NCBI GenBank assembly: GCA_021234155.1
Contig: JAJEKV010000003.1
Coordinates: 28,689,166 to 28,753,165, forward strand
Length of the DNA: 64,000 bases
DNA from: Isoetes taiwanensis
Taxonomy: Eukaryota; Streptophyta; Lycopodiopsida; Isoetales; Isoetaceae
Reading direction: 5' to 3'
A program made the position numbers and the translations under genes. The first letter of the stretch is position 1, and the number at the start of each line of letters is the position of its first letter. The notes under the pieces are model-generated. The model worked only from the letters and a program-made list of their open reading frames with translations. It searched no databases and was not told where the DNA came from. Shown here one piece after another: positions 1-64,000 of this stretch.

Positions 1-986
1 ATCTCATCTTTTTGTTGTCCATTAGCCAAATCTAGCTGGGATCTGAGGTCCTGCAGATGGGCAGTATTACTTCTATGGACCTCTTTCCCCCAAATCTTGA
101 GCCAATTCTTGATTCTCTTGGAGACCCTAACCCACCAATCCATCCAACCCCTGTTACCCATAGGCTTAACCTCCTGAGAGATAATCTGCTGAAGGTTATG
201 CATAAAGTCATCCTGATCCAAAAGATTAGTGTTTAATTTGAAATAAGAATTCCTCTTTCTCTGAGGACTGTTACCACAAATGCTTATAAGCTGGGGGAAA
301 TGGTCAGAAAGAGTGTAGTTGGTGACGTTTGTGACCCTAGTGCTGTTGTTCCAAAGGGATTCACTAAGATAGAATCTGTCATGGAGGCAGCAAACAGGCT
401 GAGCTCTGTGATCACTCCAACTATAGGAATGAGGATTAACTCTGGCCAAAGAGAGGTGGTGAGAATATAGGAGAGAGTTCCAACTTGAGAATTCATTGTC
501 AGTCAAAGGTCTGAAGTTGGTGCTCCTCATATAGCTATGAGTAACCATACTGAAGTCACCTGCTAAAATGCAATCATCATAAGGAATTCTCTCTAGACTT
601 CTATTAATAACATCCCAAAGGCCAATTCTATCAGGGGGCTGGTGGTAGGCATAAACATTAATAAAGGCAATTCTTCTCTCTCCAACTTTTCCATGGATAA
701 TCTGCAATCTCCTACTATTGTCATTAACCATCTGAATATCATCCATGTTGAGTCTGTTATTCCAAGCTATGGTTATACCTGCAGAAGTGTTGTTAGCTTT
801 GAGAGACCAATGCTGAAAGTTAACAGGCAGAACATCTCTGATTACATAGTTAATATTATCATCATGAATTTTATGCTCTTGGAAAAAAATAAAATCTAAA
901 TTCATAGAACTTAGACAAACCTTTAATCTACCTCTCTTGATATTCAAATTGATGCCTTGGATATTCCAAGTGATGCCTTTAAGACT
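1..986 (-). CDS. LINE ORF2, endonuclease part (runs off the window)
   Basis: The reading frame is open on the minus strand from the end of ORF1 to base 1, so only the N-terminal endonuclease of a LINE polyprotein is present; the reverse transcriptase would lie to the left. Motifs of the apurinic-type endonuclease appear in order: WNIQGI (about 957-977), FQEHK with the catalytic Glu, GDFS at 549-560, SWSDH at 408-421 and LSDHFP near 300. I checked that these share one frame. The first ATG is at 905, so an upstream or non-ATG start near 977-986 is possible. The usual GDFN motif reads GDFS, a change at a conserved Asn, so this copy may be impaired. The enzyme would nick target DNA for target-primed reverse transcription. 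LINE endonuclease identity is confident; activity is not. Confidence 0.88.
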
Positions 987-1989
987 TAAATCCATTAGAG
1001 AGGGTCTTTCTTGGGGATCTTCTTAGAGGTCCCATGGTAAAATCTTTAGGGCTTTTCTTCCCTCTTTTTCTTCTGCTGTTGACTGTTGACCAAGTCACAT
1101 CTTCCAAATTGGAAGTCTTATTAATGACCTGTAGATCAAAGTCGTCCTCTGAGTCTTCCTTCCTGATTTCCTCACAAGAACCAAAGTTGTCATTTAAAAT
1201 ACCAAGATCCAGAGTCGAGATGCTCATATTAATAGGGTCTTTGCTGATGATACAATCGGCCTTGTTGATGTGATTATTCTCCATGGTCTTGGATTTTGGT
1301 CTCCAGACCTGCCTGCCATGATTTGTTTCCACCTCTTTTTGCATCTTTGTCTCCTTATTTTCTTTAGGAGGAGAGAACTTAGCCAGAGGCATCTTAGAGT
1401 AGGAAATGTTAAGATTAAATATGCCTCTGTTGGGGATTTTGCATGGGATGCAGTCCTCCCAGTTAGAATAGATCTTTTTCTGAATACAAACAGAGGGGAA
1501 ACTGGTCTGAGGGATTGAGATCTGAATGATCTCCCCTAAGCTACTAGCAATGGTTCTAAGATGGGAGACAGTCCAGCAACCCATAAGCAAATTTGTGTAG
1601 GAGATCCAAGTGGTAGTAGCAATTGTAGAGAAATCCCCTGGAATATAGAAAGGATCCCATTTCATAATGTAGACTGGATATCCTGAGATTATAGAGATCT
1701 TTCTGATGAGAATTTGAGGGACACTCTTCTCTTCTTTACAAATAATTTGAAAAGTCTTATTGTCCAGCTTGAGGATAGAAAGAATAAGAACTAGAAGAGT
1801 TTTGGTAATCCAGTATTTCACAATGCTTAAGGAAGGGCAATTTTGGGGGAAATGGACAAGAATTCCATGATTGGTATATCTGACCTTGGCCGAGTTATCA
1901 GTAATGTTACACAGGTCAAGAATGTCCTCATCTTTATTGGTAACTTTTTCTAAATTCCCTGGATCAGTGGCAACATTAACAGAATTCAA
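979..1989 (-). CDS. LINE ORF1, C-terminal portion (DUF4283-like)
   Basis: A 336-codon frame upstream of the endonuclease ORF. Residues about 100-165 fit the layout of the plant DUF4283 domain of LINE ORF1 and gag-like proteins: MKWDPF, then WISYTNLLMGCWT, then IASSLGEIIQI. These match the family pattern of a W-P-F segment, W-V-x-x-x-x-L-P and IAxxLGK. The C-terminus is Lys/Arg-rich (RRKRGKKSPK, RRSPRKT), as expected for nucleic-acid binding. The annotated first codon is TTG, not ATG, and overlaps the stop of the upstream frame by 4 bases, so this is probably the frameshifted continuation of ORF1. The protein would coat LINE RNA. A truncated second copy lies at 18,081-18,884. Confidence 0.75.
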   Translation of the reverse strand: MNSVNVATDPGNLEKVTNKDEDILDLCNITDNSAKVRYTNHGILVHFPQNCPSLSIVKYWITKTLLVLILSILKLDNKTFQIICKEEKSVPQILIRKISIISGYPVYIMKWDPFYIPGDFSTIATTTWISYTNLLMGCWTVSHLRTIASSLGEIIQISIPQTSFPSVCIQKKIYSNWEDCIPCKIPNRGIFNLNISYSKMPLAKFSPPKENKETKMQKEVETNHGRQVWRPKSKTMENNHINKADCIISKDPINMSISTLDLGILNDNFGSCEEIRKEDSEDDFDLQVINKTSNLEDVTWSTVNSRRKRGKKSPKDFTMGPLRRSPRKTLSNGFKS

Positions 1990-2870
1990 AGAATTGAGTA
2001 AAGCGTTCTGTAGGAGTTACCATTGATTTTGTCATACTTCCCCATAATTGGGACCGAGGACTTCAGAGATTGCTTGGAGACTTTCGTTTTATTTTTGTCC
2101 AGATTTTGCTCCTTGATGCTGGTACAGTTATGGCAGTCACAGTTAGCACAATCCGTCGGGTGAAAGTATCCATTACTGTCAGCAATTTTGCACTTGGTAG
2201 GAGTGTGAAGCGGGAGTTGGTAGGTTTTGTAATCCATCTCCACCTCTTTCAAAGTTTCGGCGGCAAAGGAAGGGAATCTTCTCTTGAAGCCTTTTCGGAA
2301 GCTCTCTATAACATGATCATCAGCCTCCTCCCAGACTTTCACTAAATGAAAAGAGGCTTTTGATTTCCATCCGAGATCCTCAAGTTCTTCTACTAGAGTC
2401 TTTGCTGCTTGTAACATTTCCGTCATCGATCTTCTGAATATCTGATTTTTTAGGCTGCAGCAGTCTTCTTTCGAGTGCCCTGTCTTCACCCTTATCAGCT
2501 GGTACAGAAGTATGTCCATTTCCTGGATTTTTTGAAGCATCTGCCAAGCCAAGTCCCGGTCATTGGCTTTGCCTTCTTTGTACTGATTTTCAAGCCTTTG
2601 CATTTCGAGTTTACACACCATAATCTAACCTTCTTTTTGTATTCCCATGCAATCTGATGCGGCTTCTCGTTGTTCTCTAATGATGTCAAAGGCAGCCTTA
2701 AGTTCTTTCATCTTAATCCAAGCTTGATCCTTCTTATCATCCAGAACAAAGATTTGGTCCCAGCTCTGAATGATCAGAATGGGATCTGTGTCCTTATACT
2801 CATAGGGTATTCTTGCAGAGGATGAAGAACCTCCCGTGGCCGGTTTGTTTGTCAACTCCTTGGTCCTCAT
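1986..2870 (-). pseudogene. LINE ORF1, N-terminal portion with in-frame TAG
   Basis: An ATG at 2870 opens a frame of 81 codons ending in TAG at 2625-2627. The same frame resumes two codons later with ATG at 2621 and runs 211 codons to 1986. The two pieces read as one ORF1 with an in-frame stop. The first piece is rich in charged helix (DDKKDQAWIKMKELKAAFD). The second has a likely coiled coil, then a compact Cys cluster, CANCDCHNC, that could bind zinc. The stop is shared by the copy at 19,038-19,775, so it predates the duplication. It is either a dead element, a dicistronic arrangement, or a stop that is read through; I cannot tell which. Confidence 0.65.
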
Positions 2871-3219
2871 AGTGCAACAGGGAGAAGAGAAGCGGTCGAG
2901 GAAGGGAATAGAGACAAGAACAGACTAAAAAGAATGAAAAGGAAGGGGAAAAGGATCTTTGAGGGGGGAAGAAAGATGGAGGGAGCGAAAGATCCGAAAA
3001 AGGGAATAAAGGAAAGAAAGAATGATTGGAATGGAACGGAAAGCTGCTAAGATAATGAAGAGGGGCAGCTCATACCCTGAGTCCCCTGCTAGGATCTAAT
3101 CAGAGGTGAGTGGTCCCATCGGTCGTCAGAAGGCAGCAGAATCGAAAAAACCAGAAAAACCAGAAAATCAGAGAAAAGAAAAGAAAATAAGATGGGGGAA
3201 CCAAGAGTCGACAGGGTTA
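2871..3219 (-). other. Purine-rich leader of the LINE (pyrimidine-rich on its coding strand)
   Basis: Upstream of ORF1, the plus strand is almost entirely A/G (2,880-3,060 and 3,125-3,190), so the element's sense strand is a long polypyrimidine tract. It contains no convincing ORF. It could be 5' UTR, promoter or a 3' splice-site context. The second copy is at 19,776-20,120. Confidence 0.4.
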
Positions 3220-3663
3220 GTTAGCCACCCCAAACCTCCAGACCACAGTACCAAGATCTCCAAAGAATTCTGCTGGCTGAAGATCGAAGAAATCTGCCCA
3301 GTGGTACAGGGGTTCGGTACCGAATTCGATGGGGACCTCTAGAAGGAAGAGGTTTCTTTCAAATCTGTTACCCAAAGCAATGTAAGGCTGAGAGTTGTGA
3401 GCTCACACTCTGAAGGAGCCAATTCTGTCAAAACAAAGGATGCAGAGAAAAAACTTGTCAAAAAATTCAAAATCTGCCCTACAGAAACCTATTCTGGATT
3501 GATTAGAGCTAGCTAATTCGATTAAATCCTCGATGGATTGAAGAGTATCCTCATGGCCTTGGGGTGGGATGACAAAACCCAGCCCCTGGAGAACAGCTTC
3601 GAGTAAAGCCTCATCCATCAGGGCTGGGTAGTGCACACTTCCCGAGGCGCGAGTAGGATGCAC
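3220..3663 (-). pseudogene. Upstream ORF of the LINE-containing segment, broken copy
   Basis: Copy 1 of an unrecognised ORF that is 139 codons long and open in copy 2 (20,116-20,535). Here the frame starting at the MDEALLEAV segment meets a TGA at about 3,400, where copy 2 has a sense codon (FRVSTHNS). The bases differ as gagctcac here and gagttgac in copy 2. The predicted product is hydrophobic and aromatic at its centre (ADFEFFDKFFLCILCFDRI) and acidic overall. No family recognised. It could be a LINE leader ORF or a remnant of host sequence. Confidence 0.35.
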
Positions 3664-4786
3664 TTAGTTTCATCTCCTCTATTCTGTAATCCTGTCATTA
3701 GCAAGATATGTCTTACTGCAGTTCCCTATTGTTCTTCCATTGAAAAATATTATGAAATAAAAAACGAAATACTATTACTTTAACAAATGGCACATCATCA
3801 AACAACGAATACTGCTCATTCTTGTTGTAGAATGAACGCTATCTTCTTGCAAAACCAGAAGTGTAAAACCACAGGAATATCGAAATCAACATCCACGATT
3901 CTTTACCATTCTTGCACTAAAAATGTGAAAGTATAAATGCATACCTTTGTTGAAGATTGCAGCACGGAAAGAAGGCAGAATGAAAGAATGTTTTTAGATT
4001 CTTGAACAACATCCATTGTGAGCAAAGATGTAAAAGGTGAGAGAATCGCCAAAATCGCTACTCCATATTGCTGTAAATTGAAACTAATGTGTTTCAGCAT
4101 CAGAACCGGTGCCGCCCTTGTCTGATCTGCCACTGTCGCCGCTCCAACAGACGAAGGAAGAAACAAAAACCTAACCTAGTGTAGCAAACCGCCCCAATAA
4201 TCCTGCTGCTGCAATCGGTGGCGCCGTGATTCCATACCTATTACCTACCATAAATACATCTTCAGGGTAGACTTCAATCCTGGAGTCTGGAGTCTGGACG
4301 CCTGGCCTGCTAAACCCAGTGGACGGCAGCGATGAAGATCGTGAGAAAGGGAAGAAGAAAGAAACGAAAAACGTAACAGGAGAAAGAAATGAACAAAAAC
4401 CTAAACCTAATAAGAAAACGAAACATAATAAACCTAAAAAAAAAAAAAAACAATTACTATAATACATCAAATATATAAAGCTCAAGAAAAGAAAAAATTT
4501 CCGGCAAATTATATACCCTGCCGGAAATTCGCATGGAAATATTTTTATCCCCGGTAATTTCCCTACATACATATTTTTGTTGCCGCAACTACTTCCTGCA
4601 ATTTTTTTTCTTTATCGGAAATATCAATTTTCAACCGGTAGTCTGCTTAACTTCCTAGGAATTTGGTGCACACTGCCTAAAGGGCATCAAATGTATTGGC
4701 CCCAGATTTTCGAAAAATTAAAAAATAGAAAGGGAATTCAATTTCCATATGATAGCGTTTTTTCCTTTTTAATTTTTAGGCAGGTT
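3664..4786. other. Upstream flank of the LINE, no confirmed gene
   Basis: About 1.1 kb shared with 20,536-21,675. Minus-strand frames at 3,903-4,166 and 4,171-4,572 contain a Phe/Leu-rich low-complexity stretch from a homopurine tract (4,320-4,450), so I do not call them genes. A 14-base A run is near 4,437-4,450. In copy 2 the corresponding run is interrupted. Differences between the copies cluster at CAG/CTG words (4,018-4,050 versus 20,918-20,950). Confidence 0.4.
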
Positions 4787-4920
4787 GGTTTTTTTTTTTT
4801 TTTGTTTCCCGAACCTGGATCACCATCCCTTGTCCCTGCAAGTTCAAAGGAGGAAGAGGACTTGAACTAAGGAAAATTGTTCTGCTCAGTACCACAAAAC
4901 AACATGAAATTGAAAATCCT
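4787..4920 (-). mobile_element. tRNA-derived SINE-like element with poly(A) tail
   Basis: On the minus strand, GTGGTACTGAGCAGAAC (about 4,879-4,895) resembles the tail of a tRNA A box. AGTTCAAGTCC (4,858-4,868) fits the B-box consensus, 20-odd bases downstream. The element ends in a run of about 15 A on its own strand (T run 4,789-4,803). This order (A box, B box, short body, poly(A)) is that of a short SINE. The flanks do not give a clear target-site duplication. A second copy is at 21,676-21,805. Confidence 0.5.
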
Positions 4921-5495
4921 AAGATTGGAATCACACTAAGGCCAACCCCAATTAAATACATAGCAGAACTAGGTGAGCATTAGGCATAATGAGAGGGTTT
5001 TGCGTGCTATTTGATATCACACTAGGCCCATGGCCAAGTGAAAAAGAAAATGACACATTATTCTGGTTCTTGCTTCATATTCAAAGCATTTTGACTCGCT
5101 GAATATTCATTGCATCGATCAACTCCACAGGTTTCTCCCCCACAGGCTCAAATCATGGAGCTGGGAGGCATTTTTGCACAAACCAAGCACTCCATAACCA
5201 CCTCATGATTAAAATTTTACTTATTTTTATCTTTTTTCCTATAACTCTGACGAAGCTGAAATTTTGTAATCCAAGGCGTAATATAAATGCATTTTAGGTC
5301 AAAATATCAAAAAAATTAATTTTTTTTTTTCAAAAATACAAAGAAAATAGCCTCAGAAAGCACCCACTAAACACCATGTCTCGCTAACACAAAACGTGTC
5401 CTACACCTCCATGCTTTGACCCCACAGTCCAGATTCGATCAAGGGTGTTTGCAAATTGGCTAAACTAAAGGATTTTGCATGTGAACGATCAATTG
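4921..5495. other. Intergenic sequence between LINE upstream flank and block B
   Basis: AT-rich sequence shared with 21,806-22,383 at high identity. There is a poly(T)/poly(A) patch at 5,300-5,335. No coding, RNA or repeat feature seen beyond the duplication itself. Confidence 0.4.
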
Positions 5496-7078
5496 CAGGG
5501 TGTGATCTACAGCCGATTGACGGGCTCTTGGCCACAGTAAATCTAACAAGCCTTTTTTGGGCACAACACCAGCAACACACCATGCATGGTTATGGCTGAT
5601 TATTTGTCATTGAGGATCCAAAGCTTCAGCCTTATCCGTATACTTTCATGTCCTGTTATTTACCGCAATCTAACTTAAGCTAGCCATTTGTTTGAATGAT
5701 CACGTGGTGCTTGAGAAAATGGAACGTAAGCGTCAAACAAATTGCAATGAGGTATACCCTAATTATGCCACTCAAGAATTGCTACACACACCATGCCACG
5801 AGATTAATCTGAATTGTATAACATGCAACATATCTCGCTACACTTCTATATGCATATCTTCACACCTTGAGGGCTCAAGATCTTCAAGTTTTCATACTAG
5901 TTTGACAAGAAATATTTCCCTTGAAGGAGGGAGTCAAGTGATTAATGAAGCAATTCAGAGTTTTGTTGAACTTACTTGATGGAAATGGATGTGTATGCAA
6001 TGGAGATAACTGGGATTGGGAAAAATACTTGATCTGGAGAAGGTATTCAACGTAGAAATATTGCAACCTTCATTAATTTAGGCATAACACAATTTGCAGA
6101 TAAACGTTGCGTTCAGAGACGTATTCCATATCACAAGTCCATTATTAAGCAAGCATTGCATTGTTAAACATTGGATAATAGTGACAGAGAGAAAAGTTTG
6201 TGGCGGCCTTGGCCACCGCAATAAATTTCTTGCATATCTTAACACTTTGCAAGAATGACGCCTTCCATTCCATTACAAAAATATATGAACAATGGGCAAA
6301 TATACACCTAATAAATGTTTGTGTAACCACATTCCTCCTACATAAGGATATATCACCATTGTACTCAACATTGAGAGAACAATTCCAACTCCCATGTACA
6401 TCCCTATATAAGAATATTTCATCACTAGTGTTGTACATCAGGGAATAAATTACTAATCGCATATTTCTTATTAGCCATAATGGCTTTAGCTAAACTTGCT
6501 CACGATTAATCCCAAAACTTTCTGTGGTTTAGCTAAACTCTACACATGCAACCCTCTCATACTTTCTAGCGTTTAGCTAAACTAACCCAAAATTCATCCC
6601 AAAATTTTCTGTGGTGTGGTCAACGAAAAATATTAAGCTAAAAAGTATTATGTTTTTTTCTTCAATTGTTTCCATTTACTTTAGTCATTTTCTTTGTGGA
6701 AATAATCTAAAACAATGTGAACTAGCTAAATCTAGGCCTCAGAGTATTCTATAGAATGCTGGCTAAACTAGCCCGAAATTCATTCCAAAAGTTTCTAAGG
6801 TTTAACTAAACAATACAAAATTTCAATCTCTTACATTCTAGCATTTGGCTAAAGAGATCGAAGGTTGGTGCTAGCGCGAAAAAAGTTAAGCTAAAATTAT
6901 TATTTTTTTGCCAATTTTTTCCATTTACTTTAGCCAATATTTTTTGAAAATGTGCTAAAAAATCGCCAAATAGCTAAGCTTAGCCCTTAAATTATTCCAT
7001 GTTGTACACTGTTTGCATAACCACATTCCTCCTACATAAAAATATCCTTTCTAGCAAAAAGATAAAGATACAATGATA
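5496..7078. repeat. Block B, copy 1: 1.6-kb repeated segment with palindromic motifs
   Basis: Nearly identical to 15,722-17,304 at a constant offset of 10,226 bases, and also present at 22,384-24,005 and 35,116-36,700. Homology of all four copies begins at cagggtgtgatc. From 6,470 to 6,990 there are repeated variants of the self-complementary 12-mer GTTTAGCTAAAC (for example near 6,490, 6,531, 6,571, 6,768 and 6,800). Short frames within it (for example 5,692-5,979) are carried along by the duplication and show no recognisable protein. Confidence 0.8.
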
Positions 7079-7440
7079 AATAATATCTAGATAATTGATG
7101 TGAGGCATAGAATGCCTTGAAGAAAGCAATGGAATCCAGAGCAATCCTAGTTTATCCAAGCAATGGAGTCAAGCAGTCGGAGGAAGATTTGCCATTCCGA
7201 GGCCCTTGAATTTTGCAGAAGAATCAAGCAGGCAATTGGCGTGATAAACCAGAAACAATGTTTTGTGCTACGGTTACTCGCGGCTTGCATCGAACGATAT
7301 CATGAATCATGGATTAACATATCTCATCCACAATTAGAATCAGATCGGACCGCCAAACTAGGGAAGGAGCTGCTTACAATTTTAGAAGATGGCTTGCGAC
7401 TCATCAATCTCTGTGACGAAAAGGACTCCCCTGCCCAAGT
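7079..7440 (+). pseudogene. 5' exon fragment of a protein-kinase gene (block B copy 1)
   Basis: An open frame starting at ATG 7,163 encodes a helical N-terminal segment (CRRIKQAIGVINQKQCFVL, ERYHESWINI, LGKELLTILEDGLRLI). The DNA from 7,079 to 7,440 is homologous to 55,669-56,035 (minus), where the same exon continues into a linker and a kinase domain. The fragment is cut at gcccaagt, and the last 20 or so codons of the 114-codon frame belong to the tandem repeat. The layout (helical bundle before a kinase) recalls plant kinases with an N-terminal HeLo/MLKL-type or DUF1221 bundle. That family assignment is only a guess. Other copies are at 17,305, 24,006 and 36,701. Confidence 0.6.
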
Positions 7441-8240
7441 AAATGTACATTTGGTCATGGGTTCAAACCTTGCCAATGTTATTTATATTTTGGAAGTTGG
7501 TTACTAGGGGTATACGATGATGATCCCCGACGTAGTAGAACTTAAAAAGCCTATACGTGTCCTCCACTTTGGCTGTCGCAAGGCAGTGGATAACCTAGCT
7601 AGTCTGTACAAGATTAGTCTAGTATGGACCTTAAACAAAGTAATAAAAAAACAATGGGACTATGGTAGGTGGCACTAGGATGGTGAGGCTAAAAAGCCAT
7701 GCCCCTAGAGTGCCCCTAGGACCGAGACTTCCTAAGGCGGGATTAAATCCTGCCTACAAAGTGTGCATGTAAGGTAAAAGTTTTGCTCAACGGATGTGTG
7801 GTGAGTTTGTATAGGCTTAGTAATGCCAAAATAAATGTACATTTGGTCATGGGTTCAAACCTTGCCAATGTCATTTATATTTGGAAGTTGGTTACTAGGG
7901 GTATACGATGATGATCCCCGACGTGGTAGAACTTAAAAAGCCTATACGTGTCCTCCATTTTGGCTATCGCAAGGCAGTGGGATAAGCTAGCTAGTCTGTA
8001 CAAGATTAGTCTAGTATGGACCATAAACAAAGTAATAAAAAAACAATGGGACTATGGTAGGTGGCACTAGGATGGTGAGGCTAAAAAGCCATGCCCCTAG
8101 AGTTGCCCCTAGGACCTAGACTTCTTAAGGCGGGATTAAATCCTGCCTACAAAGTATGCATGTAAGGCAAACGTTTTGCCCAACGGATGTGTGGTGAGTT
8201 GGTATAGGTCTAGTAATGCCAAAATAAATGTACATTTGGT
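7437..8240 (+). repeat. 392-bp tandem repeat, two units, with tRNA-like promoter boxes
   Basis: Units start at aaatgtacatttgg at 7,441, 7,833 and 8,226 (periods 392 and 393). Each contains tggtgagttggtatagg, like a tRNA D-arm/A box, and about 50 bases later ggttcaaacc, matching a Pol III B box at 10 of 11 positions of the consensus. This suggests a tRNA-derived SINE that became tandem. No poly(A) separates the units. The body contains gatccccgacg and an aataaaaaaacaatggg stretch but no ORF. Confidence 0.75.
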
Positions 8241-9174
8241 GTTGAATGCCATTGTCTTTACAGTTTCCAGCAGAATATACTCCAGCAGCTATAGCATTGG
8301 CATATACAAAGATGTTTTAAGTTTCTTGCAATTCTAGCGGCCTTACATTCTATTATCTTACTATTATTTGTTGTTTGCCTTATCTTGCAGCCCACCTCTT
8401 CAAGTTTGCTAATTACAGCAGTAAGATGATGTGGAACAACTCCAGACTTTGATATAGTTGAGCGGGTGACTGCAACTGCGATTAAGAAGGTGCCAGCTTC
8501 TATACGATTTGGAATTCTTGTAAAATCACAACCATGTGTCTATCTGTGTTGCTTATACGCCGCTTTCCAATTTTCCTCTTTCTTTTCTAGAGCATATACT
8601 ATTTAGGGGAGGTGTTGATATTGTTGAAGAACTTAGCCGTCTTATCACGAATTCTCTCTATCATATTATAGAGCTTTAACAAGGTAATGTAAGTTTTAGC
8701 TTAAATTTTGGTTCTCTTATGGTTCTTGTATTATTTAAACTTGTTAGAGCTCATATATATTAATTGTGTTCGGAAAAAGATTCTTTATTAAGTTTATCCT
8801 ATTGATTGTGTTTCATGCATAGGAAATAACATAGGAATAACATTGATTGTGTTTCATGCATAGGAAGCAAGGCATGTCATTTGGCCAGTAGAGGAGCGAC
8901 ATCGAAATGTAATTTTTTCTAGATTATGAAATTAGTAACGAACTTATAATTTAATTTTATGTCATTTTTCTTGTGTAGGCCATTGAGCAATTGCTTCTTC
9001 TGGATGATATGGAAGTACAAGCTGATAATGAAGATCTACCTAATAACGTTGAACAAGATGATATTTATGCACATCAAAATTATATTGATGAGCATGATGG
9101 TAGTGGTGTAGCAGGCAGCTATGCCTGCTGAAACAATATTGTATTTCTTTTGAATTAATAAAAAAAAATTCTTT
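8241..9174. other. Block C, left part, with an exon-like end
   Basis: Shared with 25,168-26,100. On the plus strand, cttgtgtag precedes a frame AIEQLLLLDDMEVQADNEDL (from about 8,980) that runs to a TGA at about 9,130. It looks like a last exon of an unrecognised acidic protein. An 8-bp inverted repeat (agcaggca / tgcctgct) spans about 9,108-9,128 at its end. Upstream, 8,390-8,520 lies after a possible acceptor (cttgcag) but gives no recognisable protein. Confidence 0.3.
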
Positions 9175-9239
9175 TTGTTATGCTTTATTTTGTTATTATA
9201 TAAAGAGAATCTGAAAAAAAAATGTATAAAAGTTCGTCC

Positions 9240-9460
9240 AAATTTTTTTTTTGTAACGGTTCATGAACTTGCAATGCGTTTCAAGGTTTTTTTTATTTAT
9301 TTAATATTGTTTTTTGAAATGCGTTTCAATATTGAAACGAGTTTCAGTTCTTATTCAGTTGAAACGCATTGCAAGCTTGTTATGCGTTACAAATCCGTTA
9401 TGCGTTTCAAACTTGTTATGCATTACAAATCCGTTACGCGTTTCAATTGACCCCATCATT
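9240..9460. repeat. Cluster of GCGTTTCA / TGAAACGC motifs with a perfect palindrome
   Basis: Repeated gcgtttca and its complement occur throughout. cgtttcaatattgaaacg (9,322-9,339) is an 18-bp perfect palindrome. A 36-bp direct repeat follows (about 9,377-9,447), each unit alternating gttatgcgttacaaatccg with a gcgtttca word. Frames across this tract are low-complexity by-products. The same cluster is at 26,166-26,390. Confidence 0.7.
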
Positions 9461-12400
9461 CGTAATGTGTATCAAATCAACACTAGTTATAGTGCCTGGC
9501 ATTGCCGGGCGTAACTACAATTTTATTGTAGAATTATGTGAGTAAGATATAGGATTTAGGAACGAATGTAGGGTTGTCAATCATGGTCCTTTTAAGTTAT
9601 TGTCCAAGTTGGATGTCACATTTAGAACTATTGAAAGGTCAAAGAGTTGCAACTATTGAAATTCAGCCACTCTATTTTCTTCGTAGCATTTGAATCCATG
9701 CAATATAGTTAAGGATCCAACAGTTTCCTTCATTGTAAAATGACAATTGCATCTATAACATACCAAAAGTGGCGTGTATATTGTTTACAACAGTTGTAGT
9801 GAACCCATTTAGATTATTCCAAGAGCACTCTAAAATATTACAATGTTGTAAATATTGTTCCTACTTGTATATGACTCATAAACCCTTTGCAACAACAAAA
9901 TAGAATGACCCTATTGAACGTGATTTGTTACATCTATTAGCAAATGGCAGTTAGAACTATACGTTTGACTAAAAACTAAGCTTCTTGTTGCTGGGCCTAA
10001 GTAGAATTCTATTGTAGGCAAGCACGAAGAAGCATAGGTAGAATGTGTTGCTAAATTGAATTAGGGACAAAAGAAAAATAGGAGAATTGAAGAAGACAAT
10101 TATTATAGATATAGGTATCATGTGAGAATTAAAACTTCCCTCTTGGAAAGAAGTTTACTATTACTTGAGGATTTTAATCTATGCAGTTGTGGTTTAACCT
10201 ATACAGTTGTAGTGATAACTGCAAGGGATCCATCATTCGAGGTAGCAATTTTCGCCTATGTACAATAAATCAAAGATAATAACTCGAAATGATGTTTGTA
10301 CCTCTTTAACATTATAAATGCACATTCTTTCATTAGAAAGAAATGCTAAATGTATCTATAGGAGTTTATGCAGACTTTTGCCTAATGTTACACTTGCATA
10401 TTCTTTCATTCCCTGCACAATTCCACCTCCATTAAGAAACCATCAAGCCTACTTATATTCCTCACTTTCTGAAACATTCATGTGTTGGAATTGCTATTGT
10501 GTGCAACACCCTAGAAACTATGAACATTAATGATTAGATTCATGGATATTGTTTGTCAATAAATAATTCCTTACAATCATTGCACTCCACAGATAGATGT
10601 TGGTACTCATACTATAGGCTCAGTATAAACACATAAAATAATTTCTTCAATCCAAAGAGCATAGTATGTAAGCGACCAACTTCTGATCCTTAAAACAAAA
10701 AAGTTCATATGTATCGTATTGGCCTTCATTGGAGCAGCTATAGGAACCTTGTATTGGCATCTAATGCTATGACAACTCTAAAATAGGATCACATTATAAG
10801 TTAGCACAATGGACTTCAATTAGAGTTTAGGGTTGTAAAAGAACAGTCTTACCTGATTACAATATTTTTTGCACGATCCATTTGATGGCTTCTTTGGAAT
10901 TCGCAATAAGTCAAGAAAATCTTATGCTCACACCATGCCGCAGAATCCGTTGGGCCATTCGCAAAGAAACCAAGCCACAGTTTGTATCAAATTTGGAATA
11001 TGCTGGGCAATAGAAATGCGAAGTGATAGAAAATGCCATAGATAAAGCAGAAATCAAAGCAGATGTGTGAGAAATTAAAGTGTGCTTATGTAAAGCGTGC
11101 TACAACATTACAAATATGATGGGCTATGGTGCTAGATTCCTCCAAATCCATCCACAAATCTTGAATAATCTTGTTGTTATGATGTTAAAAACATATGAAG
11201 ACACACATCAAGAATAAGTCTATCATCACGTGCTATCTCTGTCTCTCAAAGCAAATATATGGGATAATGAAATGCAACAGTATGCTCTATCTACATGTCC
11301 TTTAAAGCAAGAACATCATCATGGAAAGACCATATGACAGATAAAAGAGCGATTATATCGCTATTGCTCAAAGTTACACATATTTTTCATATTCAAGCCA
11401 CAATTTGCATATATATTTGGTTTGAACATAGTACAATCTCCAGGAAAACAATAGACATGATTCTAAAATAGACAAAAACATCAAGATACCAGAGCTTAGC
11501 TTGGAACGGTAAAAGCACTATTATTAGTGGCATATTTTAGAATAGGCTTGTGTCTCTACAATATTTCTACCAGAAACTACATGCGATGTTAATATTACCT
11601 GTGTAAAAGCTAGTAAGAAAAACCCTTCTGCTAGCTCTAGCAGAATGTTGCTGCAAAAAATGAAGCAGGTCAGGACGGATCTATTAAACTCCGTTTCGCA
11701 CATCTTCTCCAACTAAATAAGGTACCTATATGCTGTAAAAACCGGTCTCCAGAAAAAATAGCAGACATGATTCTAAGATAGACAAAAACGTCAAGGCACC
11801 AGGACAACTTGTGCAATTGTGAACTCCACCTTCAAGATGAAGAAACTCTAAACCATATGAATTTTAATCGTGCAGATGATTGCGTAAAACTTAATGCATG
11901 CTTTCAGTTGGAGATATCCTACAACAGAAGCAGCATATAGGAATTTGGAGCACTGCAATCTACAACAATATCTAAGCAATAACAACTCATAAAGACCTGT
12001 GAAATGTACTTTTAATAGAATTATAGAGAATCTAATAATAGAATTATAAAGAATCTAATACTTCTCAATTTAAGGTGGACAGTGTTTTTGTCATTAATGC
12101 TTGAAATGGGAGATGTAAGGGTCTTAGTTACAGAACTACTTCTCAAGTTATGACACAACTCTCGTTAAAGCTGTTACTTTAAAGAACCTAATACTTCTCA
12201 AATTAAAATGGAGAGTGCTTTCTGTTGCTATTAATGCCTAAAATGGCAGATGTAACACAACTACTTTTCAAGTTATGATCTCTTGTTAAAGCTGTTACTT
12301 ATTATAACAATCTCAATAACACCTAGTTATACACTCACATAAGAGGGTCATAACGAACTAATTTTAAGCTAGTTTCCAACTTTGTTACAGCTATATCCTG

Positions 12401-12533
12401 CAAAGAGCTATCATATATCATGTAAATTGGTCACACCTGACCAACTACCTTTGCCACAACCTTTCATAAAATGAAGTTAACTTGAGTATAATTAGAGAAC
12501 TTGACTCAAATATAATTAGAGAACTTCACTCAC
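9461..12533. other. Block C, right part: AT-rich sequence with possible minus-strand exons
   Basis: Shared with 26,391-29,461. Most of it looks intronic or intergenic. On the minus strand, a segment at 11,599-11,650 is bounded by ttttttgcag and a GT donor, and another near 10,850-10,990 ends in a CAG/GTAAG donor. Neither translates to a protein I recognise. Copy 1 and copy 2 differ around 11,900-11,965 and 12,165-12,180 mainly at CAG/CTG words. Confidence 0.3.
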
Positions 12534-12669
12534 CTAACTTTTGTTATAGCGGTTGCCTAACAATGCTTCTGCAGCTTGCAACCCATCGATAAATTGTGCA
12601 ACTATGACGGGCTCAGATCCCTCAAGCACAATATATCCAGCTTTTATGAGTCTGAAGGCAAGAGAAGTC
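12534..12669 (-). pseudogene. Exon-like segment, possible dehydrogenase Rossmann piece
   Basis: On the minus strand an acceptor (catgttgcag) precedes 136 bp, and a donor-like GTGAGTG follows. One frame reads SLAFRLIKAGYIVLEGSEPV then AQFIDGLQAAEALL. This resembles the early part of the 6-phosphogluconate/hydroxyisobutyrate dehydrogenase type of nucleotide-binding domain (L-I-x-x-G-Y-x-V, then S-E-P-V). The frame ends in TAG just before the donor, so it is broken or misread. The assignment is weak. In unit 2 this exon is split by a 2.48-kb insertion at 29,568. Confidence 0.3.
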
Positions 12670-15600
12670 CTGCAACATGTCATTGAAATGTATTCAGGTA
12701 TGCAATAATGAGGTTTTGAATCTTAAAGACTAACAAACAATACCATGTTGTGGTGCCATGTCATGTAAACGTTTCATACATTAACAATGCTGCTATATCT
12801 ATCAGGAAATGAAGCATTAACAGTTGGCAATTGCCACATCTAAGACTTGTCAGAGTACTAAAAGAGAGCTCGTAAATGCTGGCTATGTTTGGCTTGTTGT
12901 CCCTGCCATGAGTTTTATTTTAACTCACCCTTCCTTCTGTTTGAATAGGAGCAGGCTACTCATGAGAAATGGCATTTTCAGCAGTAATATCTCAAACCAT
13001 TGTTGACAATGTACAACACAATGCAAGTCCACAACATATTCAACTTGATGCTGGCATGCAGCATAGATACGCTTTATTTTCTACCGTGCTCTCCTCTGTG
13101 TGACTCCAACGGCATTATCTTTATTTTTCTTTACTTCCCTGCTACAAATATCTTTTATCATACAACATAAACCATTGGATGTTTCAGTTTGATCCATCAT
13201 GGGATGGCTTAGTTGTAGCAATGGTGCTAAATGTTTTATGTATTGACCAGCTATTAGTTAAGTTTGAGCTTTATATTCATTATCCTGCTAACATAAGGCT
13301 AAAGCATGTAACTAAGCATTTTTATAAGCACTCAGAATTTCATATTGAAAAATTCATATTGAAGCACGTTTTAGGAGGTGGTCTAGTAATGTCACCGCAT
13401 GGTAAAAAACCAAATGCCTATCCACAAAGTCTCGTAACCGTATATTGCTTCTTCCTGCATGAACAGCGCAACAAAACCCATTTGTATCTAACACATTAGA
13501 AGAAGTTTAGATTAACTTAAACTTTGCTAAAAACACATGATATTTACTAAGAGTCGGTCATGGTTCAGAGAGAGAAATGGTGTGCAAATGATATACAAAA
13601 TGTGGGCCTTATTAGTCATCTAAGAGGTGTAACCTACCCAGTAATCTCGTTGCCCAGTAATACCAGCTTGCAAAGGGATTATGGAGCTACTTATAGGGCA
13701 TAGTATTTTGCCAGCTAGAGACGTGTATTTGAATCAAAATTTCAACATAAAATCCTAAGACAGGGGCAAATTGTCCCTGATGTTTATCAGTGCATTCTTA
13801 CATTCATAAAGTTAGTTCTACTAAGATTTTGGATAGAGTTCAGGCATGCACCATTTCTAAGTAATATGAGTACGCTTAGATGCTACGAAATAAAACTCTT
13901 AGTCTATGTATTATCATGCTATCAATACTGAAGATCTGCAAATGAAAGTATACCTGTGCCTTCTGATTTGATTATCCTGCTTGAATACTACATGTTGCAA
14001 TAACCATAAGGATCCAAAATAGTATCTTGCTCGAATACAACCTGTTGCAACAACCATAAGGATCCAAAATAGGCATCTGCATATACAAATAGGTCCAACA
14101 TCTTGCTCAAACATCCAATTAGGATTAAAAAGCCGTAAGGTATATGGCGATTTACTGAATGCCTCGTGAATGTCAAATGGTTAAAATAGAATGAGACAGC
14201 CATAGAAACTTGATTCAAATAGAACAAATATGCTCATGATTTGGCTTTTCTGCTTCAACAAAGGATGATGTGCAACCATACGGGTCTATTACAGGCATTT
14301 ACATATACAAAATAATAGGAGATAAGATCAAAATAATCTATGAAACTTTGACAAAATCTAAACTATGAAGCTACAAACAGCTATATACAAACAAACCTGT
14401 TAAGGATTTCAACGGATTTCCATAATTTCGGACTTGGTGTTCTTCATGGATCAGCATAATAACCTTGCGTACATGCCAAGGTCTTCCTTCCTTAAGTCCT
14501 AACTCGTTTATGCAGGCGTATCATGTATGCTCTAACGCTTTTGAGAAAGACATTTAAAGGAAAGGGTTAATAGCACCAGTTAGATGTATAGCAAACCAAA
14601 ACTTTCATGAATCATCTTCTGTCATGCATGTAGATGCCACTACTTGGCCGGAATACTATGAAACCCTGCATGATCGGAGCAACAATGGCAGACTTGCCGA
14701 GGATAAGACATCCATTTGCATGATTCATAAGATACTGAGCTCTTGAGCAATCGTGGCATGCATGCCACGCTGCAGCCCGAAAGGAAAAAAACTGACCTGA
14801 GCACGCCAGCCGAATTCGCATGGCGACGCGAAGAACAAAATGCCCAATTCATGTGAAAAGAAAATATTTCGATTTTTGGATTGTCGGAAATAGTTTATGG
14901 CATCCAAAACCATTTAAAATCTTAGAAAATGGGCTTAAAAAAAATTCCAAAAACATTTTCTACCAAACCTGAAAATCCCAAATTAACAAGATTGATTGTA
15001 ACGCCATCTTTTAATTATATTATATTATTTTTTTAGTTCAAAAAAGCGTATCAAAAAGCGTTACAAGCATAGGGGTTTTCTTCTAGTGTGAGTTGCCTGC
15101 CATGTGCCTAGAAGTGTGATCATCATCATTGCATGTACCATAGCTCAGCGTATGCAGGCTCGACGGAGGGGCTCAAACTCAACAAGGAATTATAGCGATC
15201 AATTCATATAGCTCATGGAATGAATATGTTTTCTTTATTAAGCCAACCTTAGCTATAAAAAGTGAATGTTTATAATTAAAGGCTGATAAGGGTGATCAGC
15301 CGTTATAGCAAGTCACAGATTTCATGATTTCGGGACAGATGGAAATTTTGAAAATCATTTCGCATTGCTGGAGAAGGTATAACTTGTTCTAAGATGGTGA
15401 ATCTGCCTGATAGCCTTTTTCTAGAAGATGTTATTACACAAAAAGGTTTTCTACATAAAGAGTCTTCTGTAGAAAAAGGCATCTTCATCAATGTGTATAT
15501 AAGGGTAGCGATTCCTTGATACTGATTCATTCTAACCAATTCTTGTGCATTCCTAAATCCTTAAGCCTTTGTCATAGCTTGAAGCACAAATTTAGTCTAA

Positions 15601-15721
15601 TATTGAAAGATTTTGAGCCCCTTTAGGTCGACGAGCGATCTTAAAGACTGGATCTACTTTTGTTGTTTACTTTGATTGTTTTAGTATTTGTGATTAGTTG
15701 AAAACTTATGTCAGCTTTCAC
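12670..15721. other. Block D: noncoding segment with an inversion-prone part
   Basis: Shared with 32,070-35,115. Frames such as 13,179-13,499 do not look coding. The stretch 13,836-14,415 is present in the opposite orientation in unit 2 (33,238-33,817). Within it, two copies of a roughly 50-bp unit containing aaccataaggatccaaaata lie at about 13,979-14,078. A TATA-like ctataaaaag is at about 15,253 and a small hairpin (ggctgat...atcagcc) at about 15,280-15,300. No retroelement coding region seen. Confidence 0.4.
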
Positions 15722-17304
15722 CAGGGTGTGATCTACAGCCGATTGACGGGCTCTTGGCCACAGTAAATCTAACAAGCCTTTTTCGGGCACAACACCACCA
15801 ACACACCATGCATGGTTATGGCTGATTATTTGTCCTTGAGGATCCAAAGCTTCAGCCTTATCCATATACTTTCATGTCCTGTTATTTACCGCAATCTAAC
15901 TTAAGCTAGCCATTTGTTTGAATGATCACATGGTGCTTGAGAAAATGGAACGTAAGCGTCAAACAAATTGCAATGAGGTATACCCTAATTATGCCACTCA
16001 AGAATTGCTACACACACCATGCCACGAGATTAATCTGAATTGTATAACATGCAACATATCTCGCTACACTTCTATATGCATATCTTCACACCTTGAGGGC
16101 TCAAGATCTTCAAGTTTTCATACTAGTTTGACAAGAAATATTTCCCTTGAAGGAGGGAGTCAAGTGATTAATGAAGCAATTCAGAGTTTTGTTGAACTTA
16201 CTTGATGGAAATGGATGTGTATGCAATGGAGATAACTGGGATTGGGAAAAATACTTGATCTGGAGAAGGTATTCAACGTAGAAATATTGCAACCTTCATT
16301 AATTTAGGCATAACACAATTTGCAGATAAACGTTGCGTTCAGAGACGTATTCCATATCACAAGTCCATTATTAAGCAAGCATTGCATTGTTAAACATTGG
16401 ATAATAGTGACAGAGAGAAAAGTTTGTGGCGGCCTTGGCCACCGCAATAAATTTCTTGCATATCTTAACACTTTGCAAGAATGACGCCTTCCATTCCATT
16501 ACAAAAATATATGAACAATGGGCAAATATACACCTAATAAATGTTTGTGTAACCACATTCCTCCTACATAAGGATATATCACCATTGTACTCAACATTGA
16601 GAGAACAATTCCAACTCCCATGTACATCCCTATATAAGAATATTTCATCACTAGTGTTGTACATCAGGGAATAAATTACTAATCGCATATTTCTTATTAG
16701 CCATAATGGCTTTAGCTAAACTTGCTCACGATTAATCCCAAAACTTTCTGTGGTTTAGCTAAACTCTACACATGCAACCCTCTCATACTTTCTAGCGTTT
16801 AGCTAAACTAACCCAAAATTCATCCCAAAATTTTCTGTGGTGTGGTCAACGAAAAATATTAAGCTAAAAAGTATTATGTTTTTTTCTTCAATTGTTTCCA
16901 TTTACTTTAGTCATTTTCTTTGTGGAAATAATCTAAAACAATGTGAACTAGCTAAATCTAGGCCTCAGAGTATTCTATAGAATGCTGGCTAAACTAGCCC
17001 GAAATTCATTCCAAAAGTTTCTAAGGTTTAACTAAACAATACAAAATTTCAATCTCTTACATTCTAGCATTTGGCTAAAGAGATCGAAGGTTGGTGCTAG
17101 CGCGAAAAAAGTTAAGCTAAAATTATTATTTTTTTGCCAATTTTTTCCATTTACTTTAGCCAATATTTTTTGAAAATGTGCTAAAAAATCGCCAAATAGC
17201 TAAGCTTAGCCCTTAAATTATTCCATGTTGTACACTGTTTGCATAACCACATTCCTCCTACATAAAAATATCCTTTCTAGCAAAAAGATAAAGATACAAT
17301 GATA
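15722..17304. repeat. Block B, copy 2 (B')
   Basis: Offset of exactly 10,226 bases from 5,496-7,078, with only scattered substitutions (for example cacgtggtgc versus cacatggtgc). It follows block D instead of the LINE flank, so the joint at 15,722 marks one end of the B repeat. Confidence 0.85.
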
Positions 17305-17666
17305 AATAATATCTAGATAATTGATGTGAGGCATAGAATGCCTCGAAGAAAGCAATGGAATCCAGAGCAATCCTAGTTTATCCAAGCAATGGAGTCAAGC
17401 AGTCGGAGGAAGATTTGCCATTCCGAGGCCCTTGAATTTTGCAGAAGAATCAAGCAGGCTATTGGCGTGATAAACCAGAAACAATGTTTTGTGCTACGGT
17501 TACTCGCGGCTTGCATCGAACGATATCATGAATCATGGATTAACATATCTCATCCACAATTAGAATCAGATCGGACCGCCAAACTAGGGAAGGAGCTGCT
17601 TACAATTTTAGAAGATGGCTTGCGACTCATCAATCTCTGTGACGAAAAGGACTCCCCTGCCCAAGT
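17305..17666 (+). pseudogene. 5' exon fragment of a protein-kinase gene (block B')
   Basis: Same fragment as 7,079-7,440, with the frame starting at ATG 17,389. It shares the variant gcaggctattgg with the copy in B''' (36,847), whereas B and B'' have gcaggcaattgg. This fits B' and B''' being matching ends of the two large units. It is truncated at the same gcccaagt position. Confidence 0.6.
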
Positions 17667-18156
17667 AAATGTACATTTGGTCATGGGTTCAAACCTTGCC
17701 AATGTTATTTATATTTTGGAAGTTGGTTACTAGGGGTATACGATGATGATCCCCGACGTAGTAGAACTTAAAAAGCCTATACGTGTCCTCCACTTTGGCT
17801 GTCGCAAGGCAGTGGATAACCTAGCTAGTCTGTACAAGATTAGTCTAGTATGGACCTTAAACAAAGTAATAAAAAAACAATGGGACTATGGTAGGTGGCA
17901 GTAGGATGGTGAGGCTAAAAAGCCATGCCCCTAGAGTGCCCCTAGGACCGAGACTTCCTAAGGCGGGATTAAATCCTGCCTACAAAGTGTGCATGTAAGG
18001 TGAAAGTTTTGCTCAACGGATGTGTGGTGAGTTGGTATAGGTCTAGTAATGCCAAAATAAATGTACATTTGATCATGGGTTCAAACCTTGCCAATGTCAT
18101 TTATATTTGGAAGTTGGTTACTAGGGGTATACGATAATGATCCCCGACGAGGTGCC
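17663..18156 (+). repeat. 392-bp tandem repeat, about 1.3 units, cut at the duplication junction
   Basis: One full unit and the first about 90 bases of a second. The second unit has gataatgatcc rather than gatgatgatcc, as does the second unit of the array at 37,457. That identifies this piece as a copy of that array. It stops at ccccgacga, where LINE ORF1 sequence begins. Confidence 0.8.
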
Positions 18157-18884
18157 TTGTTGATGTGATTATTCTCCATGGTCTTGGATTTTGGTCTCCA
18201 GACCTGCCTGCCATGATTTGTTTCCACCTCTTTTTGCATCTTTGTCTCCTTATTTTCTTTAGGAGGAGAGAACTTAGCCAGAGGCATCTTAGAGTAGGAA
18301 ATGTTAAGATTAAATATGCCTCTGTTGGGGATTTTGCATGGGATGCAGTCCTCCCAGTTAGAATAGATCTTTTTCTGAATACAAACAGAGGGAAAACTGG
18401 TCTGAGGGATTGAGATCTGAATGATCTCCCCTAAGCTACTAGCAATGGTTCTAAGATGGGAGACAGTCCAGCAACCCATAAGCAAATTTGTGCAGGAGAT
18501 CCAAGTGGTAGTAGCAATTGTAGAGAAATCCCCTGGAATATAGAAAGGATCCCATTTCATAATGTAGACTGGATATCCTGAGATTATAGAGATCTTTCTG
18601 ATGAGAATTTGAGGGACACTCTTCTCTTCTTTACAAATAATTTGAAAAGTCTTATTGTCCAGCTTGAGGATAGAAAGAATAAGAACTAGAAGAGTTTTGG
18701 TAATCCAGTATTTCACAATGCTTAAGGAAGGGCAATTTTGGGGGAAATGGGCAAGAATTCCATGATTGGTATATCTGACCTTGGCCGAGTTATCAGTAAT
18801 GTTACACAGGTCAAGAATGTCCTCATCTTTATTGGTAACTTTTTCTAAATTCCCTGGATTAGTGGCAACATTAACAGAATTCAA
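18081..18884 (-). pseudogene. LINE ORF1 C-terminal portion, truncated and chimeric copy
   Basis: Nearly identical to the copy at 979-1989 down to residues NNHINKA. From about 18,157 the frame continues into the 392-bp repeat (PRRGSLSYTPSNQLPN), so the last 23 or so residues are not LINE protein. The DUF4283-like core (MKWDPF, IASSLGEI) is kept. The truncation is the breakpoint of the large tandem duplication, not a LINE 5' truncation, since the missing part is toward the element's 3' end. Confidence 0.7.
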
Positions 18885-19775
18885 AGAATTGAGTAAAGCG
18901 TTCTGTAGGAGTTACCATTGATTTTGTCATACTTCCCCATAATTGGGACCGAGGACTTCAGAGATTGCTTGGAGACTTTCGTTTTATTTTTGTCCAGATT
19001 TTGCTCCTTGATGCTGGTACAGTTATGGCAGTCACAGTTAGCACAATCCGTCGGGTGAAAGTATCCATTCTTTGTCGACAATTTTGCACTTGGTAGGAGT
19101 GTGAAGCGGGAGTTGGTAGGTTTTGTAATCCATCTCCACCTCTTTCAAAGTTTCGGCGGCAAAGGAAGGGAATCTTCTCTTGAAGCCTTTTCGGAAGCTC
19201 TCTATAACATGATCATCAGCCTCCTCCCAGACTTTCACTAAATGAAAAGAGGCTTTTGATTTCCATCCGAGATCCTCAAGTTCTTCTACTAGAGTCTTTG
19301 CTGCTTGTAACATTTCCGTCATCGATCTTCTGAATATCTGATTTTTTAGGCTGCAGCAGTCTTCTTTCGAGTGCCCTGTCTTCACCCTTATCAGCTGGTA
19401 CAGAAGTATGTCCATTTCCTGGATTTTTTGAAGCATCTGCCAAGCCAAGTCCCGGTCATTGGCTTTGCCTTCTTTGTACTGATTTTCAAGCCTTTGCATT
19501 TCGAGTTTACACACCATAATCTAACCTTCTTTTTGTATTCCCATGCAATCTGATGCGGCTTCTTGTTGTTCTCTAATGATGTCGAAGGCAGCCTTAAGTT
19601 CTTTCATCTTAATCCAAGCTTGATCCTTCTTATCATCCAGAACAAAGATTTGGTCCCAGCTCTGAATGATCAGAATGGGATCTGTGTCCTTATACTCATA
19701 GGGTATTCTTGCAGAGGATGAAGAAGAACCTCGGGTGGCGGTTTGTTTGTCAACTCCTTGGTCCTCATAGTGCAA
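18881..19775 (-). pseudogene. LINE ORF1 N-terminal portion, second copy
   Basis: Matches 1986-2870, including the in-frame TAG (19,521) and the restart at ATG 19,517. It carries an extra frameshift near 19,065-19,080, where copy 1 has ctgtcagc and this copy has tttgtcgac. The frame is thereby split into 19,038-19,517 and 18,881-19,081. The zinc-type cluster CANCDCHNC survives in the second piece. Confidence 0.65.
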
Positions 19776-20115
19776 CAGGGAGAAGAGAAGCGGTCGAGGA
19801 AGGGAATAGAGACAAGAACAGACTAAAAAGAATGAAAAGGAAGGGGAAATGGATCTTTGAGGGGGGAAGAAAGATGGAGGGGAGCGAAAGATCCGAAAAA
19901 GGGAATAAAGGAAAGAAAGAATGATTGGAATGGAACGGAAAGCTGCTAAGATAATGAAGAGGGGCAGCTCATACCCTGAGTCCCCTGCTAGGATCTAATC
20001 AGAGGTGAGTGGTCCCATCAGTCGTCAGAAGGCAGCAGAATCGAAAAAACCAGAAAAACCAGAAAATCAGAGAAAAGAAAAGAAAATAAGATGGGGGAAC
20101 CAAGAGTCGACAGGG

Positions 20116-20535
20116 TTAATTAGCCACCCCAAACCTCCAGACCACAGTACCAAGATCTCCAAAGAATTCTGCTGGCTGAAGATCGAAGAAATCTGCCCAG
20201 TGGTACAGGGATTCGGTACCGAATTCGATGGGGACCTCTAGAAGGAAGAGGTTTCTTTCAAATCTGTTACCCAAAGCAATGTAAGGCTGAGAGTTGTGAG
20301 TTGACACTCTGAAGGAGCCAATTCTGTCAAAACAAAGGATGCAGAGAAAAAACTTGTCAAAAAATTCAAAATCTGCCCTACAGAAACCTATTCTGGATTG
20401 ATTAGAGCTAGCTAATTCGATTAAATCCTCGATGGCTTGAAGAGTATCCTCATGGCCTTGGGGTGGGATGACAAAACCCAGCCCCTGGAGAACAGCTTCG
20501 AGTAAAGCCTCATCCATCAGGGCTGGGTAGTGCAC
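20116..20535 (-). CDS. Upstream ORF of the LINE-containing segment, open copy
   Basis: 139 codons, open from MDEALLEAVLQGLGF to a stop after VVWRFGVAN. No family recognised. The N-terminal third is acidic and helical (HEDTLQAIEDLIELASS). The centre is aromatic, and the C-terminal third (ERNLFLLEVPIEF, HWADFFDLQPAEFF) looks like ordinary protein rather than random sequence. It lies on the same strand as and upstream of LINE ORF1, separated by the polypyrimidine leader. It could be a LINE leader ORF or a captured host exon. Copy 1 (3,220-3,663) carries a stop. Confidence 0.35.
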   Translation of the reverse strand: MHYPALMDEALLEAVLQGLGFVIPPQGHEDTLQAIEDLIELASSNQSRIGFCRADFEFFDKFFLCILCFDRIGSFRVSTHNSQPYIALGNRFERNLFLLEVPIEFGTESLYHWADFFDLQPAEFFGDLGTVVWRFGVAN

Positions 20536-21675
20536 ACTTCCCGAGGCGCGAGTAGGATGCGCTTAGTTTCATCTCCTCTATTCTGTAATCCTGTCATTAG
20601 CAAGATATGTCTTACTGCAGTTCCCTATTGTTCTTCCATTGAAAAATATTATGAAATAAAAAACGAAATACTATTACTTTAAGAAATGGCACATCATCAA
20701 ACAACGAATACTGCTCATTCTTGTTGTAGAATGAACGCTATCTTCTTGCAAAACCAGAAGTGTAAAACCACAGGAATATCGAAATCAACATCCACGATTC
20801 TTTACCATTCTTGCACTAAAAATGTGAAAGTATAAATGCATACCTTTGTTGAAGATTGCAGCACGGAAAGCAGGCAGAATGAAAGAATGTTTTTAGATTC
20901 TTGAACAACATCCATTGTGAGCAGCATGTAAAAGGCAGAGAATCTGCCAAAGTCGCTACTCCATATTGCTGTAAATTGAAACTAATGTGTTTCAGCATCA
21001 GAACCGGTGCCGCCCTTGTCTGATCTGCCACTGTCGCCGCTCCAACAGACGAAGGAAGAAACAAAAACCTAACCTAGTGTAGCAAACCGCCCCAATAATC
21101 CTGCTGCTGCAATCGGTGGCGCCGTGATTCCATACCTATTACCTACCATAAATACATCTTCAGGGTAGACTTCAATCCTGGAGTCTGGAGTCTGGACGTC
21201 TGGCCTGCTAAACCCAGTGGACGGCAGCGATGAAGATCGTGAGAAAGGGAAGAAGAAAGAAACGAAAAACGTAACAGGAGAAAGAAATGAACAAAAACCT
21301 AAACCTAATAAGAAAACGAAACATAATAAACCTAACTTAAAAAAAAACAATTACTATAATACATCAAATATATAAAGCTCAAGAAAAGAAAAAATTTCCG
21401 GCAAATTATATACCCTGCCGGAAATTCGCATGGAAATATTTTTATCCCTGGTAATTTCCCTACATACATATTTTTGTTGCCGCAACTACTTCCTGCAATT
21501 TTTTTTCTTTATCGGAAATATCAATTTTCAACCGGTAGCCTAGGAATTTGGTGCACACTGCCTAAAGGGCATCAAATGTATTGGCCCCAGATTTTCGAAA
21601 AATTAAAAAATAGAAAGGGAATTCAATTTCCATATGATAGCGTTTTTTCCTTTTTAATTTTTAGACAGTTGGTTA
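20536..21675. other. Upstream flank of the LINE, second copy
   Basis: Counterpart of 3,664-4,786, with small indels. No gene called. Low-complexity frames over the purine tract are ignored. Confidence 0.4.
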
Positions 21676-21805
21676 CTTTTTTTTTTTTTTTAGTTTCCCG
21701 AACCTGGATCACCATCCCTTGTCCCTGCAAGTTCAAAGGAGGAAGAGGACTTGAACTAAGGAAAATTGTTCTGCTCAGTACCACAAAACAACATGAAATT
21801 GAAAA
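21676..21805 (-). mobile_element. tRNA-derived SINE-like element, second copy
   Basis: Copy of the element at 4,787-4,920, with the same B box on the minus strand and a T run (about 21,678-21,691) as its poly(A) tail. The flank next to the tail differs from copy 1 (tttttagacagttgg versus tttttaggcaggttgg). Confidence 0.5.
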
Positions 21806-22383
21806 TCCTAAGATTGGAATCACACTAAGGCCAACCCCAATTAAATACATAGCAGAACTAGGTGAGCATTAGGCATAATGAGAGGGCTTTGTGTGCTATT
21901 TGATATCACACTAGGCCCATGGCCAAGTGAAAAAGAAAATGACACATTATTCTGGTTCTTGCTTCATATTCAAAGCATTTTGACTCGCTGAATATTCATT
22001 GCATCGATCAACTCCACAGGTTTCTCCCCCACAGGCTCAAATCATGGAGCTGGGAGGCATTTTTGCACAAACCAAGCACTCCATAACCACCTCGTGATTA
22101 AAATTTTACTTATTTTTATCTTTTTTCCTATAACTCTGACGAAGCTGAAATTTTGTAATCCAAGGCGTAATATAAATGCATTTTAGGTCAAAATATCAAA
22201 AAATTTAATTTTTTTTTTCAAAAATACAAAGAAAATAGCCTCAGAAAGCACCCACTAAACACCATGTCTCGCTAACACAAAAAGTGTCCTACACCTCCAT
22301 GCTTTGACCCCACAGTCCAGATTCGATCAAGGGTGTTTGCAAATCGGCTCAACTAAAGGATTTTGCATGTGAACGATCAATTG

Positions 22384-24005
22384 CAGGGTGTGATCTACAG
22401 CCGATTGACGGGCCCTTGGCCACAGTAAATCTAACAAGCCTTTTTCGGGCACAACACCAGCAACACACCATGCATGGTTATGGCTGATTATTTATCATTG
22501 AGGATCCAAAGCTTCAGCCTTATCCGTATACTTTCATGTCCTGTTATTTACCGCAATCTAACTTAAGCTAGCCATTTGTTTGAATGATCACGTGGTGCTT
22601 GAGAAAATGGAACGTAAGCGTCAAACAAATTGCAATGAGGTATACCCTAATTATGCCACTCAAGAATTGCTACACACACCATGCCACGAGATTAAACTGA
22701 ATTGTATAACATGCAACATGTCTCGCTACACTTCTATATACATATCTTCACACCTTGAGGGGTCAAGATCTTCAAGTTTTCATACTAGTTTGACAAGAAA
22801 TATTTCCCTTGAAGGAGGGAGTCAAGTGATTAATGAAGCAATTCAGAGTTTTGTTGAACTAACTTGATGGATATGGATGTGTATGCAATGAAGATAACTG
22901 GGATTGGGAAAAATACTTGATCTGGAGAAGGTATTCAACGTAGAAATATTGCAACCTTCATTAGTTTAGGCATAACACAATTTGCAGATAAACGTTGCGT
23001 TCAGAGACATATTCACAAGTCCATTATTAAGCAAGCATTGCATTGTTAAACATTGCATAATAGTGACAGAGAGAAAAGTTTGTGGCGGCCTTGGCCACCG
23101 CAATAAATTTCTTGCATATCTTAACACTTTGCAAGAATGACGCCTTCCATTCCATTACAAAAATATATGAACAATGGGCAAATATACACCTAATAAATGT
23201 TTGTAAACCACATTCCTCCTACATAAGGATATATCACCATTGTACTCAACATTGAGAGAACAATTCCAACTCCCATGTACATCCCTATATAAGAATATTT
23301 CATCACTAGTGTTGTACATCAGGGAATAAATTACTAATCGCATATTTCTTATTAGCCATAATGGCTTTAGCTAAACTTGCTCACGATTAATCCCAAAACT
23401 TTCTGTGGTTTACCTAAACTCTACACATTTTCCCTCTCATACTTTCTAGCGTTTAGCTAAACTAACCCAAAATTCATCCCAAAATTTTCTGTGGTGTGGT
23501 CAACGAAAAATATTAAGCTAAAAAGTATTATGTTTTTTTCTTCAATTGTTTCCATTTACTTTAATCATTTTCTTTGTGGAAATAATCTAAAACAATGTCA
23601 ACTAGCTAAATCTAGGCCTCAGAGTATTCCATAGATGCTAGAAAATAACTTAATAGTCTTATATTTCTTATAAACTAGAATGATGCTGGCTAAACTAGCC
23701 CGAAATTCATTCCAAAAGTTTCTAAGGTTTAGCTAAACAATACAAAATTTCAATCTCTTACATTCTAGCATTTGGCTAAAGAGATCGAAGGTTGGTGCTA
23801 GCGCGAAAAAAGTTAAGCTAAAATTATTATTTTTTTGCCAATTTTTTCCATTTACTTTAGCCAATATTTTTTGAAGATGTGCTCAAAAATCGCCAAATAG
23901 CTAAGCTTAGCCCTTAAATTATTCCATGTTGTACATTGTTTGCATAACCACATTCCTCCTACATAAAAATATCCTTTCTAGCAAGAAGATAAAGATACAA
24001 TGATA
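22384..24005. repeat. Block B, copy 3 (B'')
   Basis: The most divergent left half among the four B copies. It has private changes near 22,690-22,720, a shortened agacatattcac at about 23,006, and a roughly 40-bp extra segment at about 23,634-23,680 absent from the other three. The right end resembles copy 1. Confidence 0.8.
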
Positions 24006-24367
24006 AATAATATCTAGATAATTGATGTGAGGCATAGAATGCCTCGAAGAAAGCAATGGAATCCAGAGCAATCCTAGTTTATCCAAGCAATGGAGTCAAG
24101 CAGTCGGAGGAAGATTTGCCATTCCGAGGCCCTTGAATTTTGCAGAAGAATCAAGCAGGCAATTGGCGTGATAAACCAGAAACAATGTTTTGTGCTACGG
24201 TTACTCGCGGCTTGCATCGAACGATATCATGAATCATGGATTAACATATCTCATCCACAATTAGAATCAGATCGGACCGCCAAACTAGGGAAGGAGCTGC
24301 TTACAATTTTAGAAGATGGCTTGCGACTCATCAATCTCTGTGACGAAAAGGACTCCCCTGCCCAAGT
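24006..24367 (+). pseudogene. 5' exon fragment of a protein-kinase gene (block B'')
   Basis: Same 114-codon frame as in copy 1, starting at ATG 24,090. Its last codons lie in the tandem repeat. Shares gcaggcaattgg with copy 1. Confidence 0.6.
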
Positions 24368-25167
24368 AAATGTACATTTGGTCATGGGTTCAAACCTTGC
24401 CAATGTTATTTATATTTTGGAAGTTGGTTACTAGGGGTATACGATGATGATCCCCGACGTAGTAGAACTTAAAAAGCCTATACGTGTCCTCCACTTTGGC
24501 TGTCGCAAGGCAGTGGATAACCTAGCTAGTCTGTACAAGATTAGTCTAGTATGGACCTTAAACAAAGTAATAAAAAAACAATGGGACTATGGTAGGTGGC
24601 ACTAGGATGGTGAGGCTAAAAAGCCATGCCCCTAGAGTGCCCCTAGGACCGAGACTTCCTAAGGCGGGATTAAATCCTGCCTACAAAGTGTGCATGTAAG
24701 GTAAAAGTTTTGCTCAACGGATGTGTGGTGAGTTTGTATAGGCTTAGTAATGCCAAAATAAATGTACATTTGGTCATGGGTTCAAACCTTGCCAATGTCA
24801 TTTATATTTGGAAGTTGGTTACTAGGGGTATACGATGATGATCCCCGACGTGGTAGAACTTAAAAAGCCTATACGTGTCCTCCATTTTGGCTATCGCAAA
24901 GGCGTGGGATAAGCTAGCTAGTCTGTACAAGATTAGTCTAGTATGGACCTTAAACAAAGTAATAAAAAAACAATGGGACTATGGTAGGTGGCACTAGGAT
25001 GGTGAGGCTAAAAAGCCATGCCCCTAGAGTTGCCCCTAGGACCTAGACTTCTTAAGGCGGGATTAAATCCTGCCTACAAAGTATGCATGTAAGGCAAACG
25101 TTTTGCCCAACGGATGTGTGGTGAGTTGGTATAGGTCTAGTAATGCCAAAATAAATGTACATTTGGT
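24364..25167 (+). repeat. 392-bp tandem repeat, two units (B'')
   Basis: Counterpart of 7,437-8,240, with both tRNA-like boxes present. The variant gtttgtataggctt is shared with copy 1 but not with B' or B'''. That supports B and B'' being matching positions of the two large units. Confidence 0.75.
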
Positions 25168-28100
25168 GTTGAATGCCATTGTCTTTCTGAGTTTCAGTGA
25201 GAATATACTCCGGCAGCTATAGCATTGGCATATACAAAGATGTTTTAAGTTTCTTGCAATTCTAGCGGCCTTACATTCTATTATCTTACTATTATTTGTT
25301 GTTTGCCTTATCTTGCAGCCCACCTCTTCAAGTTTGCTAATTACAGCAGTAAGATGATGTGGAACAACTCCAGACTTTGATATAGTTGAGCGGGTGACTG
25401 CAACTGCGATTGAGAAGGTGTCAGCTTCTATACGATTTGGAATTCTTGTAAAATCACAACCATGTGTCTATCTGTGTTGCTTATACGCCGCTTTCCAATT
25501 TTCCTCTTTCTTTTCTAGAGCATATACTATTTAGGGGAGGTGTTGATATTGTTGAAGAACTTAGCCGTCTTATCACGAATTCTCTCTATCATATTATAGA
25601 GCCTTAACAAGGTAATGTAAGTTTTAGCTTAAATTTTGGTTCTCTTATGGTTCTTGTATTATTTAAACTTGTTAGAGCTCATATATATTAATTGTGTTCG
25701 GAAAAAGATTCTTTATTAAGTTTATCCTATTGATTGTGTTTCATGCATAGGAAATAACATAGGAATAACATTGATTGTGTTTCATGCATAGGAAGCAAGG
25801 CATGTCATTTGGCCAGTAGAGGAGCGACATCGAAATGTAATTTTTTCTAGATTATGAAATTAGTAACGAACTTATAATTTAATTTTATGTCATTTTTCTT
25901 GTGTAGGCCATTGAGCAATTGCTTCTTCTGGATGATATGGAAGTACAAGCTGATAATGAAGATCTACCTAATAACGTTGAACAAGATGATATTTATGCAC
26001 ATCAAAATTATATTGATGAGCATGATGGTAGTGGTGTAGCAGGCAGCTATGCCTGCTGAAACAATATTGTATTTCTTTTGAATTAATAAAAAAATTTTCT
26101 TTTTGTTATGCTTTATTTTGTTATTATATAAAGAGAATCTGAAAAAAAAAATGTATAAAAGTTCGTCCAAATTTTTTTTTGTAACGGTTCATGAACTTGC
26201 AATGCGTTTCAAGGTTTTTTTTATTTATTTAATATTGTTTTTTGAAATGCGTTTCAATATTGAAACGAGTTTCAGTTCTTATTCAGTTGAAACGCATTGC
26301 AAGCTTGTTATGCGTTACAAATCCGTTATGCGTTTCAAACTTGTTATGCATTACAAATCCGTTATGCGTTTCAATTGACCCCATCATTCGTAATGTGTAT
26401 CAAATCAACACTAGTTATAGTGCCTGGCATTGCCGGGCGTAACTACAATTTTATTGTAGAATTATGTGAGTAAGATATAGGATTTAGGAACGAATGTAGG
26501 GTTGTCAATCATGGTCCTTTTAAGTTATTGTCCAAGTTGGATGTCACATTTAGAACTATTGAAAGGTCAAAGAGTTGCAACTATTGAAATTCAGCCACTC
26601 TATTTTCTTCGTAGCATTTGAATCCATGCAATATAGTTAAGGATCCAACAGTTTCCTTCATTGTAAAATGACAATTGCATCTATAACATACCAAAAGTGG
26701 CGTGTATATTGTTTACAACAGTTGTAGTGAACCCATTTAGATTATTCCAAGAGCACTCTAAAATATTACAATGTTGTAAATATTGTTCCTACTTGTATAT
26801 GACTCATAAACCCTTTGCAACAACAAAATAGAATGACCCTATTGAACGTGATTTGTTACATCTATTAGCAAATGGCAGTTAGAACTATACGTTTGACTAA
26901 AAACTAAGCTTCTTGTTGCTGGGCCTAAGTAGAATTCTATTGTAGGCAAGCACGAAGAAGCATAGGTAGAATGTGTTGCTAAATTGAATTAGGGACAAAA
27001 GAAAAATAGGAGAATTGAAGAAGACAATTATTATAGATATAGGTATCATGTGAGAATTAAAACTTCCCTCTTGGAAAGAAGTTTACTATTAGTTGAGGAT
27101 TTTAATCTATGCAGTTGTGGTTTAACCTATACAGTTGTAGTGATAACTGCAAGGGATCCATCATTCGAGGTAGCAATTTCCGCCTATGTACAATAAATCA
27201 AAGATAATAACTCGAAATGATGTTTGTACCTCTTTAACATTATAAATGCACATTCTTTCATTAGAAAGAAATGCTAAATGTATCTATAGGAGTTTATGCA
27301 GACTTTTGCCTAATGTTACACTTGCATATTCTTTCATTCCCTGCACAATTCCACCTCCATTAAGAAACCATCAAGCCTACTTATATTCCTCACTTTCTGA
27401 AACATTCATGTGTTGGAATTGCTATTGTGTGCAACACCCTAGAAACTATGAACATTAATGATTAGATTCATGGATATTGTTTGTCAATAAATAATTCCTT
27501 ACAATCATTGCACTCCATAGATAGATGTTGGTACTCATACTATAGGCTCAGTATAAACACATAAAATAATTTCTTCAATCCAAAGAGCATAGTATGTAAG
27601 CGACCAACTTCTGATCCTTAAAACAAAAAAGTTCATATGTATCGTATTGGCCTTCATTGGAGCAGCTATAGGAACCTTGTATTGGCATCTAATGCTATGA
27701 CAACTCTAAAATAGGATCACATTATAAGTTAGCACAATGGACTTCAATTAGAGTTTAGGGTTGTAAAAGAACAGTCTTACCTGATTACAATATTTTTTGC
27801 ACGATCCATTTGATGGCTTCTTTGGAATTCGCAATAAGTCAAGAAAATCTTATGCTCACACCATGCCGCAGAATCCGTTGGGCCATTCGCAAAGAAACCA
27901 AGCCACGGTTTATATCAAATTTGGAATATGCTGGGCAATAGAAATGCGAAGTGATAGAAAATGCCATAGATAAAGCAGAAATCAAAGCAGATGTGTGAGA
28001 AATTAAAGTGTGCTTATGTAAAGCGTGCTACAACATTACAAATATGATGGGCTATGGTGCTAGATTCCTCCAAATCCATCCACAAATCTTGAATAATCTT

Positions 28101-29461
28101 GTTGTTATGATGTTAAAAACATATGAAGACACACATCAAGAATAAGTCTATCATCACGTGCTATCTCTGTCTCTCAAAGCAAATATATGGGATAATGAAA
28201 TGCAACAGTATGCTCTATCTACATGTCCTTTAAAGCAAGAACATCATCATGGAAAGACCATATGACAGATAAAAGAGCGATTATATCGCTATTGCTCAAA
28301 GTTACACATATTTTTCATATTCAAGCCACAATTTGCATATATATTTGGTTTGAACATAGTACAATCTCCAGGAAAACAATAGACATGATTCTAAAATAGA
28401 CAAAAACATCAAGATACCAGAGCTTAGCTTGGAACGGTAAAAGCACTATTATTAGTGGCATATTTTAGAATAGGCTTGTGTCTCTACAATATTTCTACCA
28501 GAAACTACATGCGATGTTAATATTACCTGTGTAAAAGCTAGTAAGAAAAACCCTTCTGCTAGCTCTAGCAGAATGTTACTGCAAAAAATGAAGCAGGTCA
28601 GGACGGATCTATTAAACTCCGTTTCGCACATCTTCTCCAACTAAATAAGGTACCTATATGCTGTAAAAACCGGTCTCCAGAAAAAATAGCAGACATGATT
28701 CTAAGATAGACAAAAACGTCAAGGCACCAGGATAACTGGTGCAATTGTGAACTCCACCTTCAAGATGAAGAAACTCTAAACCATATGAATTTTAATCGTG
28801 CAGATGATTGCGTAAAACTTAATGCATGCTTTGGGTTGGAGATATCCTACAATGAATAAAAGATATAGGAATTTGGAACACTTTGCAATCTACAACAATA
28901 TCTAAGCAATAACAACTCATAAAGACCTGTGAAATGTACTTTTAATAGAATTATAGAGAATCTAATAATAGAATTATAAAGAATCTAATACTTCTCAATT
29001 TAAGGTGGACAGTGTTTTTGTCATTAATGCTTGAAATGGGAGATGTAAGGGTCTTAGTTACAGAACTACTTCTCAAGTTATGACACAACTCTCGTTAAAA
29101 ATTTGTTATTTTTAAAGAACCTAATACTTCTCAAATTAAAATGGAGAGTGCTTTCTGTTGCTATTAATGCCTAAAATGGCAGATGTAACACAACTACTTT
29201 TCAAGTTATGATCTCTTGTTAAAGCTGTTACTTATTATAACAATCTCAATAACACCTAGTTATACACTCACATAAGAGGGTCATAACGAACTAATTTTAA
29301 GCTAGTTTCCAACTTTGTCACAGCTATATCCTGCAAAGAGCTATCATATATCATGTAAATTGGTCACACCTGACCAACTACCTTTGCCACAACCTTTCAT
29401 AAAATGAAGTTAACTTGAGTATAATTAGAGAACTTGACTCAAATATAATTAGAGAACTTCA
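25168..29461. other. Block C, second copy
   Basis: Nearly identical to 8,241-12,533, including the exon-like end near 25,910-26,058 and the GCGTTTCA palindrome cluster (26,166-26,390). Differences concentrate in a few spots. At 25,185-25,215, tttctgagtttcagtgagaa stands against tttacagtttccagcagaa in copy 1. Others are at 28,835-28,880 and 29,095-29,115. All involve CAG/CTG words. No confirmed gene. Confidence 0.45.
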
Positions 29462-29567
29462 CTCACCTAACTTTTGTTATAGCGGTTGCCTAACAATGCT
29501 TCTGCAGCTTGCAACCCATCGATAAATTGTGCAACTATGACGGGCTCAGATCCCTCAAGCACAATAT
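29462..29567 (-). pseudogene. Exon-like segment, part left of the insertion
   Basis: Same as most of 12,534-12,669, interrupted after acaatat at 29,567. The remaining part of the exon is at 32,047-32,070. Confidence 0.3.
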
Positions 29568-32046
29568 GTAGCATAATAACAGGGGGTTTCTTTTGTATTT
29601 TTGTACGTTTTTTTCTATGGTTTTCATATGATTTGATGGGCGTATTGCATGAGACCTATTATTTAGTATATCTAGAGTGCGCACTGTATTCTCATATTTA
29701 AATGACATATTATCTATGATTTTGCAATGGTTTAGCATTTGCATATTTTTCCTTGAAAAATCAATTATTTTTAAGTTCCCAAAACAGACATGCAAGCATC
29801 GAGGTCCCTTATTTTAGGGTTCTTTAGGAAAGGGTTTGCTTTACGGTTGCCACCCCATTTGCTTAGGAGAAGAAAATTCTCTGTTCTTGCTCTCACGGAG
29901 GAGGGATTTTGGAGCAATGTTGCCCGCCATGGCCAAATCTTTGAAATCTGGAATTTGCTTAAGTACAAAGCATGCGTTACTAAACCCTAACAGGATGCAG
30001 ATTAGGGATGCGGTTTAGGGTGCGACTTGGCATGGCCAGAACTAGATTCCATCCGGTAGGATATGGCACTGCGTTTGGAGCATTTTTTTGCCTTGGAGCT
30101 CTGATTTGAAGTCAAATTTTACCGGCATGGCACCTCTTCTCTTCGATCACGGTATTCTTGAAGCACAAGTTTGTTCAAAACGAAGTGAGAATCTTTGGCA
30201 TCTTATGCCAAGCAGCAGGATTCTCTAAGGAGATTCAGGTATATCATCTGGTTTTTTAAGATTGCAAATCCTTGTTTCTTACATTCACTTCTTGGAATGA
30301 CCTGTGTCAATTAAGAAAGCGAAGCAAACAAAAGAGCTTGTTGTTTCGGTAAGAACGCACAAGATCTTGATGTGGCTTTGGAATTAAGCAAAGAACAAAT
30401 GCCTTGACTTCAAAAATAATTTTCTTGGTTTCTACTATAGCATCTGCCACAACCTTTACGCGTGCGGACTTGTATCCATGTAGAAATGAGAGAAAATTCG
30501 TGTTAACTCATACTTGTTTGCAATTGAGAGCTCAGCTCTTTTCTCATGTACAAATTCTTAGTGGTCAAGCGGATCGCTTTTACTTGTTGTTAAGCAAGTG
30601 CTCTCTTGGTGGAACCATTATATATTCTCATGCGGGGAAAGTTGAAGGCGAATATATAGCTTCTAATAGATGGTTTCTCCTAAGCTAATACATTTGGTAT
30701 CATTGAATGTGATTCTTGCAGGAATGGCTGAGAAGTGTATCATGGAATGTGATTCTTGGAGGATATACCGAACGGGGATTTCTCCTCAAATTGGCATTTA
30801 GGAATTGCCCAACCATGATTTGATTTTGAAATGCCACGGTTTATACATATGGCGGGCATGGGGAGCTTAAAAATCATTAATCTTTTCTCGGTAGATGCAC
30901 GAAAGGGATGGGTTGGATGGACCTGAAAGGGATGGGTTGAAAGAGCGCCATGGTTGCGGTTACGTATCTATGTGCGGCAGGCGTTACTTTAAACGCATAA
31001 CAAGATCAAGCTGATAGTAAGCCAGCGAGAAATGTCTATCGATCATCCAGAGCCACTTGTTAAATTTGCACAGAGCTTTGATGCAAAGTCATGTCCAGCG
31101 GTAATTTCAACTTCAAACTCATTTTAGCAATTGACCATGTTGACTAGTTTGTTATGCATTTGTACTTAGTAGTTTAGTATGCTCAAAAAATTAATGCTGA
31201 AGCCATGTATTCACTGGCATGATCCAAACATAATCGAGGACGGACATAATCGAGGACGGCATGAGTGTTACTTTCACACAGCATGAACAATTAATGTATG
31301 AGTCTGTGGAGCCAAAAGCATGATACCAAGGAGACATGTGTCCCAGAAAATGGAGCAGAAAAATATTCAAAACAACGTTTTTGGGAAACTGTTTGGTAAA
31401 TCATATTCTAACTTAAGACTGTCAAGGAAATGAGAGTATTCCGCGTGTGTGGACCACTATGCAACATTAGAAGCTTTAGAAGCTCGTTCAATTGGAAAGT
31501 ATGTATTAATCTTGATTAAGCATAGCAAGCTCCACGTGCACCAAACAAACCATGGCAGCACTGACTTAGAAAATTATCATCGATATTGTTGTTGCCAGAT
31601 TTCGACGTGTTCAATTCCAAGAACATGTTCTTGTCCTAATGATTACACAAAATATACTCATAGTTGTTTGCAATGGAAATAATTTATTTGTCTTATTGTG
31701 CTTTTTTGGGCCCGAAGGGCCCAAAAAAATTTTTAATATAACAACCAAGACACAACTACCATTAATATTATTAACACAGACCATTGCATCCAACGCATTT
31801 AAATTAAAATCCCCCTGAAACCCCCTTTGGTTTAGGTGCATATTCACACGGGGGGTTACGTAGGGCAGCGAGAGCCCCTAAAAATTTACAATACATGTAC
31901 AAAATTAATACCATTAAGTACATTCTCTCAAACCTTATAGTATTTTGCAAATCTCAACATACAGTATACAAAAACTTGTACAGGCATACCCCACAAACGA
32001 GGATTGCTATGTACGGTCCAGATCAAGGAATAAAGGTCCGTAGGGC
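29568..32046. mobile_element. 2.48-kb insertion of unknown type in unit 2
   Basis: Absent from unit 1, where acaatat is followed by 10 bases (atccagcttt) and then tatgagtctg. Here 2,479 bases replace those 10. I see no terminal inverted repeats, no target duplication and no transposase or reverse-transcriptase frame. The insert holds a perfect 12-bp hairpin (31,702-31,728), two copies of acataatcgaggacgg in tandem (31,228-31,259), and a duplicated gaaagggatgggttg near 30,903-30,945. It could be a non-autonomous element, a filler segment, or a gap-join in assembly. Confidence 0.5.
31702..31728. other. Perfect 12-bp inverted repeat with 3-base loop
   Basis: ttttttgggccc, loop gaa, gggcccaaaaaa. 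A stable hairpin on either strand, inside the 2.48-kb insertion. Confidence 0.85.
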
Positions 32047-35000
32047 TATGAGTCTGAAGGCAAGAGAAGTCCTGCAACATGTCATTGAAATGTATTCAGG
32101 TATGCAATAATGAGGTTTTGAATCTTAAAGACTAACAAACAATACCATGTTGTGGTGCCATGTCATGTAAACGTTTCATACATTAACTATGCTGCTATAT
32201 CTATCAGGAAATGAAGCATTAACAGTTGGCAATTGCCACATCTAAGACTTGTCAGAGTACTAAAAGAGAGCTTGTAAATGCTGGCTATGTTTGGCTTGTT
32301 GTCCCTGCCATGAGTTTTATTTTAACTCACCCTTCCTTCTGTTTGAATAGGAGCAGGCTACTCATGAGAAATGGCATTTTCAGCAGTAATATCTCAAACC
32401 ATTGTTGACAATGTACAACACAATGCAAGTCCACAACATATTCAACTTGATGCTGGCATGCAGCATAGATACGCTTTATTTTCTACCGTGCTCTCCTCTG
32501 TGTGACTCCAACGCATTATCTTTATTTTTCTTTACTTCCCTGCTACAAATATCTTTTATCATACAACATAAACCATTGGATGTTTCAGTTTGATCCATGA
32601 TCAGGGATGGGATGGCTTAGTTGTAGCAATGGTGCTAAATGTTTTATGTATTGACCAGCTATTAGTTAAGTTTGAGCTTTATATTCATTATCCTGCTAAC
32701 ATAAGGCTAAAGCATGTAACTAAGCATTTTTATAAGCACTCAGAATTTCATATTGAAAAATTCATATTGAAGCACGTTTTAGGAGGTGGTCTAGTAATGT
32801 CACCGCATGGTAAAAAACCAAATGCCTATCCACAAAGTCTCGTAACCGTATATTGCTTCTTCCTGCATGAACAGCGCAACAAAACCCATTTGTATCTAAC
32901 ACATTAGAAGAAGTTTAGATTAACTTAAACTTTGCTAAAAACACATGATATTTACTAAGAGTCGGTCATGGTTCAGAGAGAGAAATGGTGTGCAAATGAT
33001 ATACAAAATGTGGGCCTTATTAGTCATCTAAGAGGTGTAACCTACCCAGTAATCTCGTTGCCCAGTAATACCAGCTTGCAAAGGGATTATGGAGCTACTT
33101 ATAGGGCATAGTATTTTGCCAGCTAGAGACGTGTATTTGAATCAAAATTTCAACATAAAATCCTAAGACAGGGGCAAATTGTCCCTGATGTTTATCAGTG
33201 CATTCTTACATTCATAAAGTTAGTTCTACTAAGATTTCCGTTGAAATCCTTAACAGGTTTGTTTGTATATAGCTGTTTGTAGCTTCATAGTTTAGATTTT
33301 GTCAAAGTTTCATAGATTATTTTGATCTTATCTCCTATTATTTTGTATATGTAAATGCCTGTAATAGACCCGTATGGTTGCACATCATCCTTTGTTGAAG
33401 CAGGAAAGCCAAATCATGAGCATATTTGTTCTATTTGAATCAAGTTTCTATGGCTGTCTCATTCTATTTTAACCATTTGACATTCACGAGGCATTCAGTA
33501 AATCGCCATATACCTTACGGCTTTTTAATCCTAATTGGATGTTTGAGCAAGATGTTGGACCTATTTGTATATGCAGATGCCTATTTTGGATCCTTATGGT
33601 TGTTGCAACAGGTTGTATTCGAGCAAGATACTATTTTGGATCCTTATGGTTATTGCAACATGTAGTATTCAAGCAGGATAATCAAATCAGAAGGCACAGG
33701 TATACTTTCATTTGCAGATCTTCAGTATTGATAGCATGATAATACATAGACTAAGAGTTTTATTTCGTAGCATCTAAGCGTACTCATATTACTTAGAAAT
33801 GGTGCATGCCTGAACTCATTTCGGACTTGGTGTTCTTCATGGATCAGCATAATAACCTTGCGTACATGCCAAGGTCTTCCTTCCTTAAGTCCTAACTCGT
33901 TTATGCAGGCGTATCATGTATGCTCTAACGCTTTTGAGAAAGACATTTAAAGGAAAGGGTTAATAGCACCAGTTAGATGTATAGCAAACCAAAACTTTCA
34001 TGAATCATCTTCTGTCATGCATGTAGATGCCACTACTTGGCTGGAATACTATGAAACCCTGCATGATCGGAGCAACAATGGCAGACTTGCCGAGGATAAG
34101 ACATCCATTTGCACGATTCATAAGATACTGAGCTCTTGAGCAATCGTGGCATGCATGCCACGCTGCAGCCCGAAAGGAAAAAAGCGACTGAACGCCGCGC
34201 CCGGTATTCGCATGGCATGACGCGAAGAACAAAATGCCCAATTCATGTGAAAAGAAAATATTTCGATTTTTGGATTGTCGGAAATAGTTTATGGCATCCA
34301 AAACCATTTAAAATCTTAGAAAATGGGCTTAAAAAAAATTCCAAAAACATTTTCTACCAAACCTGAAAATCCCAAATTAACAAGATTGATTGTAACGCCA
34401 TTTTTTAATTATATTATATTATTTTTTTAGTTCAAAAAAGCGTATCAAAAAGCGTTACAAGCATAGGGGTTTTCTTCTAGTGTGAGTTGCCTGCCATGTG
34501 CCTAGAAGTGTGATCATCATCATTGCATGTACCATAGCTCAGCGTATGCAGGCTCGACGGAGGGGCTCAAACTCAACAAGGAATTATAGCGATCAATTCA
34601 TATAGCTCATGGAATGAATATGTTTTCTTTATTAAGCCAACCTTAGCTATAAAAAGTGAATGTTTATAATTAAAGGCTGATAAGGGTGATCAGCCGTTAT
34701 AGCAAGTCACAGATTTCATGATTTCGGGACAGATGGAAGTTTTGAAAATCATTTCGCATTGCTGGAGAAGGTATAACTTGTTCTAAGATGGTGAATCTGC
34801 CTGATAGCCTTTTTCTAGAAGATGTTATTACACAAAAAGGTTTTCTACATAAAGAGTCTTCTGTAGAAAAAGGCATCTTCATCAATGTGTATATAAGGGT
34901 AGCGATTCCTTGATACTGATTCATTCTAACCAATTCTTGTGCATTCCTAAATCCTTAAGCCTTTGTCATAGCTTGAAGCACAAATTTAATCTAATATTGA

Positions 35001-35115
35001 AAGATTTTGAGCCCCTTTAGGTCGACGAGCGATCTTAAAGACTGGATCTACTTTTGTTGTTTACTTTGATTGTTTTAGTATTTGTGATTAGTTGAAAACT
35101 TATGTCAGCTTTCAC
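32047..35115. other. Block D, second copy, with inverted segment 33,238-33,817
   Basis: Begins with the last 24 bases of the interrupted exon, then follows 12,670-15,721. The 580 bases at 33,238-33,817 are the reverse complement of 13,836-14,415. Around 34,180-34,215 the sequence differs strongly from 14,790-14,822 in a CAG/CTG-rich spot. No gene called. Confidence 0.5.
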
Positions 35116-36700
35116 CAGGGTGTGATCTACAGCCGATTGACGGGCTCTTGGCCACAGTAAATCTAACAAGCCTTTTTCGGGCACAACACCACCAACACAC
35201 CATGCATGGTTATGGCTGATTATTTGTCCTTGAGGATCCAAAGCTTCAGCCTTATCCGTATATACTTTCATGTCTGTTATTTACCATAATCTAACTTAAG
35301 CTAGCCATTTGTTTGAATGATCACATGGTGCTTGAGAAAATGGAGCGTAAAGCGTCAAACAAATTGCAATGAGGTATACCCTAATTATGCCACTCAAGAA
35401 TGCTACACACACCATGCCACGAGATTAATCTGAATTGTATAACATGCAACATATCTCGCTACACTTCTATATGCATATCTTCACACCTTGAGGGCTCAAG
35501 ATCTTCAAGTTTTCATACTAGTTTGACAAGAAATATTTCCCTTGAAGGAGGGAGTCAAGTGATTAATGAAGCAATTGAGTTTTGTTGAACTTACTTGATG
35601 GATATGGATGTGTATGCAATGGAGATAAGCGGGATTGGGAAAAATACTTGATCACGGAGAAGGTATTCAGCGTAGAAATATTGCAACCTTCATTAATTTA
35701 GGCATAACACAATTTGCAGATAAACGTTGCGTTCAGAGACGTATTCCATATCACAAGTCCATTATTAAGCAAGCATTGCATTGTTAAACATTGGATAATA
35801 GTGACAGAGAGAAAAGTTTGTGGCGGCCTTGGCCCCCAATAAATTTCTTGCATATCTTAACACTTTGCAAGAATGCGCCTTCCATTCCATTACAAAAATA
35901 TATGAACAATGGGCAAATATACACCTAATAAATGTTTGTGTAACCACATTCCTCCTACATAAGGATATATCACCATTGTACTCAACATTGAGAGAACAAT
36001 TCCAACTCCCATGTACATCCCTATATAAGAATATTTCATCACTAGTGTTGTACATCGGGGAATAAATTACTAATCGCATATTTCTTATTAGCCATAATGG
36101 CTTTAGCTAAACTTGCTCACGATTAATCCCAAAACTTTTACGTGGTTTAGCTAAACTCTACACATGCAACCCTCTCATACTTTCTAGCGTTTAGCTAAAC
36201 TAACCCAAAATTCATCCCAAAATTTTTACGTGGTGTGGTCAGCGAAAAATATTAAGCTAAAAAGTATTATTATGTTTTTTCTTCAATTGTTTCCATTTAC
36301 TTTAGTCATTTTCTTTGTGGAAATAATCTAAAACAATGTGAACTAGCTAAATCTAGGCCTCGAGTATTCTATAGAATCTTTGGCTAAACTAGCCGAAATT
36401 CATTCCAAAAGTTTCTAAGGTTTAACTAAACAATACAAAATTTCAATCTCTTACATTCTAGCATTTGGCTAAAGAGATCGAAGGTTGGTGCTAAGCCTGA
36501 AAAAAGTTAAGCTAAAATTATTATTTTTTGCCAATTTTTTCCATTTACTTTAGCCAATATTTTTTTTTGAAAATGTGCTAAAAATCGCCAAATAGCTAAG
36601 CTTAGCCCTTAAATTATTCCATGTTGTACCTTTGTTTGCATAACCACATTCCTCCTACATAAAAATATCCTTTCTAGCAAAAGATAAAGATACAATGATA
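35116..36700. repeat. Block B, copy 4 (B'''), with many CAG/CTG-linked differences
   Basis: Collinear with 15,722-17,304 but carrying many small changes. About two-thirds sit on CAG or CTG words of the other copies (for example ctgtgg becomes acgtgg at 36,138 and 36,224; ctcagagta becomes ctcgagta at 36,359). See findings. Confidence 0.8.
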
Positions 36701-37064
36701 AATAATATCTAGATAATTGATGTGAGGCATAGAATGCCTCTCGAAGAAAGCAATGGAATCGAGCAATCCTAGTTTATCCAAGCAATGGAGTCAAGAAGTG
36801 GGAGGAAGATTTGCCATTTAGAGGCCCTTGAATTTTGCGAGAAGAATCAAAGCGGGCTATTGGCGTGATAAACCGGAAACAATGTTTTGTGCTACGGTTT
36901 TTCGCGGCTTGCATCGAGCGATATCATGAATCATGGATTAACATATCTCATCCACAATTAGAATCGGATCGGACCGCCAAACTAGGGAAGGGCTGCTTAC
37001 AATTTTAGAAGATGGCTTTGCGACTCATCAATCTACGTGACGAAAAGGACTCCCCCCTTGAAGT
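36701..37064 (+). pseudogene. 5' exon fragment of a protein-kinase gene (B'''), frame broken
   Basis: Same exon as at 7,079-7,440, but the 114-codon frame is destroyed by indels at CAG/CTG sites (36,755; 36,834; 36,847; 37,033; 37,050). If those are sequencing errors the fragment would be as intact as the other three. Confidence 0.55.
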
Positions 37065-39290
37065 AAATGTACATTTGGTCATGGGTTCAAACCTTGCCAA
37101 TGTTATTTATATTTTGGAAGTTGGTTACTAGGGGTATACGATGATGATCCCCGACGTAGTAGAACTTAAAAAGCCTATACGTGTCCTCCACTTTGGCTGT
37201 CGCAAGGCAGTGGATAACCTAGCTAGTCTAAACAAGATTAGTCTAGTATGGACCTTAAACAAAGTAATAAAAAAACAATGGGACTATGGTAGGTGGCACT
37301 AGGATGGTGAGGCTAAAAAGCCATGCCCCTAGAGTGCCCCTAGGACCGAGACTTCCTAAGGCGGGATTAAATCCTGCCTACAAAGTGTGCATGTAAGGCA
37401 AAAGTTTTGCTCAACGGATGTGTGGTGAGTTGGTATAGGCCTAGTAATGCCAAAATAAATGTACATTTGATCATGGGTTCAAACCTTGCCAATGTCATTT
37501 ATATTTGGAAGTTGGTTACTAGGGGTATACGATAATGATCCCCGACGTGGTGGAACTTAAAAAGCCTATACGTGTCCTCCATTTTGACTACTGCAAGGCA
37601 GTGGGATAAGCTAGCTAGTCTGTACAAGATTAGTCTAGTATGGACCTTAAACAAAGTAATAAAAAAACAATGGGACTATGGTAGGTGGCACTAGGATGGT
37701 GAGGCTAAAAAGCCATGACCCTAGAGTTGCCCCTATAGGACCTAGACTTCTTAAGGCGGGATTAAATCCTGCCTACAAAGTATGCATGTAAGGCAAACGT
37801 TTTGCCCAACGGATGTGTGGTGAGTTGGTATAGGTCTAGTAATGCCAAAATAAATGTACATTTGGTCATGGGTTCAAACCTTACCATTGCCATTTATATT
37901 TGGAAGTTGGTTACTAGGGGTATACGATGATGATCCCCGACGTAGTAGAACCTAAAAAGCCTATACGTGTCCTCCACTTTGGCTGCCGCAAGGCAGTGGA
38001 TAAGCTAGTTCAAGATTAGTCTAGTATGGATCTTAAACAAAGTAATAAAAAAACAATGGGACTATGGTAGGTGGCACTAGGATAGTGAGGCTAAAAAGCC
38101 ATGCCCCTAGAGTTGCCCCTAGGACCTAGACTTCCTAAGGCGGGATTAAATCCTGCCTACAAAGTGTGCATGTAAGGTAAACGTTTTGCCCGACGGATGT
38201 GTGGTGAGTTGGTATAGGCCTAGTAATGCCAAAATAAATGTATATTTGGTCAGGAGTTCAATCCTTGCCAATGTCATTTATATTTGGAAGTTGGTTACTA
38301 GGGGTATACGATGATGATCCCCGACATGATAGAACTTAAAAAGCCTATATGTCTCCTCCACTTTGGCTGCCGAAAGGCAGTGGGATAAGCTAGCTAGTCT
38401 ATACAAGATTAGTCTAGTATGGACCTTAAACAAAGTAATAAAAAAACAATGGGACTATGGTAGGTGGCACTAGGATGGTGAGGCAAAAAAGCCATGCCCC
38501 TAGAGTTGCCCCTAGGACCTAGACTTCCTAAGGCGGGATTAAATCCTGCCTACAAAGTGTGCATGTAAGGCAAAAATTCTGCCCAACGGATGTGTGGTGA
38601 GTTGGTATAGGCCTAGCAATGCCAAAATAAATGTATATTTGGTCATGGGTTCAAACCTTGCCAATGGCATTTATATTGGTATACGATGATGATCCCCGAC
38701 GTGGTAGAACTTAAAAAGCCTATACGTGTCCTCCACTTTGGCTGCCTGGCCAAGGAAGTGGGATAAGCTAGCTAGATACGTACAAGATTAGTCTAGTATA
38801 GACCTTAAACAAAGTAATAAAAACAATGGGACTATGGTAGGTGGCACTAGGATGGTGAGGCAAAAAAGCCATGCCCCTAGAGTTGTCCATAGGACTTAGA
38901 CTTCCTAAGGCGGGATTAAATCTTGCCTACAAAGTAGTAAGGCAAAAGTTTTGCCCAACGGATGTGTGGTGAGTTGGTATAGGTCTAGTAATGCCAAAAT
39001 AAATGTAATTTGGTCATGGTTTCAAATCTTGCCAATGGCATTTATATTTGGAAGTTGGTTATTAAGGATATCACGATGATCCCCGAGGCGTAAGCCTATC
39101 ATTATCCTCCACTTTGTTTGGGATAAGCTAGCTAGTGCATACAATATAAGTCTAGTATGGACCTTAAACAATGGGACTATGGTAGGTGGCACTAGGATGG
39201 TGAGGCTAAAAGCCATGCCCTAGAGTTGCCCCTAGGACCTAGACTTCCCTAAAGGCGGGGATTAAATCCACGCCTACAAAGTATGCATGT
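37061..39290 (+). repeat. 392-bp tandem repeat array, about 5.7 units
   Basis: Unit starts (aaatgta) at 37,065, 37,457, 37,852, 38,236, 38,629 and 39,001, giving periods 392, 395, 384, 393 and 372, then a degraded partial unit to about 39,290. A-box-like tggtgagttggtatagg is at 37,423-37,439 and B-box ggttcaaacc at 37,476-37,485 in the first unit junction. Most units keep both. The last units are the most diverged, as expected at the edge of an array. Possibly a tandemly amplified SINE; transcription is untested. Confidence 0.85.
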
Positions 39291-40250
39291 CACAAGGCCC
39301 CAAAAAATTAACTTTCGTAGTAATAATCACTATGAAAACTACTATAAGCATGATTTTTTTTATAGACAATTCATAATGTCATCAAAAACCATACGCTTTT
39401 CATGGTTTTGTAAAATCATTACTAGCTTGGTCGTAGTTCTTATACTAGTTTTACATCTTACACTAGTTTTTGAAATTATTACTAGTTTAAGAGATGGTTT
39501 TAAACATGCATTTGCTGATATTGTAATATAGGATGATTTCAAATGCTAATTATTATTATTAAATATGTTTTTTTAACACGATTTTAACGCACTCAAGTTT
39601 TTGGGTTGCCCCTAGGGGGGCAAACCCTTGTTTATATGGGTTTTTGGCATATCCTAGGTATATGCTAGAATATCCCTAGGATATCTTTGGTATTTGCTAA
39701 AAACCTATTCTTCCACATAAATTGGCGGTCCTGCGTTGTGGGTGGGATGCTTGAACCGCTAGCTGGGGAAGACATACCGGCGATGATAATAATGTTGTGG
39801 GTACATTTGCCTTTGGGAAACCTCTTGTTTACCTCACGGAATGCTACAACCCGGTTCCATCGAAGAGCTCATGCGGTGTCGATGAGGTTGGTCTGTGACT
39901 AGTGTGGCACTGGGGCCACTGATGGAAAACATATTGCGGTCGGTTTAAATAACTCTGTTGTTGACTATGGGATTCTTTTCTCTCTTGGTCGGTACTCTTT
40001 GGTTTAGTCTGTAGTGTTATTTCTCCATGGTTTCTTAACTTTTTTGTTTAATGGTCAATGCGGGTTCGATCCCTTAAAGCCCATTACGCTAGAGTAGGTA
40101 GCCTTGCATGGAATGGTCCAATTTCTAAACCTTGGTGGCGAGATAATATGATATTTAACAATGTATTGCATGTGGAATGGGGTAAGTGGGCTATTATTTT
40201 TTTTAATGAATGCATTTGTAAAATATGAAAATTATGTATAAATTATGATG
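39291..40250. other. Low-complexity flank with a quasi-palindromic repeat
   Basis: AT-rich to 39,590. At 39,598-39,680 lies ttgggttgcccctagg followed by ggggcaaaccc, a near-perfect inverted repeat, then several short palindromes (ccctaggatat near 39,673). A similar 80-100 bp segment recurs in the same orientation at 43,325-43,405. From 39,690 to 40,250 I see no gene. Confidence 0.4.
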
Positions 40251-41840
40251 AGAGGATTCCTTGCGGATGGAAGAAGTTCAAACACCTAACTAGTTACGGC
40301 ACAACATGCCAAGACCACTTTAAAGGCTAAGAAACTTGCTGACATAGCTATTTCGACATACGCTTTAACCCAACCCAAAGCTACTTTGTAAGTTGTGCAA
40401 TGTCAAAAGCGGTTTGAAATTTTTGAAGCTGGAACCGGAGTAGATGTTGTGTGGCATCGATAGCGAGAAATAGATTGTGATATCATCTTTGGGCGTTAAG
40501 TATATATGTTTCAAGTGAGTAGAGTGCATTGTAATTGGTGCAAGCAATAGTTCCTATAGCAATACTACAGACGGGACTATGAAGGTGCAAACACAAGTTG
40601 CAAGCTGCAATAGCTCATATGGTGACCCGATCTGAAGCTCAAGAAGCCAAGAATGCTTTTTGGTCTTTGGGGGTGCCATAAGGTATTTGGTTACACTTCT
40701 TTCATATGATACCATTGAAGAACCAAGAAAACCACGAGAATCCACCAACAATGCACACTATAGTTAAGGCGTGGCCCAAAGCAAAAAATTTTGGAGCTCA
40801 ACCAAATGTAGGAAACAATTGGGAAGAATATCAAAATAATTTTGAGACAAATGATGGAAAGTTTGGGTCGGACAAACCGGTATGGTTAGAAAAAAAGTGG
40901 CTGATCCTTCAAAAGCTTACGTAATGTGGCCTCAAGGGAAGCCAAAAGGTCCATTTGATCTTTGCTCCATCAAGTTATTTGGCATCTCTAACCACCACCA
41001 TTCAAAAAACAGCGATTGTGGGAAAATGGCGGATCAATGTTTGGGGTTTCTCAAAGGGACTATAATAGAAAGGAAAGAAGCAGGTTGATGCACAAAGCTG
41101 TATCAAGATGAAAGCGAAGTGGCACATGCACTATGGAAACTAGCGATTAAGAATGTAAGGAATTGCAAATTTATTCTTGACACAAAGCATTACTTTGTTT
41201 TGCACAATTAATTGAGAAGGAAACAAGACAAGTCTGAGAAAAACTCAATCATGGCAGTCATGGAAATTGCGGTTGCGGTGAAGGCGACCGGGGAGTTAAA
41301 GAGGGCAGCATTTAAGATGAACTTCGCCATCTGTGAGGGGCCATTGTAGAAACGATTACTAGAGTCATTGAAGCAGGGAGAACGAGCTGCAAGTATGTTG
41401 TTTAAAGGCAATTGGATGCATTGCAAGAATATTTCACGCAAAGGAGGTCAAGGTGGTACATACAATTGCTTTCGGCTAGCATCTAACAATTATGAAGTTG
41501 AAAAAGAGGCTGCAATAGCCCTAGGAAAATTCCTGAGAAAAGGATAATTTCCTTTGTCAACAGACACTCTAAAAGCAATATTAGGCGCCAATGGAGCATC
41601 TTATTTGGTTCAACTTGTTTTGTTAGAAGGTCTGCACAAGTTCCTTCTTTGATCTTGTTATGTAATATTGTTGTGAATCACGGGGGATGATGATTCCACG
41701 AAAAAAGCGAGATGCTTTGGCTTTAAAACAAGCTACAAGATCAAGTCACGATCTGAGATACGATATGGAGAACTTAGTTTCAACGGCAATAGAAAAGCTT
41801 GAATTATACCAAAGTGATAGTAGGGGGTGGTCATTACGAC
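40251..41840 (+). pseudogene. ARMADILLO-REPEAT-ONLY (ARO)-like gene remnant
   Basis: Several frames on the plus strand together give the order of a plant ARO protein. MKVQTQVAAAIAHMV (40,580-40,625) is followed by RYLVTLLSYDTIEE (40,682-40,724), then a low-complexity linker with HHH. ALWKLAIKNVRNCKFILDT (41,130-41,182) precedes SIMAVMEIAVAV then LKRAAFKMNF (41,247-41,325). Next come a segment ending in EKEAAIALGKFLRKG and ANGASYLVQLVLLEGLHKF (41,590-41,650), and the C-terminal IEKLELYQSDSRG (41,788-41,826). These match ARO armadillo repeats and the usual LELYQS tail. ARO proteins act with RABGAPs/ROPs in tip growth. At least five frameshifts or stops break it, and the N-terminus is weak. Either a pseudogene or a gene spoiled by assembly errors. 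Confidence 0.65.
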
Positions 41841-43966
41841 TTAGAAATAGGTACTTATTTGCGGGGACTACAGTGCGATTATTTCAAACATAAATAAAAG
41901 AGATAATTGTTTATCTTTGTTGCACTATATGAAAAGGCTGTTTAAGCGAACCATAGCGGGGAGTTAGATTTTCATGTGCTTGGGAAATATATTGATTTTG
42001 TAGCCACTCTTCATAATCATTTCTTTTCCCATTGGTGGATGCCATATGTTTGGTGACATGGGCTTACGCACAATGGATGGCAAATTCTTAAAAATAAGGA
42101 GGTGGCACTTGCATGTTAAAGGCTCGATCATATTTGGATGGCACCTTTGTTTTGTGCTATGTCGGTTTGGAAGACAAAGCGCCTCACAATGGTTTCTGAT
42201 CACACTATCGAGAGTAAGGCAAACTGAAGGATTCGCAAAACAAAATATGAAAATTGCATAATCATGGCGCTACCCTGTGGCTGGGGAGCTTGTCATTGAT
42301 GACCACGACAACCAAGTTCTTATTCTCCTCGTTGACACATTTTGTTGTATTGTGGTGAGAAGATGCTTGTTAATCATGAAGTTCACCATTTGAAGATTGT
42401 TTTAAGCAGGCTAAGTCTTTAGCGGGATCTGAGTTTGAATTTCATTATTTTTCTTAATCCTATTGTTAAATGATGTTGCATGGATGACCCTCTGTTCATT
42501 TTTGAGCAGAATTGTATAATGTATCTTGTTTTTTTTCTTCTAATACATGCGTTTCTTTTCTTAGGATCTGAGAGGACTTAGAGAACATGTTCGGGGATTT
42601 TAAACCCAAAATCAATCGAGACAATGCAATAGGAAAGATAACAAGAAAGGCGACTTTTGACTTTATGGCACTGAATCTTCAACTTCACAGCGAGGATACG
42701 AATATGAGGCAATAAAAGCACCCTTTTGTGCTAGCGAGATGCTCTTCTTTAACATCAATTTCATTTTCTCCTTGCAAATGGCTTAGCCTTATGAGTGCCC
42801 ATGTCTTCCCACCAAAGAAAAATGAGGCGTGGGCGCTCTCCATGCAGATTTAGATTTTAGGAAAAGCGGTTAAAGGGTAGTGTGTGGCTTTATTTGAATA
42901 GTCCTAAATTGTGAAATTTATGGCGGCTATCGATATTTCCCTCTTCAATTAGAAAATTGCCAAGACAATATGTTGTCACAAGTTTCAAACATGTCTTTTT
43001 CATTATTAGGTTTGCCGTTCATGTGGTGATGTGGGATATTACGGGTATATCTTTGGAATATACCAGAATATATTTGATGAATGCCCTAAACACGGTGTGG
43101 CGAGGTCATTTTTGCCCTTGTGTTGTTGATTGAACTAGTTGCCCTTGTTGAGGCCAAGACAAACCGACATGCATCTCCGCGGCACCCACCACTCGAGGCC
43201 AAGACAAGCCGACATGCATCTCTGCGGCACCCACCTGCTGGAACTTATCGAGCGATGCGAGATCACCCGACAAATGCTCTATGAACCATTGCTACAAAAT
43301 CCAAGAGCATGTCACGCGCCACATTTTTGGGTTGCCCCTAGGGGGCAAACCCTCGTTTATAATGGGTTTGTAGCATAATTTAAGTATATGCCGGCATATG
43401 CCTAGCATATGCTAGTGGCTACTCAATCGGCTGTTGCCCGATGGTGTGATCGACCATTTGCTTTAGAACCCCTTAAGGACTCGGCTTTGGCTATGGCTAT
43501 CTTTGCTTTCGCCCGTGTTGCTCTTCTTTTTTGCTTGTTGTCACGGGTGCAATGCCTCACATTGTAATAACAAGCTTGTGGGGGCTTCGTTATTTTTCTG
43601 AGGCAGAGACCCATAAATGAGACCTCGGAGTTCAAATCCATTCGGGATTAGATGGGCATGGCACTCTGCTTGCTTCCACTATTGTTGGGCGTTATGTATA
43701 CCATGCCGACATCTTTGGGATTTCTTAGGGGCTGCGGAAGGGATGGCTCCCAAGGCAGTGGCTGCTTATAAGGTTTCTTTGGAGATGCTTCCTTGGCTAA
43801 GAATGGAACGAGGTGGGGTTGTGTTGTGCGGAGGAGGCGGAGGAATGATTCTTGCTAATTGAATGTGAAGGGGAGGGCTGAGATGGCGAGTGTTGTAGGT
43901 TATGCATCTGGCGGCATAATCAAAAGTACATAAAGACCAAAAAAACAGTAGAGTGCCAAGAGCTTT
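41841..43966. other. Region without a recognisable gene
   Basis: Short frames on both strands with no known motif. It contains the second quasi-palindromic repeat at 43,325-43,405 and a duplicated segment with ccaagacaa.ccgacatgcatctc.gcggcaccca at 43,153-43,235 (two tandem units of about 48 bases). Confidence 0.35.
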
Positions 43967-44344
43967 TTGAGTTTACGAGGAGTTTGCATTGCCGGGGAAG
44001 AGGATGATGAAGGCGATATGTTGGATATTGAATATATGTCTTTAGATGAAGAATCAGGCAACTCGGAAGATATGAAAGAGGATCAAAGGGGTCGAGAAAA
44101 TGTGGCTTACGATTATTTTACTGGCGTGTTGAAGGAAAATCAAGAGCTCCTTAGGGTTTATACACAAGAATGTAGGTCCACATCCCATAAACATGAAAAC
44201 ACACTCTCGGGCCCCTTAGAAGAACAACCCTCGTCTTGTGACACCTTGTTTAAGATTAGTTCAAAGACTAGTATCAATTTACTTAAAGTGTGTTGTGGTT
44301 TTGAGACACGGTTATTTTCCATGCTTGTTAGCAGTCTGTTATGA
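43967..44344 (+). CDS. Hypothetical acidic protein, 125 codons
   Basis: An uninterrupted frame with a strongly acidic N-terminus (GEEDDEGDMLDIEYMSLDEE) and then VLKENQELLRVY. No family recognised, no clear neighbours. It starts from a non-ATG codon in this reading; the first ATG gives about 110 codons. It could be a gene fragment or chance. Confidence 0.25.
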   Translation: MSLRGVCIAGEEDDEGDMLDIEYMSLDEESGNSEDMKEDQRGRENVAYDYFTGVLKENQELLRVYTQECRSTSHKHENTLSGPLEEQPSSCDTLFKISSKTSINLLKVCCGFETRLFSMLVSSLL

Positions 44345-45125
44345 TTGGTTTATGCTATTGGCTTTATTATATACTTGTTTCAATCCTTAAAGTCACTGGC
44401 TTTGAGCACAGTTTTTTTATGTTTAACTCCAACTAACATATCTATATTTTCAAAAGTTGCACTTCTTTTAGAATGTGATTCTTAAATGCAGTTAGAAGTT
44501 TATGTTATATACCTTGACTTGTTCATATTGGTTGCAATATGTGGTTTGTGGACTAATTCACTATTATTTCCAACATCTGTAGCATAATTTGGATTGGGCG
44601 AGAATTCTATCTACAATTTGGCTTCTTCATATTGGTTCCATGATGTGGTTACTAATTCACTCTTATTTCCAATCTTTGTAGCATAACTTGGATTGGACAA
44701 AAATTTGATATCTACAACAAACGTTTCCTTTTTATAGTTTTGCCAGTGTATTCTTCATGTATACTATTTAATGTTTATGAAGCATACGCATAATTTCTCT
44801 TGAAGAGCAATTTGAATCATTCGAAGTACTTATCATGTATGATTTAGATTGTTCTTTGCATATTTGAGGTGCACTTATGTTGTGCATTGGTGGTGGGGAG
44901 AGAAGAAATAAGGCAAATTGACTACAAATTTGGTACCTGGAGGTAAAGTCAAGTAGAAATTTATCACCACTTTAAATAAACCTTTAGGTCAGGTATTATT
45001 ATGGACCTTCATCCAAGTTAATAATCTTCTAAGACCCAGCTTCCATGTTTCGATTGCAATCCTCTCGACTCATTTATGAGCTTTAGCATGTGCTTGTCAA
45101 GATGCCAATTAGCAGGGTAAGGTTG
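44345..45125. other. AT-rich intergenic sequence
   Basis: Imperfect internal duplication near 44,520-44,710, where ttcatattggttgcaatatgtggtt recurs as ttcatattggttccatgatgtggtt about 100 bases later. Nothing else seen. Confidence 0.35.
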
Positions 45126-46235
45126 CTAGGCTTTTGTTAGAAACATATTGAAATATTTTTATTGTATAATAGCATATTTAAATGCTTGTTGACCATTTGA
45201 ACACCATCGACTAAGCTATTTTTGTTAGGCATTTAGAGTTGGTAGGTTATTATTGGGTAGGAACAAGAACTACAATATAATTTACTAGTTACAATGCCCA
45301 GCTTTGCTAGGCATAGGATTATTAATGCGAAAAATCAATGGTCACAATTGTCTCTTATTTGCTATATTTAAAATAACAATGCAACTTTTATATCTCCGAT
45401 TATTTGACCATTACATCACTCAAACAAAAGCCAACTTCTAGAATCTACGTTGTTGTTGGGCAATATTTAGCGGCTTTCAAAGCTAACCTACACAATTGAT
45501 ACACTTGTTTGATGTTTTAATATATTTGTCAATCCCTTTTTTTTTAATTTCTTTATATGAAAATCAAGGTGAGCTTTGCCTTTTCGTAATCTAGAAATAA
45601 AGACATGTAGGCTCTTGCATGCATGGTATACTTGCTCCATTGTGTATTTTTGTTGTGGAAGGGTTTCTTCCATGTGATTTGCAAAATAGGCCATATCTAC
45701 TTTACTCTCTGACATGTCGAGCTTCCTCTTTGGAATCCTAACTAGAGTACCTCAACTTATTTCCAATCTGCCCCATTGGGATGGTTTTAGTTTGCAGGGA
45801 TGAGTTTGGATGGTTGGCATGCTGTTTTCCACATTCAACTCTTACCCATATGTCAAACACATAATTGGTGCCTAAATCTTTTCATACTAAGATGGCCTCT
45901 TCATGTAAAGCTGAATGGCCTCATCAGTAAAGCTAGAAAGTTATGCCACTTACTATCCAGCATCCTCTATGCTGGAGAACACAATGAGTTGTTATGGGCA
46001 AATAAATAGTAATTTTAGGCCATAGTGGCCATAATATCACTTGCTTATTAGACCAAGTTGAAAACGTATCCTTTAGACATTTTTTTTTGCAAGAGCAGCT
46101 TTTAGCCTCACAATTAGTCCAATGTACTCAACATCATTGCAGTTGGTTCTCCAAGTGCAAGAACATTTTGACAAAAAATTTACCTCCTTATATCTGAGCA
46201 AATCTGTATCTGCTTCCTTCTTTGCTTTATACTTG
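45126..46235. repeat. Segment E, copy 1 (shared with 61,425-63,040)
   Basis: Collinear with 61,425-63,040 apart from extra segments in the second copy. A minus-strand frame (45,488-45,715) includes KVDMAYFANHMEETLPQQ, nearly the same as in the second copy (ADHMEETLPQQ). It is a possible coding remnant I do not recognise. The site ggcatttagag at 45,228-45,238 is the empty form of an insertion present in copy 2. Confidence 0.7.
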
Positions 46236-46245
46236 AGCATATTAT

Positions 46246-47390
46246 TTGCATGGAATAAAACTCCAAACAGCAAGGGATGCTAGCTTTGCAGAAATAGAAA
46301 GGGTACTATCCAATTTGGGCCTCCATGGGAGGAATTATAAGATAGTTGAAGATCCCAAACGCTCTGGAAATGTGCCATTGAAACCTTCAATGGGAGGGAC
46401 GAAGGCAAAAAGGTTTTTACCCTCTCCAAAACTTGGAGCTAATGGTAAATGGGAATGTTACAAGGATTTGCTTAAAGCTGAAGATGATAGAATAGAACAC
46501 GGAAGATCATATAAGAAAAAGATGAAGGTATGGCAGTCTTTAATTCCTCTGGTACAACTCATGAGCAAAAAGGAATTGAGAGATGAAGATAAGGAAGCAT
46601 TTAAAAGCATTGTTTCAAGTTTTACATAATCATTTATTGCGGCATGGAGAGAAGCAGAAGTAACACATTATATTCATATTTTGTATGCTCATGGTCCCGG
46701 ATTTGTCAAGGAGTATGGAAGCTTGGAAATTTGGAACACTCAGGGCACATTTTAGATTTACTCAACATGGTGGCACAAAACATTTCTCTAGTTCTTTACA
46801 GCAAATGTCAGATTGGTTTTACAGAAGAATGGTTGCCAGATTAGAAAAAAAAGGAGAAGGGTTCAAATGAGACAACACTATCATCGAGATTAAGATCAAC
46901 AATAAGAAAACGATTAAGGGCTAATGCATGGCACATGTCATTTACAAAGGATTCTTTGAGGCAATGGAGAGAAACAAGGTGCTACGCCGCGGAGGGTTGC
47001 CCTCCATTTTCACGTCATGAGGGTAAAAGTGGTTTAAATCAAACCGTAAAGTCATGTTTTCACAATCAATATTTAAATCTACAAGAAATTTATCGCAGTG
47101 GCCAAGACCGTCGCGAATATATCTTTGTTTCAGTCCAGTGCAAAGGCACTCATATATATGATACTTGGTGCAAAAGTTATCGGGCGTTGAAGATATGTAG
47201 TGAAAAGAGCAAATATGTTTCTATCAGGTTGTCTTCACATGCAGCATATATCCTACAACATGATGATCTGCTTCAACAAATCGATCAAAACACCACCTTT
47301 CTAAGTGTACATAACATAGGTTTTGGAGATAGCAAGCAAGTCAATCTGAAACATTTAAAGATTGAACCTAGTATGAACGTCTATAGTTGA
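46246..47390 (+). pseudogene. Remnant of a transposon-associated protein of unknown function
   Basis: A 127-codon frame (46,246-46,629) ends in TAA and continues in the same frame as AAWREAEVTHYIHILYAHG and then KEYGSLEIWNTQG. After a frame change it goes on as FTQHGGTKHFSSSLQQMSDW (about 46,755-46,815). The pattern Y-x-H-I-L-x-x-H, G-S-L, Q-G, then T-x-H-G-G recalls the C-terminal part of uncharacterised proteins spread by mobile elements in many eukaryotes. I recall that pattern but cannot name the family. A further frame (46,935-47,390) follows and may be unrelated. It starts where segment E ends. Broken by a stop and a short deletion. Confidence 0.4.
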
Positions 47391-47580
47391 GAATGCAACC
47401 ACATTCAATAAGTAATGAATTGCATCCATACAAATTTGTTCATTTTATCATAGGTTTGTGGGTGGTTCTAAAGTTGGCAATCATGAGTTGTCTTTTTTTC
47501 ATAATAGGAATGCAATGGATGACTAAATTCCAATTCCTTTTGCTAAGGTGGTTCTGACATGCGAAAAGAAGTTCTAAGCA
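47391..47580. other. Short intergenic sequence
   Basis: No feature seen. Confidence 0.3.
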
Positions 47581-47730
47581 TTTTTTTTTTTTTTAATATC
47601 TATGGCTCGTTATGGCTCTTTTTGTGGAGCTTATTTATCTAGGCGTATTAGCAAACCCATAGATAACATCGTAAAAAGTTACTTCTTTACGGTCTCAGTG
47701 GGCGATAAAATCATATTCTATTCTATTCTA
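47581..47730 (-). mobile_element. Short SINE-like retroposon with poly(A) tail
   Basis: About 150 bases ending in 14 A on the minus strand (T run 47,581-47,594). Its other end has ggtctcagtggg followed by repeats of attct. The same end sequence forms a 39-bp insertion in segment E' at 61,531-61,569. I see no clear A and B boxes. Confidence 0.4.
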
Positions 47731-48176
47731 TAATGTCAAATCATTGTTTTGTAAAGGTCCCTTGATCAAAATCATGCTAGAAAGTTGTTTAATGCATGAT
47801 TGTCTTATTTTTCATATTAGAAAGTTGTCTAATGCACATTGTCTACTTTTTTATACACTTCATATCGTATCCTGTCGTTTCTCTTGTGGCGTTAGCCGAA
47901 TGCATTAGGCTTTTCATGGTAGGTGGATGTAATAAAAGTAACCCTTTGTATTTTATCTTGTGTTGCAACATGTTAATGAAAAGGCATCCTCGTGAAAATG
48001 ATTGTGGCACTTATTTGTGGTCATGGACCCAATCCAAAGTCAGTCATCCACTTGGAAGGATTAAGGAAACATAATAAAGACGAAGTCTTTGCTGAGAACG
48101 AGCAATGAAACTAGAATAAGCCATGGTGGAAGATGGAATGCCAATTACACACATATCTATTAAGACCCAAATATAT
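47731..48176. other. Intergenic sequence
   Basis: A small direct repeat (atgctagaaagttgt... / attagaaagttgtc) at 47,774-47,830. No gene seen. Confidence 0.3.
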
Positions 48177-48680
48177 TCAGAACCAAATGTAACTGCTACG
48201 AACCACAGTGTGATAGTAGCCCAACAAGAACCACAGTCGTATATCGCGTTGGTTGCGCCTTGGTGATGCTAAATTTGGTTTGCCCATGCATCTGAGCAAT
48301 GAAGTTATGCAACTCTGGCATATACCTAAATAGCAGCTAGAGACTGTTAAGTAAGCCATTACATGGTTCAAGAGAAATCGTATAATCATGTAACTACTCA
48401 AGAACAATAAGTAGTTGTAACATGCTGGAAGAAAGCATTTTCCTGTAAGAAAATCTTGAGAAATGGGAGTATCTGCAAGCAATCCAACAAGTGTGGCTGC
48501 ATATGGCCAAGTAGCAACAAAAAGCGGGGATAACCATAGCGGCCATGAAGGCGGCTTCAATTCCTGTATCAGCAACAATAAGCTAAACATTTTTGAAAGG
48601 AGAACTCCAGGGAATGGAAAAAGGGGGACACCTAAAACTGCTAGAAAGTTTCTGGAGGCCAGAATCCAGCATGCTTACTG
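48177..48680 (-). pseudogene. Possible membrane-protein exon(s)
   Basis: A minus-strand frame reads FLAVLGVPLFPFPGVLLSKM and then PPSWPLWLSPLFVATWPYAA, TLVGLLADTPISQDFL. These are two hydrophobic segments of about 20 residues with proline turns, typical of a polytopic membrane protein. An acceptor-like gctgatacag precedes GAATTGAAG at about 48,561. Downstream, MPELHNFIAQMHGQ follows another acceptor-like tttag. No family recognised, so I name no function. It may be part of a real gene with introns. Confidence 0.3.
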
Positions 48681-48699
48681 CAATTTATGCGTGATTTCC

Positions 48700-51600
48700 T
48701 CATAATCGGATCACGAGAACCCGAGGCGCCTCTTTGTCTAGGCGAGGAAACCATCCTTGCACATGCATTTATTTGTTGAATATGATCTAAGAACTAAAAA
48801 TGTCAAGTATTACATTTGTGTTGCAATCCGATTAGTCTAAGACCATAGCACACACATTTGCACTATAGAACAAGGATAAAACAAACAAATAAAGGGGAAG
48901 CACCCACATGAACCCCATAGAACCAAGCTCAACAAAATCGACTCTGCAAGATCTGCGTTGAGAGCATCGAATGCGACATGCAGCTGGCACTTATGGCACA
49001 GCAGAAAAATCTCTCGACCAATTTCTCCCTTCACACATCGATCGCCAAATCATATCTTCATAGATGATTTTTCTTTGCTTTGCCGATGGAAGGGTGCAAC
49101 TAATAATCCCTTATTATCGAGGAAGCGGTCGAGAACACGAGGGGGCGGAGAGTTGTGGATAAGAACAAGAAAATGTGGCATCCTTGAAATTTTCTCCATA
49201 GCTATTGTTTTATAGGCGGATTAGCGGCGTTATTTGTGGGGTGCCGATGCACACATGCGGGGGTTCTTGGTGCCTCGATGCGCTATTGTTTGATCGCCAA
49301 AACCTTAGGAATAGACCCTCTTTTTGTTTCTTCAAAAATGGGAAATGGATATTCCGTGAATATCTTTTGGCAATTTGCCATAGCCAAGACCTTGGGTTTC
49401 TGGTCCATGCCTCTGTGCAGCGGCTTTTGTTCCCAACCTGATTCATCGCCTGCGTGCCCTTTATGCCTAATCATTCCGAATAACACTCCCCCCCTCTGTC
49501 TTACCATTGGCACGGAGTTAGCGGGGCTTGCTTCTTCGAGTCCCCTTGTCCAAACTAAGAATGTTATTAGCCTCGAATCGAAAGAGAAGGCCTTGTCCTA
49601 TTCTACCTTCCCAAATGCCAGTCCAGCGCAGTCAGTGGAGGTGCCTACAATGTTCGTTCCTTTAGCTAATCCTGTTCTTCCTAGTCTTGATACCTTTCAT
49701 CACCTCTTGGTCATCTGTCAACCATACATAGTGAGCTTTGGATTGAGGCTTGTCGCCGCCCACCTCTTCTACTTCTTATATATGGTGATCGGGGAGGGTT
49801 TTTGAGACAAAAATTTTCAATTAAGATTGTAAGAGGAAAGGATGTAGTGGAACAGGGGCCTAAATTTTAGTTACCATTTAAAAAAAAAACAAAATAACAA
49901 CATTATTTGCACAACACCATATAAAATAATAAATCGAATGTGACGCATTACTCAAAGATGTGTCATTCTAGATCGAAAGGATAAATGCGTATATATCCCC
50001 GAGTTTTATAGACCATGTTTTAATAGCCCATCCTCTAGCAGTGGGAGTCTAATTTAGAAGAAAAGTGGCGGTGTCTAATTTGGTTCATTAACCTTGTCAA
50101 TTTAGAAAATCCTAGAAATGGGATGTAGTTGATTCTTTAGGCATGCTATTAATGTCCAGTGTTTGATAATGTCGTAGCTCAAGTGCATGACATGTAGATA
50201 AGGGTGAAAGAGCTGTCAAACCCGTGGTTGGGACCTTTGCATCCATCTTTGAGATGGCCCTGTTCAAGTGCTGAAACACAACATGCATATGAGCATGCTA
50301 AAGAGGTCTTTGTAAAAGGTCAACCTTTTCCGCTATTTCTGCTACTTTGAAACCTTATTTGGCTGATCAAAAAATTGAAAAAATTATGGCAAGTGTCTTT
50401 TTTTTCTCGAAAAGGCACACTAAAACAGGAATAACACTAGGTAAGGCAGTGATATGAAAGGCATATAGGAGGATCAGGATTAGGAGCAGGGTTGATTAAC
50501 TACATCACAATAAAGATCCCGTGTCACCAGAAAGAAGGAAGAAAAAGAGTCGGCGACTAAATGGTAATTCAACTGTGAAAGATCATGAGACATTGGTTTG
50601 TCGCATGGCCTCTATAAAGCATGCATGATGCCTGCAAAGTCTATCAGACATGCTAGCAATCAATCACATCTATACATGTGTGGAATCAAAAGTCAACAAA
50701 CACTACAAGTAAACCGACTGAAGAAAAACATAGCAAATCTCGCAAATCAATCCAAGACTAGAAGAAAAAATCAATAGAGGTAAAAAGCAGGAAAAAGCAA
50801 TATATTATTCTGTTTTCTAGATATGAAAGATATCATTATCCTATAATGTAGAGATGACAAAGTGATCACATCATTATTTTATATCTTTGAGGCGACGAAG
50901 TTATCAAACAATGAAACAAATCCAGAAACACTAAATTAAACCAACTGATCTAGGACTAGACAAAAACTTGACTAGTGTTAAAAAGCAGGAAAAAGCAATC
51001 TACAGTATAGACATGAAAATGAAACAAAAACAAAAAACTTTCTTAACGACCTTAACATTATATTACACAAACTAAGAGATCTACCTATACAATCAAGGAC
51101 CTAATAGAAAAGTAAGAAGACAAAACACAAAAAGAAGGACTGCTCAAGAGGAAGGCCGATGATGAGAACCTGGAACTCTTGGAACATATTGGCTGAAAAA
51201 AGGTCTCAAGGGAAAAATAGACATTCCAAAAAGGTCCGTCTTCCCAAGAATGATGGTTCTATGTTGCCATAGAACCATTGCATTCTTTTGCCCTAATGGA
51301 AGTCACATCCCTCTATTTCTTTAGCTATTTGGGAACTAGATCCTCCTTCCCTAAAAGAGTTAATAGAACCATTGCATTCTTTTACCCTAATGGAAGTCAC
51401 ATTCTCTATTTCTTTAGTTCTTTGGGAACTAGATCCTCCTTCCCTAAAAGAGTTAATCAAGCTTTTTAGTAATTACACTTTCATTGGCGATCAGTGTGCA
51501 AAAGCAAGTTGACAAAAAAACCTTCAAGTAGTGAAAACACTTAACGGATGACAGTTTTAGAGTTATTAAATTAGATATTTGATTTTCTTGCAGGGCATAG

Positions 51601-52077
51601 ACGAAGGTAGGCCACAAACGTGAAAATGCTCTTAAATGGTCTGACGACCTGCATCCAGGGAAGGCATTCTACAATAATAGAATGCCCATATGAATAGAGA
51701 GATTATCAGGGAAAGCATTAGAGCTGAACAAAGGACCCTTGCCCCCATCAAGGCACATTGGTTGTTCTGGCAAACAATGAAACAACCCCCTTTCTAAATT
51801 ATTAGTAAAGCCCGACAACGCCCATAACTAGTTATGGAGGTTGCATGTGTAAAAATGACCTCGTGACTTCAATAAAGAACACATATCATTGACAGATTCC
51901 CAACGTTTGCCCAACAACGCTGGGCACTATTACTTAGTTGTTAATAAAAATGTTTTATTCACTACATTTTACAATCCATCCCATGAGGGGTGTGGCATTG
52001 ATTTAGAAAACAATTCAATCTGGAATAGTACAGATAAAATGCAGATAAAATGCTGACAGAAGAAGCTTTTTCAACTA
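48700..52077. other. 3.4-kb stretch without a supported gene
   Basis: It contains an 189-codon plus-strand frame (49,236-49,805) and opposing frames at 49,210-49,513; none shows known motifs. A degenerate direct repeat of about 200 bases spans 50,695-51,020 (both halves contain aaaaagcaggaaaaagcaat). A clean two-unit tandem repeat of 94 bases lies at 51,269-51,455. The rest is AT-rich. Confidence 0.4.
51269..51455. repeat. 94-bp tandem repeat, two units
   Basis: Units start with atagaaccattgc at 51,269 and 51,363 and end with ccctaaaagagtta. They differ by a few substitutions and a 2-base indel. Confidence 0.85.
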
Positions 52078-52480
52078 CTAACTGAAATGATCGTGTAGTG
52101 CTTTGACTATAGAACGCGGATGATCAGGAGGAAAATCATATTGAGGAGAATAGATCACAATGCCCCCCAAGTCATTTTCCTTCACATACTTTGCCTTTTC
52201 AATTACTGACCGAACACTATCACATGAGTAAACCACTTTCGCGATAGGATCGTGGATATATGCTGCTTTAGCTTCATCATCCCATCTCTCCTGAGATGTA
52301 TACAATTTATTATAACCAATATCAAACTTAAATTCACGTGCGGGCTTGCCCATTCCATCTGTGCCGCTGAATTTCGCGCTACATAGTGTTGCCCCGATTA
52401 TAATCTTGGAAGAAGGAATTTCATGAGACACTTTATTGGCTCCCGAAATTGAGTCAACATGCCAAAGCGGGTTGAAGAGG
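52078..52480 (-). pseudogene. C-terminal exon of a GH18 chitinase-like protein
   Basis: The minus-strand frame reads SSKIIIGATLCSAKF, then ERWDDEAKAAYIHDP, then the C-terminal core SVIEKAKYVKENDLGG and IVIYSPQYDFPP, ending in HDHFS before a stop. This is the last part of a glycosyl hydrolase 18 barrel: the conserved D-x-x-S-I-x-x-K-A-x-Y-V-K-x-x-x-L-G-G segment, though the first Asp context reads CDSVRSVIEKA. The catalytic DxxDxDxE motif would be upstream and is absent. The frame runs on into GC-rich sequence, so the first 20 or so residues (MPRPRSSPRA...) are not part of the protein. Either the rest of the gene is missing or an intron lies upstream. Chitinases of this family act on chitin-type substrates in defence. 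Confidence 0.65.
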
Positions 52481-52489
52481 TGAACCCGA

Positions 52490-53830
52490 AGCCCTTGGCG
52501 AACCGGATGCGCCCGAGGCGAGCTTCGGGGGCGTGGCATGGCCGGTTCGTGGCTGTCGCTGCGTGGCGTCTTGCCGGGTTGGCTTAGGTGAACCCAAATT
52601 GATTAAGTGTCGGTGGCGGGGAGTCAGCGTGTGGGACGGCTGACCCTCTTGGGTTAAGCTTGAAGAGGCGAATTACGCCAGTGAGGGGCGGAAAGGGGTA
52701 GAGCTTTTAATGCTCTTAATGTTTACGGTTTTCAAGCCACATGCGTGAACTACATCGATTTTAATCGTCAATCCATGAAGATTATCTCTGCGGCCAATTT
52801 TTCCTCTTGATTTTCAAAAATTTGGGTATGGTGAGATTTGTCGGAGTTTGAATAGGTGATTTTTCGGGTGTGTTCGGCGATTTAGAGGCTGGGTATTATA
52901 GGTAATGTTGCAGCGACGAAAAGCTGGGGAGAATTCTCGGATTTGAGGTTTGATCGTCTGTATCGTCTGTTTCTAGAACAATCATTCATTTGTTTTTCTG
53001 TTGGTGGGCGGCAAGGAAAGAGTCAGAAGAAATCTAGCATGGGATGGTGGGTTATGAAAAAGCCGGTGCATGATTATTGAAAAAAACCCAAGAGAGAATG
53101 ATTTAGGGCCGTAAGGAATCTTTGTGGCGAAAGCAGGCGAATGAGATGATCGAGGGGTAGAAAGCGGCTCGAAAATCGGCGTTTAGAACCCAAAACCAAA
53201 TTTTTAGTAGGAAGAGAAAGATTTGGAGAAATGGGTATGAATTTAATTTCGAATCAGGGGCAAGTTTCTCCGACACCACCGATTCAAAAAGGATGCAAGG
53301 GGAAGCGCCCGGCTAAGCGGAAGCTTCTGAGCAGAAATCCGGACCGCGGCCGAGCGGGAGGGAGGAGGATAAGTCGATGGCGATCTTTGCGGGGGCGGCT
53401 TGCGGTAGCTCTTCCATCCGCGACGCGGCGCGGTGGGCGGGCATTCATAGACTTGTTGCCGGTGTTGCGGTACAAATCCGTCGTGGTGGGTTCGCAGGCG
53501 AACGGCGGGGTTAATAAATAATGCCCCCTCACGAAATTCGTATCGTAGTGTAGCCCCGCCCGGTGGGTTCGGCTTAGGCGAACCGGCGAGAATAAAGCAC
53601 TTTGCCATGTGCGACATCGCCGCGGTGGCTAACCCGGTTCGGGTTGCCCAAAGCGAACCCGGTGGAAATAGTGCCATGAGCTATGCGTCAAGATGGCGGG
53701 TTCGCTGGCGAATCCGCAGTTCGCTTAGGTGAATTCGAGGAGGTTAAGCTTGGGCGGAACCGGTACGCTCTGGACTTAATTTCCGGGGAGCCCGTCAGGC
53801 TACCCGGCCCGATTCATGTATGCTATATTT
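52490..53830. other. GC-rich, CpG-rich island with repeated gcgaacc words
   Basis: Sharply more GC-rich than its flanks, with many CG dinucleotides (for example gaccgcggccgagcgggag at 53,342). Words of the form (t)aggcgaacc or ggtgaaccc recur near 52,480, 52,500, 52,590, 53,500, 53,577, 53,655 and 53,707. Frames on both strands (53,231-53,521 plus; 53,243-53,677 minus) overlap each other and are composition artefacts. It could be a promoter region or a recent insertion of different origin. Confidence 0.5.
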
Positions 53831-53893
53831 TGAATAAGCACTATGATACAAGTTGCCATCATGGGGCGTGGAGTCTTTCTCGGGAAGGATCAT

Positions 53894-53972
53894 TTTGATA
53901 TGGATATGGTCTACCAAATGCATTGTGCAAATGATATGGATATGGTCTAGCAAATGATATGGATATGGTCTC
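53894..53972 (+). repeat. Short tandem repeat, atgatatggatatggtct
   Basis: Three imperfect units of gatatggatatggtct separated by (a/c)caaatg-type spacers. Confidence 0.7.
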
Positions 53973-54639
53973 TTGAGTCTTTGTGCATGTTAAGACAATC
54001 ATAAAACTCACGGGTAATTCATTTCTAAGGGCCTCAAGAACAAGGACTAAGTTATCCACATCACTGCGGTTGATGTTCGGTCAATGAAAAGGCCCTTTGA
54101 AGATTGGAGTGCTTGTTTTCAGCAGTTCCATTAGAATTCAACAAATGCGGCGAGTTCTTTCGAGAAGAAGGCGGCGAGGAAAGTCTTCAAAGGACCCTAT
54201 CCAAAGAGACAGGTTAAACTTCTTACCTTGAACCCTTACCGACTTCTTGAATTGCCCAAGTAGACCTCGGTCTTGAGGAGGAGGTTCCTCACCTTGTTGA
54301 TTACGGGGATCTACACCCATGCCCACGAAAGGATTGTGTAGAGTAGTCCAAGGATCAAGTATATTTACTTTCCACGAGGGGCTCAACATCGAAAGCATTA
54401 CATAATATTATATGGGTCATAATATCTATAGGAAGATCTTTCTTTGAGTATTGTTCCTTTGTTAAAAGTGGTGCGATCAAACATATAGAAGGCTCTCTTA
54501 CTTGCTTGGGGGGAGAATATGGAGGAGGATGAATGGCGAAGCAATGGCAACCTTTTCTACTGTATTCCTTCTAGTCCACGTATTGTGATTTTCAGCTCTC
54601 GCCAATGAATTAACTTCATTGATCAAAGCCTCTTCCTTA

Positions 54640-56035
54640 AGAAGCCACAAGTAAGTAGCCGGATATCCTCAAAGCTAGGGCGATTCTTCTCACTATATTC
54701 CATGCAAGATTGTATCAAACTTCCAAGCTTCTCGGAGCATAGCTGGAGCAGCGTTGGCCTCTCTCATTTTTAGTAAGTGTTAGCATGTCATCACTATTGG
54801 GGCGTATAGTCCATGAAAGAATCTCTGCATATCAAACCAAAACTATAAACATCTATCTTTCTTGTAGCGTACCTTCTTCCTTCTAGGACTTACGGTGCCA
54901 TGTACATCACGATTGCCCTTCCTAAATGTAATTGTATTTGCGGTCTCAAAATTGTCTTTAGCAATACCAAAAAATCAACAAGTTTAATAAGGATTTTATC
55001 CTTTCGATTTACCAACACATTAGGCGGTTTAAGATCCGGTGAACCAAATCAATGCTATGCAAATGCTTCATCGGTTTTGCTATTTGAAGCATCAAGTCAA
55101 ATTGGTGAATCAAAGGAAGTTGAGTTATTGGTCATGTACCCTTCGGATCGTTCTCCATAAGCTCTAAAACAAGTTTGTTTCCTCGTGTATTGACATCCGA
55201 ACAATATGGGGAGAATTATTATGTAGCAACTTCTTGAAAATATCTAACTCCTTTTAAGGTCTTCACTAGGAAGGCCGTGCACTAGACTTAAATATTTTCA
55301 CGACTCTTGGTAGCTCACGCCCACTTGCACTATGGACATCTCCATAATTACCTTGTCCGACTTTTGCTTTATAAGCAAATCAGTCGAGAATATTAGGTTC
55401 ACTTTACGCCTTCAACATTTGGAGCATTAGAACATTAGAGTTATGTATCGGTGTTCTCTGTCCTCTTTAAATGCCAATTCAAAGGCTGTCTTTGCAAACT
55501 CTTGCGATCGATTCTACTTGAAGCATCAATTTCTCAAGATCTAGGTGTTTGTCGATGTCGGGCAATGACTTTAGAACAGCTAGAATGAGGCGTTTATCAT
55601 CACGAACATATATCCTTGCATCATCAATAATTTCACTCAAGCCGACCTTCTGACCCAAAATGGTTAACACTTGGGCGGGGAGTCCGTTTAGATCCGCAGA
55701 GATTGATGAGTGTAAAGCCATCTTCTAAAATTATGGCGGCTCCTTCCCTAGTTTGGCGGTCGTCGATTCTAATTGTGGACAAGATATTTTAATCCACGAT
55801 TTATGATATCGTTCAATGCAATCCATGATAACGTAGCACAAAACATTGTTTCTAGTTTATCCGCCGGCGCCAATAGCGACACTGCTTGATTCTTACGCAA
55901 AATTCAAGGGCCTCGGAATGCCAAATCTTCCTCCCTTTGCCATGACTTCATTGCTTGGATAAACTAGCATTGCTCACGGATTCCATTGCTTTCTTGAGGG
56001 CATTCTCGCCTCACATCAATTATCTAGATATTATT
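54640..56035 (-). pseudogene. Protein-kinase gene with N-terminal helical domain, frame-broken
   Basis: Reading from right to left, 56,035-55,669 is the same 5' exon as in the B blocks. 55,721-55,479 continues as SEIIDDARIYVRDDKRLILA and LEKLMLQVESIARVCKDSL. Then come a Gly-rich loop KVGQGNYGDV (55,335-55,364), VVKIF (about 55,289-55,303), LVLELMEND, HRDLKPPNVLVNRK (about 55,010-55,045, one base short at the HRD codons), DFGIAKD (54,960-54,982, with extra T), an activation loop, MAP-stop for MAPE (about 54,893), IDVYSFG (54,836-54,855) and NRPSFEDIRLL (54,660-54,690). All kinase core motifs are present, including HRD, DFG and the glycine loop, so this was an active-type Ser/Thr kinase of the plant TKL/RLK group. 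At least six frameshifts or stops; some may be assembly errors. Confidence 0.7.
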
Positions 56036-56345
56036 CCACTAAGTGATGGCTTGGGACCTTAAGCGTCACGATCACGGGCTGTTTCCCTCTTGACTTGGAT
56101 CTTAGCGGCTTAGAAGCACATGCGTACTCATGGTTGGCTGTATTGAGTTTCCTTGGGTTGGTCAAGCTTGGGGCCACCTAGCCCATGGGTGCTCTACCTC
56201 ATGCCATCATTGTATATACCGGCTCTACCTCGTATATCGGCTCTACCTCAATAGTTTTCGCGGAAAACCAGCTATATCCGATCTTGGTTGGCCTTTCACC
56301 TAGCCCACGAGTCGTCCCGTGATACTGCTACACCGGGGTTTCACC
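56036..56345 (-). rRNA. Fragment of mitochondrial-type 26S (LSU) rRNA, domain II
   Basis: The minus strand reads ggacgactcgtgggctaggt, gaaaggccaaccaag, atagctggttttccgcgaaa, gaggtagagcac, gatccaagtcaagagggaaa, cagccc and cacttagtgg. These are conserved words of the bacterial-type LSU rRNA around E. coli 23S positions 770-950. gatatagctggttttccgcg is the plant mitochondrial form; the plastid form has gagctagctggttctccccg. It is a fragment with small changes and an internal repeat of gaggtagagccg, so a nuclear copy of mitochondrial DNA and not a functional rRNA. It abuts the kinase exon at 56,035. Confidence 0.8.
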
Positions 56346-57860
56346 ATTAAAACTGCGTGACTAGTTAGAGTTTTTTTTAACCCGCTTGCATGCGATTCGA
56401 AGGAGAATCGACTGCACCACCATTTTTTCGTAGGTGGTCGTGAAGGGGAGGTCTGGGCGGGAACTCTTCACCCGTTTGATCGTTAAGGGTTCTTCAAGAT
56501 CCAAAGGCTCATCATAGGGGTTCTTCAAGATCATAGGGAGTCACGGTAGCGATTTATTAAGGTTTAGGTCTTGGGAGCATCGTCATTACACCTTAGGAGG
56601 TTTCATATTGGCATTACAACGGGTTGGAGCCCGGCTTCAACCGGGTAATGATTTTTGGTATGGATGCTCTTTGTATTGCCGTAAAAGTTCTTGCTTTTGC
56701 TTGATCACAAGTTTTTTTCTTGGGGCCGAGGGCACCATCATATTAAAGCAGAGGATTTATTCTTTCTTCTCCATGCCCTTTGCCAATAGAGGTATCCATT
56801 TTCGGTATGGGTTCTGCATCTTGCATCTTTGGCTAGCTTGCATCTTTGGCTTGTAAAAATGACCTTGGCAAATACAAAGCCGGAATAGAAAACCGCGGTG
56901 CAAATTCTAGGTTTTCGGCTATGGTGGAAATGCCACTGGTGGCCGATTTAATACTTGATACGAAGAGCCACTTGACTACATAATCTACAAAAAGCATCGA
57001 TTCATGCTACAAGATGCTCTCGGCCATTTTTTGTCCAAGTTTAAATTCGTGTTTTCCAAAAACGAACTATAAGAGATGCTAGTTCTTTTGCCTTGTGCTG
57101 GTGATTTCGACCTGCTTGACAGGGTTTCTTGCTCTTATTCAGGTATGGATTTTCTTTGATATAAAGAGCTTTTATATTTTAAGACTCCATTATGGCTTTT
57201 GGCATTCCATGCCAATGTGCCAAGAACATGTACATGTGATTTCAAATAGAGAAAGCATCAATGACAAAACCTAGCTTATGCCTACATTGTTTTTATGATT
57301 ACTTGCTTTCATAGCATGATTTATGATGCCATTGTGCTTTAAAGCGATCTTGTCATGCTTTGAAAATGTAAATGAGCAACATTAGATAATGTTAAAACTA
57401 GGTCTTGCAAAAAATCGTAGGGGGACTGGGGCTTTCCTACTTGGATAATGGAGCTTCAAATATTTTTGGGGCGTGCTAAAAGGTTATTAGGTCTATTTGT
57501 TTCAAGAACATGAACATGCGGATCATGCTCTAAATATGTTAGATGAAACTTAGGTAACTTAGATAATATATGCCTATTAGAGGGCAAACTCATATGTTGT
57601 TATAGTTTTCTACAATTTGGACCTGCGAGGACAAGGCTTGGGACTACAATCTGCTACTTCTATTGAAGGTGTACAAGCAGAAGCATGCATTATGCCATGG
57701 AGTTTTGGATCTTTGAAGGTATAATATAATGCTTGTGTTTGAAGACTAGGCATTGAGCGGCTTTTGGGATTATGAGATTCTTATTGTTTATGGTTTTACG
57801 CTTTATTGTTCTCGGCATACTTGCATGAGGGTTCTTAAAATTCTTGGTTTGCCATGTTTA
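56346..57860. other. Sequence between rRNA fragment and WNK fragment
   Basis: Includes gaatcgactgcaccaccat near 56,408 and a plus-strand frame 56,608-56,856 without motifs. The part just before 57,860 ends in an acceptor-like gccatgtttag, consistent with intron sequence of the WNK gene. Confidence 0.35.
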
Positions 57861-58600
57861 GATCTTAAGAAGCACAAACATGTTGATATGAAGCCATAAA
57901 AACTAGTCAAGGCAAATTCTGCGGGGCTTGCTTTATCTACCACGACCATGATCAGCCTATAATTCATCATGATTTGAAGTGCGACAACATTTTTGTGAAT
58001 GGCAATCAAGGGGAGGTAAAGATTGGGGATCTTGGATTAGCGACTATTCTCAGATCAAGCTCATTTTGCACCACGGTGTTATTGGTAAGCAACTTGTTGT
58101 TTATGTCTGAATAGTGCGCAAATTGTTTGCGAGCGGTCCCTGAAAATCAGCGATACCACGGCAAGCTTATCGGGACCATCCTCGATGTCGAGGCACTCAC
58201 GAGTTTATGGCTCGAGCTTTATGAAGAAGAGTACAATGAACTAGTTGACATATATTCGTTTGGAATGTGTCTCTTGGAGATAGTCCGTTTGAGTATCCTT
58301 ATAGTGAATGTACCAATCTTGCCAAGATATACAAGAAAGTTACTTGAGTAAGTATTTGCCACTGAAGCTCATCCAAGACATGCTAATTATCATTTTAATA
58401 AGCTGTTCACTATGTTGCTAAACGAATTTGTGATGATTGATTCATGGAGCGGGGAAAAGCGGCCGGTGCACTTGAAAGTGAAAGATCAAGTGTTAGTTCT
58501 TTTTGTGGAGAAATGCCTTGCTTTCGGCATCGGAGGCGGCTTCACGCAAGAGAGCTTCTAATGGATCCATTCAAGCGGAAAAGCGTGTGAAACTACGGAA
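57861..58600 (+). pseudogene. WNK-type protein-kinase fragment
   Basis: After an acceptor-like tttag, KKHKHVDMK is followed, across a frame change, by the catalytic loop [19 protein letters not shown] (57,971-58,028) and GDLGLATIL. The preceding HRD Arg reads His here. Then [19 protein letters not shown] (58,209-58,265) and LLEIV. In another frame follow [19 protein letters not shown] (58,289-58,345), VKDQVLVLFVEKCL (58,483-58,520) and RRLHARELLMDPF (58,527-58,570). These are diagnostic of plant WNK kinases ([28 protein letters not shown]). The N-lobe is absent. The indel at the expected APE (ggctcgagctt where gctcctgagctt is expected) removes a CTG, which fits the CAG/CTG error pattern. Confidence 0.75.
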
Positions 58601-59574
58601 TGCATGCTGCAATGCATTCAACTTCTGGTGATGACATGGAAGGATTGGCGATAATTCACGGAAGAGCCCCTTCTTAGATGGGTTCAAATAATAGATTTAA
58701 GGATGGTGAAGCTGATGGCAAAGTTTTGAAGTTCTCTGGGAGTGAGTTGCAAGTGTCTCCTAATGTCCAAAGTCCTGAGGACTCTCAAGGCACAAGGAGC
58801 CTTGGTGGTATGGGAAAGTTATCTGCATCTTGATGATTTTGGACCAGTTGGTCATCTAGTTTGACATGTTGTATTGTTCTTGAAATTAATATTTAAGCTT
58901 TTATTCTGTTCAATATATATCCAGGGCTTAGAAATTGATAAGGAAAATTATTGATTCTAGTTGGCACTCTTGGTCAGAATTAGAAGTTTACTGTTTACAC
59001 TAAAGGATTCCATTTAGACATTCCTAAACCCATATGCACCATGTTTTCAAGCTTGAAGTATCCCTAGTACTTTACCACTAAACTACAATTTCAAAACAAT
59101 CCACTAGTTTAGCCTTAAAATAGTTTAGACATTCCTAAACCCATATGCATTCTACAACCCCGTCTACAACCCTATACATTCTTACAACTACAATGATCCC
59201 GGCAATGTTCATTATTTATTCAGCGTAAAGGGACACATGCAATGAAAATTCTTGCATCTTAAGAGATAGATGCAATAGAGTCTTAACCAGCGAGACCGGT
59301 TTAGACCGAGAATGAAGATCTTGAGAAATGTCTATTAAACACATTGTGAAATTTTTTTCCTTCTCCACAAACCATTTTTTCTCTGAATAAGGCTACGGCA
59401 CAAACTCAAGTACAAGATCGGGTAGGGGTATGTAAAAGTAAAATAGTCTGGGCGTATATCTACGGTAGGGGAGGGAAACTAGGTTTTCCTATTTCATTAT
59501 GTAGGGGTTTTCAACCTCAAAAGTCGTATACAAGGGTTTTCGGTGACCCCTTGCATTTATATATCCCCATGTGC
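58601..59574. other. Intergenic or 3' region after the WNK fragment
   Basis: 58,690-58,840 contains a Ser-rich frame that could be the WNK C-terminal region (ends near tctgcatcttga). Beyond that, cctaaacccatatgca recurs at 59,022 and 59,130, and no gene is seen. Confidence 0.35.
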
Positions 59575-59810
59575 CTAGGTGAAACCCCAGGGGCTACACA
59601 TGGGTCGGTCCTCGAAGGCTGTTATAGCTCTCTTCAACACTGCTCGTGGCTAGATCGATCGGTTTCGGGTCAAGCGAAACAACTAGCCATTCTCATTGCG
59701 CCTATACCTAATGGCTTGGCTGCTATTTCCATTTTACGTTTGACCCGCCTACCTATACACACGAATTACTCTAACCAAGCTGGGCTATCGGATGAGAGCG
59801 ATTAGCAACT
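59575..59810 (-). rRNA. Second fragment of mitochondrial-type 26S rRNA
   Basis: The minus strand reads cttgacccgaaaccgatcg, atctagccacgagcag, tgaagagagc and gaggaccgaccc, matching the LSU rRNA words around E. coli 23S 730-790 (acccgaaacc, gatctagcca, ggcaggttgaag, ggaggaccgaacc). In rRNA order it lies just upstream of the 56,036-56,345 piece, and both are on the same strand. The right part (to 59,810) is weaker and may be mitochondrial variable sequence. Confidence 0.65.
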
Positions 59811-60599
59811 ACTACTATCGATTATGTACAATTCTCATTCTAGTTTGCTTATTCAAAAATCATTGCAGTACACATGCATATCACGGGTCATCGGATACCC
59901 ATTTTAAGGATTCTTGAGATTCTTCAAATTGAAAAACACTTATTTGTTAGAAGTTAAGTATATCTATTAGTAATTCGGTGATGAAAAGCAGTCATTCACA
60001 AAGGCGGGATCGGGCAGTAACCTTGAAAAAGTGATCGCATCATTTGGGTGGCTCTTCCATGCATACATAGAAGGCGGAGAGAGAAAAAGATCAATATTTG
60101 TATATAATATAAGAATTGAAGAGATTGCAAAGCTGCTTTCGACTCCCTCACGGTATTGGGGGTGATAATGATGGGAAGGAAAAGAACGGAACAAACCAAT
60201 TGTTTTAAAATCTCGGCGGCTATACCTAAGCGGATAAATTAATGTTAAACATCGAGAGAGAATCTATTATATACCAATCCGGACTACCCATTCCAATCAT
60301 CACGGCCTTGAATATCATACCAATACCGTTTTTCAAGTTTGATTCGATATTGGCGGAGTTGATTATCCTTCTCGAAAAGAAAGATTGAAGTGGTTTATAA
60401 TTCACCTAGTGTTGGTAATATATGGCGTCGCGCATATCAACAAGTTATGATGAAATAACTCCAATTTTTTTGGTAGTCGGTATACTCGTATTAGTCGGCG
60501 GGAGTGAGAAGTTTGGGATCGTCAGGTTGCATCTCCTCCCAATCATCACGATTCACGTCGTACATCAAGCAGATCATGGTTTTGAGGGTCACCCATCAT
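59811..60599. other. Region without a recognisable gene
   Basis: Short frames on the minus strand (59,967-60,199) overlap and show no motifs. Confidence 0.3.
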
Positions 60600-60870
60600 A
60601 AAAGACCCTCTTTCAAGTGGATATGTGGAAATGCGTTATGACGATCGGAAAGCGTGTGGTTTTACGAACCAATTGCGACGACTTAGGAATCTCGCTATTC
60701 TAATTTGGCGGTCCTCGAGGAGCGGATGTCGTAATCAACTGGAAGTGTGGGATGAGATCTGCTCCACCCAGTTCTTGGGGAGGCAGTCCACACACATGCC
60801 TCGTCCCCGTACGAGATTGATTCTCCATGGTTTTCTCCCAAAGCGAAGAAAGTCAATTCAGCTAGAAGGT
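60600..60870 (+). pseudogene. Possible auxin response factor (ARF) ancillary-domain fragment
   Basis: VEMRYDDRKACGF, then CRNQLEVWDE, then MPRPRTR and, in another frame, SPWFSPKAKK. The order resembles the end of the ARF DNA-binding region (MRFxxE..., WRxLxVxWDE, xRPxRVSPWEIEP). Matches are short and need frame changes, so this is a weak call. Confidence 0.25.
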
Positions 60871-61424
60871 GCAAAATTAGTCGACCGTCGATCTACATTT
60901 CGGAGAGTGAAATTGACCAATCTAACTCCCGGACCTTGGCCCGTCGCTGCCCAACCGTTACATGGGGCGGCCACCCCAAATCATAGCATACATAATGCGT
61001 GAAGGGGACCGAGAGGAACACCGTCAACGAGTCAACCGATTGCCGGCCCGATGATGGCTGGAGCAAATGAGAATGAGTGGGGAGCGGTTGGCGTGCTTCG
61101 ATCTCTAAATTTGGAATATGATAATCTGAAAGAACCACGTGTTCTTCAACCTCCGATGTCTGGCTCGTCTCTCTCGACCTTCAACACCCAATCGCGGGAA
61201 CAATGTAACTACCGAACTTCGGTGGCAATAGGCTTTGGCCGGGCCACATGCTCATCGATAGCGAGGATTCCCCAAAAAAGCGAATAATGCCCCTTTCGGA
61301 GACAATCCCAAATAGAAGAGGTCGACACGGAAGCATTAGCAAAAATGAGAAGAGCCACCACGATATTTATCATTGTATCTTCATCTTCTTGCTAGAACAA
61401 CTGCCCACTGCCCACCGTTGCTGG
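60871..61424. other. Sequence after the ARF-like piece
   Basis: Frames of moderate length in two phases; no motif. It could be more of the same gene fragment. Confidence 0.3.
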
Positions 61425-63040
61425 GCTTTTGTTAGAAACATATTGAAATATTTTAATTGTATAAATAGCATATTTAAATGCTTGTTGACCTTTTGAACAC
61501 CATCGACTAAGCTATTTTTGTTAGACATTTGGTCTCAAGTGGGGCTAAAAACCTATTCTATTCTATTCTATTTAGAGTTGGTAGGTTATTATTGGGTAGG
61601 AGCAAGAACTACAATATAAGTCACTAGTTACAATGCCTAGCTTTGCTAGGCATAGGATAATAATCTTGAAAAATCAATGGTCACAATTGTCTCTTATGAC
61701 TGCTATACTTAAAATAATAATGCAACTTTTATATCTTCCGACTATTTGACCATTACATCACTCAAACAAAAGCCAACTTCTAGAATCTATGTTGTTGTTG
61801 GGCAATTTTTAGCGGCTTTCAAAGCTAACTTTTGCTGAATTGATACACTTGTTTGATGTTTTAATATATTTGTCAATCCCTTTTTTTTTGAGCAAAACAT
61901 AAGTCATTTGCGGGGCATTTAGCAATTGCATATCGTCCAATGCTCTTTCCAATTTCTTACAAAAATAATTTATCTCCATGATCTTAACAGCGCAAAATAT
62001 TTAATTGCAACATTGAAACTGCAAGGTCTTTGTGGCAAGGTCTTTCTTCAGAATTTAAGTGGTTTGATGGCTTGCACTATAATGCAAATAGAAGCAGCTT
62101 ACCATTCTTTCTCAACCATTTTTTCTCATTGACTGCAATTTATTACAGTGCAAGGCTCAATGCAATGCTAATAGTGATTGTCCAAGATACTTCCACAAAA
62201 ATAGCTAGGTATTGCTACTACAAATAGTGATTGTTCTAGACACTTTCACAAACAAAGCTAGCTAAAGAAGGATCCTCGATTACTTTCCAAACCCAAAGCA
62301 AGCTCATTGATCTTAAATAGACCCAAAGGAGACTGGATATCAAACACTGCATGAGCTCCATCTCAATCTTTTTCCATTTCTTTATATGCAAAAATCAAGA
62401 TGAGCTTTGCCTTGCATGCGCATGGTATACTTGCTCCATTGTGTATTTTGTTGTGGAAGGGTTTCTTCCATGTGATCTGCAAAATAGGCCATATCTACTT
62501 TACTCTCTGACATGTCTATGATGAGGCAAAAGGAGCTGGAATCCAGTGTAGAGTACCTCAACTCATTTCCAATCTGCCCCATTGGGATGGTTTTGGTTCG
62601 CAGGGATGAGTTTAGACAGTTGGCATGCTGTTTTCCACATTCAACTCTTACCCATATGTCAAACACATAATTGGTGCCTAAATCTTTCCGTACTAAGATG
62701 GCCTCTTCATGTAAAGATGAATGGCCTCTTCAGTAAAGCTAGAAAGTTACTGTCACTTACTATCCAGCATCCTCTATGCTAGAGAACATAATGAGCTGTT
62801 ATGGGCAAATAAATAGTAAATTTAGAGCCATAGTGGCCATAATATTACTTGCTTATTAGACCAAGTTGAAAACGTATCCTTTAGACATTTTTTTGCAAGA
62901 GCAGCTTTCAACCTCACAATTAGTCCAATGTACTCAACATCATTGCAAGCTGGTTCTCCAAGTGCTAGAACATTTTGACAGGAAAGTTACCTCCTTAGAT
63001 CTGAGCAAATCTGTATCTGCTTCCTTCTTTGCTTTATGCA
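61425..63040. repeat. Segment E, copy 2, with two insertions
   Basis: Matches 45,126-46,235. Extra material is a 39-bp insertion at 61,531-61,569 and about 480 bp at 61,890-62,370. The minus-strand frame 62,382-62,666 keeps KVDMAYFADHMEETLPQQ. Homology ends near gctttatg at 63,036, where copy 1 switches to the 46,246 gene remnant. Confidence 0.7.
61531..61569. mobile_element. 39-bp insertion related to the 47.6-kb SINE-like element
   Basis: ggtctcaagtggggctaaaa then acct and repeated attct, flanked by ATTT on both sides (61,527-61,530 and 61,570-61,573). The empty site in copy 1 has a single ATTT (45,231-45,234). Confidence 0.5.
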
Positions 63041-64000
63041 GGAGATTGATGTTATAACAATACTTGCTGCATGTCTAAATCTATAAAATTAAAAGCAAAG
63101 CTCTAGTACAAATCATGACGTACCTTTGTTGTCTGTAGCTCAGAGGCAAGTCTGAATCCGCTTCCTTCCATGCTTTAATTGGATTGGAGAATTCATTTAG
63201 ACCAATAAGATGTAAGCTTAGAACAATCAAGAATGCATTTGATAAAGCTTATGACATTCATTAGCTCATGCTCAAATACATATCAGCTATTCCAAGAACT
63301 GTATATAGAAGTGCAGCCGAGGTGATGAAATGCTTTCTGCAACATGGTTATGCAGCCATATCCGTTGTGTTAACTGCAACAAAAATCCTTAGGGTTAACA
63401 CATTGCCTAAAACAACAACAACATTTTTAAGGTTTGCATACCAGAATCATGTAAACCCTACCTTAGAACTTCCTCTGAAGCATAAGATTAATGCATAGAT
63501 ATGGTGCGCTGCTAGAAGAAAACTTTAAGCCATTGCTGTTATTGCTGTCATCTGCAGAAGTAAGTGATTGTCCAAAAGACTCAATATTCCATCGCTTGAA
63601 TCTTAGAAGCTCTTTTTCAATGTTGATCAAGATTGATGGTATCTTCTGGAGCTATTGTCTTTAACTGATGCAGAGTCTGTTAAACAATACTGAAGACTTA
63701 TCAAGAAGTTCCCATAAAATTTCAAAGATAAAAATATCTTGCTTCAAAAGATCAAATTTGCAAGGCATACATACATGGCTACACTGCTCGAAATGGCTGC
63801 AGAATGAACTCAAATATGAACCCCTAAATTTCAAGAAACAACTAACATAGACTGCAATTGCTAGTATAACACCCGTCAAATCCGTGTATGAGTGAAGAAG
63901 TCCAGAGCAAGCCAAGTCTGCCATGATTTCTGAACCAGAGCCCAAAGGTCATCTTCTAACAACCTATTTCAGACATCCATTCAAAATTAATTTTTTGCAA
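63041..64000. other. Right end of the window, no gene recognised
   Basis: AT-rich. Minus-strand frame 63,661-63,945 and plus-strand frames near 63,268 show no motif. It may be intron of a gene continuing outside. Confidence 0.3.

Follow-up and report, generated by a model that had tools for sequence, protein, structure and literature searches.

Clustered differences at CAG, CTG and CG words in duplicated DNA of Isoetes taiwanensis: probable nanopore miscalls in an unpolished consensus

Described systems and the locus under study

Systematic nanopore errors at modified bases have been described in bacteria. In the passages of the sources compared here, ~70% of the consensus errors made in K. 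pneumoniae by the then-current ONT basecallers with default models were located in the methylated Dcm motifs CCAGG/CCTGG (PMC6591954), and modification-mediated nanopore errors in Listeria persisted after polishing (PMC10687267). For plants, ~96.4% of the potential errors in a nanopore assembly of maize A188 polished with Pilon were assigned to transposons or other repeats, and methylation levels of 85.2% (CG), 71.9% (CHG) and 1.5% (CHH) were given for A188 seedlings (PMC8188678); pea was reported to be strongly methylated at CG and CHG and little methylated at CHH (PMC10027222). Methylation differences have been suggested to lower accuracy under general models, in an article whose main text contains neither CHG nor CAG nor CTG (PMC9749173), and the use of nanopore sequencing in plants has been reviewed (PMC7501810). 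No description of strand-oriented error patches in a plant assembly was found in the passages of the nanopore-error and plant-methylation literature that were compared.

The window analysed here is a stretch of 64,000 nucleotides, positions 28,689,166-28,753,165 of contig C1034 in the assembly of I. taiwanensis (1.66 Gb in 1110 contigs), and 100 kb of flanking DNA on either side were included in the analysis. Positions are given in window numbering throughout. The feature under study, B''' (35116-37069, plus strand), is one of four copies of an element within the window, all on the plus strand, the others being B (5496-7440), B' (15722-17666) and B'' (22384-24367); a fifth copy, B5 (locus L005), lies ~14.6 kb past the right end of the window. 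Plant repeats usually carry methylation at CG and CHG cytosines. The explanation favoured here, to which we give a probability of about 0.92, is that B''' belongs to a nanopore consensus that was left unpolished and drew mainly on reads of a single strand, in which methylated CHG and CG cytosines were miscalled. Errors of this kind are already known, and the signal in B''' is almost certainly an artefact and no real feature.

As in the Dcm (CCWGG) errors of Enterobacteriaceae, the affected words would hold a 5mC-methylated CWG core on which the basecalling model had not been trained, and homopolymer errors come next in rank (PMC6591954). Unlike in the Dcm case, CAG/CTG words are affected here in any flank and together with CG, as would be expected for a plant, and the errors are patchy and strand-oriented in a final assembly. 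The Listeria case shares with this locus the systematic errors at a lineage-specific modified motif that survive standard polishing, but it concerns a bacterial genome and mainly mismatches, whereas the errors here lie in patches of a plant assembly and include many indels (PMC10687267). Maize A188 is likewise a plant assembly in which the residual potential errors fall nearly all in transposons or repeats; an analysis of errors by context and strand is reported here, and none is contained in the A188 passages compared (PMC8188678).

Concentration of changes on CAG, CTG and CG words

All five B copies were aligned and the events in each were scored against the majority sequence formed by B, B' and B''. 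Of the 46 events found for B''', 17 are on CAG or CTG words. The expectation was 2.56, and 17 was not attained in any of 1000 random placements. CG-containing words were enriched as well, with 8 events on ACG (1.7 expected) and 5 on CCG (1.3 expected). Against the same majority B5 had 37 events, 12 of them on CAG/CTG (2.3 expected), and ACG and CCG words were also enriched in this copy. B, B' and B'', which themselves form the majority against which they were scored, had 2, 5 and 25 events with 0, 1 and 1 on CAG/CTG and thus no clear excess; B'' in addition carries a 47-bp insertion. B and B' are clean, and B' was used as reference.

A reading made from the sequence alone, hereafter the sequence-only reading, had listed 15 changes between B''' and B' and had ascribed them to basecalling errors at methylated CHG sites. 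Fourteen of these were recovered within ~15 bases of the given positions; the change at 36,629 had been misread, since CACTGT of B' actually aligns to CCTTTGT. Tabulated by trinucleotide, as it had proposed, the differences of the B copies show the enrichment described above, which is present in B''' and not in B, B' or B''. That CAG/CTG words make up most of the differences was slightly overstated for the words themselves (17/46) and holds for their vicinity, as 31 of the 43 events between B''' and B' lie at most 3 bases from CAG, CTG or CG (43/90 in the control duplication). A sequencing error is supported, while the limitation to CHG is not: because CG sites err too, the pattern would be better described as an effect of 5mC contexts than of CHG alone, methylation being the part of the claim that we infer.

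As control served a duplication with copies at 1259-12634 and 18154-29567 (both plus strand), which differ by 90 events in 11.4 kb (7.8 events per kb; 18% with indels). CAG/CTG words accounted for 13 of the 90 events where 3.5 were expected, the expectation being taken from one copy and the count from both; this excess in the control counts against the favoured explanation. Reading frames with DUF4283 are located near the start of each control copy, at 979-2013 and 18084-18911 (both minus strand).

With the cleaner copy of each pair as reference, only 16 of 258 CAG/CTG words (6%) were altered in the control duplication, in comparison to 53-78% in four damaged stretches, namely 146/187 at 68.5-78.5 kb, 161/227 at 52.7-62.4 kb, 17/28 in B''' and 39/73 at 133.5-136.1 kb. 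In the 68.5-78.5 kb and 52.7-62.4 kb stretches the CG words ranked next, with 51-59% of CCG and ACG altered, followed by CAC with 18-23% (35/196 and 49/209, respectively), CAA with 9-11% (60/528 and 41/470) and ATG with 6% (34/528 and 26/410). Pure homopolymer indels were also more frequent. Damaged sequence contained 38 of them over 10.0 kb, 29 and 20 over two stretches of 9.7 kb each, and 4 over 1.9 kb, whereas the control duplication had 5 over 11.4 kb and two shorter controls (1.3 and 1.2 kb) had none. This corresponds to 2.1-3.8 per kb against 0.44 per kb in the control, an increase of ~5 to 9 times.

The raised homopolymer errors would also be expected from generic unpolished nanopore error in which methylation has no role and CAG/CTG and CG words are just difficult for the basecaller, and methylation is a step beyond what can be taken from the letters themselves. 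However, the altered words coincide with the CHG and CG contexts methylated in plants, while CAA, ATG and CAC are less altered, and in printed precedents, from the passages compared, errors of this type were associated with motifs that are methylated or otherwise modified (PMC6591954, PMC10687267); error of this generic kind is considered very unlikely.

The comparison of B''' with B5 bears on a further explanation, according to which both are older, truly diverged paralogues or alleles. The two copies share 8 identical differences from the majority, which indicates some common history and is most easily read as a real joint one. The remaining events do not fit: when indels and events near CAG, CTG or CG are set aside, B''' differs from B' by 1 substitution in 1.9 kb, compared with 3.3 per kb in the control duplication. 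Furthermore, of the 38 private B''' events, 13 were at most 2 alignment columns away from a private B5 event (4.3 expected, at most 10 in 2000 shuffles), and at these sites the same position is often altered with a different outcome in B5. True divergence of B''' and B5 is given next to no probability.

Extent and strand orientation of the damage

The sequence-only reading had confined the effect to 35,116-37,064, which is too short, as the damage reaches ~62 kb. The flank directly to the left of B''' (33818-35115, plus strand) is clean, with 9 events in 1.3 kb when compared to 14425-15721. The first private error of B''' is found near 35,259, and the error burst sets in at this point, near 35.26 kb. 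Next to this flank, a 581-bp segment (13836-14416 and 33237-33817, 99.8% identical) is inverted between the otherwise co-linear duplicates. Counting CAG and CTG per kb along the window, another check that the sequence-only reading had suggested, revealed a depletion from ~35 kb to ~62 kb: the observed/expected ratio fell from 0.85 at 34 kb to 0.48 at 35 kb and 0.16 at 36 kb, stayed mostly at 0.28-0.60 thereafter with 0.73-0.97 in the bins at 48, 50 and 52 kb, and rose at the right end from 0.38 (61 kb) to 0.60 (62 kb) and 1.02 (63 kb).

The region is part of a 43-kb tandem duplication. Unit 1 (25,082-68,464, plus strand, of which 25082-64000 lie in the window) aligns to unit 2 (68,470-112,016, outside the window), with an alignment identity of only 91-94%. 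Binned comparison of the units showed that the damage alternates between them, the left copy being affected from 35.2 to ~62 kb and the right copy from 68.5 to ~87 kb, perhaps up to 91 kb according to the CAG/CTG observed/expected ratio. The depletion measure, for which no second copy is needed, agrees with the unit comparison on the extent of the damage. The left patch (35200-62000) is CAG/CTG-depleted, and a heavily damaged part of it (52676-62412) has a cleaner partner at 96.1-105.9 kb outside the window. From these data the damage appears to cover ~27 kb of the window, interrupted by clean islands at ~44.8-47.6 and 49.9-52.3 kb. With 3 and 1 homopolymer indels, respectively, and few CWG errors, the islands did not discriminate between methylation and polishing, since both kinds of error are low in them. 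Inside the left patch B''' is followed by a tandem array of 393-bp units (37064-39086, plus strand, 5.2 copies); shorter runs follow the other B copies.

Among 17 pairs compared over 264 kb, the top event rates (15-36 per kb) involved the 43-kb duplication or the region at 125-139 kb. Five pairs to the left had 6-12 events per kb, two of them with an excess on CAG/CTG (12 versus 1.9 and 15 versus 2.8 expected). Ratios of observed to expected CAG/CTG of 0.26-0.45 were also recorded in 4-kb bins outside the window (-72 to -68, -24 to -20, 120-124, 128-132 and 136-140 kb), which are possibly further damaged stretches or CWG-poor repeats.

The outcomes of the changes were mirror images of each other in the two patches. 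At 52.7-62.4 kb, CAG>CGG was observed 27 times, ACG>GCG 23 times, CTG>TTG 15 times and CTG>ACG 9 times, and the reverse complements 2, 0, 1 and 0 times. At 68.5-78.5 kb the changes were CTG>CCG (24), CGT>CGC (18), CAG>CAA (13) and CAG>CGT (14), with 2, 0, 0 and 0 of the opposite set. Orientation was summarized as the ratio of CAG>CGG plus ACG>GCG to CTG>CCG plus CGT>CGC. The three sections of the left patch that could be polarised (35.1-37.1, 39.6-42.2 and 52.7-62.4 kb) all showed the plus type, with ratios of 8:0 in B''', 6:0 at 39.6-42.2 kb and 50:2 at 52.7-62.4 kb. The minus type was found to the right, with 2:42 at 68.5-78.5 kb, 0:12 at 83.0-85.6 kb, 2:12 at 133.5-136.1 kb and 0:6 at 136.1-138.7 kb; B5 had only 0:2, and the control duplication gave 2:0 in one direction and 1:2 in the other. 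The section at 39.6-42.2 kb was polarised against a single clean-looking copy on contig C1049. Polarisation with three outside copies was discarded, as only 3 CAG and 4 CTG sites were left and two of the three copies were damaged.

With a likelihood score trained on the left patch, the 31 changed sites of B''' gave +37.0, the 296 of the right patch -309.8 and the 33 of the control duplication +24.2. Because the control is not near zero, the score by itself is weak for segments as short as B'''; the strand argument is built on the outcome counts, and the score has a supporting role only.

The orientation is of importance for the possibility that methylated CHG and CG cytosines really mutated faster in some copies. 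The contexts are those expected from such mutation, and locus-specific methylation could accelerate it in some copies only. However, deamination should produce TAG and CTA as frequently as TTG and CAA. In B''' and at 52.7-62.4 kb, TAG plus CTA made up none of the changed CAG/CTG words (0 of 17 and 0 of 161), and at 68.5-78.5 and 133.5-136.1 kb a single one each (1 of 146 and 1 of 39), compared with 2 of 16 in the control duplication. The statement of the sequence-only reading that the changes are not deamination products was thus borne out. In addition, many changes are indels or A>G/T>C changes beside the cytosine, homopolymer indels climb together with the CWG changes, and the outcomes are mirror images between patches. 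Symmetric CHG methylation would give no reason for mutation to differ by strand between neighbouring patches, whereas reads from one strand would do so. Real mutation is regarded as extremely unlikely.

A strand-dependent outcome of miscalls is expected from the way in which pores read DNA, and the direction of the errors appears to reveal which strand was read. In terms of the favoured explanation, miscalls in nanopore data, B''' would be the left edge of ~27 kb of largely unpolished nanopore consensus. A basecaller untrained on plant 5mC would miscall the words surrounding methylated cytosines in fixed, strand-dependent ways, and for the strand read in the left patch it would turn CAG into CGG, ACG into GCG and CTG into TTG or ACG, among others. 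Because the neighbouring patch shows the reverse-complement set of errors, each patch was probably built mainly from the reads of one strand, perhaps from one or a few molecules. If accurate reads went into polishing, they probably aligned to the cleaner ones among the near-identical copies, and the patches would have stayed uncorrected. The sequence-only reading had put this down to a failure of short-read polishing in duplicated DNA, which is too simple, as it does not explain why the near-identical B, B' and B'' are clean.

Near-identity of the two units, other loci and consequences

The two units were further compared by plain substitutions, that is, single-base substitutions away from CAG, CTG and CG. 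Between 31.1 and 52.1 kb, consecutive 3-kb segments contained 0, 0, 5, 1, 0, 0 and 0 of them, the segment with 5 being the one that contains the 393-bp array; between 52.7 and 60.2 kb, segments of 2.5 kb contained 1, 0 and 3. For comparison, 3.3 such substitutions per kb separate the copies of the control duplication, and 21 were counted between the two units within the single kb that starts at 62.4 kb. Outside this count, 15 multi-base changes, 19 non-homopolymer indels away from CAG/CTG/CG and the error-type events were found between 31.1 and 52.1 kb. Over ~29 kb, both units thus look nearly identical when differences of the error type are disregarded, with opposite types of error.

A strand-phased false duplication, in which plus- and minus-strand reads of one locus were assembled as two tandem copies, is unlikely but deserves some weight. 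Methylation errors differing between the strands would make one locus appear as two sequences, and at ~31-60 kb unit 1 is of the plus type, unit 2 is of the minus type and few differences beyond the error type exist. Since the units show real-looking differences in the flanks at 25-31 and 62-68 kb, at most a part of the 43-kb repeat would be false. The near-identity is explained equally well by a recent duplication or by gene conversion.

Copies of other repeats were compared across contigs. Six loci on five contigs were compared for a repeat of ~2 kb (window 30001-32036), a subset of the at least ~30 long copies seen among the 40 of 4947 candidates that were scored. CWG changes were found at 37 of 40 words in the right patch, 14 of 32 in the window, 8 of 29 on C1101, 7 of 30 on C1018, 4 of 25 on C908 and 0 of 23 on C1041, the window copy with its 14/32 relative to the other copies being the one regarded as the clean reference, which is a point against the favoured explanation. 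Opposite-strand matches near 31.70-31.88 and 31.89-32.04 kb suggest inverted arms in this repeat. For the element at 39.6-42.2 kb, the copies on C1042 and C963 differed from the C1049 copy at 39/65 and 32/65 CAG/CTG words, real divergence included; the C1042 copy was strand-biased (1:8). The C963 copy showed no bias (3:3) in spite of its 32 altered words and likewise speaks against the favoured explanation. As CWG change is uneven among copies of one repeat, the effect is, judged from these alignments, a property of the locus and not of the repeat family, and it does not look confined to contig C1034. A repeat of ~0.6 kb with 20 copies on other contigs was discarded for this comparison, its majority sequence containing only 5 CAG/CTG words, too few to classify loci.

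The errors break genes. Two frames, 364 and 354 aa long, are open at L012:3202-5291 (minus strand) of the clean right copy, the partner of window ~53.8-55.9 kb; they match a protein kinase (8.8e-40) and glycosyl hydrolase 18 (GH18; 1.9e-12), respectively. Opposite these intact kinase and chitinase-family frames, no frame of at least 110 aa was found at ~53.8-55.9 kb in the damaged copy. No Pfam match was obtained for three adjoining frames (53.15-53.68 kb); a GH18 end lies at 52,081-52,602 (minus strand). The errors also mimic divergence between young duplicates and would mislead the dating of duplications and transposons, so that the stretch is unfit for evolutionary or functional claims until it has been checked with accurate reads. 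From the assembled sequence by itself, such stretches can be flagged through their depletion in CAG/CTG, although naturally CWG-poor sequence scores low too.

Copies of rbcL were considered as a plastid-insertion control and rejected, as most differences of the best extra copy fall on a single codon position and this copy is no ordinary decayed insertion. Two long rbcL frames of 512 and 490 aa, L029 (C1052:5415903-5416829) and L030 (C840), are 89% identical over 1453 bases without indels, and 118 of their 153 differences fall on one codon position. Transfer of a plastid gene, a plastid gene of foreign origin or a misjoin may account for the copy on C1052, a contig of 11 Mb.
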